Both the position numbers and the translations under genes were made by a program. 53,875 bases of DNA, taken from IMG/VR virus record IMGVR_UViG_3300006803_000001, positions 1-53,875 of that record, one strand, 5' to 3'. The notes below the pieces were generated by a model. It did no database searches. It had not been told where the DNA came from and saw only the letters and a list, made by a program, of their open reading frames with translations. Below, piece after piece: positions 1 to 53,875 of the stretch; position 1 is the first letter of the stretch; the number at the start of each line of letters is the position of its first letter. The stretch comes from a virus.

Positions 1-3000
1 CTCTTCGTAATGAAGCAACATGTTCATTTTTTCGACGTCAATCTTCTTGAACCCTTTTTTGTTCTCTTTCGCGATTTCCGCTTTTATCTCGTCCTTGGCT
101 TTTTGGAATTGGACGACTGACGCGGCGTTGAATTGCTTGTCGTCTTTGTGGTGATTGGTCGTCTTGACCATCGCCATCATTTTGCTTTGATAGTTTTTGT
201 CGGCTGGGTGCTTTTGCGGTCCGGTTGCCTCTTGCACTCGAGTTTCCGTGACTTTTTTCAGTTTGTCTTGCGGGAGCTTTTCGCGAATTGCTTTTGCACC
301 ATCGTCTGTGACTTTGAATTGCAAGAATGTTTTCTTTTTGCCGTCAGTCGTTGTCTCCTGCCAACCGATTGCTTGCATGTCTTCGACGTGCGACGATCCG
401 AGGTCAATTGAGTATCCATTGATTCGTGCGTTCTTGACTTTTTCGGCAACAATCCTCGGTTGCTTTGTTACGTCAAGAGCGGCTTGTTTGCCTTTTCTCG
501 ATGCTTGTTGGATTGCTGGTTTTTGCTCCGCAGGCAACAACGACTCGAGGTATTCGATCCTCTGCTTGAAGACCTTTGTCTCGGCGGCTGTCGCTGTGCT
601 CTTGACTATCTCGACGAGGTTGTCTTTGCGCTTTACGATTTCGCGAATCTGATCGTTGATCTCGTTTTGCGATATCCCTTCGAATATCTTTGCCGTCTTG
701 CCGTTGCCCGCTGCAATGCTGGGGTCTCTCATGCTCTCGAGCTCTCCGACAACCTTGCCCCATGCTTTTGAGTCTTTCTTCGCTCCTTGGGCTCTGTATG
801 CCAGTGACGCCCCGTTGTCGATTCGGTATGGCACGCCGTCTCTGATCAGAATGTTGTCATTTGATTGCCCCGCGACGTCTCGGTTCCCAAGGAGGCTGTC
901 TAGGACAAAATGCTCTTGCAATTGCCTGTTGACCTTGGCTTGAGCTTTTTCGCTCTCTCCCGATTCCCATTTGCCAAGCTCTTTTGAGTTGTCGACGTAT
1001 TCCGCAACCTTGTATGTGACGCCGTCTTTGACGAAGGTCTTTGACCCCGGCACCTTGGCTCCCATCTCGCGATAAATGCTGTCGGCTGTCGCCTCATTGA
1101 TCAATGCCTTGCTGTCGAGATTGTTGTCAAACGAGTCACTCTTGACAACCCATTGCTTGCCCGTGTCGGGGTCGACCATCAATTGAGGCTTTGTCGACCC
1201 GTTTAGTTGCTTTACGAACTCGAGCTTCTCGGGCTCGGGGAATACGAGGTCGAGGTTCTTGACGTCCTTGTCGAACTTGGTCGAGGTCTCGTTGTCTTTG
1301 AGCTTGTTTGAAATGACCTTCTCTTCGGCTTTCTTGTCGAGCTTTGCGGGCGTTGCTCCCGCTTCGAAATCTTCAATCTCCTTTTTCGTCGCTGCAATTT
1401 GCGCCTCGAGCGATTCAATTTTCGAAGTCGTGACTTTCGCTTGCTTCTCGAGTTTTTTCTTTTGGTTCGCGTCGTTTACTCCTTGGTAAAAAGCGGCGTT
1501 TTCCTCGGGAGACAAGTTGACGATGATTTGCAACTCTTTGTCGCTGGGGACTTTTCCCTCAGTGAGTTTTTTCTTCGCCTTGCTCAAGTATGAAGCTTCG
1601 GTCAATTGCGCTTGCTTCTCTGCCGTTAAGACTTTGAGCTTCTCGTTGACGACTGAAAAATCCCCCGACTCGAGTTGCTTCCAGTTCTCTGCTTTAATTC
1701 CCGTCAACTCTTGGAACGCTTTCTTTGTCGCGGCGTTCGGCTTCGCCATTGCGTCGTTGATCTCTTGGTATGCTTGGACGCTGTTCTCTTGCTCGAGACT
1801 CGCTTTTGCCTTTAATACGTCGTTGTCAGTGTATCCGTCTGGGTAAAGTTTCTTGTGCTTTTCGTATGCAAGCTTTTGCGTGCTTGTGCCGTCCTTGTAT
1901 TCTTTGAGCTTTGTCTCGAGGATCGTTTTGTCTTGCGAGATTTGTTCGGTGAGCTTTTTCGATGCCCCGAGGTCGTCGGCTTGTTTGTAAAATTCCGCGG
2001 TTTCTTTGCCCGACAATGACTTGATTGCCTCAAGACCTTTCGGGCTCGGGTTTTTGCCTTCTGAGATCGCTTTTTTTGCTTTGCTCAGATTTGAAGCTTT
2101 TGTGAGTTGCGCTTGTTTCTCTGTCGCGGCTCCCTTGGCTTGGTCTAGTAATGACGTATCGGAAATGCCCTTGTTTTGCTTCTTGATGTCTGTCAGCGCT
2201 TCGCCGAGCAATTTGTTTCCTTTGGTCTTCGGATTGTTGAAAACGTCCTTGATTGCTGTCTCGGCGTTGTATTGCTCGACGTCGAGCATTGTCACCTTTA
2301 CCTTGTCGGCGCCGTCTAGCTTTGCGGCTGTCCATTGATGATGACCTTCAATGATTTTGAACTTCCCGTCGGTGTCGCGTATTACAACGATATTGTTTTT
2401 CGGCAAGGTCGGGTCTTTCGCGTATGCTTCGACGTCTGATTTGAATACTTTGCTTGTCCCGAGCTTGAGCTCGTCGGTTGCAATGAACTCGGTCGACAAG
2501 TGCTCGGTCAAGAAGTAATCGTGTGCCTTTTGATACTCAAGCAACTTCGAGTTTGTTATCGGTTGAAAGTCCCCCAAGTCGTCAATGATTAGAGCGGCGG
2601 CAATTTCTCTTTCTCCGTTTGCAAGTTTTCTCGAGAGCGTTCCTTGCGGCAAGTTGTCGATCTTGTCTTGCAATGTCTCCTCTTGTGACTGAATCACTCC
2701 CTCGGTCTCGATTGCAAACTCCTGTCCGTCGCTAGTGACTGCAATGTCGAGTTGCTCGAGGGTCAATGGTCGATTGTCTTGATTGGTCAAGTCGCTGATT
2801 TCAAGCTGTCCGCTTCTGAATGCGTTTGCTCTGTTAATCCCTAAGACTTTATTTTGGAACTCATTCGGCTTTGTCTTTAACCATTCGCCATAGGTTTTGT
2901 CTTTCGGGATTTGTCCGTCCATGCTTGCGCGTGACCTTACAACGGCGCCCTTGCGCTGTTCTTTGCTCATGCCCATCTCTTTGAGCCTGTCGTCGACCGC

Positions 3001-3864
3001 GGCTTGAAATTCCTTGTCCCCGAGTGACTTGATTTTCTTGCCTGTCAACTCTGAGAGGCTCGGCAATACGGGGACTTGTGTTGAACGACATCCCCAATGC
3101 GCCGTCGGTCCGGGGAACTCCTTGTCGTGATCGACGGGTTTGTATTCTGGCAATGACCATCGCTTGCCGTCGAGCGCCATGCATGTTTTGGTCGTCCTCG
3201 AGTCCAGTGTCGCCAACCATCTGATCTCGCCGACAATGTCGTCGTTCTCTTCGATCGCCTCAAGTCGTGCCTCGTTGCTGACTGTTTGAACTGAGCTCCT
3301 CGCCAGTGTCTCGGCTTGAGCCTTCGAGACGTTCATGATTCCGTCTTTGTAGTTGTTCGCCTTCGTGCCGCGGATCCTCTTTGCCAAGTCTCCGACGTCC
3401 TCGCCTGCAAGATATCCTTGCCTCATTTGCCCCTCGAATTTGAATCGTAGAGCCTTGTCTTGCTCCTTCCACCATTTGCCGCTTGAGTGTCCCTCGATTG
3501 CACTGCGACGCATTACGGCGTTGACTTGGCTCTCTGTGGGGCTCTTGCGCAACAAGGGAACTCCGATCGCACCATTGAGCGCCGCCTTTGTCCCTTTGAT
3601 TTGCGTCCGCGCTAGTTTATCGAGGTCTTTCTCGGTGTTCTTGGTAATCGTCTTGTATGACTCGGTGATTGTCTGAGACGTGTCCTTCAAGAGCATTTGC
3701 AAGTTGCCTTTCTTGCTAGGGCTCGCGACCGCAATCTTCTTGACGAGGTCTTGTTCTAGGGTCTCGAGCTCCTTGACAACTTTCTTTCGAATGCCCGCCT
3801 CGACGCGCAAGATGTTTATCGCATTGGTATTTGACCAATCCTCGAGGTATTCGTTTGCGGACAT
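1..3864 (-). CDS. Multidomain minor head (SPP1 gp7/MuF-type) protein, 5' part (residues 1-1288)
   Basis: This is the N-terminal three quarters of a 1,721-residue protein whose gene crosses the linear ends and finishes at 52451. The ATG at 3864 follows the portal stop by 9 bp. Residues about 1-270 are an SPP1 gp7/MuF head-morphogenesis domain, shown by LDSRTTKTC near 218-226 and HWGCRST near 256-262. A ParB/sulfiredoxin-like segment with EGHHQWTAAKL lies near 500-512. Two copies of a roughly 60-residue repeat beginning EKQAQLT follow near 580 and 745. A HipA/PI-kinase-like domain covers about 880-1070, with GKQWVVK, NRDVAGQSNDNIL and RIDNGASLAYRAQG as likely nucleotide-binding, catalytic and metal-binding motifs. 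The family acts beside the portal in head assembly, and in some phages such proteins are packaged. Enzymatic activity of the added domains is inferred from motifs only. Confidence 0.85.
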   Translation of the reverse strand, partial: MSANEYLEDWSNTNAINILRVEAGIRKKVVKELETLEQDLVKKIAVASPSKKGNLQMLLKDTSQTITESYKTITKNTEKDLDKLARTQIKGTKAALNGAIGVPLLRKSPTESQVNAVMRRSAIEGHSSGKWWKEQDKALRFKFEGQMRQGYLAGEDVGDLAKRIRGTKANNYKDGIMNVSKAQAETLARSSVQTVSNEARLEAIEENDDIVGEIRWLATLDSRTTKTCMALDGKRWSLPEYKPVDHDKEFPGPTAHWGCRSTQVPVLPSLSELTGKKIKSLGDKEFQAAVDDRLKEMGMSKEQRKGAVVRSRASMDGQIPKDKTYGEWLKTKPNEFQNKVLGINRANAFRSGQLEISDLTNQDNRPLTLEQLDIAVTSDGQEFAIETEGVIQSQEETLQDKIDNLPQGTLSRKLANGEREIAAALIIDDLGDFQPITNSKLLEYQKAHDYFLTEHLSTEFIATDELKLGTSKVFKSDVEAYAKDPTLPKNNIVVIRDTDGKFKIIEGHHQWTAAKLDGADKVKVTMLDVEQYNAETAIKDVFNNPKTKGNKLLGEALTDIKKQNKGISDTSLLDQAKGAATEKQAQLTKASNLSKAKKAISEGKNPSPKGLEAIKSLSGKETAEFYKQADDLGASKKLTEQISQDKTILETKLKEYKDGTSTQKLAYEKHKKLYPDGYTDNDVLKAKASLEQENSVQAYQEINDAMAKPNAATKKAFQELTGIKAENWKQLESGDFSVVNEKLKVLTAEKQAQLTEASYLSKAKKKLTEGKVPSDKELQIIVNLSPEENAAFYQGVNDANQKKKLEKQAKVTTSKIESLEAQIAATKKEIEDFEAGATPAKLDKKAEEKVISNKLKDNETSTKFDKDVKNLDLVFPEPEKLEFVKQLNGSTKPQLMVDPDTGKQWVVKSDSFDNNLDSKALINEATADSIYREMGAKVPGSKTFVKDGVTYKVAEYVDNSKELGKWESGESEKAQAKVNRQLQEHFVLDSLLGNRDVAGQSNDNILIRDGVPYRIDNGASLAYRAQGAKKDSKAWGKVVGELESMRDPSIAAGNGKTAKIFEGISQNEINDQIREIVKRKDNLVEIVKSTATAAETKVFKQRIEYLESLLPAEQKPAIQQASRKGKQAALDVTKQPRIVAEKVKNARINGYSIDLGSSHVEDMQAIGWQETTTDGKKKTFLQFKVTDDGAKAIREKLPQDKLKKVTETRVQEATGPQKHPADKNYQSKMMAMVKTTNHHKDDKQFNAASVVQFQKAKDEIKAEIAKENKKGFKKIDVEKMNMLLHYEE

Positions 3865-3873
3865 TTGCCTTTT

Positions 3874-5370
3874 TTAAGCTTCGACCTCGTCTTGCTCCTC
3901 TTCGGGCTCCTCTTGCTCTTCGCTCAATTGCGGCTCGGGCTCGGGCGCTGGCGTTGGCATTGGTGACTCTTGCTCGAGGTCTCTTTTCTCTTCGTCGGCT
4001 GTTGTTCCCTCTGGATACATTTCGCCTTTTTGGAGGTTGTAGAAAAAGGTCGGATATGAGATCGCCCCCATTTGCAACGCTGAAACAAGCGCCGTCAGTG
4101 TTTGGGGATTCATGCCCGCCGATACAAAGTCTTGCGATACAACGAGAAAGTTTGTTTCGGAATAGTCTTTCGGCATATTCGAGGACGTCTTGTCAGACCA
4201 CCATGCCGCAATCTGCATTGCTTGAGAAAGTGAGGCGCTCATTGCCGAGCTCATGCGACTTAGAGACGCCGTGTCGGCGCTTGCTCTCAACTGGACTGTC
4301 TCGAATGCTTCCGCGTCTCTGGACTCTGCAAAAAGCAACCTCGCCCCAAGTGCTGACATTTGTTGTTGCTTCTCTTCTAGTGCTTTTGTGAGCTCTGAAA
4401 GTCCGCTTCCCGTGAACTCCAAGAATCCGAACTTTGCATTGTCGTTTTCGCTGATCCACGCATATTCCGTCCCCAACTTGAATGTCCCGTTCTCGGCGTC
4501 AATGCCTGTCGCGTATGGTGTCGGCAATGCGGCAATGTGGCGAGCGTGCTCGAGGTCGACGCTTGAAATGTAGTGACTGACGTTGATTTGAGCCAAGTCC
4601 TCGAGGGGGATTTCCCCGACGTCGGGTTTTGTGTGCGTTGCCCCGTGAAAGACCACGGGAATGAAAGTCATGTTTTTGCCTCCGCGCATTGGCTCGAAAG
4701 TTTCTTCGGCTTCCATTGAGGATGTGATCCCCTTGCCTAAGTATGTTTCGACTCCGCTTCCCGTATATTGAGAGGTCTTGTTTCTGTCTGAATAAACGTC
4801 GACTGTCAGAATGCCGTCTCTGATTCGATATATGCGGATCCTCTCCGTATTGGCTGTCGATACGTCGTCCCCCTTCATCTCGTCGTCACGCTCTCGCACT
4901 TTGAGATAATCGAGCACGTTCTTTCCTTGTGTTCTTGTTGTGTGCCAATCGAGAATGTCGACTTCGCGATAAAACGCGAAATATGGTCTTTGTTCCTCTT
5001 CCGACCATTCGATGATTGTGCATGCCCTGCCAGTGCTTGAGACCGCCTCCGCCAACTCGACGCAATAGTTGGTGATCGAGTTGCCCTGCATGTCTACGTC
5101 GGCAAGGACTTGTTCGTCGAGCTCGCTCTCTGTCTCGGGCGGCTTGCGAGTCAACAATCCAGTTTGAGCCCTGTTTGCTGTTGATGTGCCGTTGAAGAAA
5201 TTGCCGCGTTGTTTGAACTTCTGATATTCCTTCTCGGTCTGCCCGTCGAGCCTCGGGAGATATGTCTCTCCTAGCTTCTTTATTGTGCGACCGCCTGCGA
5301 TGCAATCAATGACTGTTTTCCACCCTTCGACGTTTTCTTCGTATTGGGTATGGACTGATTCGATGCTCAT
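3874..5370 (-). CDS. Portal protein (DUF4055 family)
   Basis: A 498-residue protein of the DUF4055 portal family, the dodecameric ring at the head vertex through which DNA is packaged. Support comes from the N-terminal pattern YLPRLDGQTEKEYQKFKQR followed by an FFNGT segment, the expected length, and the minor head gene directly downstream. The C-terminus is very acidic (EEQEEPEEEQDEVEA). I chose the ATG at 5370 rather than an in-frame start 13 codons upstream because AGAAAGG lies 8 bases before it, one of few recognisable Shine-Dalgarno sites here, and it gives the family-like N-terminus MSIESVHTQYEE. Unusually, the terminase genes do not precede it directly but lie about 6 kb upstream in transcription order. 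Confidence 0.9.
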   Translation of the reverse strand: MSIESVHTQYEENVEGWKTVIDCIAGGRTIKKLGETYLPRLDGQTEKEYQKFKQRGNFFNGTSTANRAQTGLLTRKPPETESELDEQVLADVDMQGNSITNYCVELAEAVSSTGRACTIIEWSEEEQRPYFAFYREVDILDWHTTRTQGKNVLDYLKVRERDDEMKGDDVSTANTERIRIYRIRDGILTVDVYSDRNKTSQYTGSGVETYLGKGITSSMEAEETFEPMRGGKNMTFIPVVFHGATHTKPDVGEIPLEDLAQINVSHYISSVDLEHARHIAALPTPYATGIDAENGTFKLGTEYAWISENDNAKFGFLEFTGSGLSELTKALEEKQQQMSALGARLLFAESRDAEAFETVQLRASADTASLSRMSSAMSASLSQAMQIAAWWSDKTSSNMPKDYSETNFLVVSQDFVSAGMNPQTLTALVSALQMGAISYPTFFYNLQKGEMYPEGTTADEEKRDLEQESPMPTPAPEPEPQLSEEQEEPEEEQDEVEA

Positions 5371-5432
5371 GATACTTGCCTTTCTACTGAGAAAACAATC
5401 TTTCGTCAAAAATAAATACTTAGATTTGCAAT

Positions 5433-5615
5433 TTAGTGGTCAAAACGCAACGCGTCCCTTTGATTCCAATCAACGATTTTTGTGTTCGCGTGATTTACTT
5501 TTGATTTCTTGAGCCTTTTTGCCGCCTTCATTACCTTTTCCATGTCGACGCTGTCGCTGTGTCTTAATCTTGTGAGCAATTGTTCTTGAGTCAATTTTCT
5601 TGGGTTTGTTCGCAT
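5433..5615 (-). CDS. Small basic hypothetical protein (60 aa)
   Basis: I do not recognise this protein. It begins MRTNPRKLTQEQLLTRLRHS, is lysine/arginine-rich and predicted helical, and ends RDALRFDH. The frame is open for 50 more codons upstream, but that extension overlaps the gene at 5650-5823 and reads as low-complexity basic/proline sequence, so I use the ATG at 5615. It sits between a small gene and the portal; the 62 bp after it contain the portal's leader. Confidence 0.5.
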   Translation of the reverse strand: MRTNPRKLTQEQLLTRLRHSDSVDMEKVMKAAKRLKKSKVNHANTKIVDWNQRDALRFDH

Positions 5616-5649
5616 TCGTGGAAAGGGTATGATTTTACAAGGGTCTAAT

Positions 5650-5823
5650 TCAACCGCCCTCTTCCTTTTCCTCGGGAGGTTTCTCGGCAAGCTCAGAAAC
5701 ATTGCTTGCGGTTTCGGGTGTTCGCTTGGAAAATATTCGATCCCAACCTTGACGATATTGCTCATTGCTGACTTTGGTCTTGATCAAATCTTTTGTGATG
5801 TCGTTGCGGGCTGGGGTGCTCAT
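5650..5823 (-). CDS. Small hypothetical protein (57 aa)
   Basis: The ATG at 5823 lies 2 bp after the TGA of the preceding gene (TGATAATG), which suggests translational coupling. It encodes MSTPARNDITKDLIKTKVS and ends in a charged tail rich in P, E and K. I do not recognise the family. It competes with a longer overlapping frame (5433-5765). I prefer this reading because of the tight stop-start junction and the more protein-like composition. Confidence 0.5.
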   Translation of the reverse strand: MSTPARNDITKDLIKTKVSNEQYRQGWDRIFSKRTPETASNVSELAEKPPEEKEEGG

Positions 5824-5825
5824 TA

Positions 5826-6068
5826 TCAATCGGGGTCGTATGCGCTTGCGACCATGACCATTGCCGCCTCTTCGTCATCATTCTCGATCGACTTCATCGC
5901 TCCTGCGAGCGCAACGCTTCGCCTGTTCAAATCGTCGGTCACGTAAATGTCAAGTTGGTCTCTTGCGTTCTGCTTGACGACGTTCCATTCGTCGGCGTAT
6001 TTCTTGCGGCAATGGGCAACGACTTCCGCAATGCCTCTTGCCGTTTGCCTGTAAAGGGTCGCGTCCAT
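5826..6068 (-). CDS. Hypothetical protein (80 aa)
   Basis: An 80-residue acidic, helical protein of unknown function, starting MDATLYRQTARGIAEVV. It follows the SSB gene by 2 bp and is followed 2 bp later by another small gene, so it belongs to a tightly packed co-transcribed set. No membrane segment, signal peptide or cysteine cluster is visible. Confidence 0.65.
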   Translation of the reverse strand: MDATLYRQTARGIAEVVAHCRKKYADEWNVVKQNARDQLDIYVTDDLNRRSVALAGAMKSIENDDEEAAMVMVASAYDPD

Positions 6069-6070
6069 TT

Positions 6071-6541
6071 TTAAAAAGGAATTTCGTCGTCGTGTGTAAT
6101 AGCGCCCGCGGGCGCTTGCCTCTGCGGCTCCGCTGGGGGGAGATGCGATGCTCGAGGCATACTTTGCTGACTTTGCGGTTGCGACGCACTAGGGGCGCCG
6201 TTTTGAGCCTTTGCGCCTATGAATTGCGCATTGATGATCGTCACGGCGTGCTTTGTCTTCGTTGCTCCCGTTTCTTTGTCCTGCCATTGCTCTTGCTTGA
6301 TCTTGCCTTCTACAAACAGCGCCGACCCCTTGGTCGTGTATTGCGTCAATGTCTCGGCGAGTTTGCTCCAAGCTGTGATGTCCATAAACATTACTTGCTC
6401 GACTTTCTCCCCGTTCTTGTCGAGTCGAGTCTCGTTGACTGCGATTGAATTGCTCGCGACGACGTTGCCGCTGGCAAGTGTTTGTTTGTTCCAGTCGGCG
6501 ACGAGGTTTCCCATTAGCATTATTTTATTATATGAAGGCAT
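6071..6541 (-). CDS. ssb: Single-stranded DNA-binding protein
   Basis: A 156-residue SSB. Residues 1-105 form the OB fold, with the typical start NKIMLMGNLVADW and the segment KGSALFVEGKIKQEQW. A flexible Q/S/P/A-rich linker follows, then the acidic tip HDDEIPF that in bacterial SSBs docks partner proteins. It coats single-stranded DNA in replication and recombination. The linker codons include one of the eight GCGCCCGCGGGCGC palindromes of this genome (6102-6115), read here as APAGA. Its neighbour upstream is a DnaA domain IV protein, about 14 kb from the main replication block. Confidence 0.95.
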   Translation of the reverse strand: MPSYNKIMLMGNLVADWNKQTLASGNVVASNSIAVNETRLDKNGEKVEQVMFMDITAWSKLAETLTQYTTKGSALFVEGKIKQEQWQDKETGATKTKHAVTIINAQFIGAKAQNGAPSASQPQSQQSMPRASHLPPAEPQRQAPAGAITHDDEIPF

Positions 6542-6571
6542 TGATTGCTGTTTGTTTGTTGTTGCGGCTTT

Positions 6572-6946
6572 TTACACGTTAGGGTCAAGCTCTGCAATCT
6601 CTTTCTTCTCGTCATAGTCTTTCCAGACCTCGAGGTCGACGTTGTTGCTGTATATGCCCCGCCCTTGCTTCGCCGCGTGCACGGCGCCTGTATGGTCGCC
6701 ATACCCTAGCGTATGACTGATATCTTCCCATGTAAGGCTTGTGCATTTGCGTATGAGGTATGCGGCAACTTGCTTTGCGTTTGTGTTCTTCAATAGGACA
6801 GTTGCTCGGTCGATCTCGTATCGTCTTGCAACAAAGGAGATGATTTGCTCGGCTTTCTTATCCTCTGGGCAATGTCCTCGTTTGTTTAATTCTTTGACGA
6901 GGTCTCCTGTCGCGACGTTTTCGAGCGTTGGTTGTTTATTGATCAT
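6572..6946 (-). CDS. Free-standing DnaA domain IV-like DNA-binding protein
   Basis: A 124-residue protein without an ATPase domain. Its C-terminal half, KQVAAYLIRKCTSLTWEDIS followed by HTLGYGDHTGAVHAAKQG, matches the helix-turn-helix of DnaA domain IV, including the DHT signature that contacts DnaA boxes in bacterial DnaA. It could bind DnaA-box-like sites in the phage or host origin to recruit, compete with or titrate host initiator; that role is inference. It overlaps the downstream end of the next gene upstream by 11 bp and lies 30 bp before ssb. Confidence 0.8.
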   Translation of the reverse strand: MINKQPTLENVATGDLVKELNKRGHCPEDKKAEQIISFVARRYEIDRATVLLKNTNAKQVAAYLIRKCTSLTWEDISHTLGYGDHTGAVHAAKQGRGIYSNNVDLEVWKDYDEKKEIAELDPNV

Positions 6947-7415
6947 TTGATGACTCCTCTTCTTTTTGTTGTTCGGTCAAACATTCTTCTTTTTGGTCAT
7001 GAAACGACCAGCAATCCTCACAGAAATTGCGCATGTGCGCGTCGTCGTTGTAGTCGTGCCAGAATGCCGACGATGGGTGATAGTCCATGCTCGACCCGTA
7101 TTCGGTCTCGTTCTGCCAATCATACATACATTGCCAAACTTTCATGAGTGGCGCTTCGTGCATGAGAGTGTCTTGCGTGCTGTTCTTGAAGTTGTCATAT
7201 TGCAACTCGGCGGTCTGGGTAATCATCCAAGAGACAAAGTCAGACTCGCGAACTGTCTTGCGTGCGACATAGTCTGCCGTCGGGGTGATTGTGATCTCTC
7301 CGTCAAGCGTGCATGCCTCCGCCTGCGCCCTTGAGCGAAAGCGGATCATGAGGTGCTCGGGTTTGTCTCGGTGTCTCACTACGCTGAGAAACTCGTTTGA
7401 GGTAAATATCCACAT
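6936..7415 (-). CDS. Conserved phage hypothetical protein (MWIFT-type N-terminus)
   Basis: A 159-residue protein beginning MWIFTSNEFLSVVRHRD and continuing LMIRFRSRAQAEACT. This start resembles a widespread small phage/actinobacterial family of unknown function that opens M-[WF]-[IL]-F-T and is rich in aromatic residues. The C-terminal third is rich in D, H, C and W with several Cys/His pairs (FCEDCWSFH), possibly metal-binding. The ATG at 7415 is preferred over an upstream frame extension, which would overlap the neighbouring gene. Confidence 0.7.
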   Translation of the reverse strand: MWIFTSNEFLSVVRHRDKPEHLMIRFRSRAQAEACTLDGEITITPTADYVARKTVRESDFVSWMITQTAELQYDNFKNSTQDTLMHEAPLMKVWQCMYDWQNETEYGSSMDYHPSSAFWHDYNDDAHMRNFCEDCWSFHDQKEECLTEQQKEEESSNDQ

Positions 7416-7416
7416 A

Positions 7417-7776
7417 TTAGTAATTCGTTGATTTGATTGCTTGATACTCTTTGAACGTCTTTTCAGAGACTTGCCACAAGTGATCGACAAGCGTTCTGAA
7501 TTCGACGACGTCGCCTTCGAATGCGGGCGCCTTTGTTATTGCTCGAGATGTCATTGTCTTGATCAACAAGCAATCGGCAATGCTGTCGGGGAGCTCTTCC
7601 CCTGTTTTGTGCATGATGAAGTATCGCCATGTCGGGGCGTCGTCCTTGTCGACGAGTGCCCAAACATTGAGACCCTCTTCGGTCATGTCTGTGTGTGTAA
7701 TGACTGCCGTCGCTGGGATTTTGGCACGCATGCCGCTAGGCGACAAGCTGATGTTGTATTTGAATATTGTTTTCAT
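7417..7776 (-). CDS. Hypothetical protein (DUF7352-like)
   Basis: A 119-residue protein starting MKTIFKYNISLSPSG and containing NVWALVDKDDAP. This matches my recollection of the small phage/plasmid DUF7352 family (MKTI-x-KY...LWALVD), whose function is not known. It ends 2 bp before the start of the next gene. The leader contains the A/C-rich AAAACCAACATG motif instead of a Shine-Dalgarno site. Confidence 0.65.
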   Translation of the reverse strand: MKTIFKYNISLSPSGMRAKIPATAVITHTDMTEEGLNVWALVDKDDAPTWRYFIMHKTGEELPDSIADCLLIKTMTSRAITKAPAFEGDVVEFRTLVDHLWQVSEKTFKEYQAIKSTNY

Positions 7777-7784
7777 GTTGGTTT

Positions 7785-8012
7785 TTATTGTGATTTTGCT
7801 CTGTCGGCTTCGATGATTCCTTCGCGCATGTAGTCAAGCAACTCGGAAAGGTCTTGACGGATCAGCATTGCTTCGTATTGCGTATTACGATCGCAACTCT
7901 TGACGTCGAGCTCGTTGATCAAGTTTGTGATTCTGGTCAATCTTGTCTCTGCGACGATGAGCTTTCCTTGTAGGTTGCCCGCGATTTTGTGATATTCGAT
8001 TTCTTTTTTCAT
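7785..8012 (-). CDS. Hypothetical protein (75 aa)
   Basis: A charged, probably all-helical 75-residue protein beginning MKKEIEYHKIAGNLQGKL. I do not recognise it. The start at 8012 is preceded by the recurrent leader AACCAACAAGAACCAACATG, which follows the hairpin at 8038-8051. The longer upstream frame is low-complexity and would cover that leader. Confidence 0.6.
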   Translation of the reverse strand: MKKEIEYHKIAGNLQGKLIVAETRLTRITNLINELDVKSCDRNTQYEAMLIRQDLSELLDYMREGIIEADRAKSQ

Positions 8013-8037
8013 GTTGGTTCTTGTTGGTTTAGGTTGT

Positions 8038-8051
8038 GCCCCCGAGGGGGC
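8038..8051. repeat. Post-stop G/C hairpin (GCCCCCGAGGGGGC)
   Basis: An inverted repeat (six-bp arms) 7 bp after a stop codon, with the A/C-rich leader of the next gene directly behind it. The same sequence recurs at 10892-10905 and 11209-11222, with variants at 15024-15037, 15303-15316 and 15747-15763. No U-tract follows on the minus strand, so it is more likely an RNA processing or stability element than an intrinsic terminator. Confidence 0.7.
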
Positions 8052-8058
8052 TGTATAA

Positions 8059-8418
8059 TTAGTCGACGATTGGATATGCGTCTCTGATTGCGTTTTCGAT
8101 CTTGTTGAGCCTTTCGGTTTCCGCCTCGATGCACATGTCGGTTTTGAAATAGAACATGTCCTCAAAGGTCAATCCGTGTTGTTTGGCGTATGACTTGTCT
8201 GTCTCGTCGAGTTGTTGCTCGTAATAGCTTTCGCTCTTGAAGGTGCTTTGATATCTGTCCATGTAGATTCGATATTGCAAGCTCGAGACGCCGTCGTATG
8301 TGTAGTCGTCGCCGAGGATGTCTTTCGCTTTCTTGAAGCAATCGCCCCAGTTCGCATGAAAGAATTCGGTAACAGTTGGCTTGTGTGTCTCTGTGTTGGT
8401 TTTTGTGTTGGTATTCAT
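8059..8418 (-). CDS. Hypothetical protein behind MNTNT-type promoter module (copy 1)
   Basis: A 119-residue protein of unknown function (MNTNTKTNTETHKPTVTEFF), with many aromatic and acidic residues. It is the first of five genes in this genome whose start codon sits in a shared promoter/start module, so the N-terminal MNTNT reflects conserved nucleotides rather than protein homology. The alternative upstream start (TTG at 8439) would place the -10-like element inside the coding region. A G/C hairpin follows its stop. Confidence 0.65.
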   Translation of the reverse strand: MNTNTKTNTETHKPTVTEFFHANWGDCFKKAKDILGDDYTYDGVSSLQYRIYMDRYQSTFKSESYYEQQLDETDKSYAKQHGLTFEDMFYFKTDMCIEAETERLNKIENAIRDAYPIVD

Positions 8419-8480
8419 AACGACGTCAATATGGGACAACTCCGTCCCCTTTGCAAGACCTAATGTGAAAAAAGGTGAAA
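8419..8480 (-). promoter_or_regulatory. MNTNT promoter module, copy 1
   Basis: On the minus strand: -35-like TTGCAA (8451-8456), a 17-bp spacer, -10-like CATATT (8428-8433), then 9 bp to the ATG at 8418. TTCACA-type boxes lie at 8464-8470 and 8474-8480, about 10 bp apart. If the hexamers are real, transcription would begin within about 0-3 bases of the start codon, giving a leaderless or nearly leaderless mRNA. Confidence 0.55.
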
Positions 8481-8482
8481 GT

Positions 8483-8692
8483 TTATTTCATGGCTTTTTT
8501 GAGCTCCTGCGCTGTTCTTAGCTTTTGCCCTTGTGCGTATCCGACTCGCCAGTTCAAAGCCCATACGAGCCTGTTTTCGTTCGTTGCGGGTATCTCAGTG
8601 TCTTCGTCGAGAAGGTCTTCGCTTTGCAAGTCTTCGTGCCCCGTGTTGAATGCTCGGCGAGCGATTTCCTCTTTTGTGTATTCGAATATCAT
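8483..8692 (-). CDS. Hypothetical protein (69 aa)
   Basis: A small acidic protein (MIFEYTKEEIARRAFNTGHE) of unknown function. Its start overlaps the stop of the secreted-protein gene upstream (ATGA), so the two are probably coupled. It ends just before promoter module copy 1. Confidence 0.6.
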   Translation of the reverse strand: MIFEYTKEEIARRAFNTGHEDLQSEDLLDEDTEIPATNENRLVWALNWRVGYAQGQKLRTAQELKKAMK

Positions 8693-8985
8693 TTTCTTTT
8701 TTTGATTTTGAAGAATCGCGTCAAACGATTACCGAATGAGTCGGGTCTTTCTGTGCGCGACTTGGCAACTGGTTTGCGCTTGCTGTAATAGGTCGTCTCG
8801 ATGTGCCCGAAATGATTCTTTCGTGAGGATGCGTGACCGATGACTTTGCCGTTGCTGTCTCGGAATGTGGTCTTCGTATTGCCGAACGAGTCGGGGCGCT
8901 CTGAGGTCGAGCTCTGAGCATTGGCGATTGTCGCCCCCAAAGCAGTGACCCATATTGCTGCGAGTATGATGATGATTTTTTTCAT
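8689..8985 (-). CDS. Secreted/periplasmic small repeat protein
   Basis: A 98-residue protein with a clear Sec signal peptide: MKKIIIILAAIWVTALGATI, then ANAQ with probable cleavage after ANA. The mature part has short repeats of the form ERPDSFGNxxT (residues about 29 and 78) around an RDSNGKVIGHASS segment and is very basic near its end. Such repeats are common in small bacterial periplasmic proteins of unknown function. In a lytic-type phage it could act at the envelope, for example in superinfection exclusion, but no function is shown. Confidence 0.7.
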   Translation of the reverse strand: MKKIIIILAAIWVTALGATIANAQSSTSERPDSFGNTKTTFRDSNGKVIGHASSRKNHFGHIETTYYSKRKPVAKSRTERPDSFGNRLTRFFKIKKRK

Positions 8986-8989
8986 TGGC

Positions 8990-9187
8990 TTATGCGTTGA
9001 TGTCTTCGACGTAATATTGTGTCACTTGTGAGGTGAAATTGTGGATGACGACGACCTTCACTCCGTGGCAAGTATACGTCGAGAATTCTGCGAGCTCTGT
9101 TTGATAGTAATCCGACCATGTGTTTTCGTCGTTTCCGATGAGAGCCCATGCCGCCTCTTTGGTGATTTCGATTGTTGTGTTACTCAT
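8990..9187 (-). CDS. Hypothetical protein (65 aa)
   Basis: A small protein starting MSNTTIEITKEAAWALIGND, with several tyrosines and a beta-rich C-terminus. No family is recognised. The ATG at 9187 is used because the upstream frame extension overlaps the neighbouring gene and has no supporting site. Confidence 0.6.
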   Translation of the reverse strand: MSNTTIEITKEAAWALIGNDENTWSDYYQTELAEFSTYTCHGVKVVVIHNFTSQVTQYYVEDINA

Positions 9188-9191
9188 GATT

Positions 9192-9416
9192 TTAAAGGTT
9201 TGGAACTTCGACGAGCTCGGACGTTCTGCCCAAGTCGTATTGACGCTGCCAGAAAGCAACGGCGGCGGCGTGCTCGGCTTCCTGCTCGAGCTTGAGGTCT
9301 TCGGCTGTCTGCTCGTAGTTCTGAGCGGACATGAGGTCGTGATGTTGGCGAATGCTGCCCATTTTCTCGAAAGAATTGGCGCGGTCGTCGCGGTCTTGTT
9401 GGCGTTCTAGGTTCAT
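9192..9416 (-). CDS. Hypothetical protein (74 aa), helical and charged
   Basis: A Q/E/A-rich, probably coiled helical protein beginning MNLERQQDRDDRANSFEKMG. Function unknown. It lies 4 bp from both neighbours, consistent with a co-transcribed cluster. Confidence 0.6.
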   Translation of the reverse strand: MNLERQQDRDDRANSFEKMGSIRQHHDLMSAQNYEQTAEDLKLEQEAEHAAAVAFWQRQYDLGRTSELVEVPNL

Positions 9417-9420
9417 TGTA

Positions 9421-9504
9421 TTAGATGGAAATCATAATCACCCCCATGAGGATGATCAGTAAAATTGAGATGATGTCGGCGAGTGCGTTGAGGATGGTTT
9501 TCAT
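9421..9504 (-). CDS. Tiny membrane peptide (27 aa)
   Basis: The frame from ATG 9504 to TAA 9421 encodes MKTILNALADIISILLIILM followed by GVIMISI, almost entirely a single hydrophobic helix. Its start lies downstream of a palindrome and a leader ending TATCACATG, and it ends 4 bp before the next gene. Composition and position suggest a real single-pass membrane peptide of unknown role. Confidence 0.5.
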   Translation of the reverse strand: MKTILNALADIISILLIILMGVIMISI

Positions 9505-9521
9505 GTGATAGTGAATGTGGG

Positions 9522-9535
9522 GCGCCCGCGGGCGC
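9522..9535. repeat. GCGCCCGCGGGCGC palindrome, intergenic copy
   Basis: A perfect 14-bp palindrome 7 bp after a stop codon. It is one of eight copies in the genome. On the plus strand it is followed by TTTTGTTTTA, which resembles a terminator for the strand that carries no genes. Confidence 0.85.
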
Positions 9536-9542
9536 TTTTGTT

Positions 9543-9767
9543 TTAGTGAGGCATTTCGAAGTGATAAATCGCGTCGTAAATGTAAACTCTTTCGGGCACG
9601 GGCAATTTTAGGCTCTCAATCTTGGCTTGTATGTTGTCGACGATTTGACTTTCGTCTTCGAAGCCGCCTGTCTCATAGCATTCGAGTATCATGTTTGGGA
9701 TAATTGCGTGCGCGTGCTTGTAGTCGGCGGCGAATTTCTGTGCGTTGGTCATTGTGTTTGTATTCAT
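9543..9767 (-). CDS. Hypothetical protein behind MNTNT module (copy 2)
   Basis: A 74-residue protein, MNTNTMTNAQKFAADYKHAH, ending in an aromatic stretch. Function unknown. Start at 9767 set by analogy with the other four modules. A palindrome follows its stop. Confidence 0.6.
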   Translation of the reverse strand: MNTNTMTNAQKFAADYKHAHAIIPNMILECYETGGFEDESQIVDNIQAKIESLKLPVPERVYIYDAIYHFEMPH

Positions 9768-9830
9768 AACGACGTCAATATGGGACATCGCCGTCACCTT
9801 TGCAAGCCCCAATGTGAAAAAATGTGAATT
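9768..9830 (-). promoter_or_regulatory. MNTNT promoter module, copy 2
   Basis: TTGCAA (9800-9805), 17-bp spacer, CATATT (9777-9782), ATG 9 bp downstream. Two TTCACA boxes exactly 10 bp apart (9813-9818, 9823-9828) lie 7 bp upstream of the -35-like hexamer. Confidence 0.55.
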
Positions 9831-10194
9831 ATTTTCCCTCGGGCAATTCGGGCGTCGGTTCAATGCTCCAAATTCCTTTGTTGCTTTGGAGCGAATAACC
9901 TTCGCCAAATACTGAGGCAATCCAGTTGTCTCGGTCTTTCTGTGACTGCATGCCCATCAATTGATTGATGAACTTGCGCTGTCCCTCCTGCTTGAGCATG
10001 ATGCATGCATTGACTGGTTGAGCTTGCATGATGATCGCCTTTGTTGCGTTGCGCCATTGGTCGGCGTTTTTGCTTTTCCAACTTGTCGCGCTCGGCTTGA
10101 GGTTGAATTTGCTCTCAAATACTCTGCAATAATTCTCCCATGCTTTGCATGCTTCCATGTCGTGCCCGCTGTTGATTTCGTTTTCTGGTTTCAT
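9829..10194 (-). CDS. Hypothetical protein (121 aa)
   Basis: A 121-residue tryptophan- and lysine-containing protein (MKPENEINSGHDMEACKAWE) with no recognised domain. Its start overlaps the preceding gene by an ATGA junction, and its end touches the upstream edge of promoter module copy 2. Confidence 0.65.
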   Translation of the reverse strand: MKPENEINSGHDMEACKAWENYCRVFESKFNLKPSATSWKSKNADQWRNATKAIIMQAQPVNACIMLKQEGQRKFINQLMGMQSQKDRDNWIASVFGEGYSLQSNKGIWSIEPTPELPEGK

Positions 10195-10421
10195 AGATCG
10201 TCAATGATTCTGAGCGCCTCGAGGCAACTCGCGTATAAATGGTCGCATTCCTTTCGCAGTAATTGGCTCTCGCTTATTTTCTGCAATGCAATGTTCAAGT
10301 CCGAGATCATGGTCTGAATCATGACCAAGTGATACAAAGAGAGAACGCCCTTCGTGTCGGGGTTTTCTTCCCATCGTTGCAAGACCTCGTCTCTAAGCTT
10401 GATTGCGTCGGTGATCGGCAT
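10191..10421 (-). CDS. Hypothetical helical protein (76 aa)
   Basis: A 76-residue, leucine- and glutamate-rich protein, MPITDAIKLRDEVLQRWEEN, predicted to be two or three helices. The ATGA overlap with the next gene implies coupled translation. Function unknown. Confidence 0.6.
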   Translation of the reverse strand: MPITDAIKLRDEVLQRWEENPDTKGVLSLYHLVMIQTMISDLNIALQKISESQLLRKECDHLYASCLEALRIIDDL

Positions 10422-10424
10422 GTC

Positions 10425-10637
10425 CTAACGAATAACTGACATTTTGCATGTCTTCAATCCTTTTGCCGCGAGTGCCGCGGTTGGTGCTTGAATCGTGTCT
10501 TCCCCGTCTTCTGTGACCCATCCTTCTTTGAGGTGAATCGTCACGTTGAACTTTCTCCCGCAGGGTTCATACTGACGGGTCAAACAGTCGACGCGTTGAT
10601 CCCTGTTAATTTGTCCGATGTTTTGTGGTATCTTCAT
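10425..10637 (-). CDS. Hypothetical protein (70 aa)
   Basis: A small basic protein (MKIPQNIGQINRDQRVDCLT), with the ATG at 10637 overlapping the stop of the upstream gene (ATGA). The longer upstream frame is arginine-rich shadow sequence. Function unknown. Confidence 0.55.
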   Translation of the reverse strand: MKIPQNIGQINRDQRVDCLTRQYEPCGRKFNVTIHLKEGWVTEDGEDTIQAPTAALAAKGLKTCKMSVIR

Positions 10638-10876
10638 TGGTTGGCAATGTTGTAAAGTTTGTCTTCTAGCTTCATAGCTGCATTGAGGACTGTTTGCGGA
10701 ACCTTTCGGGGCAGGTATGTCTGCCCGTGCTCGACGGCGCCTGTGTCCTCTGCTAGTGCCAAGGAGCCATAATACGACCCGCAAGGGGATTCAATATAAA
10801 GATGGTATTTTTCGCCGTCGTGCTCGGCTTCGATTTTCCAGCGATTGACGACGAGGTTGATTGTGTCTGTGTTCAT
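10634..10876 (-). CDS. Hypothetical protein (80 aa)
   Basis: An 80-residue protein beginning MNTDTINLVVNRWKIEAEHD and rich in beta-type residues. The start at 10876 follows the leader GAACCAACAACATG and the hairpin at 10892-10905. Function unknown. Confidence 0.6.
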   Translation of the reverse strand: MNTDTINLVVNRWKIEAEHDGEKYHLYIESPCGSYYGSLALAEDTGAVEHGQTYLPRKVPQTVLNAAMKLEDKLYNIANQ

Positions 10877-10891
10877 GTTGTTGGTTCTTGT

Positions 10892-10905
10892 GCCCCCGAG
10901 GGGGC
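10892..10905. repeat. Post-stop G/C hairpin (GCCCCCGAGGGGGC)
   Basis: Identical to the copy at 8038-8051. It lies 6 bp after the stop at 10912 and just before an A/C-rich leader. Confidence 0.7.
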
Positions 10906-10911
10906 GATTAA

Positions 10912-11187
10912 TTAAAATGGGACTTCGCTCTCTTGCTCTGCTTTGATATTGGCTTCGCACTGCGCTTGCCAAGCTGCCGCCTCTTCGAGTTCGGCTTTGA
11001 GGGTATCGGCTTCGACTGCGGCTCTCTCTTCTTTTGTCATTCCCTCCCATTGGCGAGCTTCCTCGATTTCTGCTTCGGCGTCTCCGTCGATTGCGGACGA
11101 CCCGTATGCCTCGCGAATGTAGTCTTCATGCGCAAACATGGTGTCGTTGATGTGCTCTTGTTCGGCGTCGTGATAGTAATTATTCAT
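10912..11187 (-). CDS. Hypothetical acidic protein (91 aa)
   Basis: A very acidic, alanine/glutamate-rich, probably alpha-helical 91-residue protein (MNNYYHDAEQEHINDTMFAH) ending EQESEVPF. The acidic C-terminal tip ending in PF resembles an SSB tail, but there is no OB fold. Function unknown. The leader ACCAACACATTATG follows the hairpin at 11209-11222. Confidence 0.6.
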   Translation of the reverse strand: MNNYYHDAEQEHINDTMFAHEDYIREAYGSSAIDGDAEAEIEEARQWEGMTKEERAAVEADTLKAELEEAAAWQAQCEANIKAEQESEVPF

Positions 11188-11208
11188 AATGTGTTGGTTG
11201 TTGGTTGC

Positions 11209-11222
11209 GCCCCCGAGGGGGC
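11209..11222. repeat. Post-stop G/C hairpin (GCCCCCGAGGGGGC)
   Basis: A third identical copy of the inverted repeat, 7 bp after the stop at 11230. Confidence 0.7.
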
Positions 11223-11229
11223 TGATTGA

Positions 11230-11439
11230 TTAAAGCTTGTATGCCACTTCATAGGCGGCGATTGTCGGAAGCTGCGAACGATAGCGAGTCAAGTCGTCAA
11301 TGATGTCGTCGAGAATCTCGCGTCCGTGCATGTGCTCTTGAGACTCCTTGATCTCGCAACGAACGATCTCTCGAATCTGCTCGAGTATGTCAATGTGCGA
11401 GGCGAACGGGGCGGGTGCTGTGTCAGTGTTTGTATTCAT
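11230..11439 (-). CDS. Hypothetical protein behind MNTNT module (copy 3)
   Basis: A 69-residue protein, MNTNTDTAPAPFASHIDILE, then an amphipathic helical region. Function unknown. The start is set at the module ATG (11439). Confidence 0.6.
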   Translation of the reverse strand: MNTNTDTAPAPFASHIDILEQIREIVRCEIKESQEHMHGREILDDIIDDLTRYRSQLPTIAAYEVAYKL

Positions 11440-11501
11440 AACGAGACCAATATGGGACATCGCCGTTCCTTTTGCAAGCACTAATGTGAAAAAATGTGAA
11501 A
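11440..11501 (-). promoter_or_regulatory. MNTNT promoter module, copy 3
   Basis: TTGCAA (11472-11477), 17-bp spacer, CATATT (11449-11454), 9 bp to the ATG. TTCACA boxes lie at 11485-11490 and 11495-11500, 10 bp apart. This copy sits directly downstream of the terminase large subunit stop. Confidence 0.55.
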
Positions 11502-11505
11502 ATAA

Positions 11506-12921
11506 TTACAAGCCCCCGATTCTGAGCTTTCCGCTTCGGCGCTTTTTCCACTGCAACGCATATGTCAAGGCGTCATACGCGTGGTCTTCGTGTGTTGTGT
11601 CCACGTCCTCGGGATTTGTTCCGCTCCTGCCAAGTGCGGGAATTGTTCGGATCGCGTGAACGCAATTCTCGAAGAATACCAGACCCGCCCCTCCCTCTGG
11701 GTCAAGTGAGTTGGGCGATAATAAGAGGTGCAACAATTGTGCGCGGTGAACTCGAGACCCTGCCCATTTTTCGACGGGTTTGATTTTGAGCCCTAGCGCC
11801 TGCAATTGCTTCCCTCTCGGGATTGCCTCCTTGCCCGATGCGTCGGCGCTGCCGATGTTGGCGAATGCTCCCGAGTCCATGTTGCCCGTGATCGGCTCGA
11901 CGTGCCTCACTGGTTCGCCTTCATGGTCACAACGACCGAGCCTCTCGTTGATTGCAAGTGCCCGCTCTGCATACTCTCTCGGCAACATGCCTTCCTTGTA
12001 GAGCTCGGCAATGACGTAGTATGTTTTTGTCGTTGGGTTCTGAGTGACCCAATACATTGCGGCGGGGGCGGCGTATCCGTCGTCGGCTCCGACCCAGACA
12101 TCCCAATCAATCGGAATGTCGAACTCTCTGCAAACGTGTCGGCTTCGGTTCCAGACTCCCCCATACATTGCCCCAGCGATGACTTCCCAATCTCCGAGCC
12201 TCAATGCACGAATCAAGTCCCTGTCGCCTAGACCCTCGAGGCGCTGTTCGTAGTCTGGGTCGTTGCTCGTCATGGCGAAGTTGTCCTCGAGCTTGGCAGG
12301 CACAAAAACTCGAGTCATTCCGCCGTCCTCTTTTGCTGCCGTCTTGACTATGTATTCTCCTTGATCGACGAACCCAGCCTTTGCCCAATGATGCCCGACG
12401 CCGCCCGGGTTTGTGCCCAGTATGCTGCGCGGGAACTTGGTTGTCACATGCTTGGGCACGTCGAGCGTTCCGATGCGCATACGGGCTCGTAAATAGCGAT
12501 ACTCGGCTTCTGTGAAGTGTGTCGCCTCGTCTAAGAGCAAAACGTGTATTTCTGCGCCTTGGTATTTCGTCAATGCGTTCGGGTTGGACAGGTGACAAAG
12601 GTTGATGCGGCTCCCGTTGGCGAATCTGACTTGCTTGCCGACGATCTTTGCATGCCCGTCTTCAACGATTGGCGCAAGCATATCTCGGAAACTTCCCGAG
12701 CCTTGCAAGTGGTTGTATTCGAGCTCCGGCCATGTGCGGCGGAAGAGGTAGACTTGCAAATTTGGAACTTGCAAACACCAAAGAATGCCCGCGGCTCTCA
12801 ATAGCCAACTCTTGCCCCCGCCCGCGGCGCCTCCGTATAGTGTCTCGGCGGCGGGGCTGTTGATTGCGGCTTCTTGCTTCGGCTGAATTGTCAGCGTTAT
12901 GCCCTGCGCGTTTTCGGTCAT
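11506..12921 (-). CDS. terL: Terminase large subunit
   Basis: A 471-residue DNA-packaging motor. The ATPase domain carries Walker A (GGAAGGGKSW, about residue 33) and Walker B with catalytic Glu (VLLLDEATHF, about residue 128), followed by a coupling region with GTNPGGVGH. The C-terminal half is the RNase H-like nuclease, with the acidic VGADDGY segment and a late HEDHAYDALTYAL segment. It cuts concatemers and drives DNA through the portal. Its ATG overlaps the terminase small subunit stop (TGATG). Unusually, about 6 kb of small genes separate it from the portal. Confidence 0.95.
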   Translation of the reverse strand: MTENAQGITLTIQPKQEAAINSPAAETLYGGAAGGGKSWLLRAAGILWCLQVPNLQVYLFRRTWPELEYNHLQGSGSFRDMLAPIVEDGHAKIVGKQVRFANGSRINLCHLSNPNALTKYQGAEIHVLLLDEATHFTEAEYRYLRARMRIGTLDVPKHVTTKFPRSILGTNPGGVGHHWAKAGFVDQGEYIVKTAAKEDGGMTRVFVPAKLEDNFAMTSNDPDYEQRLEGLGDRDLIRALRLGDWEVIAGAMYGGVWNRSRHVCREFDIPIDWDVWVGADDGYAAPAAMYWVTQNPTTKTYYVIAELYKEGMLPREYAERALAINERLGRCDHEGEPVRHVEPITGNMDSGAFANIGSADASGKEAIPRGKQLQALGLKIKPVEKWAGSRVHRAQLLHLLLSPNSLDPEGGAGLVFFENCVHAIRTIPALGRSGTNPEDVDTTHEDHAYDALTYALQWKKRRSGKLRIGGL

Positions 12922-13502
12922 CAATCTGACTCGTCGGTTTGGTCAATGAACTCGGGAACCTCTGACTCGTTTTTGTGTATGATGGTGATCGGCGGCATTG
13001 TGGTGACTAGCGGTTTCCCGTCGGCTCCTGTCATTTCCATTTTGTTACGATCTCCCCACCTGTCAGAATAGCGCCTTTTGAGTATCTCCATTTTTGCACG
13101 CCAATCGGTGTCGCTTGCCACTTGCTCGACAAGCATGACCTCGTTGTCCGCTTCGGCGTGTTCGATCGCGTCGAGAAATTGGGTGTATATTGACTCGATG
13201 TCCTCGTCCCTCTCTTTTTGTCCGCGTTCTTTCCATCCGAAAAATGATCGGTATGAGACTCGAGCTCTGCCGCATGCTGCATTAACATATGAGCCCCCGC
13301 GTATTGATGCGCAAATGCTCTCAATCACCTCGATCGTCAATTCGGTTTTTCTTCCCGCTTTCCCCATGTGCTTGAGGTTGCCGCGCATTCGATACCAATT
13401 CAAGGTCAAAACGTCTGTCTCGTTCCTTCCGTGTTCGTCCTCGTTCCATTTAGGGACGGAAACCTCGCGCCCGCGTGGAGTGCGCAACTTTTGTCGAATC
13501 AC
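12921..13502 (-). CDS. terS: Terminase small subunit
   Basis: The core, from MGKAGRKTELTIEVIESICA, has an N-terminal helix-turn-helix (GSYVNAACGRARVSYRSFFG) and helical oligomerisation region typical of terminase small subunits, and terminates at the TerL start. Known role: recognise packaging DNA and regulate TerL. I give the GTG start at 13502, which overlaps the upstream stop (GTGA). An ATG at 13367 would yield a more usual 148-residue protein, and the N-terminal 45 residues are less convincing. Confidence 0.8.
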   Translation of the reverse strand: MIRQKLRTPRGREVSVPKWNEDEHGRNETDVLTLNWYRMRGNLKHMGKAGRKTELTIEVIESICASIRGGSYVNAACGRARVSYRSFFGWKERGQKERDEDIESIYTQFLDAIEHAEADNEVMLVEQVASDTDWRAKMEILKRRYSDRWGDRNKMEMTGADGKPLVTTMPPITIIHKNESEVPEFIDQTDESD

Positions 13503-14320
13503 TTTTCACGAATGATGCAAGGGACTGTGCGTTTCCAGTCAATCGAATGATGCAATCTTTTGTGGTTTGCGTTCATCATAGAGACTTGCACACTCGAGGG
13601 TTGCATTGTGACTGTGGTGAAGGATTTGACATATGTTCCATTTGCGTATGCCCCCGTCATCCCGCCCTTTTGTCTTTGTGTCTCTTTCTGGTTGATTGCA
13701 ATCACTGGAATTGTGAGGAATAGGTTTCCTCGGCTTCCCTCGAGTGTGTATGCGTTGACGTCTTCATTGATCCCGACGAATGTGAATTGTCGTTTCGGAG
13801 ACAGTATGAAACTATTCATGCATTTTCGTTTGTTGAATCTGTATTGTTTTTCGTTGTTCCATCCCCCGATGAAGTCTCCGTTCTGTGCCATTGCTACCGC
13901 TTTGCAATTTGTCGACTCATAGAATGCAATCATCATTTCGAATACCTTGTTCAAGTCTTTGATCAATGGCGTTCCTGTTGTGTCTGCGTATTTGTATGCA
14001 ATTTCGTAGTAATCGTCGTCAAGTTGTATGAAGTGATCGAGCCCCAGTTCTCGGGCAATGTCGAAACAAGCGTTTCTCGCGTGCACAATGACGTTGCGGT
14101 TGTCGAAGTTGTTCCCCTCGTCGCTGGCGTCTGCAATCGCTTTCTTGTCGAAGCAAATGACCTTGTCTCCGAATCTCTCTCGGTATTCGTCTGCGGTCTC
14201 GTCTTCGTCGTCAATGATGATGTAAACGTCCCCAGTGTATCCGCATTTTTCAAGGGTCTTGTATGTCAAGACGTTGTCGGCTCTGCCGTGTGAGAGAATG
14301 AATACGGCGTGCTTACTCAT
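13499..14320 (-). CDS. Glycosyltransferase-like protein (TAGT-type GT-A fold)
   Basis: A 273-residue protein starting KHAVFILSHGRADNVLTYKT, with IIIDDEDE near residue 36 and HFIQLDDDYYEI near residue 97. The pattern of an N-terminal S-x-GRA motif, an early acidic patch and a DDD/DxD metal-binding motif after an ARN segment fits GT-A glycosyltransferases, notably the phage TET-associated type that decorate hydroxymethylated DNA bases. No TET/JBP dioxygenase is visible in this genome, so the acceptor (base, protein or host glycan) is open. It sits between an unknown conserved gene and terS. Confidence 0.65.
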   Translation of the reverse strand: MSKHAVFILSHGRADNVLTYKTLEKCGYTGDVYIIIDDEDETADEYRERFGDKVICFDKKAIADASDEGNNFDNRNVIVHARNACFDIARELGLDHFIQLDDDYYEIAYKYADTTGTPLIKDLNKVFEMMIAFYESTNCKAVAMAQNGDFIGGWNNEKQYRFNKRKCMNSFILSPKRQFTFVGINEDVNAYTLEGSRGNLFLTIPVIAINQKETQRQKGGMTGAYANGTYVKSFTTVTMQPSSVQVSMMNANHKRLHHSIDWKRTVPCIIREK

Positions 14321-14714
14321 ACTCCTCGAGGTATTGCTTTCTTAGCTCTTCGCATATCTTGAGAAATCCGTTTTCGATTGCTGACTCAAAGTCGACAATC
14401 ACAAGGGCGCTCTCTTCCATTAGGGTTTTGACCTCTTGATTTGCGTGCGAATAAAAGTCGGCGATTTTCTCGTAATTAAAAACGGCGTGACGATGTGCGG
14501 CAATGATCAAGAAGTCTTTGACCTCTGGGGGTGCTGTTGAGTCTGCAATTGCTCTCTTGAGCTTCGCAAGCTTGCTTCGGTCTACAAGTTCGAAAACGTC
14601 GGGCGGCTTGTTCTTGGGCTCGTATATTGGCGCCTCGATCTTGAGCTCGTATTTGCCCTCAGTTTCTTCGGGTATGATCTCCTCGGCTCCAAAGAGCGTT
14701 TTCTGTCTATGCAT
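14313..14714 (-). CDS. Conserved phage protein linked to the glycosyltransferase
   Basis: A 133-residue protein, MHRQKTLFGAEEIIPEETEG, with EPKNKPPDVFELVD and a helical C-terminus containing AAHRHAVFNYEKIADFYSHA and LVIVDFESAI. I recall the same arrangement beside glycosyltransferase-like genes in other phages, but its function is not known to me. The ATG at 14714 has GAGG four bases upstream. It overlaps the upstream gene by 8 bp and its end overlaps the glycosyltransferase start by 8 bp. Confidence 0.65.
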   Translation of the reverse strand: MHRQKTLFGAEEIIPEETEGKYELKIEAPIYEPKNKPPDVFELVDRSKLAKLKRAIADSTAPPEVKDFLIIAAHRHAVFNYEKIADFYSHANQEVKTLMEESALVIVDFESAIENGFLKICEELRKQYLEEYE

Positions 14715-15009
14715 TTTCCTCAAGCTTTGTGGTTTGTTGCTCCCAATATCTCCGATCTTCTTGTCTCCAAGTTTCGGATCTTGATGTCAAGAATGCGGTC
14801 GACTTCACCTCGTTGATGTCTTTCCAAGTTTCTATGTAGAGGCGCCATGCATCCCATTGGTCGAATTCTTCGGGCGTTCTGATGTCTGGTTGCAAGTATC
14901 TGACTTGCCAATACAATTTGCGAGCGGTCAGTTCGTCGGCGTCGTTTGAATAGAGGTGTAATACGTGCCCTAGAAGGTCGGGCTCTGTTTTCGTGAATTG
15001 CGTTTTCAT
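14707..15009 (-). CDS. Hypothetical protein (100 aa)
   Basis: A 100-residue W-, E- and R-rich helical protein (MKTQFTKTEPDLLGHVLHLY). Not recognised. The start at 15009 follows the leader CCGCTACAACATG and a G/C hairpin. The upstream frame extension runs through that hairpin and is not credible. Confidence 0.6.
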   Translation of the reverse strand: MKTQFTKTEPDLLGHVLHLYSNDADELTARKLYWQVRYLQPDIRTPEEFDQWDAWRLYIETWKDINEVKSTAFLTSRSETWRQEDRRYWEQQTTKLEENA

Positions 15010-15023
15010 GTTGTAGCGGTTGT

Positions 15024-15037
15024 GCCCCCGAAGGGGC
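15024..15037. repeat. Post-stop hairpin variant (GCCCCCGAAGGGGC)
   Basis: Five-bp arms around CGAA. Together with about 10 bases of leader on one side and the GTTTG flank on the other, it is repeated almost identically at 15303-15316, a direct repeat of about 30 bp. Confidence 0.65.
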
Positions 15038-15045
15038 GTTTGCAA

Positions 15046-15288
15046 TTAGTGATCGTCTCTTGTGATTTCAGTTTCGGGCGGAGTTTCGATTTCCCAACAT
15101 GTCGTCAAGTGATCGAAAAACTTGTCAAAGTCGTCCTCTTCGAACCAAGAGGTCATTTCGGAGATCAAGTTTTGCTGTATGAATGACGCGGAGCAAGTCT
15201 CGCAAAGCCATTGCACTTTTTCGAATCGGGAGGTTTCATCAATCCACTCGTCTCGGGCGTCAATTTCGTCGTCTGTTGTTGCTTTCAT
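15046..15288 (-). CDS. Small Cys/His protein (80 aa)
   Basis: An 80-residue acidic protein with WLCETCSASF near residue 27 and FFDHLTTCWE near residue 63, that is C-x2-C ... H-x3-C. The spacing (about 35 residues) could form a small zinc site. Function unknown. The start at 15288 follows a hairpin plus the CCGCTACAAAATG leader. Confidence 0.55.
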   Translation of the reverse strand: MKATTDDEIDARDEWIDETSRFEKVQWLCETCSASFIQQNLISEMTSWFEEDDFDKFFDHLTTCWEIETPPETEITRDDH

Positions 15289-15302
15289 TTTGTAGCGGTT
15301 GT

Positions 15303-15316
15303 GCCCCCGAAGGGGC
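15303..15316. repeat. Post-stop hairpin variant (GCCCCCGAAGGGGC)
   Basis: A second copy of the hairpin and leader unit at 15024-15037, 6 bp after the stop at 15323. Confidence 0.65.
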
Positions 15317-15322
15317 GTTTGT

Positions 15323-15730
15323 TTAAAAGTTGTAATCGTGAAATGCTTTCCATCCTTGGGCAATTTCCATGCGTCCGTCTGGGTTTGTTCTTTTGGCTGT
15401 CCAGACATAACGCCCGCGCCATTTTCTGAGCGTGTATGTTGTGACTTCGCCTTTCGGGTCTTTGCTGATCTCATACTCGAGCTCCCTTTGATTTGTGCAA
15501 TGTCCTGCAAATCCGCCTTTGATAAAGTTCGGGGTTTGCCCTTCCTTGAGGTCGAATTTGTCGTATCGGATTGTCACTTCTCTGCCGTTGCGTTTCACCT
15601 CAATGACTGTCGCGGGACTGATGTCGCTGTAAAAATTGCGGTGCACCTTGTCTCCGACTTTGAATACCCCGTAAGGGTATCGCTCATTCTGCGGCAAGTC
15701 GGCTATCGTTTCGTGTTGTTCTGTTTTCAT
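15323..15730 (-). CDS. Conserved hypothetical protein with SH3/KOW-like start
   Basis: A 135-residue protein: FKVGDKVHRNFYSDISPATV followed by alternating beta strands, a GGFAGHCTNQ motif, YTLRKWRGRYVW and a C-terminal FHDYNF. This combination matches a widespread small phage/plasmid family of unknown function that I recall with the same GGF-x2-HC-x-NQ and DYNF/DYSF ending. The repeated beta pattern suggests SH3-like barrels. Confidence 0.65.
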   Translation of the reverse strand: MKTEQHETIADLPQNERYPYGVFKVGDKVHRNFYSDISPATVIEVKRNGREVTIRYDKFDLKEGQTPNFIKGGFAGHCTNQRELEYEISKDPKGEVTTYTLRKWRGRYVWTAKRTNPDGRMEIAQGWKAFHDYNF

Positions 15731-15746
15731 GTGATCAAATGGTTTT

Positions 15747-15763
15747 GCCCCCTTGGCGGGGGC
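15747..15763. repeat. Post-stop hairpin variant
   Basis: Inverted repeat with GCCCCC and GGGGGC arms around TTGGC, 8 bp after the stop at 15772. A member of the same hairpin class. Confidence 0.6.
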
Positions 15764-15771
15764 TGTGTTGA

Positions 15772-16293
15772 TTAACCTTCGGCGAGTCTGCGGTTGCTTT
15801 CCTCTTCTGGGGTTGGTGCATAGGGGTCAAAATCGTCTTCCTGCATGGGGACGTTGAGCTCAATATGTTCGGGCTCGTAGTATGGTGATATCTCTTGAGC
15901 TTCGTATTTGAAGAAAAGCCCGTCGCGGTTGTATTGGTCATTAAATGCCTTTCTGATTACTTCGTCCTTATACCAAAAGGTATCTTTCTCGACCTCGGTG
16001 ATGAAGTCCTTGCCGCCCTTGCACTTGTAGCGCCCGTGGTTGTCGTCTCCGATGTGGTCTTCGTTTCCATACCATTCGCGTATCTGGGTGCTGATCTTGA
16101 TTTGTATCGTGCTTTTGGGTTGCTCTTTCATTTCAAGATTGGTGATGTCATAGCTTGTCCACTCTGACCAAAATTGGTCGAACGCGCTTGCAATGCCGTC
16201 GGCGATGACAGTCGCGTGTGTTTGCTCTGTCTGTCCGCGAAGGTTGAATTTGAATTGATACGAGTTGTATGTTTTGTGTTGGTTTGTATTCAT
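15772..16293 (-). CDS. Hypothetical protein behind MNTNT module (copy 4)
   Basis: A 173-residue protein, MNTNQHKTYNSYQFKFNLRG, with a beta-rich first half, and an acidic, proline-containing C-terminus. Not recognised. The start follows the same module logic as the other four genes. Confidence 0.6.
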   Translation of the reverse strand: MNTNQHKTYNSYQFKFNLRGQTEQTHATVIADGIASAFDQFWSEWTSYDITNLEMKEQPKSTIQIKISTQIREWYGNEDHIGDDNHGRYKCKGGKDFITEVEKDTFWYKDEVIRKAFNDQYNRDGLFFKYEAQEISPYYEPEHIELNVPMQEDDFDPYAPTPEEESNRRLAEG

Positions 16294-16356
16294 AACGACA
16301 TCAATATGGGACATCGGCGTTCCTTTTGCAAGATTAAATGTGAAAAACTTTGAATT
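16294..16356 (-). promoter_or_regulatory. MNTNT promoter module, copy 4
   Basis: TTGCAA (16326-16331), 17-bp spacer, CATATT (16303-16308), 9 bp to the ATG. The boxes read TTCACA (16340-16345) and TTCAAA (16350-16355), again 10 bp apart. The remaining gap to the helicase gene (16357-16472) contains only the possible frame-shifted helicase extension discussed as a finding. Confidence 0.55.
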
Positions 16357-16472
16357 GCTTTCTTTTTCAAGCTTTTCGGGTATGTTTTAGATCATAAGCG
16401 TGCCGCTTGTGTTTGATGTTTCGTGTTGGTTCTCGTCATCTAATGCAATCGGCACGTCTTTTTTTTCCCAGC

Positions 16473-18062
16473 TTATGTTTTTCTCCGACCGAATCCGCCC
16501 GTCAGATTTCTTATTTTGTCACTTGCGTCGACGAACGTCATTGCATGCGCTTCGGCGTGTCCCCGTTGCTGTAAGAATGCAACTTGCTTCGGCGTCGCTA
16601 GTTTCTTGTGCCTTCTCTCTGTAATCTGGGCAATGATTGCCGATGCCTCGCCCTTTGTTTTGACTGTGAAAGGGTTGATTCCGACTCTCTCGAGCATTTC
16701 GAGTTGTGGTGACGTTGGCGGGTCGAGCTCCCATTTGTTGGTCGGCTTGTATTCCAAGAGATCGGGCTCGTCGAGTATGCCTGCCATTTCTCGGGCGTCG
16801 TATGTCTTTGCTCCCTTTTTTGACTTCTCTTTGAATTTGTCAATGAGTGCCTGCTTGGTTGCAATTTCGCATTCACTCATGAGGTCTTGCAAATTGAGTT
16901 TGCCTTGTTTGCCTTTTCCAAAGCTGTTGATCTGCTTTTGCATTGCCGCTTCGATCTCGTCTCCTCTTGCTGCGAGCGCTGCGGGTCGTATGGCGCCCAA
17001 GTCCTCGAACTGATACAAGAAGTCCAAAAGGAGACAGTCGTCCTTGTTTGGGGCTGTGCGTGTCCCCCTGCCGACCATTTGCTGGTATGCAACGCGGCTC
17101 TTTGTCGGTCGTAAGACAATGACGCATTCAATATCTGGGCAATCATACCCCTTGGTCAGTAAAAGAGCGTTGTTGAGGATGTCGAATTTTCCCTTTTGAT
17201 AATCGAGCAATATCTCTTTTCGGTTCTTGCTCGTCCCGTCGATATGCCTGCTCTTGATCCCTCTTCGAATGAGTCGTTCGTCAAACTCTTTTGACATCCT
17301 AATGTTTGGATGAAAAACAAGGGTCTTGCGGTCGCTTGCGTGCTCTTGCCATGCGTCAATGATTGCGTCGAGGTATGGTTTCATGGCGTGGTCGACGTCT
17401 TCACTGTCGAGCTCTCCCGTGCGTTTCGATTTGATTCCCGTCGTGTCCACGTCAAGCGGGATTGATTGCACTGTGATCGGGCTCAAGTGCCCTTTTTCGA
17501 TTAGGTCGAAAAGTCTGATTTCGTAGGGAATGCAATCGTAAAACTTGAACAGGTTTTTCCCGTCCCCTCTCTCTGGGGTTGCTGTGATCCCGAGTATTTT
17601 TGCGCCTCCGTCTTTAAAGTGATTCAATACCCTTTGCCAACTCTTCGCCATGCTCAAATGAGCCTCGTCGGCGATGACCATTCCGAAGTGATCTGGATCC
17701 CACTCGTCGAGCCTGTTTTGTCGTGCCAGTGTTTGAATGCTGCCGACAACGATCTTCGCCTTTTTGCTTGCTCGAGCCTGTGCTTTTTCGATGTCTGGTT
17801 TGAGCCCCGCGGCGTCGACCATCTTGTCTCGAGCCTGCTCGACTAATTCGTCGGTGTCTGCCAGAAATAAAACTCTCTCGTTTTTGTGCCTAATTACTGT
17901 ATAAGCGAGAGCCGCTGCCATGATTGTTTTTCCTGCCCCAGTTGCGGCAACGCTCAAAGCGGTTTGCACTGGGTCGCCTCCGTCAACGCCCTTGTAAAAG
18001 GCGTCAATGCTTTTGCGACAAAAGTCTTTTTGATAGTCGCGCAATTCAAATTGAAATGCCAT
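16473..18062 (-). CDS. Superfamily 2 DEAD/DEAH-box helicase
   Basis: A 529-residue SF2 helicase. Motif I AATGAGKT (about residue 38), motif II ADEAH (about 132), motif III GITATP (about 158) and motif VI QMVGRGTR (about 353) are all present, so both RecA-like domains look intact. The C-terminal extension includes a PKQVAFLQQRG helical segment also seen in recombination helicases. It probably unwinds or remodels DNA in replication/recombination. I use the ATG at 18062, whose leader (CACCACATG) is A/C-rich. An ATG 10 codons upstream is possible. Confidence 0.9.
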   Translation of the reverse strand: MAFQFELRDYQKDFCRKSIDAFYKGVDGGDPVQTALSVAATGAGKTIMAAALAYTVIRHKNERVLFLADTDELVEQARDKMVDAAGLKPDIEKAQARASKKAKIVVGSIQTLARQNRLDEWDPDHFGMVIADEAHLSMAKSWQRVLNHFKDGGAKILGITATPERGDGKNLFKFYDCIPYEIRLFDLIEKGHLSPITVQSIPLDVDTTGIKSKRTGELDSEDVDHAMKPYLDAIIDAWQEHASDRKTLVFHPNIRMSKEFDERLIRRGIKSRHIDGTSKNRKEILLDYQKGKFDILNNALLLTKGYDCPDIECVIVLRPTKSRVAYQQMVGRGTRTAPNKDDCLLLDFLYQFEDLGAIRPAALAARGDEIEAAMQKQINSFGKGKQGKLNLQDLMSECEIATKQALIDKFKEKSKKGAKTYDAREMAGILDEPDLLEYKPTNKWELDPPTSPQLEMLERVGINPFTVKTKGEASAIIAQITERRHKKLATPKQVAFLQQRGHAEAHAMTFVDASDKIRNLTGGFGRRKT

Positions 18063-18166
18063 GTGGTGACAGGTTGCCTCGACCTCTCTCATTCAAGCTC
18101 AGTGCACCCGTGCTTGATATGAATACGTTGAAAGAGGTCGAGACGTTTCCTTGGAGGGAGTTGTCA

Positions 18167-19003
18167 TCAATCGACTTTTGTCACGCTGACTTCCCAGCCT
18201 TTGACAATTGTCGTGAAGTGATCTTTTGACGGCGTGTCGATTGCAATGTGAATCAAGTCAATGATTGTGCTGTCGGTTGTGATTTCGCTCGTCATGTATT
18301 TGAGAGCCTTGTTCACTTGCCAACCTTTCGTCACCATGTTTGCAATTTGCGTTTGTTGGGTCTTTGATAGTCCTGCGAAAACTTGCAATTCGGAGTCTTT
18401 TTTGAGGATGATTCCGTCTTTGATTGCCTCAATGAACTCGGACTCATGATTCGGACTGATTGCATTTGCAAGCAATTGACGTTGAGAGTCGTCTCTCGCT
18501 GTCTGGACTGATTGCTTTTTTGCGACTTCGTTGCTTGCTGTCTTGAGTCCGACCTTGCCTTTCTTGACCTCCTCGAATGCTTCGGGGTCTTCTTGCTTGA
18601 GTTTCTTTGCCCTCTCGACTGAGCGAATGCTTGCCCCTGTGGCGTCCGCTGCAATTTTGGCGGTCTTGCCAATCTTTGCCTTTTCTATTTTATCAAGCAA
18701 CTCGGCTCCAATTGCCGCGCGTTGTGTCGAGGTCAAGTGCCTGCGCTTGATATTTGCATCTAGGACAAAGACCTCGGGAATTGCTCCGTCTTTCTTTACG
18801 TCGTAGGCTCGATATGCAAAAGGCAATCCGAGCTCTTGGCAAGCTCTGTATCTGTGGCGTCCGTCGAGGACTTGCCCGTCGTAGACGATGCCCGCGTCGC
18901 GTTGCCCGTTTTCTTTGATTGACTGCTTGAGCTCTTCGTATTCGAGGTCGCTCATTTCTGGAAGAGCGGTTGCCAGTTCATGGCATTTCATTTTCGTTTT
19001 CAT
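18167..19003 (-). CDS. ParB-like nuclease-domain protein
   Basis: A 278-residue protein. The N-terminal ParB/sulfiredoxin domain (about residues 1-100) contains LKQSIKENGQRDAGIVYDGQ and then VLDGRHRYRACQEL, the NTP-binding core of the family. The middle has a helix-turn-helix (ADATGASIRSVERAKKL). No ParA partner gene is seen, so it is probably not a partition protein. ParB-domain phage proteins have been linked to DNA modification or nuclease roles, which remains open here. The leader holds the palindrome at 19030-19043. Confidence 0.85.
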   Translation of the reverse strand: MKTKMKCHELATALPEMSDLEYEELKQSIKENGQRDAGIVYDGQVLDGRHRYRACQELGLPFAYRAYDVKKDGAIPEVFVLDANIKRRHLTSTQRAAIGAELLDKIEKAKIGKTAKIAADATGASIRSVERAKKLKQEDPEAFEEVKKGKVGLKTASNEVAKKQSVQTARDDSQRQLLANAISPNHESEFIEAIKDGIILKKDSELQVFAGLSKTQQTQIANMVTKGWQVNKALKYMTSEITTDSTIIDLIHIAIDTPSKDHFTTIVKGWEVSVTKVD

Positions 19004-19029
19004 TGCGTTTTTTTTGGTTCTTGGTTGGA

Positions 19030-19043
19030 GCGCCCGCGGGCGC
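19030..19043. repeat. GCGCCCGCGGGCGC palindrome, intergenic copy
   Basis: A perfect palindrome (16 bp with its A/T flanks) 4 bp after the stop of the HTH gene and before the ParB leader. Confidence 0.85.
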
Positions 19044-19047
19044 TGGT

Positions 19048-19296
19048 TTACTGGTCAGACGTTTGCATTGTCTTGATTGATTCAAAGAGTGCAAGAGCGT
19101 GACCGAGTGAGGGTTGTTGAAATTTCTCAATTTTATCGCGCAACCATCTGCTCACTGTGTGACGCGCTATTCTCTCGCCGCTTGCCTCAGACATGAGAGA
19201 AGCTAGTTTTTGAACGCTTCCATGATTCGCTTTCACATACGCCCGAACGGACGCCAGTGATTCGAATGCTCTTTCTCTGCTTGATTGTTGTGCCAT
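19048..19296 (-). CDS. Small helix-turn-helix protein
   Basis: An 82-residue protein with a likely HTH: GSVQKLASLMSEASGERIAR then HTVSRWLRDK. Length and position suggest a small regulator or an accessory DNA-binding factor. The operator is not known. Paired TTCACA boxes upstream of the MNTNT promoters are possible targets, but nothing links them directly. Confidence 0.65.
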   Translation of the reverse strand: MAQQSSRERAFESLASVRAYVKANHGSVQKLASLMSEASGERIARHTVSRWLRDKIEKFQQPSLGHALALFESIKTMQTSDQ

Positions 19297-19329
19297 ATCT
19301 TTTTGTTGTAAGGGAATGTCTTTGTTCCG

Positions 19330-19851
19330 TCAAGCGCCGATCTCGTTGCTTTTGTTCGGTTGTTTGATTTTGATCAGTTGTGCAAGGTAGTCGAAGTCGT
19401 TTTCGATCTCGATTGCCGTCTCCCATGTGACGCTTTTCCTGTGATCAAGCGTAATGTCAATATCCTCGATTGTGACGAGTCGGGCGGCTTGTTTGCTTAT
19501 GCAATACCAAACGACCGCGGTCAACGCTCCTGCGGCTTGCCAGCGCTTCATTGAGGCAATCTGTTTTGCTGTGACTCCGTTCTTGCCTCCGCATGGAAGA
19601 GTTGCGTCGGATGTGCTTTTGGCTTCGATCATCAACAATTGCCCGCTTTCTCTGATTGCCCCCATGTAATCGAGAAAAGGGTTCTCTTTGAATATGACTC
19701 GGCGTTTGAATCCGCCGCCAAGGACTCGGACAGGCGGGTCAACTTTCTCGAGGTCTGCAATTCCGCGCAACCTGTAATCGGCATGAATTGCGTCGAGAAA
19801 TTTCTCGAGTTGCTTGCCTGTGTTTTTGGCATTTGTTCTTTTAGGATTCAT
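19330..19851 (-). CDS. RecU-like Holliday junction resolvase/nuclease
   Basis: A 173-residue protein. NPFLDYMGAIRESGQLLMIE followed by AKST gives the D...E-x-K of a PD-(D/E)XK nuclease, and the later KQIASMKRWQAAGALTAVVW segment matches the RecU family. RecU resolves Holliday junctions, which suits a recombination-dependent replication block. I chose MNPKRTNAKN (ATG 19851) because the longer frame overlaps the upstream gene in another frame. Confidence 0.8.
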   Translation of the reverse strand: MNPKRTNAKNTGKQLEKFLDAIHADYRLRGIADLEKVDPPVRVLGGGFKRRVIFKENPFLDYMGAIRESGQLLMIEAKSTSDATLPCGGKNGVTAKQIASMKRWQAAGALTAVVWYCISKQAARLVTIEDIDITLDHRKSVTWETAIEIENDFDYLAQLIKIKQPNKSNEIGA

Positions 19852-20152
19852 AATGGTGCGGGTTTGCCAATTTGCTGATGACGATGTCGACGAGTGCCGA
19901 CCTTGCGGCTTCGATATGTGCGCAACGTCTGAAACCTCTTTCGGTTCGCCCTTCAATTTTTGGTCTCAAGCGAAAGTCGAAATGCTCGCAAGTGCAATCT
20001 CCGTTGCCTTGGTATGCCCCGAGGTCAACAATGTGCTCGATATCCTTTCGGCTCTTACTGACGACCCTCATGCTCAAGATTGAGTCGTGCGGGTAGACTG
20101 TGAGGTTTTTCCATTGCGAGGGTTTGAATTCGTCTTTTACTCCCTTTCCCAT
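19841..20152 (-). CDS. SWIM-like zinc-binding protein
   Basis: A 103-residue protein with GDCTCEHFDFRLRP and RCAHIEAAR, giving C-x-C ... C-x-H as in SWIM-type zinc fingers of DNA-associated proteins. Similar small phage proteins sit in replication blocks. The role could be DNA or protein binding. It overlaps the resolvase start by 11 bp. Confidence 0.65.
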   Translation of the reverse strand: MGKGVKDEFKPSQWKNLTVYPHDSILSMRVVSKSRKDIEHIVDLGAYQGNGDCTCEHFDFRLRPKIEGRTERGFRRCAHIEAARSALVDIVISKLANPHHYES

Positions 20153-20460
20153 TTTTGCCCCATTGCGCTGATGGTTAAAACTAGACCGCAAACTCGAATT
20201 GCAATCAGCGCCCAAAGCCCCGCGTCTTTGAATGATGCAAGACATATCAAGATCAATACAAGCGATTCAATCCAAGGTGCTATAAAGCTGTGACGAAGGT
20301 TCGGCGGCAACCAAGTATTTGACATTGCAATCACTAGAACAAAAAACGCCCCGATGATTGCAATCCACATTGGCGCGTTGCCCTGCAATAAAAACGCCGT
20401 TGCGATTATGCCGCAAAGCTCGACGAGTAAAACGACTTCGAATTGTGTGCGGTCTCTCAT
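20137..20460 (-). CDS. Integral membrane protein (107 aa)
   Basis: Three to four hydrophobic segments: about residues 8-25, 31-45, 66-78 and 82-98, separated by short polar loops. It ends with a basic tail (QKWERE). Function unknown; it is not obviously a holin and lies inside the replication block, overlapping both neighbours. Confidence 0.65.
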   Translation of the reverse strand: MRDRTQFEVVLLVELCGIIATAFLLQGNAPMWIAIIGAFFVLVIAMSNTWLPPNLRHSFIAPWIESLVLILICLASFKDAGLWALIAIRVCGLVLTISAMGQKWERE

Positions 20461-21173
20461 TTTGTTGTGTTGAATAGCTCGTTTTCGAACAGGTCGATTC
20501 TCGTTGCGTCTTGTGCTCGGTTGCTGATTGCCATTCCGATTGACGGGTTGTGAAAGCTCTCGACGAGTTGTTTGCCGTGATACTGGGTCGTGACAATGGT
20601 TTTGATTCCTCGAGCCTTGACCCCTTCGAGTAAGCTCAAAAGGTGCTCGTCGCTCGCTGCTGTCTTCGCTGTATTGCCGAAGTCGTCGAGGATGATCAAG
20701 TCGGCATTGAGAAATTCAATCTTGAATGACTGAAATTTCTTTGTGTCTGTGCTTGAACTTGCTTGAATTGCCTTTTGCCTCAAGTCGCTTGCCTGCCAAT
20801 ATTTGACCCGCTTGCCTGCAAAGTGACATGCCCTTGCAAAGACGAATGCCGCCGATGTTTTGCCGATGCCGCTTGCCCCTTTCATGTATAGAGACTTCGG
20901 GAAATCTGCATCCCATGTCTTGTAAAGCTCTTGCAATTTCGAAGGCATTTTGTCCGCTTTCGATATCTGATATGATTTCGGACATATTGCCTCCCATCGT
21001 TTTGCAGTCTGTTGAACTTCCTTTTCCATTTTTTGGAGTTCAATCTCTCTTGTCTTGTCCTCTGCTTTCTTGTCGCATGCGTCGCACATGACCTCCTCGC
21101 CCTCTTGCAATTCTGTTTTGCACATTGCGCAAATCGTCTCGTCTTCGAATATTCCTTTGTTGTTGGTTCTCAT
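20457..21173 (-). CDS. DnaC-like helicase loader (AAA+ ATPase) with N-terminal zinc ribbon
   Basis: A 238-residue protein. An N-terminal C-x2-C ... C-x2-C (CAMCK and CDACD) could bind zinc. The AAA+ core has Walker A GASGIGKT (about residue 102) and Walker B LIILDDFG (about 156), with a late sensor region. Together with the initiator upstream it matches the lambda O/P or DnaD/DnaI arrangement: the initiator opens the origin, and the loader delivers the host helicase. No phage helicase of the DnaB type is present, so host DnaB is the likely client. Confidence 0.85.
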   Translation of the reverse strand: MRTNNKGIFEDETICAMCKTELQEGEEVMCDACDKKAEDKTREIELQKMEKEVQQTAKRWEAICPKSYQISKADKMPSKLQELYKTWDADFPKSLYMKGASGIGKTSAAFVFARACHFAGKRVKYWQASDLRQKAIQASSSTDTKKFQSFKIEFLNADLIILDDFGNTAKTAASDEHLLSLLEGVKARGIKTIVTTQYHGKQLVESFHNPSIGMAISNRAQDATRIDLFENELFNTTK

Positions 21174-21211
21174 GTTTTTTTGTTGGTTCGTTTTTATGAT
21201 ACGGACTCGGC

Positions 21212-21961
21212 TCACATAAGCGAGTCAATATTTTCGCCGTCGTTGATTTTTTTCGCTTTTGGTTTGTCAGTCTGAGGAAAGAGCCCCGTCCAATTTGATT
21301 GAATCGCGTCGTCGATTGCGTCAATGCATTGCTGGGGCGAAAACTTTTCAAGCTTCTTGATAAATCGCGAGTAAGCAATATTCGAGATCGGCTTCCGCAT
21401 GTCGGCTCTGTATGAGACCCATTGATCCCATGCCAAGCAAAACTCGAGGTTCTCTTTCAAAACTTCTGGAAACATTTCAAAAGCTGAAACCTGTTTTTTA
21501 ATTGGTTTTTTATCTGTTGTTTTTATCTGTATAGTTGATTGGACACTTTTGACCAATGCGCATTGGTCGGATTTGACCAATGGGGTTTGGTCAGATTTGA
21601 CCAATGGGGTTGTCCGTTGTTGTCCATTGTGTGCGTCTGTGTTCTCGTTGCTGCTTTTCTGTGCAATTGTATACCATTTCGTTTGATCATACCCGTCGTC
21701 GTTAAAGCATGCGCTTTCAATGGCTCCCGCCTTCTCAAGCTGGACAAGCAGTCTTGCAATTTTCCGACGAGACCAAAACGGGTAAAGATTCGTCAAGGTT
21801 CTCGCACTGTTGTATGTCCAAAACTTACCATCTTTTAAGTTTCTTTCTTTTGCCTTATTTGCAAAAACCCAAAAGCGAATATTACTCAAAAGGACTGCGG
21901 CTTCGACTCCGTATTGTGTAGCGTCGTCGACATCAAAGTTGTATGTGATTGATTTTTTCAT
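21212..21961 (-). CDS. Replication initiator (O/DnaD-like)
   Basis: A 249-residue protein. The N-terminal 100 residues look like a winged helix (LLSNIRFWVFANKAK, WSRRKIARLLVQLEKAGAI), as in phage replication initiators. A central polar stretch contains three copies of the eight-residue motif PLVKSDQ(x), produced by 24-bp DNA repeats. The C-terminus has a DnaD-like helical region (AYSRFIKKLEKFSPQQCIDA). The gene appears to carry its own origin, as lambda O does. The helicase loader follows directly. Confidence 0.8.
   Translation of the reverse strand: MKKSITYNFDVDDATQYGVEAAVLLSNIRFWVFANKAKERNLKDGKFWTYNSARTLTNLYPFWSRRKIARLLVQLEKAGAIESACFNDDGYDQTKWYTIAQKSSNENTDAHNGQQRTTPLVKSDQTPLVKSDQCALVKSVQSTIQIKTTDKKPIKKQVSAFEMFPEVLKENLEFCLAWDQWVSYRADMRKPISNIAYSRFIKKLEKFSPQQCIDAIDDAIQSNWTGLFPQTDKPKAKKINDGENIDSLM
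21480..21540. other. A/T-rich candidate unwinding region
   Basis: A 61-bp stretch dominated by A and T (runs such as TTTTTTAATTGGTTTTTTATC) directly beside the iterons at 21551-21616, on the same side relative to gene direction as the A/T-rich element of the lambda origin. Confidence 0.5.
21551..21616. repeat. Three 24-bp iterons inside the initiator gene; candidate replication origin
   Basis: Units start at 21551, 21575 and 21599, an exact 24-bp period. Unit 1 contains a perfect 18-bp palindrome, GACCAATGCGCATTGGTC; unit 2 keeps GACCAA...TTGGTC; unit 3 keeps only the GACCAA arm. The period equals eight codons, so the protein carries a matching eight-residue repeat. Confidence 0.7.
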
Positions 21962-22029
21962 TTTGTTGGTTCTCTTTTGTGCCTTAATAGCCGCGCAAGT
22001 AATGTTTCCATGTGCGTTGCATGCATAAG

Positions 22030-22068
22030 CCCCGCCCCTTGAGGTTGCGTTTTCCCTCGGGGGCGGGC
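22030..22068 (-). promoter_or_regulatory. Strong stem-loop upstream of the initiator gene
   Basis: In the 142-bp gap between the RecE-like gene and the initiator, CCCGCCCC..GAGG pairs with CCTC..GGGGCGGG around a loop of about 10 bases. There is no U-tract behind it on the minus strand, so it may be an RNA processing/attenuation structure. The rest of the gap holds a 22-codon open frame (21958-22026). Confidence 0.5.
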
Positions 22069-22103
22069 AATTTACTTGCTGCGAATCAAGACGTCGAGAA
22101 GTT

Positions 22104-22982
22104 TCAGATTTTTTCTAAACCCTCGAGCTCCTCTTCATCCGTAATCGCTGCAAACGCCGCTCGCCCGAGCATGACTGGGTCTTCGTATCTCATGGGGAAG
22201 TATGATCGGAAGCTTGCCCCAACTATGCGCCCGAGCAAATGGTCAAACATTCTGACCCCGTCCTCGAGGTCTTGTTTGGGTATTTCCGTGATTGCCACTT
22301 CGTAAGGATACGAGCTCTCTTGCCAAACAATTTGGAACCTGTGCCTTTGGTCTTCTGGGTGCAATTTATTCCACATTCTGAGGTAGTGCCCGGCCTGCGC
22401 CGCATAATTGAATCTTGCTTGCGCCTTCGCGAATCCCGCCGCTGAAAAGTCGGCGGTTGTTTTTAAGTCCGCAAGAAACGGCTCCCCTTCGGGTGCTAAG
22501 TCAACAAGACCCTTTAAATATATATACTCACAATCGTAAGCTGAATGGGTCGTCCTGTTAAGCAAGACCACTTGCTTTCGGCTTTTCTCAATCAGTGCGG
22601 CGGCTTTCTTGTGCTTTTGTGTCAGCATTTCGATCGCCTTTTGCGCTTCTGCAATTGTGCTCTCGTCGACGACTGTGACGTTGCTCTCTTGCTGTTTAGC
22701 TTTCCATTCTCGAGCCTCCTTTGTTCGAAAGTTGTCGTATGGGCTGACCACAAATTCACTTTCAAAATCTAATGGGCTCGTCAATAGACAATCGACAAGG
22801 CTTCCCCAATTCATGCTCGAGCTTGAGTATTTTCTTGGATAGTGTCTCCATCGAAAAAGCGATGATCCGTAAAGCTCGAAAATGGAGCTCTTCGAGAGCC
22901 AACTGTTTTTGTTGAAAATGTCCGCCCGATTGAGTGTCAATTTTGAGTGATATTCGCTCGGTAATACTTGGGTTGCGTTCAT
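22104..22982 (-). CDS. RecE-like PD-(D/E)XK exonuclease
   Basis: A 292-residue protein with the PDDEXK exonuclease signature: FLADLKTTADFSAAGF (D-x-K around residue 190) followed by RFNYAAQAGHYLRMW (the Y..Q motif). These proteins resect dsDNA ends to make 3' single strands for annealing. No classic RecT/Beta annealase is seen nearby. The OB-fold-like protein upstream may be the partner. The start at 22982 lies 1 bp after the upstream stop. Confidence 0.85.
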   Translation of the reverse strand: MNATQVLPSEYHSKLTLNRADIFNKNSWLSKSSIFELYGSSLFRWRHYPRKYSSSSMNWGSLVDCLLTSPLDFESEFVVSPYDNFRTKEAREWKAKQQESNVTVVDESTIAEAQKAIEMLTQKHKKAAALIEKSRKQVVLLNRTTHSAYDCEYIYLKGLVDLAPEGEPFLADLKTTADFSAAGFAKAQARFNYAAQAGHYLRMWNKLHPEDQRHRFQIVWQESSYPYEVAITEIPKQDLEDGVRMFDHLLGRIVGASFRSYFPMRYEDPVMLGRAAFAAITDEEELEGLEKI

Positions 22983-22983
22983 G

Positions 22984-23649
22984 TTATCGTCCTGTGGAGT
23001 GTTTGAGCATTGCGTCGGCGGCTTGCTCGGCGTATTTCCAAGCGCTGGAAAGCTTCGTATGAGGCTCGATTGCAAGTTGAACCTCACATGTGATCGGCTC
23101 ATATTCGCGCTTTTGTCTGACCTCTCGATATGTCAACGAGGTGACTGTGACTCCGTCGGGTAGTGTATGCACTATTTTCTGCGCTGGTTGCTCGATAATT
23201 GGCTCCTGCGGCGTCTCAATTGGTTGCCCGTAATCTTGTGGCATTTCATCAAACGGCTCGTCATGTTGTATCTGTGAAGCTTCCTCGGGAGCTTTGACGT
23301 CAGAGAATGAAGCTGATTTAGTGACCCTAAGTTTTCTTGTCACTGTGCCTTGTGGGTATTCGTCGTCGTATACCTTGACTCCGTGCGTGCCCTTGTCTGT
23401 GGTATTGCTCATAATTGCAATATAAGAGCCTTTAAGGTCTTGAGGTATCTCGGGGCGGTCTTTGAACTGTATGTCGACTGAGGCGCCGTTGTCGTCCTGC
23501 AATTTAGCATTCTGAAATGACCATTCGCCATGTTCGCCCGTCCCGTTTTTCCTCGGGTATATGTTGGTCAAGGTTCCCGAGATTCCCGAGATGACTTGCC
23601 CGTCCATCATTTGCGCGATTTGCGCCGCGCTTGCTGTGTTGGTATTCAT
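22984..23649 (-). CDS. OB-fold-like protein behind MNTNT module (copy 5)
   Basis: A 221-residue protein. The segment GTLTNIYPRKNGTGEHGEWS then FQNAKLQDDNGASVDIQF and a DRPEIPQDLKG turn resembles OB-fold nucleic-acid-binding modules. The middle is a P/Q/E-rich linker, and the C-terminal helical part is unassigned. Its position directly before the exonuclease suggests an annealing or ssDNA-handling partner; this is inference. It opens the early/replication block, with its own promoter module. Confidence 0.65.
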   Translation of the reverse strand: MNTNTASAAQIAQMMDGQVISGISGTLTNIYPRKNGTGEHGEWSFQNAKLQDDNGASVDIQFKDRPEIPQDLKGSYIAIMSNTTDKGTHGVKVYDDEYPQGTVTRKLRVTKSASFSDVKAPEEASQIQHDEPFDEMPQDYGQPIETPQEPIIEQPAQKIVHTLPDGVTVTSLTYREVRQKREYEPITCEVQLAIEPHTKLSSAWKYAEQAADAMLKHSTGR

Positions 23650-23687
23650 TACGACCGAACAATGGGTCGTATCCGTTCCTTTCGCAA
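23650..23687 (-). promoter_or_regulatory. MNTNT promoter module, copy 5 (divergent)
   Basis: TTGCGA (23682-23687), 17-bp spacer, CATTGT (23659-23664), and the same distance to the ATG-AAT-ACC start. The paired TTCACA boxes are degenerate here. This copy drives the replication block directly downstream of the tail genes, and it has no in-frame ATG/GTG/TTG upstream of the module ATG, which supports the start used for all five. Confidence 0.5.
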
Positions 23688-23695
23688 GAATTAAA

Positions 23696-24529
23696 TCAAA
23701 AAACTAATTCGAGAAAATTCGATTGCGGTGCAACCTCCGCTCTTCCCATGATGATACGATCGTCAAAATCGTCCGCGACCATTGTTTGGTTGGCTTTCAT
23801 TTGAAAGAGTGTCGGCGCCGTGATTGATCCGATGTTGCCATATACGATCTTGACCTTGTGTCTTTCAATTGGGTTGTTCACTGGAAAATTTTCTCCCGCC
23901 AATGACAAGACAATCGTCGCGTTCCATCTGCCCGCATTCTTGAAGCTTCTCGCCTCTCCGTGTGTGTCAAAATTTGTGGGGATATATTCGGGTCGGGATA
24001 TCTCAATTTGCGCCGCGTATGTGTCAACTTGCACGTCGTCAATGTAGACCGAACAATCGAGACCAGATATCGGTCTGTGCGCAGGCTCTTCAACTGTAAC
24101 AACAAGAGGGTCGAACGTCTCTCTTGCAATCCTGCAATTGTAATTAGTTTCTAGCGCAACGAGCCCCCTTTTTTCTGTTGGAATTGTGATGCTCGTCATT
24201 GCGCAATCAATAAATCTTCGATTGATTCCGTCGGGCGTTGTCATCTCAATGGTGAAGGAAGGCGGATCGGTGTCGGGATTTAGAATTGAACCCAGACCAG
24301 TGAGTCCGAGGAGTTTCGCCTCAGAAAGTGTCATTTCCTTGAGCGTGCTTATTTGCCATGCCCATGCGGTTTGTCTGTGTGTGACAACTCCCCCGTATGG
24401 GTCTTTCGGTGCAAGCGAGTTGACAACGACTCTCGCGACCTTGACTTCGTTTGCTCGATATTTGTATACACTCGAGCCCCCAGTTCGCTGAATGCGAATC
24501 TCTGTATTTCTTAGCTCGAGCGCTCCCAT
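23696..24529 (-). CDS. Tail/baseplate-region structural protein (277 aa)
   Basis: A 277-residue beta-rich protein (MGALELRNTEIRIQRTGG) with no charged tail or membrane segment. It is the last gene of the tail block, after the J-like tip protein. Composition and place suggest a virion component of the tail tip, but I recognise no family. Confidence 0.55.
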   Translation of the reverse strand: MGALELRNTEIRIQRTGGSSVYKYRANEVKVARVVVNSLAPKDPYGGVVTHRQTAWAWQISTLKEMTLSEAKLLGLTGLGSILNPDTDPPSFTIEMTTPDGINRRFIDCAMTSITIPTEKRGLVALETNYNCRIARETFDPLVVTVEEPAHRPISGLDCSVYIDDVQVDTYAAQIEISRPEYIPTNFDTHGEARSFKNAGRWNATIVLSLAGENFPVNNPIERHKVKIVYGNIGSITAPTLFQMKANQTMVADDFDDRIIMGRAEVAPQSNFLELVF

Positions 24530-24532
24530 GAC

Positions 24533-24928
24533 CTAAAGTGTTGCAAATGCCGTGAGTGCGACGCCCGGGATAATTAAAATTGCAATGGCTTCTCCCGCTG
24601 GGCAATCGAGAACGACGCTCCCGATTTGCTCCCATGCCGCGGGAACTTGAATCGTCCGAACGGCGTTTGATGTGTTGTGAAATACCACAATCGTATTTTG
24701 CCCCGGGTGTGGATTGGTGATTCCCGTGATTGTGACGTTGTTTCCTGTCACATTGACCTCTTGTGTCGTTCCGTCGTCTGGGTCGATTGCAAAGCTGTTC
24801 GAAACTGGTATGACGTGGTGACTGTCGAACTTCTGATCAACAATTGCAAAGTTCGAGTCGATTATTCCTTGAACATTTGTCGTCCCCGCTGGGAGAGTTT
24901 CCATCCCTGTATGTGTTAGTATTGCCAT
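24533..24928 (-). CDS. Small tail-tip/fibre-associated protein (131 aa)
   Basis: A 131-residue protein. MAILTHTGMETLPAGTTNVQ and the middle beta segment NVTGNNVTITGITNP resemble short phage fibre or capping domains. It lies between the J-like protein and the final tail gene. Confidence 0.5.
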   Translation of the reverse strand: MAILTHTGMETLPAGTTNVQGIIDSNFAIVDQKFDSHHVIPVSNSFAIDPDDGTTQEVNVTGNNVTITGITNPHPGQNTIVVFHNTSNAVRTIQVPAAWEQIGSVVLDCPAGEAIAILIIPGVALTAFATL

Positions 24929-24940
24929 TTTTTATGATAC

Positions 24941-24954
24941 GCGCCCGCGGGCGC
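24941..24954. repeat. GCGCCCGCGGGCGC palindrome, intergenic copy
   Basis: A perfect palindrome 6 bp after the stop of the J-like gene and 12 bp before the next start. Followed by TTTTGTTTA on the plus strand. Confidence 0.85.
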
Positions 24955-24960
24955 TTTTGT

Positions 24961-27876
24961 TTATGTTACGATAAGAGGTCTTTTGCTTTGTGATCCGTTT
25001 GTTGCGTCGGTTGTGAAAATATTCAAATACCTTGACCCTGTCACTCCTAAAACCTTAATGCGCAAAGTTCCGCTTTTTGGGTCGTTGTCGTCCTGCGGGA
25101 ACCATTGGTATTCGGCGACTCCAGTTGTTGGGGTCGACCCCGTGAAGTATTCCGTCCCGAGTGTCTGGTCGCTGAGTGTCGACGAGCCCGATTTGACTTG
25201 CACCCTCACCCCCATGTAATTTGCAACGACCCTCTCGTCGAATAGGTATTGCAATGACAGTGTGTTTTGTTGCTGTGTGAAGTGACGAGGTCTGATTCTG
25301 ACCTCCCATTCTCCGACGTTTTTGTCAATCTGCGCAAGGGTCATTTCCATTGGCTGTTGATATGCTGTGCCGATATTGACTATTGGCTGGATTGTCGAGT
25401 ATCCCCAGTCTCCCCGAATGCTCTTCCGAAGGAATTGCATTTCGACGTCTGTATTTGCGGGGAAGGTTTCAAGATCGAGCAAGTTTTCCCCCGCGCCGAT
25501 ATCGGGGAAGAAATACGCAATTGACGCGGCATTGTGGTCTTGCACTGGCGTCCCGTATGCCCCGCGCATAAATGCTTTCATTTCAATACCCGTCGCCGTC
25601 TCTATTGCATATCCGACTTGTATGATTTCGTCGTTGATAAAGATCAGAGACTCGAGCGTTGATGTGAGATAAGCAAAGTCGTCTGAGAGAAACTCAGTTC
25701 GGCTTGCCACTTCTGCAATTTTTGATCTTTGCCAAGCGTTTGCGACTGTGAATGCAATCGCTTGTTCTCTGAGAATGACGAGCGGACTCTTGTCGAGAGC
25801 GGCGTCGAGTGTCATCTTGTATGCTTGTGGCATGACGTCCGTCAAAAGCTCATTCCATTCGATCGCGTCAACGAGCCTGTTGTTTATGTCTACCCTGTAA
25901 AGGTTTTCGGTTTCGGCACTTAGTGCCATTAGTGCAAACGCATTCCCTTCTGACAAAGGTTTCGGCATGTCAATGATATCGAGACTTGCAATTTCCCCGG
26001 GATCCGTGAGGTCTGAGAAATCGTCGGCAAAATTCAAATCGTCATCCTCGAGAGTATCTCGTATTTCGTATGATGGTGTCGGCGTGATGAAGTCGCCGTC
26101 TGGGTATCCGACGAATGATGTCGCGTAATAGTCTTCGTGCAACGTGATCTCGATTCCTTCGGGGTCTTGATTTTCGTCGTTGATTTCAATCACTCTCCAA
26201 TAAGAAGTCGTAGGTTGACCGCCTGCAAAGTCATCAATGACCAATTGCACAAAGTCGCCCGGCTCAAGATCGGCGTTGAATCTTGTCATTGTCGCCGTAA
26301 GGTTTGCCGCTGGGTATGAAGACTCGCTCAAAAGTCTTTGGACTTGTTTCTCTGCTGTCTTCCTGTTTGAGAATGCAAGGAGATTTACCTCTCGGCTGTT
26401 GATCGTTCCAGCCATTTGTATTGAAGCGTTGTCCGTCGCTGAAACAACCTCTTTCATGAAGTTCTTTTCCCTGTTGATGAACTTCGCCCTCAACTCGTTG
26501 ACAGTCCCCGCCCAAGCTGGTCGTGTGAGTTTGATGTCGACAAGCATGTCTCTCGTCAATGTGATCATGGGGTCGTATGCCGTCGTTCGGTCAGTCATTG
26601 CCCGACATGTAATCAAGGCGCCTTTTGTGAACGTGTAGAGTTGGCAATGGTCACGCATCATCTCGACCGAGTCTGCCATTGCTGTTTGACGTCCTAAAGA
26701 AAAACTGACTCCGACGTTTTGTTCTGCGAAATGGTTTGCCGCCGACTTGAATGCTGCAACGTCAATCTTTGATGCGCTGAGTCCCCTTCCCCAAGTTCGA
26801 TTTGTCATTATCTCGTATACACATGCGGCGGGGTTTGCCTCAACGTATGCAGGATGCGACGGGTTGTAACTGCCCCTTCTTGGGAATTCGGACTCGGGGA
26901 TTAAAGCAAGATTCTCGTCGATTGGTTTCGGCAACCTGTCGATCTCAAACATAATTGACCCCGGTCTCGGAGAGGATCCCATCAAATATTTCGGCATATG
27001 TGCAAAGCATATCCCTCGATGATTTGTTACGGCGCCCCCATAGCGATTGCCGGGCGACCTTTCTTGCAATTCGCTTCCGAAGTAAAGTTGCATTGCCCCT
27101 CCCTTTCTGTCGTCTCGCCTGCCCCCCGATACTTTGAAACTTGTATACCCTATTTCTTTGTCAATTGAAGTGAGGATTCCACCCCTGCCCCTAAAAAAGA
27201 AAGCCCTGTATAGATTATCCTCCTCTTCTTCGGGAATTTCGAGGGTTGCATTGATTCTGAACTCTTGATCGCCTGTAATTGCTGCAATGGTAAATGTCCC
27301 ATTATACCAAGTCGGGTCGACTCCCGCGATTTGAACCGATTGCCCAACTCTGAAAAAATGCAAGTCCGTGGTTCTGACTGTCATGTATGAGCCATTGTAA
27401 AAAGTGTAATCAAGGGAACTGATTAGATAATCCCCCTCTGATCGTTCACCTTGCCACATGACATGCTCGCCGGGGTTCGAGAGCACTTTTCGGACTTTGT
27501 CAATTTGACCGCAACAAATGCCGACGTCTTGTGTGATGTAATAGTTGTATCCTGTCGTCACCCTCTTTGATGAAAACAAGCCCGTCTTCACTTTTTGTGA
27601 AAGCGCCTGTGTAATAAATGAGTCCCTGTCCATTCGAATTACATTCGAAGGCAATCTCAACCTTCCAAAAACGATCGGGACGGGGGCGGCTTCGGTCACG
27701 CTTGATTCGTCAAGCTCGTCGGGTCTAGGCGGCTTTTGTTTCGCCTCCCCTCCAACAAGCATTTGTGTCAACGACATGAAAATTCCGCCGATTGCAAGTG
27801 CACTCATTGCCGAAAGACCCGCCCCGATTGCTGTCGCCCCTGCAAGTCCGCCAATGATAAAAGGTAATAAAAACAT
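24961..27876 (-). CDS. Tail-tip host-specificity protein (J/TipJ-like)
   Basis: A 971-residue protein. The N-terminus is hydrophobic and glycine-rich (FIIGGLAGATAIGAGLSAMS), then EAAPVPIVFGRLRLPSNVIR, the typical start of J-type tip attachment proteins. The middle and C-terminus are beta-rich. By family it forms the distal tail spike that contacts the receptor and lets DNA pass. It follows the NlpC/P60 gene, as in gene-transfer-agent and lambda-like tail-tip cassettes. Confidence 0.85.
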   Translation of the reverse strand: MFLLPFIIGGLAGATAIGAGLSAMSALAIGGIFMSLTQMLVGGEAKQKPPRPDELDESSVTEAAPVPIVFGRLRLPSNVIRMDRDSFITQALSQKVKTGLFSSKRVTTGYNYYITQDVGICCGQIDKVRKVLSNPGEHVMWQGERSEGDYLISSLDYTFYNGSYMTVRTTDLHFFRVGQSVQIAGVDPTWYNGTFTIAAITGDQEFRINATLEIPEEEEDNLYRAFFFRGRGGILTSIDKEIGYTSFKVSGGRRDDRKGGAMQLYFGSELQERSPGNRYGGAVTNHRGICFAHMPKYLMGSSPRPGSIMFEIDRLPKPIDENLALIPESEFPRRGSYNPSHPAYVEANPAACVYEIMTNRTWGRGLSASKIDVAAFKSAANHFAEQNVGVSFSLGRQTAMADSVEMMRDHCQLYTFTKGALITCRAMTDRTTAYDPMITLTRDMLVDIKLTRPAWAGTVNELRAKFINREKNFMKEVVSATDNASIQMAGTINSREVNLLAFSNRKTAEKQVQRLLSESSYPAANLTATMTRFNADLEPGDFVQLVIDDFAGGQPTTSYWRVIEINDENQDPEGIEITLHEDYYATSFVGYPDGDFITPTPSYEIRDTLEDDDLNFADDFSDLTDPGEIASLDIIDMPKPLSEGNAFALMALSAETENLYRVDINNRLVDAIEWNELLTDVMPQAYKMTLDAALDKSPLVILREQAIAFTVANAWQRSKIAEVASRTEFLSDDFAYLTSTLESLIFINDEIIQVGYAIETATGIEMKAFMRGAYGTPVQDHNAASIAYFFPDIGAGENLLDLETFPANTDVEMQFLRKSIRGDWGYSTIQPIVNIGTAYQQPMEMTLAQIDKNVGEWEVRIRPRHFTQQQNTLSLQYLFDERVVANYMGVRVQVKSGSSTLSDQTLGTEYFTGSTPTTGVAEYQWFPQDDNDPKSGTLRIKVLGVTGSRYLNIFTTDATNGSQSKRPLIVT

Positions 27877-27885
27877 ATTTCTTGA

Positions 27886-28359
27886 TTAAGTTTTGCGCAA
27901 ACTTGGAATTCGAACGTCCCTCGGATTTGTCTTGTATCCGCTTTTTGTCGGCATGTAAAATTCCAATATGTATCGAGACCATTTTTGTATCGGATCGGTC
28001 GTAAATTTTTGCCCCCTCATTGTGTGTGCAATTCCTTGATTTGTGATGATTCCGATGTGGCTTGCAAACGCCCCATTCTTGAAAATTGCAATTGCTCCCT
28101 CTTGCTCTTCGACTTTTTCGACGTGTAGTATTTTTTTGATATACTCTGACGCAACGCTAAATGTCGCAAGATGTCCCTCGGTTCGTCGATAATAAGTCTT
28201 GCCGCCGATGGTGCTGTCGACGACCCCTCCCTTTTTTAATAGGTAGAATGCCCCATACAAGCAATCTATTGCTTCCGACTTGTTCCACCCTCGCCACTTC
28301 CACGGAACCCCCTCGAGCTCCTGTGCGGCTTCTGATACGGCTTTGAGATCATACTCCAT
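27886..28359 (-). CDS. NlpC/P60-family tail peptidase
   Basis: A 157-residue protein. A likely catalytic cysteine lies in SEAIDCLYGAFYLL (about residue 33) and a histidine in FASHIGIITNQGIAH, in the order expected for NlpC/P60 cysteine peptidases of tail tips (lambda K-like), which locally cut peptidoglycan on infection or assist tip assembly. The ATG at 28359 overlaps the upstream gene by 11 bp. Confidence 0.75.
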   Translation of the reverse strand: MEYDLKAVSEAAQELEGVPWKWRGWNKSEAIDCLYGAFYLLKKGGVVDSTIGGKTYYRRTEGHLATFSVASEYIKKILHVEKVEEQEGAIAIFKNGAFASHIGIITNQGIAHTMRGQKFTTDPIQKWSRYILEFYMPTKSGYKTNPRDVRIPSLRKT

Positions 28360-29230
28360 GCTTGACCGAGTCTCTTGTCGGGACTTTCCAGAAACCCCCA
28401 AAGTTTGCGGCGTTGTTGAATCTGTTTTGACAGTCTTCGGTCGTGCGCCTGCAACCCGGGAGCAATCTCACTCCGTCCCCGACCTGTAAAGCGGGCAACC
28501 AATTGTTTGTGAAGAATTTGCGTCTTGTTGTTTGGACGTCAGTTGCTTTTACAATGGAAATTTTCACGCCAGTGATGTCATGAGACATTGTTCCGTATGC
28601 CCAAAAATCAGTCGTATTCACACGCCCTTCGACTGTGACTGTCCTGTTTGTTCTGTTAATTGCAACGACTGTCGCGTCGACCTTGTATGTGTCTGAGGAT
28701 ACATTGCAACCTGTCCCGAAGAGAACGTGATTGCATGTCCTTGTCCACCAAAAGCGAGGAACACTGAAATTCTGTGCGTATGCTTCTGGCACAAGGTCGG
28801 CGGTTGCAATGTCGTCGTCGAAAGTCATGTTCGTGACGACTCCCTCGGTGATGATTTTTGTATCGACTCCCCATTGGAGCAATTGAGGATTGTCCGCATA
28901 TGAACTTAAACGTATAATTGCAATGCGGATTTCTGCGGTAATACTGCTCAAAAACAATGTGCCGAAATCGGTGTTGTTTTTGGGAACCATTACTTGCACC
29001 CCAGATTCCTCGAACTCTCTCGATTTTTTCTGTCCTGCATGTGCGACGGGAACCGATGCAAAGGTTCTAGTCCCCCCAAGCTCTTCGGCTGGCATGTTTG
29101 TGATGGTGACGTCTTCGTCCGCTCCCGTGTAAAAGACTTTTGTCCCTTTTGCTTTGTCGGTGAAAATATAGCAATACCTTGCGGTTGTTGCTGGCGAACT
29201 ATTGAACGCAATGCTTGTTTCGTCTGCCAT
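28349..29230 (-). CDS. Tail-tip protein with DUF2163/phage BR0599 domains
   Basis: A 293-residue protein. The C-terminal motif CRRTTEDCQNRFNNAANFGG is the signature of the BR0599 domain, and the N-terminal half fits DUF2163. In gene-transfer agents and related siphophages this protein precedes the NlpC/P60 peptidase and the J-like protein, the order seen here. Further cysteines (RTCNHVLFGTGC) may bind metal, consistent with the lambda L-type Fe-S role, though that is inference. Confidence 0.85.
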   Translation of the reverse strand: MADETSIAFNSSPATTARYCYIFTDKAKGTKVFYTGADEDVTITNMPAEELGGTRTFASVPVAHAGQKKSREFEESGVQVMVPKNNTDFGTLFLSSITAEIRIAIIRLSSYADNPQLLQWGVDTKIITEGVVTNMTFDDDIATADLVPEAYAQNFSVPRFWWTRTCNHVLFGTGCNVSSDTYKVDATVVAINRTNRTVTVEGRVNTTDFWAYGTMSHDITGVKISIVKATDVQTTRRKFFTNNWLPALQVGDGVRLLPGCRRTTEDCQNRFNNAANFGGFWKVPTRDSVKHGV

Positions 29231-29234
29231 GATA

Positions 29235-31019
29235 TTAGTCTTCTAGGGTTCGGAACATTTTGATCGAGTAATTGAACGTCAATGTATACTCGCCCGTTTT
29301 CTTTTGTGGCTCATGGAACCACATAGAAAATACATGTTGTTTGTTCATGCCCCCCGAGAATCCATCCCATCCAACAAGAATTTGTTTAATGTTGTCGTAG
29401 TTAATTTCGCTGACGGAAAATGTTTTCGTGTAATAACTGGTAAAAGACCCCGGGACATATGTTTGCGATAAGTCCCTTGCTGTATCTGTTACATTATACG
29501 GGACGGGATTTGATCCGTTTGGAAAGCTTGGGTTTTGATAAAATCCGTTGTATATTCTTGTATCGTATCCTTGCACGTAAACCATAATCTGATTGCAATA
29601 TGACCCGCTTGTTTGGTGATCCATTTGCCCCGTGTATCTGCTGAATCCGCCCGCGTTGATGTCGGTTCCGAATATGTCGTTTGAGTAATATGTCGGTAAA
29701 AAGTGCATGCCGAATATGCCCTTATTGACAATCTCGCACAAATTGCTGTTCGTGATGACCCCTCCGTCTCCCGCTTCTGCAATACCACTCGGGATTGATA
29801 CTGTAATCGTATTGTTTGGCGCGTCAATTGCCGTGACTTCATACTCTCCGTTCCACCATGTTATCGGGTCAGCTTCTCGAATGGTTCCGCCGCTTCCCGA
29901 TCCCGCATTCAGTGCCGAGGTGATTGTGAGTGTTGTTGTTGTCGGAGTCGACGCAACTACCCATCCACCATTGTATGAGCTCGGTATCACTCCAAGGATT
30001 TCGACGTCGTCTCCTGTTGTCAATTGATGGTCGACGCTTGTCGTCAACGTGAACTCGGTCGCGGTGCTTGTAATTGATGCAATAGGTCTTTTGACCCTTT
30101 GGGCTCCCGAGATTATTACATTGCCCCCGACTTGGTAGTGATGCGAATCCCCAGCGCTTGGGGCGACTGTGATCTCTGCGGTTCCATCTCCGTTGTCGAC
30201 GATTCCTGCCGTATTGTATTCGACCGGCCAACCTGTGATGTCAAACGGGACATTGTCCGTCGGCGTGAAATCATATGTCGATGTCATTTGATATTTGAAA
30301 CCGAGTTGCTGACCCGGACCGAGAATGACGGGGTCGTCGAGAACAATTCGAGAGAATATCGGTTTGTTATAAAAGAGCCCGACGCCGAGCTCTGTGATTG
30401 TGTTGTTCTCTGTTTGCGCTGCGGTGAACAAGTATGATTGATGAAGAGTGACTCGCGGATAGTCTGTATCTGTCACGTCGACGACGTTATATTGAAAATA
30501 CTCTCCAATTGGGGGAGCCATTCGAGTTGAAGTGTATGCGACCAGTGAATCCAGCGCATCTCGTTTTGTGTTGTATACAGTGAGAGACGCGGGCGTTGTG
30601 ACTGTTTGCGATCTGTCAACTGTGACGACTGTGCCGCTGTTGACTGTGACAATTCTTGCCTCTTCGCCCGAGCCAAACTTGATCATATTGTCGACGTCGT
30701 TCCCGATGAAGTTTGCTGTCCCGCTCGATCTTGTGACTTGGTTTCCTGTTTGCGTATAAAGCGAGTTTGCTTTTGCCTCACTGTTGGGCGAGTTGCCCGT
30801 CCCGCAAAACCCGTATCGCATGAGTTGATCGAATGCGGAGCTTGCATTTGAGCTCACATAATCGTCAATCGCGGGGTTGAGTATTAGGTTTTTTTTCAAT
30901 CCAGATTCGTATGCAATTGTTCCGTCTTCATTCAATACATAGACTTGATACTTCCCGCCTCCGATTGTGGCGCTTCTCGACTGGTTTGCCTTTTCGGTCA
31001 CTTTGATTTCATTTTTCAT
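29235..31019 (-). CDS. Tail structural protein, triad A member 3 (594 aa)
   Basis: A 594-residue protein, paralogous to the gene at 33270-34994. Shared landmarks: KNLIL near the N-terminus, GTGNSPN, LDDPVxLGxGQQL, ITSxxTATEF, LNAGSGSGG (INAGSGSGG in the paralog), DPxTWWNG, and C-terminal QKK...YTL. Beta-rich with Ig-like spacing. It is probably a virion surface or tail decoration/fibre protein; exact role unknown. It overlaps the next upstream gene by 4 bp. Confidence 0.7.
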   Translation of the reverse strand: MKNEIKVTEKANQSRSATIGGGKYQVYVLNEDGTIAYESGLKKNLILNPAIDDYVSSNASSAFDQLMRYGFCGTGNSPNSEAKANSLYTQTGNQVTRSSGTANFIGNDVDNMIKFGSGEEARIVTVNSGTVVTVDRSQTVTTPASLTVYNTKRDALDSLVAYTSTRMAPPIGEYFQYNVVDVTDTDYPRVTLHQSYLFTAAQTENNTITELGVGLFYNKPIFSRIVLDDPVILGPGQQLGFKYQMTSTYDFTPTDNVPFDITGWPVEYNTAGIVDNGDGTAEITVAPSAGDSHHYQVGGNVIISGAQRVKRPIASITSTATEFTLTTSVDHQLTTGDDVEILGVIPSSYNGGWVVASTPTTTTLTITSALNAGSGSGGTIREADPITWWNGEYEVTAIDAPNNTITVSIPSGIAEAGDGGVITNSNLCEIVNKGIFGMHFLPTYYSNDIFGTDINAGGFSRYTGQMDHQTSGSYCNQIMVYVQGYDTRIYNGFYQNPSFPNGSNPVPYNVTDTARDLSQTYVPGSFTSYYTKTFSVSEINYDNIKQILVGWDGFSGGMNKQHVFSMWFHEPQKKTGEYTLTFNYSIKMFRTLED

Positions 31020-32695
31020 TGTAGTATGTATGCCCCGCCTGTTTGCTCGATTGCGCCCGCGGTGATGGATGTTTCGATTTGTTGTGGTAAATTTGGCTTC
31101 GCAAAGAAGTATGTTGATGCCTCCGCTTCTATATTGCCTTGCGTCTCGTCTTGAGAAAAATAACCGATTGGAGTTGGAGTCAAAAGAACGGCGCGGTATT
31201 CTCCCCCCGTTTGACTTATAAGACCAGACGTAATATTTGTTTCGATGAAATTTCCCGCATTAACAAGGATGGACAAATATTCCCCGCTGCTCTGCTCGAT
31301 CGAGCCCGACGTTCGGTTGGTTTCTATGATGTCGGTTTTGAGCAATGCCGCTTCGTAAACGCTTGTTACTTGCTCGATAATTCCCGAGCTTCTGTCGTTG
31401 AACAAAGGAATGATCGGAGTCACGTCGGCGACCCATGTTGCGAGGTTGTGAGTGACGTCGAGTCCATTGATCAAGAGCTCTCCCGCCGAAGCTTGAATAC
31501 TTGTCAGATAAAGCGGATTCACTGGGGAATTGCAAAGGAGATATTCGGTTGCGTATTCGCCGCCCGCAAATCGGACGAAAAGCTTTGCCTCTCCTCGTTT
31601 CAGATATATGCATGCGATGTCGGATTCTCCCGCAAAGACTGATCCGTCAATTGCCCATGTATTGATCATGAGAGGAGAGAACCCGTCGAATTTGGTGATT
31701 TGCAATTGTTGTAATTGCGAGTCGAAAAATCTGATTTCGACTTGCCCGTCGGTGAGACCTGCGCACAAATGCTCCCTACCTCCAATTGTAAAAGTCCCGT
31801 GTATGTGTGCCCCCTCGGGAGCTTGCCCGACATACCAATTCGAATAAAATGGGTCGACTCCTTCTGCTGAGAGTCTGACCCCTTGCAATGGCACGATCTC
31901 AATGAGCCAATCCTTTTGATGAGGGAAGGTTTGCCCCGTGATGTATTCTTCCGGTCCTTTGACTGTCGCCGTTTCGAATGTGAGTTTCTCCGATATTGGT
32001 AGAGGAGTTTGTCTCACTTCATTGACTTGGGGCATTGAGAAGACCTCCCCGAAATCAGTTCCTTCGATGAGCTCTGTCGAATCTTTCGGGAGCGTGTGCA
32101 ACGCTTCCTCCAGTTGCAATTCGAACTCGCATGAGTTTGGCGCTTTATGTCGAACGATAAATGTGTCGTTTGACTGCTTGGCAAAAATGCAAAACCCCGC
32201 GTATGTCCCCTCTTCAATCGGAAAAGGACTTTCACTTTCTAAGAGTATACCCGTATTACCTCCGACAAGGTTTGTCGCTTCGATTACCCGCGAGACGTGC
32301 AACTCCCGATTTCTTGAGTAAAACCAAGCAACTGTCCCGAACTTGTCGAGCTTGGTCGGATCAAGGTCAACGGCGTAATCAATGCCGACTTTGATTTCCA
32401 TATATCGAGCGCCCGCGGGCGCTGCATTGGCAACAATCAAATCTTGTGTCCATGAGGGGATATAAAAAGGATTCGACTTGCCTTGATTCCTTTTGATTAT
32501 CCGCTGCATATTGCGAACGTCCGCCGAGTTGGTGATCGTCCATTTGCCGAGGAACATTCTTTTTCCTCTTCTGTCGTAAATGCCGTATTTTTTTGCTGCC
32601 CCAAGAGCGATGTCTCGACGACCATCTGAAAAGCTCGAGACGGGAGGGGTCGAGAAATCGGGTGCAATTGTAAAAGTTGGATAAAACTCAATCAT
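31016..32695 (-). CDS. Tail structural protein, triad A member 2 (559 aa)
   Basis: A 559-residue protein, paralogous to 34991-36646 across its first about 430 residues (MIEFYP-x-FTIAPDFSTPP, NPFYIPSWTQD, DLDPTKLDKFGTVAWFYSR, AGFCIFAKQ, PNSCEFEL). The C-terminal 130 residues differ: they carry imperfect repeats of the form SGxIEQxxGxY with IETNxTSG, absent from the paralog. This pattern suggests a conserved virion-binding part and an exchangeable tip. Codons include one GCGCCCGCGGGCGC palindrome (32409-32422). Confidence 0.75.
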   Translation of the reverse strand: MIEFYPTFTIAPDFSTPPVSSFSDGRRDIALGAAKKYGIYDRRGKRMFLGKWTITNSADVRNMQRIIKRNQGKSNPFYIPSWTQDLIVANAAPAGARYMEIKVGIDYAVDLDPTKLDKFGTVAWFYSRNRELHVSRVIEATNLVGGNTGILLESESPFPIEEGTYAGFCIFAKQSNDTFIVRHKAPNSCEFELQLEEALHTLPKDSTELIEGTDFGEVFSMPQVNEVRQTPLPISEKLTFETATVKGPEEYITGQTFPHQKDWLIEIVPLQGVRLSAEGVDPFYSNWYVGQAPEGAHIHGTFTIGGREHLCAGLTDGQVEIRFFDSQLQQLQITKFDGFSPLMINTWAIDGSVFAGESDIACIYLKRGEAKLFVRFAGGEYATEYLLCNSPVNPLYLTSIQASAGELLINGLDVTHNLATWVADVTPIIPLFNDRSSGIIEQVTSVYEAALLKTDIIETNRTSGSIEQSSGEYLSILVNAGNFIETNITSGLISQTGGEYRAVLLTPTPIGYFSQDETQGNIEAEASTYFFAKPNLPQQIETSITAGAIEQTGGAYILQ

Positions 32696-33267
32696 ATTTC
32701 ATTGAATGTGAGGCTCTCTGACGACGCCCTCGTTTGTGTGATTGTCCTCGCCCCATTTGTGAGAGACAGGGTTCCGACTGCCGTTGGAAAGACCCAAGCG
32801 CCAAGCGGGAAAAGGGGCGCCGTCAAATCCTCTTCAAGCACAAGTCGCCTTCTCAAGTTTTGTATGTCCGTGACTGTTCGCCATGCCCCCCCCACTTGGT
32901 AATCATAGAGGTATATCCTTGAACCGATTGCAATTTCTGTCGGGACTCCGAAATCACAATTGATCTCGCCCTCGATTGTTTGCGGTATTCTTAGCGCGAC
33001 GCCGTGTCCCCAAAGAGGCATTTTGATAGGCTTGTATGCTTGTGCAACTCTGTTGAATGAAAGCTTTTCGTTGTCAGAATCGCTTGTCGTGTCTCGTTGG
33101 AACCTGTAGGAATTTCGAACTCTCGACCTGTGACGGACTGACTGATCCCATCCGCTCAATGAGGATATGATCGCCGTCTTGTATTCGTATATACACTCGA
33201 TTCCCGCCGCCCAATTTGGCAACAAGACAAGCTCTTCGGGTTGGTCGTATGTATTAGGATATGCCAT
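32692..33267 (-). CDS. Tail structural protein, triad A member 1 (191 aa)
   Basis: A 191-residue protein paralogous to 36643-37218, the same length. Identical blocks include DTTSDSDNEKLSFNR, MPLWGH, PQTIEGEI, EIAIGSRIY, AWRTVTDIQ and LEEDLTAPLFP. The ATG at 33267 lies 2 bp after the preceding stop. Its stop overlaps the start of member 2. Function unknown beyond a presumed structural role. Confidence 0.75.
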   Translation of the reverse strand: MAYPNTYDQPEELVLLPNWAAGIECIYEYKTAIISSLSGWDQSVRHRSRVRNSYRFQRDTTSDSDNEKLSFNRVAQAYKPIKMPLWGHGVALRIPQTIEGEINCDFGVPTEIAIGSRIYLYDYQVGGAWRTVTDIQNLRRRLVLEEDLTAPLFPLGAWVFPTAVGTLSLTNGARTITQTRASSESLTFNEI

Positions 33268-33269
33268 TT

Positions 33270-34994
33270 TTACACAAGCTCCCTTCCCCAATAGTATCGA
33301 ATCTTGAGCTCAAGCGTGTATGTGTTTTTCTTCTTTTGGGGCTGATTGAAGACGCACCACACTCCGCCGAATGTATTCATGTTGTTGCCATTTTTTCTGC
33401 CGAAAAGGATTGTTTGTATTCTGTCGCTGTTGTGTTCACTTACACTCAACGTCAATGTGTATTCCCTTTGATGAGACCCCGCGACATATGTTGACGATGT
33501 CATGTTTGGCTCGTATAATGAAACCAAACCCCCGATGTTTGCTGCTACTCCAAACCCGCCGATTGAGATTGGTTTTTGCTCGTAAAACATAACGTATGGC
33601 GAAAGAGTCGCCTCTGGTCTGTGCCGCCAAGTGTCAAAGGTGCTACCTGCACCCGGTATCTCTGCGTTTATAAAGTTTCCCGTGATGGGATTGGTCAACT
33701 CTGTGCTCGTTGAAACCGACAATGCAGGCATGGTCTTGTTGTATACAGTGCACCTTGCATCATTTTTCACAACGCCTCCGTCGCCTGCATCTTCACGTCC
33801 CGAGGTTGCGTCTATGGTGACTTGATTCGTTGCAATGGCTGTGACTGTGTGCGTGCCGTTCCACCATGTGACGGGGTCTGTATCTCTCACATTGCCCCCG
33901 CTGCCCGATCCTGCATTGATAGCGGACAATACGTCAAAGGTTGTTGTTGTTGGTGTTGTGTTGACGACCCATGTTGAATTGTATCCCGATGGAGTTGTCG
34001 CCTCAATGACGATCGAATCCCCCGCGCTGAATCCGTGCGCCGCGCTTGTTGTGACTGTGAACTCAGTCGCGGTGCTTATGATTGAAGTGATTGCAATTCT
34101 TGTCCGCACTGAATTTTCGATGATTATCTCGTCCCCGATTTGGTAGTGATGATCGTCTCCGACGTCGGGGGTCATTGTGACCAATGCCGTATCGTCACCA
34201 TTGTCGACGATGCTGTCTAAGTCATATTCAATTGCCCATCCTGCGATGTTGAGGTCAACATTGGTTTGCTCTGTCCAATCGCCGACCATAGTGACTGAAT
34301 AGGTTGCGGCTAGTTGCTGCCCCGCTCCAAGGACAACGGGGTCGTCGAGTAATACCCTCGAGTATAAAACTTCCCCTGCCGTCGTTCCCGATGCGATCCC
34401 CAGTTCCGTAATCGTATTGCCTTCAACGTCTGCAATGGAAAATAGACCCGTGCTATTGTAGACGTAGACAGGACGATCGGGGTCTGTTTGATAATCGAGC
34501 GTGCCAGTGTCCCCCTCTGGGGTCTCTGTTGTTGTTGACGCGAGCCAATTGTCCAAAAACTCGCGTTGCGTGTTGAATATTTTCAATCCTTGCGCCGTCA
34601 CTGACTGACTGACGTCGACTGTCACTTGTGTCCCGCTGTCCACGCTCAAGATTTTTCCCTGTTCGCCTGTTTCAAAGCGGAAAGCTTGATTCAAATCATT
34701 TGCAACAAAGACCGAGACTCCCGAGTCCCTTGTGACGACATTGCCCGTCTGCGAATATGTTGACGGATCCAAGTCTCGGAAATTTGGAGAGTTTCCCGTT
34801 CCTGCATGTATGGTTTGAAATAAGCCGCCTCCGGCGCCTACCAAAGACTTACTTGCAATCTGATCAAGACCGCTGTCGAGTATGAGGTTTTTTTGCCTTT
34901 GCTCCTTGATGACTTTGCCGTCCTCAATCACCTTGAGGGTAAACTCTCCCGAAAATGTGGTTTTTTTTGTGAGGTTTGTTGATTCTTGATTCAT
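33270..34994 (-). CDS. Tail structural protein, triad B member 3 (574 aa)
   Basis: A 574-residue paralog of 29235-31019, with the same landmarks (KNLIL, GTGNSPN, ITELG, LDDPVVLGAGQQL, INAGSGSGG, DPVTWWNG). Rich in threonine and in beta segments. It overlaps member 2 of its triad by 4 bp. Likely a virion surface protein. Confidence 0.7.
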   Translation of the reverse strand: MNQESTNLTKKTTFSGEFTLKVIEDGKVIKEQRQKNLILDSGLDQIASKSLVGAGGGLFQTIHAGTGNSPNFRDLDPSTYSQTGNVVTRDSGVSVFVANDLNQAFRFETGEQGKILSVDSGTQVTVDVSQSVTAQGLKIFNTQREFLDNWLASTTTETPEGDTGTLDYQTDPDRPVYVYNSTGLFSIADVEGNTITELGIASGTTAGEVLYSRVLLDDPVVLGAGQQLAATYSVTMVGDWTEQTNVDLNIAGWAIEYDLDSIVDNGDDTALVTMTPDVGDDHHYQIGDEIIIENSVRTRIAITSIISTATEFTVTTSAAHGFSAGDSIVIEATTPSGYNSTWVVNTTPTTTTFDVLSAINAGSGSGGNVRDTDPVTWWNGTHTVTAIATNQVTIDATSGREDAGDGGVVKNDARCTVYNKTMPALSVSTSTELTNPITGNFINAEIPGAGSTFDTWRHRPEATLSPYVMFYEQKPISIGGFGVAANIGGLVSLYEPNMTSSTYVAGSHQREYTLTLSVSEHNSDRIQTILFGRKNGNNMNTFGGVWCVFNQPQKKKNTYTLELKIRYYWGRELV

Positions 34995-36646
34995 GGTTGC
35001 TCTTGGTATGTTCCTGCAAAAGTTGATTTTTTAAGCTTTAGGTTTGCTTCGCAAAGGTATCTCGGAGTCGGTGGCGATGCAAAGAAATATGTCCCCTCTG
35101 TCGTTGTTTGCGGAAATTGCAGTGCACTGGGGTCGTCCCCTAGCGCGGCAAACAATGTCGGGTTGTAGCTTCCCGAGATGGTTGCATCTTTAAATGTCAG
35201 AAACGCTTCGTCATTTGCATTTGTTGGAATGAGTGTCGGGTTGTAGCTTCCCGAGATGGTCGCGTCTTTAAATGTCAGAAACGCTTCGTCATTTGCATTT
35301 GTTGGAATAAGTGATGGGGTATAGCTTCCAGAGATGGTCGATTTGCGCCACAAAAAACGATCGCCAATTCTCGGGGGGATTGGTGTCACCTCTCCGACCC
35401 AAGTCGTGAGGTTGTGTGTCACGTCAAGACCCTTGATCAATAGTTCTCCCGATATGACTTCGACTCCTGTCAGATACAATGGGTTGACGGGTGAATTGCA
35501 AAGGAGGTATTCTTGACTGTAGAACCCGCCGAAAAATCTGATATAAAGCTTTGCCTCTCCTCGCTTGAGGTAGACAACGCACATGTCCGCTTGTCCCGCC
35601 GTGATTGATGCGTCAACCGCCCAAGTATTGACCATGATCGGCGAAAAACCCTCGAAGGTCGCGACTCTTTTTGCAAGCGTTCCGTCTCTGAATTTCACTT
35701 CTATGTTCCCATTCGTGAGACCAATTGCAATGTGTTCTTTCGAGCTTAAATCAAAAAGACCATGAACATGTTCTCCCTCTGGGGCGGCGTCGTATAAATC
35801 TGAAAAGAATATATCCCCGCCGCTCTGCTTTAATTGAACCCCGCTTCCGTCTACGATCTCGAGCTCCCAATCTCTTTGGTGAGGGAATGTTTGTTGCAAG
35901 CTGTAGGCTTCCGGACCGACTATTTCTGCCGTTGTGAACGAAAGCTTTTCGCCAATGGGCAACGGCGTTTGCCGAGTCTTGACAACGGGAGGGTATGAAT
36001 TGATTGCTTGCCCCGATATAAGTTGCTCGCTTTGGTTTGGCAATGTGTGCAATGCCTCCTCGACTTGTAATTCGAACTCGCATGAGTTTGGCGCCTTGTA
36101 TACGATTTGAGTTTCGTCGTTCACCTGTTTTGCAAAAATGCAAAATCCTGCATACGTCCCTTCATCAATTGCAAAAGGTGTTTTTGTTTCGAGGACAATA
36201 TCAGTTGTTGAGCCCCCAGCGCTTGAGGCTGAAATCACTCGAGAGACATGCAATTCTCTGTCGCGGCTATAAAACCATGCAACTGTGCCGAACTTGTCGA
36301 GTTTTGTCGGATCAAGGTCAACCGCGTAATCAACGCCGACGATGATATTCAACGCAACCGCGCCCGCGGGCGCTGCATTTGCAATAATGAAGTCTTGTGT
36401 CCATGACGGAATGTAAAACGGATTTGCGATTCCTTGATTTTTCAACAAGAATTCACGCAAGATTCTTTCGTCTGCCCCGTTGGTCAATGTCCATTTTGCG
36501 TTCATTGAACGGCGACCGCGGCTGTCATATATGCCATACCTTTGCGTTGCTCCGAGCTCGAGGTCTCGCCGCCCGTCCGTGAACGTAAAAACAGGAGGGG
36601 TCGAGAAATCGGGAGCGATTGTAAATACTGGATAAAACTCAATCAT
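34991..36646 (-). CDS. Tail structural protein, triad B member 2 (551 aa)
   Basis: A 551-residue paralog of 31016-32695. The C-terminal region is built from 26-residue tandem repeats (TISGSYNPTLIPTNANDEAF...) encoded by a 78-bp DNA repeat, unlike the IEQ repeats of its paralog. The last segment (YFFASPPTPRYLCEANLKLK) loosely corresponds to the paralog's YFFAKPN. Carries a GCGCCCGCGGGCGC palindrome in codons (36360-36373) at the position equivalent to the paralog's. Confidence 0.75.
   Translation of the reverse strand: MIEFYPVFTIAPDFSTPPVFTFTDGRRDLELGATQRYGIYDSRGRRSMNAKWTLTNGADERILREFLLKNQGIANPFYIPSWTQDFIIANAAPAGAVALNIIVGVDYAVDLDPTKLDKFGTVAWFYSRDRELHVSRVISASSAGGSTTDIVLETKTPFAIDEGTYAGFCIFAKQVNDETQIVYKAPNSCEFELQVEEALHTLPNQSEQLISGQAINSYPPVVKTRQTPLPIGEKLSFTTAEIVGPEAYSLQQTFPHQRDWELEIVDGSGVQLKQSGGDIFFSDLYDAAPEGEHVHGLFDLSSKEHIAIGLTNGNIEVKFRDGTLAKRVATFEGFSPIMVNTWAVDASITAGQADMCVVYLKRGEAKLYIRFFGGFYSQEYLLCNSPVNPLYLTGVEVISGELLIKGLDVTHNLTTWVGEVTPIPPRIGDRFLWRKSTISGSYTPSLIPTNANDEAFLTFKDATISGSYNPTLIPTNANDEAFLTFKDATISGSYNPTLFAALGDDPSALQFPQTTTEGTYFFASPPTPRYLCEANLKLKKSTFAGTYQEQP
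35168..35330 (-). repeat. 78-bp tandem repeat within a structural gene
   Basis: The block starting GCTTCCCGAGATGG on the plus strand begins at 35168, again at 35246, and with slight divergence at 35324, an exact 78-bp (26-codon) period. The first two units are nearly identical, which suggests recent expansion. Confidence 0.85.
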
Positions 36647-37218
36647 ATTTCATTGAATGACAATCTTTCCATTGACGCCCGTGTTTGAGTCAGTGTTCGA
36701 GCCCCAGACTCGAGAGACAGTGTCCCGACTGCTGTCGGAAAAACCCATGCCCCCGAGGGGAAAAGCGGCGCGGTCAAATCCTCTTCGAGTATGAGTCTAG
36801 TCCTTTGGGTTTGTATGTCCGTGACTGTTCGCCATGCGGCGCCGATTCGGTAATCATAAACGTATATTCTCGACCCGATTGCAATCTCTGCGGGAACCCC
36901 AATGTCGCAAAAGATTTCACCCTCGATTGTTTGAGGGAGTCTGACCTCTGTCGAATGACCCCAAAGAGGCATGCGCAAAGGCTTGAACGCTTGTGCAATT
37001 CTATTGAAAGAAAGCTTTTCGTTGTCAGAGTCGCTTGTCGTGTCCCTTGTAATTGTCCACGCGTTGCGGGGTCTCGACCATTGTCTGACGTTTTGCGTGT
37101 ATCCGCTCAACGCTTCGATTGACGATGTCTTGTAAGATATTGTCGATTGCACGCCTCCCGCCCAATTCGGCAAGAGTGCAAGCTCTTCGGCGTCATCGTA
37201 TGTATTTGGGTATGACAT
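36643..37218 (-). CDS. Tail structural protein, triad B member 1 (191 aa)
   Basis: A 191-residue paralog of 32692-33267. The ATG at 37218 is chosen over an adjacent TTG because it gives the same length and start (MSYPNTYD versus MAYPNTYD). It lies directly after the tape measure gene, the position where lambda-type phages encode distal tail or baseplate hub proteins. Confidence 0.75.
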   Translation of the reverse strand: MSYPNTYDDAEELALLPNWAGGVQSTISYKTSSIEALSGYTQNVRQWSRPRNAWTITRDTTSDSDNEKLSFNRIAQAFKPLRMPLWGHSTEVRLPQTIEGEIFCDIGVPAEIAIGSRIYVYDYRIGAAWRTVTDIQTQRTRLILEEDLTAPLFPSGAWVFPTAVGTLSLESGARTLTQTRASMERLSFNEI

Positions 37219-37224
37219 CAATCA

Positions 37225-39750
37225 TTATCCTTGGAAGGCTTGTTGAAACTTTTTGCGGTTTCTGGATATCACATTGAGAATGAGCCCGGGGTTGTTTGCA
37301 ATTTCTCTTTGCACCTCTCTCGGGTCAATCACATTGACGATTCGCATTTCCTGCTGTGGCGCTTGTTGTTGATTTTGAGTCGGTGCATTGGACTCGAGCA
37401 TTCCTTCCATGTCTCGGCGCTGTTTGCGGCTCAAGACCATTTCGCCTTTTTCTAAGACTGCGGGTATCTCGCTCGATGCAATTCCGCCTTTGTGGTATCT
37501 CTTGACTCCTGCGAATGCCGCGTTTGGCAGTGACCTTGTCGAGCCTCCCTCCGCTGCGCCTCCGCCGTGCCTTGTTGACACTGGAGTTGACGGGGCTCCC
37601 GGCTGTGGGGCGCCTCCGCTGATTGCTCGGATTGCCGCTCTCACTGCCATTTCGATGAGCAATTGCATGATGATTTTTAAGATGCCTTTGACGATTTGCT
37701 CTGCCAGTTGGGCGAACGCTTCCTTCGCGTCTTTCGCTCCTGTGATGACGTCGACCATTGTGTCTCGAAGTGCGGTCATTGAGCCCGCCGCAAGCTCGTC
37801 GATTTGCTGGTCAACGTCCCCCCATGCTTCGAGCAATCCCTCAACTTGACTGACCTCCTCTTCGGTATCTGACCCTTTCTTTTTGTCCTCTGGTTTGACT
37901 GGGTCTTGCTTTTCTCTCGGAACGAGACCCTCGATTGGTTTCTCGTATTGAGCATTAAATTGTCCTGCTAGTTCATCGGTTTTGCTCTGAAATTTCCCGA
38001 TTGCCGTTTGTGGGGGCGAAGGCTCAAAAGCCCCGAACATTGCGCCGCCCGCCTCTGGAATGCCTCCGAATGTTTGTGTCGGGTTTACTTGATTGAACAA
38101 ATCTCGCCTTTCCCCTGCTTGCTCCATAAATACTTGCCCAAGCGGCTTGGCTCCCTCTTTACCAATTTGAAGTGTTTTTTCAATGTTTCTGCGAAGGTCG
38201 TCGAGCGGCGTCTCGTCAATTTCCAGTTTGATAAATCCGCCTCCCCCCATCCAAGAGGGCAATTTACTCGCCATTTCATTGACGATATGCTTGACGAAGT
38301 TAAGAGCTAGTTGTTTGAACATGGCTTCGATCCAACTTCGCACGGGAATGAAACCATCTCCGAATGTTCCCCAGAAATCCAAGATTACGTCTTTTAAACG
38401 GCGAATCATGTATACACTCAAAGTGTCAATCGCCGCGCCTCCTAATATGTAAAGCTCTTTACCGAAGAATTCTGCCGCCGCTGCAAGTCCGAGTCTTGCA
38501 TAATCAATCATGCCTTTAAGACCCTCTTCCTTGCCTGTCATGTAAAGAGCCTTGATTGCATTGCCTATCGCCTCTCCTGTGGCTTGGGCGTATGGTAAGA
38601 GCTCGTCAATCAATTGCTGTATCTCGACGAGAACAGGCTTGAGTGCATTCATGATTGGCTTGGCAAACTCCGACAAGAGATATTTCCATTTGCCGTCTAT
38701 GGTCGAAATTAATCCGTTCCAAGTCATCGAGGACGCCATGAGCATTTCTGAATATTTGCCAAGGTCTTTTGTGACGATTTTCCACATGTCCGCTTGAGAC
38801 GCTCCCGCCGCTGAGAGCTTTTTGATCTCGGCTCCCGCGTTCTGACTCAATACGGGAATTTCAACCATCAATCGACGCAATGCTTCCCCGTCTGGTTTGC
38901 CCATCGCTAAGGATGCATAAAGTCTGCCGAAGGTTGAAGTCACTTCCTCGAGAGGTCTGTTTGCAATCTTGGATGCCGCGCCGATAAGTTTGAGGTTTTC
39001 GTTTGTGTCAAAGTCTTCCCCGCCTGCGGCATACAAAAGCTTGCTTGCCCCGATGACCTCAGTTGGTGAAAATGGAGTTTCATTTGAGAACTGGACAAGT
39101 TCCCCCATCCTTTTCTCGGCGGCGTCCATGTCCCCCATCATAAACGAGAGTTGCAATCTTGCATCCTCGAGTTGCGCTGCAATTGGAAGTCCTGCTTTAA
39201 ATGCTTTATAAAGTCCGCCGACCGCTGCAAATGCGATTGTCGCTCCCGCTGCCAATGCTGCAAGGGCGACAATGATCAATCCGATTGTTCCAAGGATTGC
39301 AACTAAGGGAATTGCCGCGGCTGTTGTTGATGCTGCGAGTGCTGTCATCCCCCCAGAGGCTCCCATTGCTGAATTACCAAGAGCCCCGACCCCCGCTGAC
39401 GTGACGCTTGCTGTGCCTGCAATGCCTGTCATGCTATTGCGAAGACCAGAAAGTCCGCCGATGAATGATCTTGTCCGATTCACAAGGCGCCCGAATTTGC
39501 CTTCCATCACGCCCGCGCCGTCTGCTACGTTTAGCAGTGACCCCGACATTGATGCGAGCCCTCCTCGGCTCTTCTGTGCCGCTTGTCCGAGCTTTGCCGC
39601 TGACCTCGATGCCTTGGTCGCGTTCTTGTCTAGTTTCGGGAGGCTTTTTGATGCGGCATTGCCGACGCCTGCAAGACCCTTTCCTATTTTGTCTAATTCT
39701 GAAACGGCTTGTTTTCCGTCGACTTTGACTCCTAGTGTGGCGATATCCAT
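37225..39750 (-). CDS. Tail tape measure protein
   Basis: An 841-residue protein. The N-terminus is alanine/lysine-rich and helical, a long hydrophobic glycine/alanine region lies near residues 130-170, and the tape-measure domain includes FGRLYASLAMGKPDGEALRR near 250-270. A central segment has aromatic membrane-like helices, and the C-terminus is P/Q-rich. At about 0.15 nm per residue, the usual siphophage ratio, it predicts a tail of roughly 125 nm. It follows the chaperone genes, as in other siphophages. Confidence 0.9.
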   Translation of the reverse strand: MDIATLGVKVDGKQAVSELDKIGKGLAGVGNAASKSLPKLDKNATKASRSAAKLGQAAQKSRGGLASMSGSLLNVADGAGVMEGKFGRLVNRTRSFIGGLSGLRNSMTGIAGTASVTSAGVGALGNSAMGASGGMTALAASTTAAAIPLVAILGTIGLIIVALAALAAGATIAFAAVGGLYKAFKAGLPIAAQLEDARLQLSFMMGDMDAAEKRMGELVQFSNETPFSPTEVIGASKLLYAAGGEDFDTNENLKLIGAASKIANRPLEEVTSTFGRLYASLAMGKPDGEALRRLMVEIPVLSQNAGAEIKKLSAAGASQADMWKIVTKDLGKYSEMLMASSMTWNGLISTIDGKWKYLLSEFAKPIMNALKPVLVEIQQLIDELLPYAQATGEAIGNAIKALYMTGKEEGLKGMIDYARLGLAAAAEFFGKELYILGGAAIDTLSVYMIRRLKDVILDFWGTFGDGFIPVRSWIEAMFKQLALNFVKHIVNEMASKLPSWMGGGGFIKLEIDETPLDDLRRNIEKTLQIGKEGAKPLGQVFMEQAGERRDLFNQVNPTQTFGGIPEAGGAMFGAFEPSPPQTAIGKFQSKTDELAGQFNAQYEKPIEGLVPREKQDPVKPEDKKKGSDTEEEVSQVEGLLEAWGDVDQQIDELAAGSMTALRDTMVDVITGAKDAKEAFAQLAEQIVKGILKIIMQLLIEMAVRAAIRAISGGAPQPGAPSTPVSTRHGGGAAEGGSTRSLPNAAFAGVKRYHKGGIASSEIPAVLEKGEMVLSRKQRRDMEGMLESNAPTQNQQQAPQQEMRIVNVIDPREVQREIANNPGLILNVISRNRKKFQQAFQG

Positions 39751-39756
39751 TGAATT

Positions 39757-40035
39757 TTATTTCTTATTTGCGACCCATTCAAGGAATACCGCATCCGCCT
39801 CTTGCATTACAGTCAAAAAATACACATGGTCGCAGAAACCCGCGGCGTTGGCGTAGCATATCGCATCAACGATCGAGATTGCGTTCGGTGCAAAGCCCGA
39901 GCTCCTCGACGCTGACAACTGAAAGAAGGCGCGAACGTATTGCCATTGAGCCTCGTTGATCTCTGGTCTTCTAAGTAATGCGGCAGGCGGATTTTCTGGG
40001 TCGTCTTCGAGCATTTGCTCAAAGTGATCAATCAT
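39757..40035 (-). CDS. Tail assembly chaperone, T-like frame
   Basis: A 92-residue frame (MIDHFEQMLEDDPENPPAAL). Codons in the same frame remain open upstream to 40074 and read EVEWQLKYSG before the ATG, so it is probably expressed as a fusion with the upstream chaperone by frameshifting at the A7 run (40067-40073), like GT of lambda. Free initiation at 40035 is also possible. Confidence 0.75.
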   Translation of the reverse strand: MIDHFEQMLEDDPENPPAALLRRPEINEAQWQYVRAFFQLSASRSSGFAPNAISIVDAICYANAAGFCDHVYFLTVMQEADAVFLEWVANKK

Positions 40036-40057
40036 GCCGCTGTATTTTAGCTGCCAC

Positions 40058-40453
40058 TCAACTTCCTTTTTTTACGGCGTCCGCTGTGGCGGACATGCTC
40101 TCCCGTTGAAAGTTGGCTTGCTCGGTTGCTTGATCTGCAATGAAGTCTCTCACTGAGGGGACTTGCAATACGCGCTCAACATTTTCGGGCGTGCATGCAA
40201 GTTTTTTCCCATTGTCAGTGATTCCTTTCCAATCAATAATGATCGCTTCAACAAGGCATTTCATTGTCACCTTGCGCGCTGCTGACATTGACTTCGCGAG
40301 CTCTCCTTTGAGCTTGCGACTGTTTTTTTGCATTGCGCGAACATATTCTTTGCTTTCGGTCGATCGGATTTGAAAGGAAGTTTCTTCGTCGTAATCGACC
40401 CAAACTCCATTTTCGACGGCGTCTTCAACAAGCAGTGCGTTTGATAATTCCAT
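40058..40453 (-). CDS. Tail assembly chaperone, G-like
   Basis: A 131-residue protein, MELSNALLVEDAVENGVWVD, helical and charged, between the tail tube and tape measure genes, the fixed place of the G/GT chaperones. It ends VKKGS after the AAAAAAA run. Chaperones of this type coat the tape measure protein during tail assembly and are not in the virion. Confidence 0.75.
   Translation of the reverse strand: MELSNALLVEDAVENGVWVDYDEETSFQIRSTESKEYVRAMQKNSRKLKGELAKSMSAARKVTMKCLVEAIIIDWKGITDNGKKLACTPENVERVLQVPSVRDFIADQATEQANFQRESMSATADAVKKGS
40067..40073 (-). promoter_or_regulatory. Candidate programmed frameshift site (A7 on the minus strand)
   Basis: GTA AAA AAA GGA AGT TGA in the G-like frame. 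Moving +1 (or -2) on the A run continues as AAG GAA GTT GAG TGG into the T-like frame. A -1 slip instead meets TAA seven codons later. So the geometry predicts +1 or -2 frameshifting, not the -1 of lambda. Confidence 0.6.
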
Positions 40454-40470
40454 GTGCGTATACTTGCTTT

Positions 40471-41622
40471 TTATTCGAAGATGTCAAATACGATTTGCGT
40501 GCCTGTGACGGGGTCTAGGATTGCTTGAATATCGGTGTTGACCATGACGTCAGAGTCAATCCCTTCAATGCTTGCACTTCCGCTCGGGAACTTGATTCTC
40601 GGCAAGTAAACCGAGATTGTCCGTCCTGCCGAGTCGGTGACTGTGAAGTCAATCGAGATGTCGTCATGATCGTCGACCTTTGTCAAAAAGTCATTGTTCT
40701 TGAAGTATGCATTCAAGCTTCCTGTGATCTCACAACGACCCATGCCGACGTCGAAGTTGCCTTCGTATGACAGGGCGTCTTTGCCTCTGAGGTTGTTTGC
40801 AATTTCGAGGGTCAAGGTTTTGAATCTCTCTGTTGATGCGGCGTCGTCGACTGCAAGGGTTCCCATGTTCGAGGTTCCGTTGAGGATGTCTCCGACTGGG
40901 GCGTTGGCGTATCCGTTCGAGTCAATGCTTGTGTTTGCCTTGACTCCAGTCAATCCAAGAAACGAAAGGGATCCCGTGATGATTGCCTTGCTCTCGATAT
41001 TGAGAGAAAGAGTATCCGCGACCATGCCGCTGAATTGCTGATAAAATTCCCCGCCTGTATTGTCGACGATCTTTTTCTCGATGGTCATGCTCTTGCGAGT
41101 CACTCCGTTGCGGATTGATTTGACTTTGATTGTGGCTGTATCTGATTCGTCTGAGTTGAATTGACCAGCAACGCATGTCAGTTCTGATCCGTCTCCGCTT
41201 ACTGCAACGACGCGCTTGACCCCGTTGTTGAGTGCGTCGGCTAGTCCGCTGACTTTAATTCCCGACCCGACCTTGACTGTTGAGAAGTCTCCCGCCGCTC
41301 CTGTGATAGTGCTCGAGCTCGCAACGACTGCAATTGCCCCCGTGAAATCGAGTGTGTCGTAATCGGCTTGCATTGCGTATTGCAACAAGTCGTCAAATTG
41401 TAAAACGGAAAGCTCAAAGTCCATTGATCCGCTTGCTTGGTTGTGAACTTTTGCAAGGTCTGGAATTTGGCGGTCGCTTCGAATCTCGTCCGATGTGATT
41501 GCTTCTTTTTCTGTGATGATGCTTTCGCCAGTCATGCGCAAAAGTTTGTATCCGTCTGTCGGAGGGGTTCCGAATGTTGTCTCGCCCGAATAAGCGAGAG
41601 ATGCTAAGTTTGAGTCACTCAT
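40471..41622 (-). CDS. Major tail tube protein
   Basis: A 383-residue protein, MSDSNLASLAYSGETTFGTP, with the start and beta-rich composition of the phage tail tube family that opens with SGETTFGT(P). An Ig-like insertion is likely (residues about 100-170). It precedes the chaperones and follows the tail terminator gene. Its leader (CAACAAACACAAAAATATG) is purely A/C-rich with no Shine-Dalgarno site. High expression is expected. Confidence 0.85.
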   Translation of the reverse strand: MSDSNLASLAYSGETTFGTPPTDGYKLLRMTGESIITEKEAITSDEIRSDRQIPDLAKVHNQASGSMDFELSVLQFDDLLQYAMQADYDTLDFTGAIAVVASSSTITGAAGDFSTVKVGSGIKVSGLADALNNGVKRVVAVSGDGSELTCVAGQFNSDESDTATIKVKSIRNGVTRKSMTIEKKIVDNTGGEFYQQFSGMVADTLSLNIESKAIITGSLSFLGLTGVKANTSIDSNGYANAPVGDILNGTSNMGTLAVDDAASTERFKTLTLEIANNLRGKDALSYEGNFDVGMGRCEITGSLNAYFKNNDFLTKVDDHDDISIDFTVTDSAGRTISVYLPRIKFPSGSASIEGIDSDVMVNTDIQAILDPVTGTQIVFDIFE

Positions 41623-41694
41623 ATTTTTGTGTTTGTTGTTTGGGTTGCTTTTTACTGTGACAAATCATGGTGATTCGTCGGGCGGTAAATTGTT

Positions 41695-42099
41695 TTAAGT
41701 GTCGCCGATTGCGTCGATTGCAATGCTGAATACTTTGTATCCGTCTGCAATCCCTCCGTCTTGCAATGTGACTCTTTTTGTTTTGAGGGTTGTCAATCCG
41801 TCATCTGACAAGAAGTTTTGATTCTCGAGCGTTGAAAGGGCGTCGGCTGATTCGTATGCTTCCTTGATTCCTTGGTGCATTTCCATATGAATTTGCACTC
41901 CAAAGATTACGGGCGTGCGTTGCAAAAGACCAGTCATCGCGGCGTTGATTGTTGTTCCTTGTATGATGGTGAAACGACCCCAAGGCGCGACCGATGGTTT
42001 CTTGCGCCCGTCATTAGGATAGAGCAAAGGCATACGATCCGCCCATGCTGTCACGAACGCTTGCGTTGCCAGTGTTCTGATGTTTGAATGATGACTCAT
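41695..42099 (-). CDS. Tail terminator protein
   Basis: A 134-residue protein (MSHHSNIRTLATQAFVTAWA) with an alternating beta/alpha pattern, placed between the tail-completion protein and the tail tube as in lambda U/DUF4128 proteins. The role is inferred mainly from position. It overlaps its upstream neighbour by 4 bp. The 72-bp gap downstream has only a short inverted repeat (GACGAATC/GATTTGTC) and the tail-tube leader. Confidence 0.7.
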   Translation of the reverse strand: MSHHSNIRTLATQAFVTAWADRMPLLYPNDGRKKPSVAPWGRFTIIQGTTINAAMTGLLQRTPVIFGVQIHMEMHQGIKEAYESADALSTLENQNFLSDDGLTTLKTKRVTLQDGGIADGYKVFSIAIDAIGDT

Positions 42100-42548
42100 A
42101 ATTGTGAAAGGGCGTTTGATATTTCAACTTCGATTTCTGCGATTGATATTCTGACCATGCCCCCGACCGCTTGCTTGCTGTGCCCCGTTTCTAGGTATTG
42201 AATATATTCAAGATTTGACGTGATGTAAATCGGCTTACTGCCGAGGTCTGTGCCCTTGGAAATACTCGGGAATTTGTTCTCGGGTGATTTTGGCGGGGAG
42301 CCCTTGGTCTTGTTTTTGCCTTCTGCTTTCTTGCTGGTCTTTGACGGGACTTTTTGGTTGATCGCCCCGACGCCAAGATTCCAACTTGCGCGAGCTCTGC
42401 CCGTGTCGACTGGCGTCCTCTCTGTGATCTTTGTCCAGAGATTGAGGACGATGTATCGAATAAGCTTGTTCATGCTCATTTCCGCCTTCTCGGCGAATTG
42501 TTCTAAATCCGCTTTGAATGCAATCACGTTTGATGCGTTGCTTGCCAT
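42096..42548 (-). CDS. Head-tail joining / HK97 gp10-like protein
   Basis: A 150-residue protein. ITERTPVDTGRARASWNLGV is the signature of the HK97 gp10/minor tail Z-like family (TPVDTGRxRxSW), followed by a K/S/P-rich loop and a LEYIQYLETGHSKQAVGGMV segment, also family-typical. It joins the connector to the tail. Confidence 0.85.
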   Translation of the reverse strand: MASNASNVIAFKADLEQFAEKAEMSMNKLIRYIVLNLWTKITERTPVDTGRARASWNLGVGAINQKVPSKTSKKAEGKNKTKGSPPKSPENKFPSISKGTDLGSKPIYITSNLEYIQYLETGHSKQAVGGMVRISIAEIEVEISNALSQL

Positions 42549-42913
42549 TACCTTGCGACGATGAATTTGATTGTTGCCCCGACTGGGTCGAGCTCGATTC
42601 CGACAACGCCGTATGTCGCCGCCCCGATTTGAATTTGTGCCTCTGTTGTTGGGTCTACGCTTCCGACGTCCGAGGCTTTGACGAGATACACTTCATTGTT
42701 GACCATTAAGCTGGTATCGGCGTTGTATTGCTTTTCGTTATATCTCAACGCTGAGAGCTCGACTTCCGTTCCCCACCCCGAAGTCGAAGTCTCTGTGATC
42801 GGGTCATAGACGCCCTCTGTGGGGTCAAGGCGGAGTGTGATCGTCTTCCAAGCTTGATCGGCGAGCCCTTCCGCGATATCGTATCCTTTTTCCGCTAGTG
42901 CTCTGATGTCCAT
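42548..42913 (-). CDS. Head-tail connector (stopper-like) protein
   Basis: A 121-residue beta-rich protein (MDIRALAEKGYDIAEGLADQ) in the position of the head-closure/stopper protein between adaptor and gp10-like genes. No decisive motif, so the role follows from gene order. Confidence 0.65.
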   Translation of the reverse strand: MDIRALAEKGYDIAEGLADQAWKTITLRLDPTEGVYDPITETSTSGWGTEVELSALRYNEKQYNADTSLMVNNEVYLVKASDVGSVDPTTEAQIQIGAATYGVVGIELDPVGATIKFIVAR

Positions 42914-42916
42914 ATC

Positions 42917-43453
42917 TTATCTTTCAACGCTTCCGAGTGAGAAGCTTTTCGATGAGTTGCTTGTCTTGACTGTGCCGTATCCCGGGAGCATGTGATCAAT
43001 AAAGTCGGGTATGATTTGGGTTCCTAGCTTCTCGAAGAAACCAAGTTGAACGGCGCCGTTGCCGACGTTTAGGCTGCTGAGATTTGCCTCAGACGGATCG
43101 ACTGCGACCTTCCCTTGTTTTGCGTGCAATTGAATCGCCATTTCGCAACATGCGTCTTTCACTGGATTCGGGACGATGTCGTCCGCGATTGCAATCCCGT
43201 CAACAACGAGCTCGATTCTCGGGAATGCAAGAGCCTGTGTATCTGTCGCCCTCTTGCCTACCCAGTTGACAGAGCTCGTCAATTGCCTGCTTGCGCTGAT
43301 GATTGCCGCCTTTTTGATCTCCCCGTCGGTCTCTGCCGTCCATGCCGTCGAGGTCAATGAACTCTCGGCGTATGCGTCAACCTCGAGCTCGGTGACGTAT
43401 GTGTTTGCGTCTGCAAGTCCTGTGCCGTCTTCGGGTGTTAATACTAAAGCCAT
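42917..43453 (-). CDS. Head-tail adaptor (DnaT-like family)
   Basis: A 178-residue protein. LTPEDGTGLADANTYVTELE and SWVGKR-type WVGKRATDTQALAFPR are characteristic of the phage DnaT-like ssDNA-binding/adaptor family (GLADANTYV, A-FPR), which attaches to the portal. It is the first connector gene and is served by a candidate promoter directly upstream. Confidence 0.8.
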   Translation of the reverse strand: MALVLTPEDGTGLADANTYVTELEVDAYAESSLTSTAWTAETDGEIKKAAIISASRQLTSSVNWVGKRATDTQALAFPRIELVVDGIAIADDIVPNPVKDACCEMAIQLHAKQGKVAVDPSEANLSSLNVGNGAVQLGFFEKLGTQIIPDFIDHMLPGYGTVKTSNSSKSFSLGSVER

Positions 43454-43470
43454 TATTTTGTAATTGTCTG

Positions 43471-43499
43471 TTTATACGATTTTCAAATTCTTTTGTCAT
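43471..43499 (-). promoter_or_regulatory. Candidate promoter for connector/tail genes
   Basis: ATGACA (43494-43499), 17-bp spacer, TATAAA (43471-43476), about 17 bp before the adaptor ATG. Lies just after a palindrome that follows the holin gene, a sensible place to begin the tail transcript. Not verified. Confidence 0.4.
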
Positions 43500-43507
43500 C
43501 AACTAAA

Positions 43508-43521
43508 GCGCCCGCGGGCGC
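43508..43521. repeat. GCGCCCGCGGGCGC palindrome, intergenic copy
   Basis: A perfect palindrome 4 bp after the stop at 43526, at the border of the lysis block and the connector genes. Confidence 0.85.
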
Positions 43522-43525
43522 CTTT

Positions 43526-43834
43526 TCATGATTTGTGCTTGATTTCGCTGTGCATTGACTGAGTTGCCGCGGCTAAATCTTTGAGTGCAAGGGAAAGTGT
43601 ATTGAACAATTCCCGTTGTTCTGTTCTGTCCGCGTGACGCTCTGTCCTTTCGTCTCTCATTACTTTTTCGATGAGCTCTGTATGATGCTTGTCCTTTCTT
43701 GTGAGGACATAAAAGAAAGCAAACAAAGAGGCAAAAAGGGCGAAGATGATCAGACCAATAAGCCCGCCCGCGTTTTGCCACATTTCGGGGTCGCCAATGG
43801 TTGCAATGATGTGAATTGTATTTTGAAGATTCAT
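43526..43834 (-). CDS. Putative holin or membrane-anchored lysis protein (102 aa)
   Basis: One strong transmembrane segment (GGLIGLIIFALFASLFAFFY, about residues 23-43), then a long charged helix (KDKHHTELIEKVMRDERTER...). Adjacent to the endolysin-like gene, so a holin or i-spanin-like role is likely. The topology (single TM, long charged C-terminus) fits either. Confidence 0.55.
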   Translation of the reverse strand: MNLQNTIHIIATIGDPEMWQNAGGLIGLIIFALFASLFAFFYVLTRKDKHHTELIEKVMRDERTERHADRTEQRELFNTLSLALKDLAAATQSMHSEIKHKS

Positions 43835-43836
43835 GT

Positions 43837-44484
43837 CTATTTGTAGTCTCCGTCATACCAAAACCCGTTTTTCGGGTCTTTGATACGAGGCTCATTTATA
43901 AGGTGATATTGAAAAGAGTTTTGATTGTGTCTCTTCATCAACATTTGCAGGGTGGAAAAAAATGATTGCCACTGTTCGGGCGGGACTGTCTGACATCCTG
44001 CCGAGCTCGTTGTCGTGTATCCGCCTCGGTGAAGGTTAATCCAGAATCGGAGGTTTGCTCGGTCATGAAATAGGCTGTCCGTGCCCTCTATGCGCTTGCC
44101 GTTGCCCTCGCCGCCGTCTCGGCGAACCACAACGCTCGAGGCTTGTCGGAAGGCTGTGTGCCCGCTTTTTTTGCCGTATCCGTGATGCCCTTGCACATAG
44201 TCGACGATTTGCGGGCTCTCAAGACTTGCTCGTCCCTGCTTGTATCCGCTTGGGTCGGTGTTGAAATTAAAGCTTAAAAATGATTCGGGTGAGATTATGA
44301 ACGCGGCGTCGTCGTAGATTCCCCGATCGTTCTTTGCCTTTTTACCCATTGAGTCGAGGTAATAGCCTCTGACTGCAATGACTGAAACGGCGTCCTCTTG
44401 CAATTTCTGGTCAATCTGACTCGATCTCCAGTTCTCAATCTTCGCTCGCAATGCCTGCGGTCTTTTTTTGGGTAAGAATCTCAT
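43837..44484 (-). CDS. Putative endolysin (L,D-peptidase-like)
   Basis: A 215-residue protein. The motif INLHRGGYTTTSSAGCQTVP (about residue 152) has the His ... Ser-x-Gly-Cys arrangement of L,D-transpeptidase/peptidase folds acting on peptidoglycan, with conserved SFLSFNFNTDPSG upstream and FQYHLI near the end. I recall similar proteins in phage genomes, but biochemical activity is unknown. The start at 44484 overlaps the DUF1353 stop (ATGA) and is followed by the holin-like gene. Confidence 0.5.
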   Translation of the reverse strand: MRFLPKKRPQALRAKIENWRSSQIDQKLQEDAVSVIAVRGYYLDSMGKKAKNDRGIYDDAAFIISPESFLSFNFNTDPSGYKQGRASLESPQIVDYVQGHHGYGKKSGHTAFRQASSVVVRRDGGEGNGKRIEGTDSLFHDRANLRFWINLHRGGYTTTSSAGCQTVPPEQWQSFFSTLQMLMKRHNQNSFQYHLINEPRIKDPKNGFWYDGDYK

Positions 44485-44948
44485 AGCTTTTCGAGTATGT
44501 CTTTTGTGCTTGGTGTTCGTCCGAGAAGGAAGTTCAAATGCTCGATTCGACTTGCGTGTCTGCCGTATGCGACGAACCCTGCAATTCTTAGTCCTGCAAT
44601 TATTTTTTTTCGCTTCCACCATGAGACGGGGCTCCAATGGTCACGCATTGCCCGATTGAGAATCTTGTCGGCTGTCCTTTGTCCGTTTGCCCCGCAGAAT
44701 TGCGAGCGATACAGCCAATCGTGTATGACTGCCGGACCATTGCTGTCTTGCACTTTGCTGACTAACGAGCGGACAATCCTCGGCACGCTGTAAAGATCAG
44801 AGACAAAATTTTTGGGAACTCGTATCTCCCCGAACTCGAGGTCGTCATATATGTAATCTGAGAGCAATTGCCATTTTCCTTGTCCTACTTCTCTGACGTC
44901 AAGGTGCATGGGGAATGCCTCGTTTGTTTTTACTGTGTCAATTTGCAT
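44481..44948 (-). CDS. DUF1353 protein
   Basis: A 155-residue protein matching DUF1353: VPKNFVSDLYSVPRIVRSLV, then AVIHDWLYRSQFCGANGQRT and ADKILNRAMRDH. The S-D-x-x-S-V-P-R and H-D-W-L-Y-R motifs are conserved in phage members found near lysis genes. Function unknown. Confidence 0.8.
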   Translation of the reverse strand: MQIDTVKTNEAFPMHLDVREVGQGKWQLLSDYIYDDLEFGEIRVPKNFVSDLYSVPRIVRSLVSKVQDSNGPAVIHDWLYRSQFCGANGQRTADKILNRAMRDHWSPVSWWKRKKIIAGLRIAGFVAYGRHASRIEHLNFLLGRTPSTKDILEKL

Positions 44949-44949
44949 C

Positions 44950-45054
44950 TCAATCGCTTTGTGAGTAAAGCATATATATCAACGCATAAATCAATGTCAT
45001 GACCAAAAACCAAAGGACGAAAGCTTTTGCCGCATCTGTGTCGTCCCCGTTCAT
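44950..45054 (-). CDS. Small membrane protein (34 aa), holin candidate
   Basis: The frame from ATG 45054 to TGA 44950 encodes a charged N-terminus (MNGDDTDAAKAFV) and one hydrophobic helix (LWFLVMTLIYALIYMLY). It fits exactly between the leucine-rich-repeat gene and the DUF1353 gene, with 3 and 1 bp gaps. A short single-pass protein within a lysis cassette could be a holin or a spanin component. Confidence 0.6.
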   Translation of the reverse strand: MNGDDTDAAKAFVLWFLVMTLIYALIYMLYSQSD

Positions 45055-45057
45055 TTT

Positions 45058-46368
45058 TTAGGGTGCTGTCGGGTAATTGCTCCATGTTGCAATTGTCACG
45101 GAAGGGTCGACTCCTTGTGTCGTTCGCCATCCCGCGTCATATCCTGCGAGCTCGCTTGCTTTGACGTAAATTGTTGTCAATGCGTCTGTGCCCGCAAGGG
45201 CGGTTCCACCTGTCCATGCCGAAGCTGGGCAAGCAATATACGCCTCTGTAATTGATGAGCAATTCAGAAACGCACTCCAGTTGACCAATGTCACGCCCGC
45301 AGGGATTACAAGTATTCCGTCGAACCCAATGCATCCGGCAAATGCGGTTCGGTCAACTTCGGTCACTGAGCTTGGTATAATAATGTCTCCCGTAAACCCG
45401 CTGCAATTACGAAACGAACTTTGTCTCAAGAACGTGACCGAACTTGGTATTGTCAATGTGCCGCTCAAATTGAAGCATTCATTGAAGCAACTGACCGGGA
45501 TTGACGATATGCTGTTTGATATTGTCAGAGACCCAGCGAATCCAGTGCAATTTTCAAATGCATCGGAGTCAATGCTTGTGACTGTGTTTGGTATAGTCAA
45601 GTTGCCTGTGAAATCCGAATTTGAAAACGCCCCGTAATTGATTCTTGTCACACTGCTTGGGATAGTGAGTGTCCCTGTTCGTTCGCTGTAATTGAAAGCA
45701 TAATTTGCAATCAATGTCACACTGCTTGGAATAGTAAGAGCGCTTGTCACTCTTCTCGGGGAATAAATCAATTCGGTTTTGCTTTTGTTGTATAAGACAT
45801 CGTCCGAATTGTCGCTGTAGTTTTGATTTGTCGGTGCAACTGTAAGCGATGTGAACGCGCACTGATCGAATGGGTTCGATAATCCTGCGGCGGATTGCAG
45901 TGTCGTGACTGTTGAAGGTATATTCAACGCCCCCGTCATTGCTTCGCATCTTCCGAACGCTAAGTGCCCAATTGTTTGCAATCCTTCATTCAAAATCAAT
46001 CCCGTTGGGGTGAAACAAAATGCAAACGCCTGTTGTTGTATAGTTGTGACTGAGGTCGGGATTTCTATTGTCCCCGAAAAGCTGTTGTCTTGAAAAGCTT
46101 GTTCCAATATCTGAGTGACTCCATTCGGCAATGTAAGTTGCCCCGTAAGGTAATTTCGATAAAAAGCTCTTTCACCTACAATATTGCATGACGTCCCGAT
46201 AGTGACTCTCGTTGCGGTTGGGTATGTTGTTTTCTGGTAGTTCCAGTCGTTGGGGACGTCGCCCTCGATAGAGACAAGAACAGTATTCCCGTCATATAAT
46301 GTCGTTGCGGTTATAGGCGGATCGACTTGCCGACTCCCTATCAATTCAATTGGAAAGTTGAGTATCAT
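45058..46368 (-). CDS. BspA-type leucine-rich repeat protein
   Basis: A 436-residue protein with about 10-12 repeats of LRR_5 type, such as GTLTIPSSVTRINYGAFSNS and GNLTIPNTVTSIDSDAFENC. These fold into a solenoid and in bacteria commonly serve as adhesins. In a phage, a virion-displayed copy would be a host- or surface-binding element. The start at 46368 overlaps the upstream propeller gene by 4 bp. Confidence 0.8.
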   Translation of the reverse strand: MILNFPIELIGSRQVDPPITATTLYDGNTVLVSIEGDVPNDWNYQKTTYPTATRVTIGTSCNIVGERAFYRNYLTGQLTLPNGVTQILEQAFQDNSFSGTIEIPTSVTTIQQQAFAFCFTPTGLILNEGLQTIGHLAFGRCEAMTGALNIPSTVTTLQSAAGLSNPFDQCAFTSLTVAPTNQNYSDNSDDVLYNKSKTELIYSPRRVTSALTIPSSVTLIANYAFNYSERTGTLTIPSSVTRINYGAFSNSDFTGNLTIPNTVTSIDSDAFENCTGFAGSLTISNSISSIPVSCFNECFNLSGTLTIPSSVTFLRQSSFRNCSGFTGDIIIPSSVTEVDRTAFAGCIGFDGILVIPAGVTLVNWSAFLNCSSITEAYIACPASAWTGGTALAGTDALTTIYVKASELAGYDAGWRTTQGVDPSVTIATWSNYPTAP

Positions 46369-47192
46369 CCTACCTCCAATCCCCAAGGGTAATCAAGATC
46401 AGTCACTAAAATTTGCGGGTAGTTTGACCCGTCAAGCTCGCATCTTGCGATGAAGTTTGCGCCTAGACCTTGTCCCTTCATGACGTAGATTCCCTCGTCT
46501 GTGACGCTAATTGCAGAACAACCACGATCAGAATCCGCCAAGCTTGAAACTAATGTTGTGATATTTGACCCGTCAAGGTTGGCTCTTTTTACTGTCATTG
46601 GAACCCCATTGAATCCGCCTTGGGTATTCCAATACAGGAAATTGCCTTCAACTGTTACGCCCCAAAGGGCATCTGCGCTTGCTATGTTGACCAAAGTTGT
46701 TGGGTTTGACCCGTCAAGCTCGCACCTTTTAATTGCTTTGGTTCCGCTAGAATTGCCCCAATAGATATATGTCCCGTCTGATCCGAGCCCGTAAGAGGAG
46801 CCCGAATCTGTATGAATCAAGTTGACGCTTGTTCCATCAAGATTGCATCTTTTAATATGACGGACTCCGCTCGAGTATTCTTGCCAATAGATGAACTCGT
46901 CATTCACGACAACGATTGTGTCCGCTGCATTGGCAAGGTTGTCGACTAGAACAATTTGCTCGCTTCCGTTTTTTCGGCTTCGGCGTATTTGGTTGGGGAA
47001 GTCAGTCCAATAAATGAAATTGCCATTTTTCGCAATGCCCCTCGAGACGTCGGTTGGTTGCTGTCCTCTGACAATCTCTCTCTCCCCCGTCCCGTCGATG
47101 TTAATACGCATCAAGTTGTCCCCAGAGAAATTACTCCAATATACGTGAGCTCCGAACAAATCGGTTCCAACAAGTGATGTCTGAAAGTTCAT
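46365..47192 (-). CDS. YWTD-type beta-propeller protein
   Basis: A 275-residue protein with six repeats of about 43 residues: VYWSNFSGDNLMRINIDGTG, FIYWTDFPNQIRRSRKNGSE, FIYWQEYSSGVRHIKRCNLD, YIYWGNSSGTKAIKRCELDG, FLYWNT... and a final segment. These match the YWTD/LDLR class B propeller. Such domains usually bind proteins or glycans outside the cell. Uncommon in phage structural regions. Confidence 0.75.
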   Translation of the reverse strand: MNFQTSLVGTDLFGAHVYWSNFSGDNLMRINIDGTGEREIVRGQQPTDVSRGIAKNGNFIYWTDFPNQIRRSRKNGSEQIVLVDNLANAADTIVVVNDEFIYWQEYSSGVRHIKRCNLDGTSVNLIHTDSGSSYGLGSDGTYIYWGNSSGTKAIKRCELDGSNPTTLVNIASADALWGVTVEGNFLYWNTQGGFNGVPMTVKRANLDGSNITTLVSSLADSDRGCSAISVTDEGIYVMKGQGLGANFIARCELDGSNYPQILVTDLDYPWGLEVG

Positions 47193-47200
47193 ATTGCAAG

Positions 47201-48310
47201 CTATCCGACTAGGCTGATATACAGATACATTTCTGTGCCGTCGTAATAATACCCGATTGTTATCTTGTCCGCTGTCGTCAAAGTGGCGACGTCGGCAGGG
47301 ATACCATTCAAAACTCTATTGGCTCCCGCCGCTAGTGACCACGCTCCGAGCCCGTCAGTCGTCAAAATTATCATCCCCGAAGCTCCCTCGACTGCATTCG
47401 TGATTGCAAGAGAAGTGACGTTCTCAGTCAATGTCGTCTTTACGATCTCGCCCGCTGTATAATCAAAAGAAAGAACCCCCGCTGTTGTTGATACAGTTTG
47501 AGTTTTTGATTTCGCTTGCCATGTGCCGACGCCGTTCGCATCTGATGTGAGGACGTAATCGTCGGTTGCTCCCGTTGGCATTTTGAATCCTGCGCCAACA
47601 TTAAGACTTGGAACGTATGCCGTATCCGCTGCATCTGTTACGATGCCCGTGCCACCTAAGATTACTGAACGATGATGCGTAGATTGGATTTTGTTTGTAT
47701 CTCCACCAATTATGACCGCCTCAGTTGCGCTTTCGATTATGTTTGTATCTCCACCGAGAACTGAAGAATTTTTTGTCTGTGTTGATGACGTTCCCTCTCC
47801 AGTTAGTCCGACAACGCTGTTGATTGTCCCAATCGCACTTGTGTATTTCGTGTTAAGAGTTGTATCTGTACAACCTAAACCTTCCGCTTCCTGTCCATTT
47901 ATAGTTTGCCTAAAGCCTCCCATACTAGAACTATCGTTGCCAGAAACTACATTCTCACGCCCTCCATAACTTACCGAGCGATTGCCGCTTACTACATTTA
48001 CAACGCCTCCAATTGCGCAAGCTTGATTGCCAGAGGCGATATTGTCGTTGACTGGATTTGATGGATGCAATGTTGCAATCCTGCCCGCACTTATGTCGTT
48101 GCGCGTGGTTGCTCCGTTATTTGTGACTGACTCAAGAGTCGGGTCGGCTGGTTGCAATGCTGAGTCCGCTGTCTGTCCTTGAGTGAATGTCGCAAAGTCT
48201 TCTGTCGCGGCGTCGGCGGCTGTGCCAAGTCCGAGACTGGTCTTTGCCGCTGCATTGTCGGCGCTCTTTAATAGGTTGTCGACGTCTGTTGATACTGGAT
48301 AATCTGGCAT
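47201..48310 (-). CDS. Fibre-like structural protein (369 aa)
   Basis: A 369-residue protein. The N-terminus (MPDYPVSTDVDNLLKSADNA) has an AAAKTSLGLGTAA segment common in phage fibre virion-anchoring regions. The middle has short repeats such as SGNRSVSYGGRENVVSGNDS resembling trimeric YadA-head-like beta rolls, and the C-terminus is a globular tip. Probably a trimeric surface fibre. Confidence 0.7.
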   Translation of the reverse strand: MPDYPVSTDVDNLLKSADNAAAKTSLGLGTAADAATEDFATFTQGQTADSALQPADPTLESVTNNGATTRNDISAGRIATLHPSNPVNDNIASGNQACAIGGVVNVVSGNRSVSYGGRENVVSGNDSSSMGGFRQTINGQEAEGLGCTDTTLNTKYTSAIGTINSVVGLTGEGTSSTQTKNSSVLGGDTNIIESATEAVIIGGDTNKIQSTHHRSVILGGTGIVTDAADTAYVPSLNVGAGFKMPTGATDDYVLTSDANGVGTWQAKSKTQTVSTTAGVLSFDYTAGEIVKTTLTENVTSLAITNAVEGASGMIILTTDGLGAWSLAAGANRVLNGIPADVATLTTADKITIGYYYDGTEMYLYISLVG

Positions 48311-48323
48311 GATCTTTTATTTT

Positions 48324-48518
48324 TTAAGGTTGGATGTATTTGTCCCCATTAGGTGCAAGAAAGACCCCGCCCGCTGACGGGCTGAAATATCCATTGCCCG
48401 AACTGGGGGGGATAGTCGGCTCGCTTGGCTCTGAGAACGCCGTCGAAAACATGCGGACGACTGGTTTCGTGACGCTTGTTTTGACGGGGTGTCCTGTGTC
48501 TCTGCTTGGGGCGCTCAT
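48324..48518 (-). CDS. Hypothetical structural-region protein (64 aa)
   Basis: A proline/serine-rich 64-residue protein (MSAPSRDTGHPVKTSVTKPV), without hydrophobic segments. It lies next to the fibre gene and may be a decoration or anchoring peptide. Function unknown. Confidence 0.5.
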   Translation of the reverse strand: MSAPSRDTGHPVKTSVTKPVVRMFSTAFSEPSEPTIPPSSGNGYFSPSAGGVFLAPNGDKYIQP

Positions 48519-48520
48519 TA

Positions 48521-48808
48521 CTAGCCTCTTGTGCTTGGCTTGATTTTTGCAATACGAACGACCATGTCGGTTGTTCCGCTTGCGCTTGATACGATAAGAG
48601 ATCCCGAGGCGCTAATTGCTCGGAATTCGCAAGCATTCGGCGACGTGACTGAAGTGTCCGACCCGCTGAATGGCAGATATAAAACTCCGCCCGTGCTTTG
48701 GACTTTGACCTCGGCTCCGCCGAATGTGCCTTCGACCGATGCGATGTAATGTTGCAACGGGACAAGCTCGATTGCGGTCGTGCCGTCTGTGGTGATATTG
48801 AATGTCAT
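48521..48808 (-). CDS. Small beta-rich protein (95 aa), possible head decoration protein
   Basis: A 95-residue protein, MTFNITTDGTTAIELVPLQH, with alternating short strands and no charged tail. Its position two genes after the capsid gene suggests a decoration protein or a fibre base; not proven. Confidence 0.5.
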   Translation of the reverse strand: MTFNITTDGTTAIELVPLQHYIASVEGTFGGAEVKVQSTGGVLYLPFSGSDTSVTSPNACEFRAISASGSLIVSSASGTTDMVVRIAKIKPSTRG

Positions 48809-48819
48809 TGTTGTTTTTG

Positions 48820-49287
48820 TTATTTGATTGTGACGCCTTCAATGGCGATGTGACCTTCGGGGATTTCGTCTTTTGAAACTTCGACAACGTATCCGTCCTC
48901 GGTTTCTTTGATGCTGTCAAAAGCGAGATCGAGCTTTGCCGCCAATGCTTCGGCGTGACGCTCTTGCGCGTATGACTTGCCGTCCTTGGTTCCGATGTAT
49001 GCTTTGAGCTCTTGAGCGGGCTCCTGTGCCTCTTCAACGGGTGTCTCTGCGGATAGGACGTCGGTTGTTGCCTCCTCGGGCGCTTTAATTGGCTTTTCTG
49101 GGGCTCCCCCGCCTGCTATGCGTTTGTTCTCGGCGTTGATTGCTGCTCGTCGAATGCGTGCGGCAAACTTTGCCTCGGCAACTTTCTTGAGTTGTGTCTT
49201 GTCGACCTTCAATGGTTTTCTGCGGCGACGAATCGGCACGTTCGGGTTGTGAACGATTGCCTTATTGAGTGAGATGTCTTTGTCCAT
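48820..49287 (-). CDS. Charged head-region protein (155 aa)
   Basis: A 155-residue protein. Basic N-terminal half (PIRRRRKPLKVDKTQLKKVA), acidic linker, and a C-terminal module around AYIGTKDGKSYAQERHAEAL. Directly downstream of the capsid gene and its terminator. Possibly a head assembly or DNA-contacting protein. The start at 49287 is chosen because the longer frame runs into the terminator hairpin. Confidence 0.55.
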   Translation of the reverse strand: MDKDISLNKAIVHNPNVPIRRRRKPLKVDKTQLKKVAEAKFAARIRRAAINAENKRIAGGGAPEKPIKAPEEATTDVLSAETPVEEAQEPAQELKAYIGTKDGKSYAQERHAEALAAKLDLAFDSIKETEDGYVVEVSKDEIPEGHIAIEGVTIK

Positions 49288-49305
49288 TTGCGTTGTTTTT
49301 TGAGC

Positions 49306-49339
49306 AAAAAGGGGAAGCCGCCGATTTGGCAACTTCCCC
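49306..49339 (-). terminator. Intrinsic terminator after the capsid gene
   Basis: On the minus strand, GGGGAAGTTGCC pairs with GGCGGCTTCCCC around AAATC (49311-49339), followed by TTTTT. It lies 28 bp after the capsid stop and would uncouple capsid expression from the genes behind it. Confidence 0.85.
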
Positions 49340-49366
49340 CCCTTGTGGTTTTATCCTTGGAAGGGA

Positions 49367-50377
49367 TTAGTTGTGACGGACGCGAACGATTCGCACGTTC
49401 TTTGTCTCGTATACCTGTGACCAGTTGGTCTCGTCGGCAACCTCGAGGTTTGTCGGTGCAAGACCAGCCATTGAAGCGCCGTTCCACTTCACGCCGCGTG
49501 GGTGAAGGATAAAGCGCTTGCGGTTGATGATGTTGCTATCGCCTGCGAGAGCATTGCGGTCGAGCTCGACTGCCCATGTTCCCTCACCACCTTCGGCGGC
49601 TTCGCTTCCTTCGCCTGCGGCGTATGCAAATGCACCACGTCCGAAGAGGTATGTTGAGTAAACAGGATCGCCGTCGATTGTCTCAACTGTGATCTTGTCG
49701 TCAACGATGACCTCCATGCCTTGGAAGACGCGGATTTCTGCGGCGCCTTCGCTCGGCTTGATAAAGTCAATTAGGTCAGCTTGTGCAAGTTCGGTCTCAA
49801 CCTTGGAGTGCATTGCAATCGCGGTGAGGCTTCCTTTGTTGTCGCCGAGCAATTGCTTTGCGTCGAGGATTACGTCGCCGTTGATTACGTTGTCGACTCC
49901 TGCTGATCCTGCGCCGCCTGTGGTATGGTATACGTCGAGGGTTGAGTTTGCTGCCATTGTTGTTTCGCCAAATACGCCTGTCAGTGTGCCAAGCAATAAG
50001 TCTTGATGCTTGCGCATCCAGTAATCAGCAAAGAGGTCAACGATTGTGTTGAGAGGATCCGCCCCACTAAGCTTGCGAGAAAGGTCATTCACTGAGAATG
50101 CGTCTCCGCGTAAGTGAACGATTCCGACGTCCGCGGTTGCGGTGATCTTCTTTGGAGTAAGAGAGGCGCCGTCGGTGAGGACTTGGTCATCTCCTGCAAG
50201 GTCTTGGAAGAAAGGAATATTTACAGTCTGTCCGCCCTCTGATATTTTGGATGAAAGGGTTGATTCAATTGAGATAAGTCCGCTCTGAAAGAGACGACTT
50301 TTTTCTGCTGTCCGCTCAACAACGTATCCCTCGAAAAGCTCGGGGACGATGATGTCTGCAACTTGTGTTTTTGCCAT
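49367..50377 (-). CDS. Major capsid protein (HK97-like fold)
   Basis: A 336-residue protein, MAKTQVADIIVPELFEGYVV, with the E-loop-like segment and C-terminal GMEVIVDDKITVETIDGDPV ... YLFGRGAFAYAAGEG, typical of the phage coat family that includes SPP1-type capsids. It is preceded by a scaffold gene and followed by a terminator, with its own extended -10 promoter upstream, which fits the very high output needed. Confidence 0.9.
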   Translation of the reverse strand: MAKTQVADIIVPELFEGYVVERTAEKSRLFQSGLISIESTLSSKISEGGQTVNIPFFQDLAGDDQVLTDGASLTPKKITATADVGIVHLRGDAFSVNDLSRKLSGADPLNTIVDLFADYWMRKHQDLLLGTLTGVFGETTMAANSTLDVYHTTGGAGSAGVDNVINGDVILDAKQLLGDNKGSLTAIAMHSKVETELAQADLIDFIKPSEGAAEIRVFQGMEVIVDDKITVETIDGDPVYSTYLFGRGAFAYAAGEGSEAAEGGEGTWAVELDRNALAGDSNIINRKRFILHPRGVKWNGASMAGLAPTNLEVADETNWSQVYETKNVRIVRVRHN

Positions 50378-50412
50378 ATTGGTTTGTTTGTATTTTGTGT
50401 TTGGTTTGTCGA

Positions 50413-50421
50413 GTTATATCA
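50413..50421 (-). promoter_or_regulatory. Extended -10 promoter for the capsid gene
   Basis: TGATATAAC on the minus strand (TGn then TATAAC at 50413-50418), with a poor -35 (TCGACG, 18-bp spacer). It lies between the terminator at 50511-50550 and the capsid start; the 217-bp gap otherwise holds a short GCATCGGGGATGC hairpin and the A/C-rich leader CAAACAAACCAATATG. Confidence 0.55.
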
Positions 50422-50510
50422 TCCGCATCCCCGATGCGTCGATCTACCGCCCCGCGGCTTTTCGAAATTCACTCGACGTCACGATTAACCATTAGACAGG
50501 ACAATACGTC

Positions 50511-50550
50511 AAAAACAAAAAGCGCCCGAAGGAGATATTCCCTCGGACGC
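50511..50550 (-). terminator. Intrinsic terminator after the scaffold gene
   Basis: Minus strand GCGTCCGAGGGA pairs with TCCTTCGGGCGC around ATATC (50522-50550) and is followed by TTTTTGTTTTT. A 12-bp stem with two G-U pairs. Confidence 0.85.
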
Positions 50551-50580
50551 GTGTCGCCGTTGTTCCTTTTTGATCAATAA

Positions 50581-50594
50581 GCGCCCGCGGGCGC
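50581..50594. repeat. GCGCCCGCGGGCGC palindrome abutting the scaffold stop codon
   Basis: A perfect 14-bp palindrome whose first minus-strand base is the last base of the scaffold stop codon (TAG). Confidence 0.85.
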
Positions 50595-51379
50595 TATGCG
50601 TTCGGGATTTTGATTGTCACTCCTGCTTGAGCCGCAAGTCGCTTTGCCTTCTGAGGGTCAGTCTTGATCATCTTGGCTTGCTCGGTCATGTTGTGCGTTT
50701 CCTTCTTGAATGGGTTCGAGCCTGCTGTTGACCCGTCGGCTGTGCCACTACCCCCAGCGCCTCCGCCGACGTTGTCGCTGAATAGGTGCTCGGCTTGAGT
50801 TGCAAGTTCCTTGATGAACTCGGCGGGACTGAGCGGTTGTCCTGCGGCGCCGTATCTGACTTCGCCTTTGTCGTCTCTTGCGACGAGGTTCCCTTGATCG
50901 TCGAGCGAGAACACTTCACGTCCGCGACTGAGCAAGTCCGCCTCGGCTCCTTTGCGAAGTCCTGCGGTTGCCCCCGCTGTGAGGAGTGCTTGATTGACTT
51001 TGACTGTCTCGAGCTCTCTCTTCATGGTGACGGCGAATTCTTGAGCCTTGTTGATCTCGGTCTCGTATTTCTTGGTCATCTCTTCGGTTCTGCGCTCGAC
51101 CATCTTGTCGACGTCTTCCTTCTTGGCGTTCTCAACGAACTTGCCCTCGGAGACTCCGTGCCATGCGTCGAGAATCTCGGGCGCCTTGTCTGGGTCAATG
51201 CCTTCGAATTTCTCGAGTGCCGTTTTTAGAGCGAGGTTGTTTGCACGGAAGTCGTCAACTTGTTGCTTCGGGACTGCGCCCTCGACTTTCAATACGTGCT
51301 TTCCTGTGCCGTCGTCTTGGTAAAGGTCTCGGAATGATTCGTCGACGCTTTCGATATCTTGAATGATGTATTTCAACAT
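50594..51379 (-). CDS. Scaffold protein
   Basis: A 261-residue, highly charged, helical protein (LKYIIQDIESVDESFRDLYQ) with a coiled-coil middle (VERRTEEMTKKYETEINKAQ) and a basic C-terminus (QKAKRLAAQAGVTIKIPNA), the usual layout of a phage scaffold that binds capsid through its C-terminal helix. The start at 51379 has AGAGG just before it. It sits between two strong terminators, directly before the capsid gene. Confidence 0.8.
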   Translation of the reverse strand: MLKYIIQDIESVDESFRDLYQDDGTGKHVLKVEGAVPKQQVDDFRANNLALKTALEKFEGIDPDKAPEILDAWHGVSEGKFVENAKKEDVDKMVERRTEEMTKKYETEINKAQEFAVTMKRELETVKVNQALLTAGATAGLRKGAEADLLSRGREVFSLDDQGNLVARDDKGEVRYGAAGQPLSPAEFIKELATQAEHLFSDNVGGGAGGSGTADGSTAGSNPFKKETHNMTEQAKMIKTDPQKAKRLAAQAGVTIKIPNA

Positions 51380-51416
51380 GCCTCTTTGGTATCCGTTCGC
51401 GCCCCATCGCGCAACC

Positions 51417-51453
51417 AAAAAACCCCGTATCGGAACGCGCCCGATACGAGGTT
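51417..51453 (-). terminator. Intrinsic terminator before the scaffold gene
   Basis: Minus strand AACCTCGTATCGG pairs with CCGATACGGGGTT around GCGCGTT, then TTTTTT. Located 38 bp upstream of the scaffold start, so scaffold expression probably depends on read-through or on an unrecognised promoter inside those 38 bp. Confidence 0.85.
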
Positions 51454-51469
51454 GGTGTCTTTTGTTCTG

Positions 51470-51742
51470 TTACGCCTCGGCGGGTATGCTGATGGCGATC
51501 GTCACAACGCTTGCAATCCAGTTGACGCAATCGACGTCTTCGGTTCTGAAGTATGCATATGTGCAATCGTTCACAAGGACTCGGAATGCGTCTCCGTCTG
51601 GGTGTCCCTCGAGTTTGCCTTGCACCATGAGCCCTGTCGGGAACCCGTCGCCCGGCAATACTCCGTTCTCGTTTGCTGTCACTCTCACTTGCTTGCCGAT
51701 ATACTGGGCAAGCTCTTGTCTTGTTTCGTTTTTGTTTTTCAT
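51470..51742 (-). CDS. Hypothetical protein (90 aa)
   Basis: A 90-residue protein, MKNKNETRQELAQYIGKQVR, followed by beta strands and an acidic C-terminus. Not recognised. It has its own strong promoter (TGTTATAAT at 51783) and leader GCGAGAACCAACAACATG, and a terminator right after it, so it may be a single-gene unit with high expression, unusual for an accessory protein amid head genes. Confidence 0.6.
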   Translation of the reverse strand: MKNKNETRQELAQYIGKQVRVTANENGVLPGDGFPTGLMVQGKLEGHPDGDAFRVLVNDCTYAYFRTEDVDCVNWIASVVTIAISIPAEA

Positions 51743-51782
51743 GTTGTTGGTTCTCGCCGTGTTGTTTCTCGGCTCGGGCTCT

Positions 51783-51791
51783 ATTATAACA
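51783..51791 (-). promoter_or_regulatory. Strong extended -10 promoter (TGTTATAAT)
   Basis: A perfect TGnTATAAT on the minus strand (-10 at 51783-51788) with a weak TTGGAT -35 at 19 bp. It lies just after the terminator at 51812-51852 and about 40 bp before the start of the 90-residue gene. Confidence 0.65.
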
Positions 51792-51811
51792 TATCACATT
51801 TTGACAAATCC

Positions 51812-51852
51812 AAAAAAAAGACCCGATTCGGCGTGTTTGCCGAATCGAGCCC
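51812..51852 (-). terminator. Intrinsic terminator after the lipoprotein gene
   Basis: Minus strand GGCTCGATTCGGC pairs with GCCGAATCGGGTC around AAACAC, followed by eight T. The adjacent 51853-51903 contains a further AAAAAGC/TTTTTTTT tract that may act as a second, weaker terminator. Confidence 0.88.
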
Positions 51853-51903
51853 TTGCCCTGTATAGGATAAAAAAAAGCAAAAAAAAGCTTTTTGGGTTTT
51901 TAG

Positions 51904-52089
51904 CTATTTTGCCGAAGCTTCGTCAATTAGGTTCTGGTCAATGGAAATCACGACCCCGCCGTTTGGCGAATATGTGGCTTCTACTCCATCGCGTTTGAAC
52001 CCGATTGCAACGGGGAACGCGGATCTTTGCGCGGGCGTGCAACTACAAACGAGTGCCGCTGTCAGTGCTGTCAGTATTATTTTGTTCAT
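51904..52089 (-). CDS. Small lipoprotein (61 aa)
   Basis: MNKIILTALTAALVCSCTPA is a signal peptide with a lipobox-like VCSC. The mature part is short (FPVAIGFKRDGVEATYSPNG). It could be an o-spanin-like or surface-exclusion protein, but it is not near the lysis genes. The longer upstream frame is arginine-rich and overlaps the neighbour. Confidence 0.6.
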   Translation of the reverse strand: MNKIILTALTAALVCSCTPAQRSAFPVAIGFKRDGVEATYSPNGGVVISIDQNLIDEASAK

Positions 52090-52093
52090 ATCT

Positions 52094-52441
52094 TTAATTG
52101 TAAATCGTAAGCTGTGTATTCCACCAATCGGTGATCGTCCCGTCTTCAATCTCTCTCCTGCCCCTGTCGATTCTGTCTTGAAACTCTTGCGGGTCGATCT
52201 GTCCGTCCCAATTATATATCGAACCGAAGATTGCAATCGGCTCCCCTTCGGGGGTCTCAAGTTGCCCTTGTTGGTCGTCAATACTTTTAAATTTGCATCT
52301 GTTAATTTGACGCATTCCGTTTTCGCCTCCAATGAATATGACGTGATTGCCCCGCTCTGTGATGTAGACTTTGATTACTGGGTATATTTCCTCGTCGAAA
52401 TACATTGTCGAATAGGTGTTGTTTAGGTTTTCGAATTTCAT
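52094..52441 (-). CDS. Hypothetical protein (115 aa)
   Basis: A 115-residue protein, MKFENLNNTYSTMYFDEEIY, with a beta-rich first half and a charged helical end. No family recognised. Lies 10 bp after the end of the giant minor head gene, and 5 bp before the lipoprotein gene. Confidence 0.6.
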   Translation of the reverse strand: MKFENLNNTYSTMYFDEEIYPVIKVYITERGNHVIFIGGENGMRQINRCKFKSIDDQQGQLETPEGEPIAIFGSIYNWDGQIDPQEFQDRIDRGRREIEDGTITDWWNTQLTIYN

Positions 52442-52450
52442 GGTTTTTGT

Positions 52451-53875
52451 TTATTCTATGATTGGGAGTTTCTGTCCTTTTATGAATACGACTTCCTCTG
52501 CTCGTCTTCCGTCGGGTAGAATCTGAAGTCCGTTTTTCTTGAGGACGGCAATTGTGTCGTCTCTCTGTTTTTCTGATGTTGCTAGGAAAAAGTCTATTTC
52601 GTCGGGAATGAATATTGTGCCTTTGAAATCGGTTTCGTCGGACATTCCGTATTTGGTCGCTTCCTTTGCCAATTCGTCGATTTGTTCGATTGTTGAAAGT
52701 CGCAATTTATTCTTTGAGATTGCTCCCCATACGTCCCCCCTGTGTATGACCGCGTCGGCTCTTGCTAGGTTTCCCGCTTTGAAATACATTCCACCTTCGA
52801 GATTGTCGAACTCTTCTTTCTTTCGTAGTCTTGTGAATGACGAGTCGGCGCCTCCTGTGTGTATGTCTGTGATGGGGCTCGCGCCTTGCTCTTCTCCCCC
52901 GGGTCTCTCCACGACGACCCCTTTTCTGAGTCGTTGTCCTGTTGAAGTGAAATCCCCTCCAGATTGCAACATATTGTCGAGGGTGATTGACATCTCTTTG
53001 TATGTCCTATGATGAAGGGCAATATTTCTTGTTCTTGGGTCGGTCTCAATTTGCCTTCTTGTGATGTCGGCTCGATATGATGCCTTTCGACCCTCGTCAA
53101 AGCTGTTTGCAATGCCTTCGGCTGTGTATCCTTCTGTGCCTCTCTTCGGAACCTTGGTCTCGTATTGTTTCTCGATGAAGGTTCGCGCTTTTTTGATACG
53201 CTTCTCGATGTCGGGTTCTGCAATCGCTTTTTTCCATCCTGCTTTGTTGGTGTCGTTGTGGACATTGACAGTTTTTGACAACCAAACCATTTCTTTGTAG
53301 TTTGCGTCGGCGGGTTTTGTGTCAACGCCGAGCCTATCGAGTGCCCCGACTGCTTGCGTGATCTTGTCCGCGTTGACCTCCCCTTCGATTTCAATTGTGA
53401 CGCGCCCCTCGAGTGCTAGTCCCCTGCGCCTTTCCACCCCTTCGAGCCTGTCAATGAATTCGACTGATGTGCCGTCTTCTAGTCTGAGCTTGTAGACGTC
53501 CGCCGCTGTGTTTTCGATTCTGACCGCGAGTTGCCCGTCGTTTTTTGCTTGCCCGTTTTTAAATGTCGAGCTCCGAGCCTCAAAAGTATTTGATATTGTC
53601 CCGCTGAATCCTTCCGCGGCAACGTCGGGTTTCTTTTTTACTTTTGGCGGTTCGAAAAGATATGACTCATTCGGGATTGCGACTGTCAAATTCGAGGGAA
53701 TGTCATTATTCTTTTGAACGTGATCGTAAAGCTTTTGTAGCTTGTCCGCTTGCTCTTCGTAATGAAGCAACATGTTCATTTTTTCGACGTCAATCTTCTT
53801 GAACCCTTTTTTGTTCTCTTTCGCGATTTCCGCTTTTATCTCGTCCTTGGCTTTTTGGAATTGGACGACTGACGC
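52451..53875 (-). CDS. Multidomain minor head protein, 3' part (residues 1289-1721)
   Basis: This is the C-terminal part of the gene that starts at 3864. Only 52451-53752 is unique, because 53753-53875 repeats window positions 1-123. The reading frame is continuous across the join: on the minus strand, codons begin at positions divisible by 3 before the join, and the tail continues that phase. The section is rich in charged residues. Around residue 1584 it has HTGGADSSFTRL, and it ends with EEVVFIKGQKLPI. The late E-x-V-x-F pattern resembles the end of ADP-ribosyltransferase domains, which are often fused to MuF proteins, but I cannot assign the catalytic residues and this part of the call is weak. 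The ATG at 53779 is an internal methionine, not the start. Confidence 0.82.
   Translation of the reverse strand, partial: ASVVQFQKAKDEIKAEIAKENKKGFKKIDVEKMNMLLHYEEQADKLQKLYDHVQKNNDIPSNLTVAIPNESYLFEPPKVKKKPDVAAEGFSGTISNTFEARSSTFKNGQAKNDGQLAVRIENTAADVYKLRLEDGTSVEFIDRLEGVERRRGLALEGRVTIEIEGEVNADKITQAVGALDRLGVDTKPADANYKEMVWLSKTVNVHNDTNKAGWKKAIAEPDIEKRIKKARTFIEKQYETKVPKRGTEGYTAEGIANSFDEGRKASYRADITRRQIETDPRTRNIALHHRTYKEMSITLDNMLQSGGDFTSTGQRLRKGVVVERPGGEEQGASPITDIHTGGADSSFTRLRKKEEFDNLEGGMYFKAGNLARADAVIHRGDVWGAISKNKLRLSTIEQIDELAKEATKYGMSDETDFKGTIFIPDEIDFFLATSEKQRDDTIAVLKKNGLQILPDGRRAEEVVFIKGQKLPIIE
53753..53875. repeat. Terminal direct repeat (equals 1-123)
   Basis: The last 123 bases equal the first 123 bases exactly. 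The repeat lies inside the coding sequence of the minor head protein, whose frame continues across the join, so it is most simply an assembly overlap of a circular or circularly permuted genome and not a true terminal repeat. Confidence 0.95.

Follow-up and report, generated by a model that had tools for sequence, protein, structure and literature searches.

Two divergent copies of a predicted split distal tail protein and fiber cassette in a siphophage genome

In the Pseudomonas siphophage JBD30, the distal tail protein (DTP, gp49) is one chain with two tube-like domains, each accompanied by an OB domain and corresponding to the halves III+V and IV+VI; its trimer converts the sixfold tail to a threefold baseplate and, jointly with the adjoining upper baseplate protein, holds the fibers (PMC11445458). 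In phage Sf11, a C-terminal extension of the DTP (gp17), which forms a six-copy ring with a helical adaptor, docks a P22-like tailspike, gp13 (PMC12724387). A third point of comparison is the 'tail assembly protein' of Casjensviridae such as chi and Seifer (phrog_1082), encoded by one fused gene in single copy. Siphophage tails share the DTP ring as an adaptor, which is nearly always single: a DTP query of a phage collection found 670 places in 669 phage records, with only one record containing two. One DTP set per genome is the usual state, if not a strictly defining one, and the genome described here has two.

The window is the whole of IMG/VR virus record IMGVR_UViG_3300006803_000001 (positions 1–53,875; 53,875 nt). 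Since a perfect direct repeat of 123 nt is found at its ends (1–123 and 53753–53875), the window is probably a complete genome, either circularly assembled or terminally redundant. It carries a siphophage gene set with portal, terminase, capsid, a Phage_tube_2 tail tube, tape measure, a BR0599-type upper baseplate protein and hub. A first-pass annotation had described three genes of 191, 551/559 and 574/594 residues occurring twice in the same order, and all six open reading frames (ORFs) are located exactly where it had placed them (Table 1). The two triads, here named A-B-C, are tandemly arranged on the minus strand, with the tape measure gene on one side and the upper baseplate gene on the other. 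ATGA start-stop overlaps at the A/B and B/C junctions are retained in both, and only two bases separate C1 from A2.

Table 1. Features of the doubled region and of neighboring tail genes (positions in the window)
Feature	Position	Strand	Description
A1	36643..37218	-	191 aa; predicted first DTP ring domain, triad 1; profile match to JBD30-type DTP domains III+V
B1	34991..36646	-	551 aa; predicted second DTP ring domain (aa 1-~200), extension (~200-430), five ~26-aa repeats (~431-551)
C1	33270..34994	-	574 aa; tail-fiber-like, triad 1; variable tip ~416-540; phrog_4176
A2	32692..33267	-	191 aa; predicted first DTP ring domain, triad 2; 72% identity to A1, same profile as A1
B2	31016..32695	-	559 aa; predicted second DTP ring domain, extension and repeats, triad 2; phrog_1082 E 3e-9
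C2	29235..31019	-	594 aa; tail-fiber-like, triad 2; 43% identity to C1; end-to-end match to four-sequence C profile
Two 78-nt tandem units, 96% identical	35156..35311	-	in repeat tail of B1
Tape measure protein	37225..39750	-	841 aa; PF20155 E 5e-10, slightly under curated cut-off; phrog_2335
Upper baseplate protein (JBD30 gp50 / BR0599 type)	28349..29230	-	293 aa; single copy; PF09356 E 3e-12; four-Cys site C166/C175/C260/C267
Baseplate hub (JBD30 gp53 type)	24961..27876	-	971 aa; single copy; PF13550 E 3e-16; phrog_1101
Major tail tube protein	40471..41622	-	PF18906 Phage_tube_2 E 2e-38

Our scans reached IMG/VR contigs of three lineages. The fragments L013 (3300007276_006039) and L014 (3300025887_002207) have exactly one triad each, in the order tape measure-A-B-C-upper baseplate protein, a count that covers this slot between the flanking genes only. 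The cassette is the same, with similar lengths and the same flanking genes, and the difference from the window is one cassette instead of two. The single-copy homologues that the first-pass annotation had proposed to look for are present in this slot. The case it had set against its own reading, that relatives would carry both triads as ancient, essential genes, is not what we found, as the two relatives covering the region carry one triad each. Because two related lineages have a single triad in the same slot, the doubled state is judged from these sequences to be derived. The window thus has two intact, divergent sets where known relatives have one. Four further IMG/VR contigs (L008–L011), from close relatives, encode a capsid protein 87–90% identical to that of the window, and searching them with the tail-region DNA gave no match. 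Early scans of viral contigs and genomes with P0002, A1, A2, A4, the upper baseplate protein and the hub were similarly without matches, as was a tblastn search of the phage collection with B1 and the C protein of L013. Literature searches, of incomplete coverage, found no doubled DTPs.

The identity of A and B emerged from profile comparisons. The phrog_1082 profile is matched by A at positions 512–676, weakly (E 0.04), and by B at positions 702–920 (E 5e-12 for B1), the latter in all four B proteins; A and B thus align to consecutive parts of one protein, which in Casjensviridae differs by its fused gene, its other N-terminal region and its single copy. We then aligned six DTPs (JBD30, Ruegeria DSS3-P1, Rhizobium RHph_X2_30, Stenotrophomonas Suzuki, Klebsiella Seifer and IMG/VR L020), divided the alignment at JBD30 residue 357 and compared the halves as profiles with hhalign. 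The four-protein A profile matched the first half (III+V; probability 94%, E 1e-7; shuffled control 0.2%) and B 1–240 matched the second (IV+VI; 98%, E 6e-13), whereas the cross-pairs were low (A against the second half 0.8%, B against the first half 18%; shuffled controls below 1.5%). A and residues ~1–200 of B are accordingly predicted to be a DTP split over two genes with its ring domains in order. Single-sequence comparison with the JBD30 DTP was not significant, with the register as expected, and the best match of A in PDB sequence searches, 8vjh_B 'Distal tail protein', was weak and non-significant (E 0.35–0.45). Membership in DUF2460 (PF09343) was not found, A1 scoring 15.6 bits against a curated cut-off of 30.4 and A2 having no match.

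The genomic setting agrees with that of a DTP, as A and B are encoded between the tape measure and the upper baseplate and hub genes. The upper baseplate protein is of the same four-Cys type as the neighbor of the JBD30 DTP, with cysteines at 166/175/260/267 and the same spacing as 147/156/238/245 in gp50, and the hub is 22% identical to gp53 over 333 aa (E 2e-9). In contrast to the single copy and single chain of JBD30, with fiber genes gp47/48 upstream, the window has a ring split over A and B, a B extension of ~350 aa, a fiber-like gene after it and the whole set doubled. A and B are separate overlapping ORFs in L013 and L014 as well, rather than the single chain of a standard DTP, and the split form is common to the relatives, not peculiar to the window phage. 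Beyond residue ~200, B consists of a stretch without a family match followed by a tail of about five ~26-aa repeats, whose layout, though not their sequence, is similar between the two copies and L013.

Gene C encodes a tail-fiber-like protein with a variable tip, for which host binding is predicted. The phrog_4176 'tail fiber protein' profile matched C1 (E 7e-18), with the best stretch at the N-terminus (residues 10–70), and was matched by three of the four C proteins, C2 being the one without a match. The middle segment was matched by phrog_9998 in all four, and the tips are only 23–32% identical among them. From its position and the parallel with Sf11, which is one of function and not of sequence, the extension of B with its repeats is the likely dock for C. 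AlphaFold models of B and C, made from two-sequence alignments, were unusable (pLDDT 27 and 33). The first-pass annotation had called the triad a structural module and suggested receptor-binding complexes; both labels fit a predicted split DTP with a fiber-like protein in each triad. Separately, a piece of the hub gene at 27250–27384 (45 residues) is similar to the C middle segment (E 8e-6).

How alike are the two copies? Used as a blastn query, triad 1 DNA finds triad 2 with E = 6e-174, which excludes chance similarity as a reading of the region, and with 72% identity over 1174 nt in the ring segments. Pairwise amino acid identity is 72% for A, 56% for B and 43% for C. Long conserved blocks had been reported for all three pairs, which holds for A, for B as far as ~430 and for C at ~250–415 (53%) but not for the end of B (26%) or the C tip (32%). 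Measured across lineages, C is 41.6% (about 42%) identical between the copies against 39.3–43.8% between lineages; the two fibers have diverged as far as those of different phage species or lineages. An assembly artefact was rejected because the copies are too different, and a pseudogene reading was rejected as well.

Intact reading frames and purifying selection characterize both copies, in line with the earlier description of two complete divergent copies. Pairwise dN/dS is well below 1 (NG86 dN and dS of 0.22 and 1.23 for A, 0.42 and 2.4 for B, 0.62 and 2.3 for C). Codon maximum likelihood gave dS of 1.6 for A and 2.0 for B 1–200 with omega of 0.12 and 0.11, dS being poorly determined or saturated outside these parts. 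The two copies have comparable numbers of changes found in one of them only (49 and 65, p 0.16), except that in B 1–200 copy 2 has changed more than copy 1 (14 versus 4, p 0.03), an unevenness that would also fit specialized, non-interchangeable rings. In that stretch the copy-1-unique changes are at 7, 20, 21 and 34 and the copy-2-unique ones at 36–195, a pattern noticed post hoc.

These data bear on the notion that the second triad is a redundant passenger without function that simply has not been lost yet. However, dS is ~1.6–2 even in the ring while frames have stayed open and amino acid change has been restrained, and one would expect a 4-kb copy serving no purpose to decay or be lost; we regard this explanation as extremely improbable. 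Somewhat more credible, if still quite improbable, is that one triad is used per virion at a time and the other is a reserve allele activated by recombination in the shared ring segment. The ring segments are the most alike in DNA and could serve as recombination arms, and the history of the region is visibly mosaic. Nevertheless, direct repeats that recombine would cause the loss of a triad and not a swap, both triads are intact overlapping ORFs in one string of genes, and the region is not enriched over shuffled sequence in promoter- or terminator-like sites.

The ring and fiber parts differ in history. In trees of A and of B 1–200 the two window copies group together (p-AU of alternatives 0.006–0.03), and the tree is unresolved for most of the remaining B and for C. 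Proportional branch lengths across regions were rejected (LRT 65.4, 16 df, p 6e-8); within C they were not (p 0.68), and A against B 1–200 was weakly uneven (p 0.017). We also scored codon identity at sites with the same amino acid against the expectation at saturation, using three phage lineages. In the ring part the copies share the codon at 156 of 268 sites (58%; 39% expected, z 6.9) as compared with 152/380 (40%; 38% expected, z 1.0) in the rest (Fisher p 5e-6, or p 0.003 against the well-aligned blocks B 201–430 and C 251–415 only). The boundaries (B at 200, C at 250 and 415) followed domain sense and were not set blind; the best single change point of silent identity is at B residue 123, and a second patch of raised identity lies at about B 316–424. 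Only 4 of 652 circular shifts matched the observed difference, and none of five between-species comparisons displayed the contrast. The ring part is therefore younger between the copies than most of the rest, having been copied, exchanged or homogenized more recently than the fiber parts. This is a clear case of ring and fiber parts of one cassette evolving on different schedules.

The first-pass annotation had proposed a tandem duplication of the whole module. The triad is indeed present twice, but the synonymous-site and branch-length tests make this account too simple. One in-place duplication of the whole triad after the L013/L014 split, with fast fiber divergence and no later exchange, would explain the grouping of the copies in the A and B 1–200 trees and the same order, lengths and overlaps in both triads. 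Silent sites are free of protein constraint, however, and still differ between ring and rest, and with the rejection of proportional branch lengths this origin is already disfavored and, in our estimate, very improbable. The data are compatible with a duplication followed by gene conversion and equally with the uptake, from a closer relative, of a cassette that carried a different fiber. At silent sites copy 1 is nearer to L013 than copy 2 is (43% versus 37%, p 0.04), which is not the case for L014 (p 0.31); the nearness to L013 is a weak hint of uptake.

Taken together, our preferred interpretation, which we hold to be evenly poised between right and wrong, is that the phage carries two distal-tail-ring and fiber cassettes, the second acquired by recombination and retained for a second fiber, with C1 and C2 on virions together or in varying amounts. 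Following JBD30, A and B would assemble as an (A-B)x3 ring beneath the last disc of the tail tube, whose major protein provides the surface that a DTP ring must bind, and the extension and repeats of B would, as in Sf11, likely dock C. Recombination in this lineage may have produced the second cassette, either through a duplication whose ring part afterwards underwent exchange or conversion or by bringing in the cassette of a related phage, and this cassette would have been kept for the second, different fiber that it puts on the tail. As hub and upper baseplate protein are single, both A/B sets would have to serve one hub, and most likely both fit the same tube and hub surfaces. Fibers C1 and C2, together or in varying proportions per virion, would then allow broader or hedged receptor use. 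That both sets reach the virion and give two fiber types is the likeliest reading of the sequence. The locus may thus encode two receptor-binding complexes or a mixed assembly, the two options that the first-pass annotation had put forward. A more specific version, a distal tail end of four different DTP subunits (A1, B1, A2, B2) in a mixed ring or two stacked rings, showing two very different fibers, is plausible but slightly more apt to be wrong than right; if true, it departs from the usual pattern, in which a tail has a single DTP set.

The main structural alternative to shared surfaces is a pair of stacked rings, each with a fixed role of its own: one A/B set would face the tail tube and the other the hub, and each would have its own fiber (e.g. 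for first contact and for firm binding). Whole A/B sets are doubled here, not B and C alone; DTP ring domains mimic the tube protein, which makes ring-on-ring stacking conceivable; and the post hoc split of unique changes in B 1–200 (copy 1 at 7–34, copy 2 at 36–195) points the same way. On the other hand, no significant excess of divergence between the copies was seen in the loops predicted to face the hub, as compared with the remaining ring (63% vs 72%, p 0.21), and we found no described siphophage with two DTP rings in a literature coverage that is incomplete. We consider stacked rings unlikely. Should both DTP-fiber sets be used, the locus would show how a symmetric ring takes a second fiber type, and two selected, partly homogenized sets would exemplify dual specificity gained without losing the old receptor.

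Several other features of the genome were observed. A 92-nt element occurs in five copies (8388, 9737, 11409, 16263 and 23619; 61–88% identical to the first). The first copy, on the minus strand, appears to run into a start codon (MNTNT...), and the element may act as a leader or promoter common to early genes. The gene at 13499–14320 encodes a TET-associated glycosyltransferase (PF20691, E 2e-34), which suggests glycosylated, hypermodified DNA. Finally, the segment 45058–48310, between the capsid and head-completion genes, encodes a BspA-type leucine-rich repeat protein (PF13306, E 7e-47), a DUF5050/LDL-receptor-repeat-like propeller (E 5e-17), with a similar propeller gene in L013, and a repeat-rich protein resembling a YadA head on visual inspection; these are possibly surface-binding head decorations.
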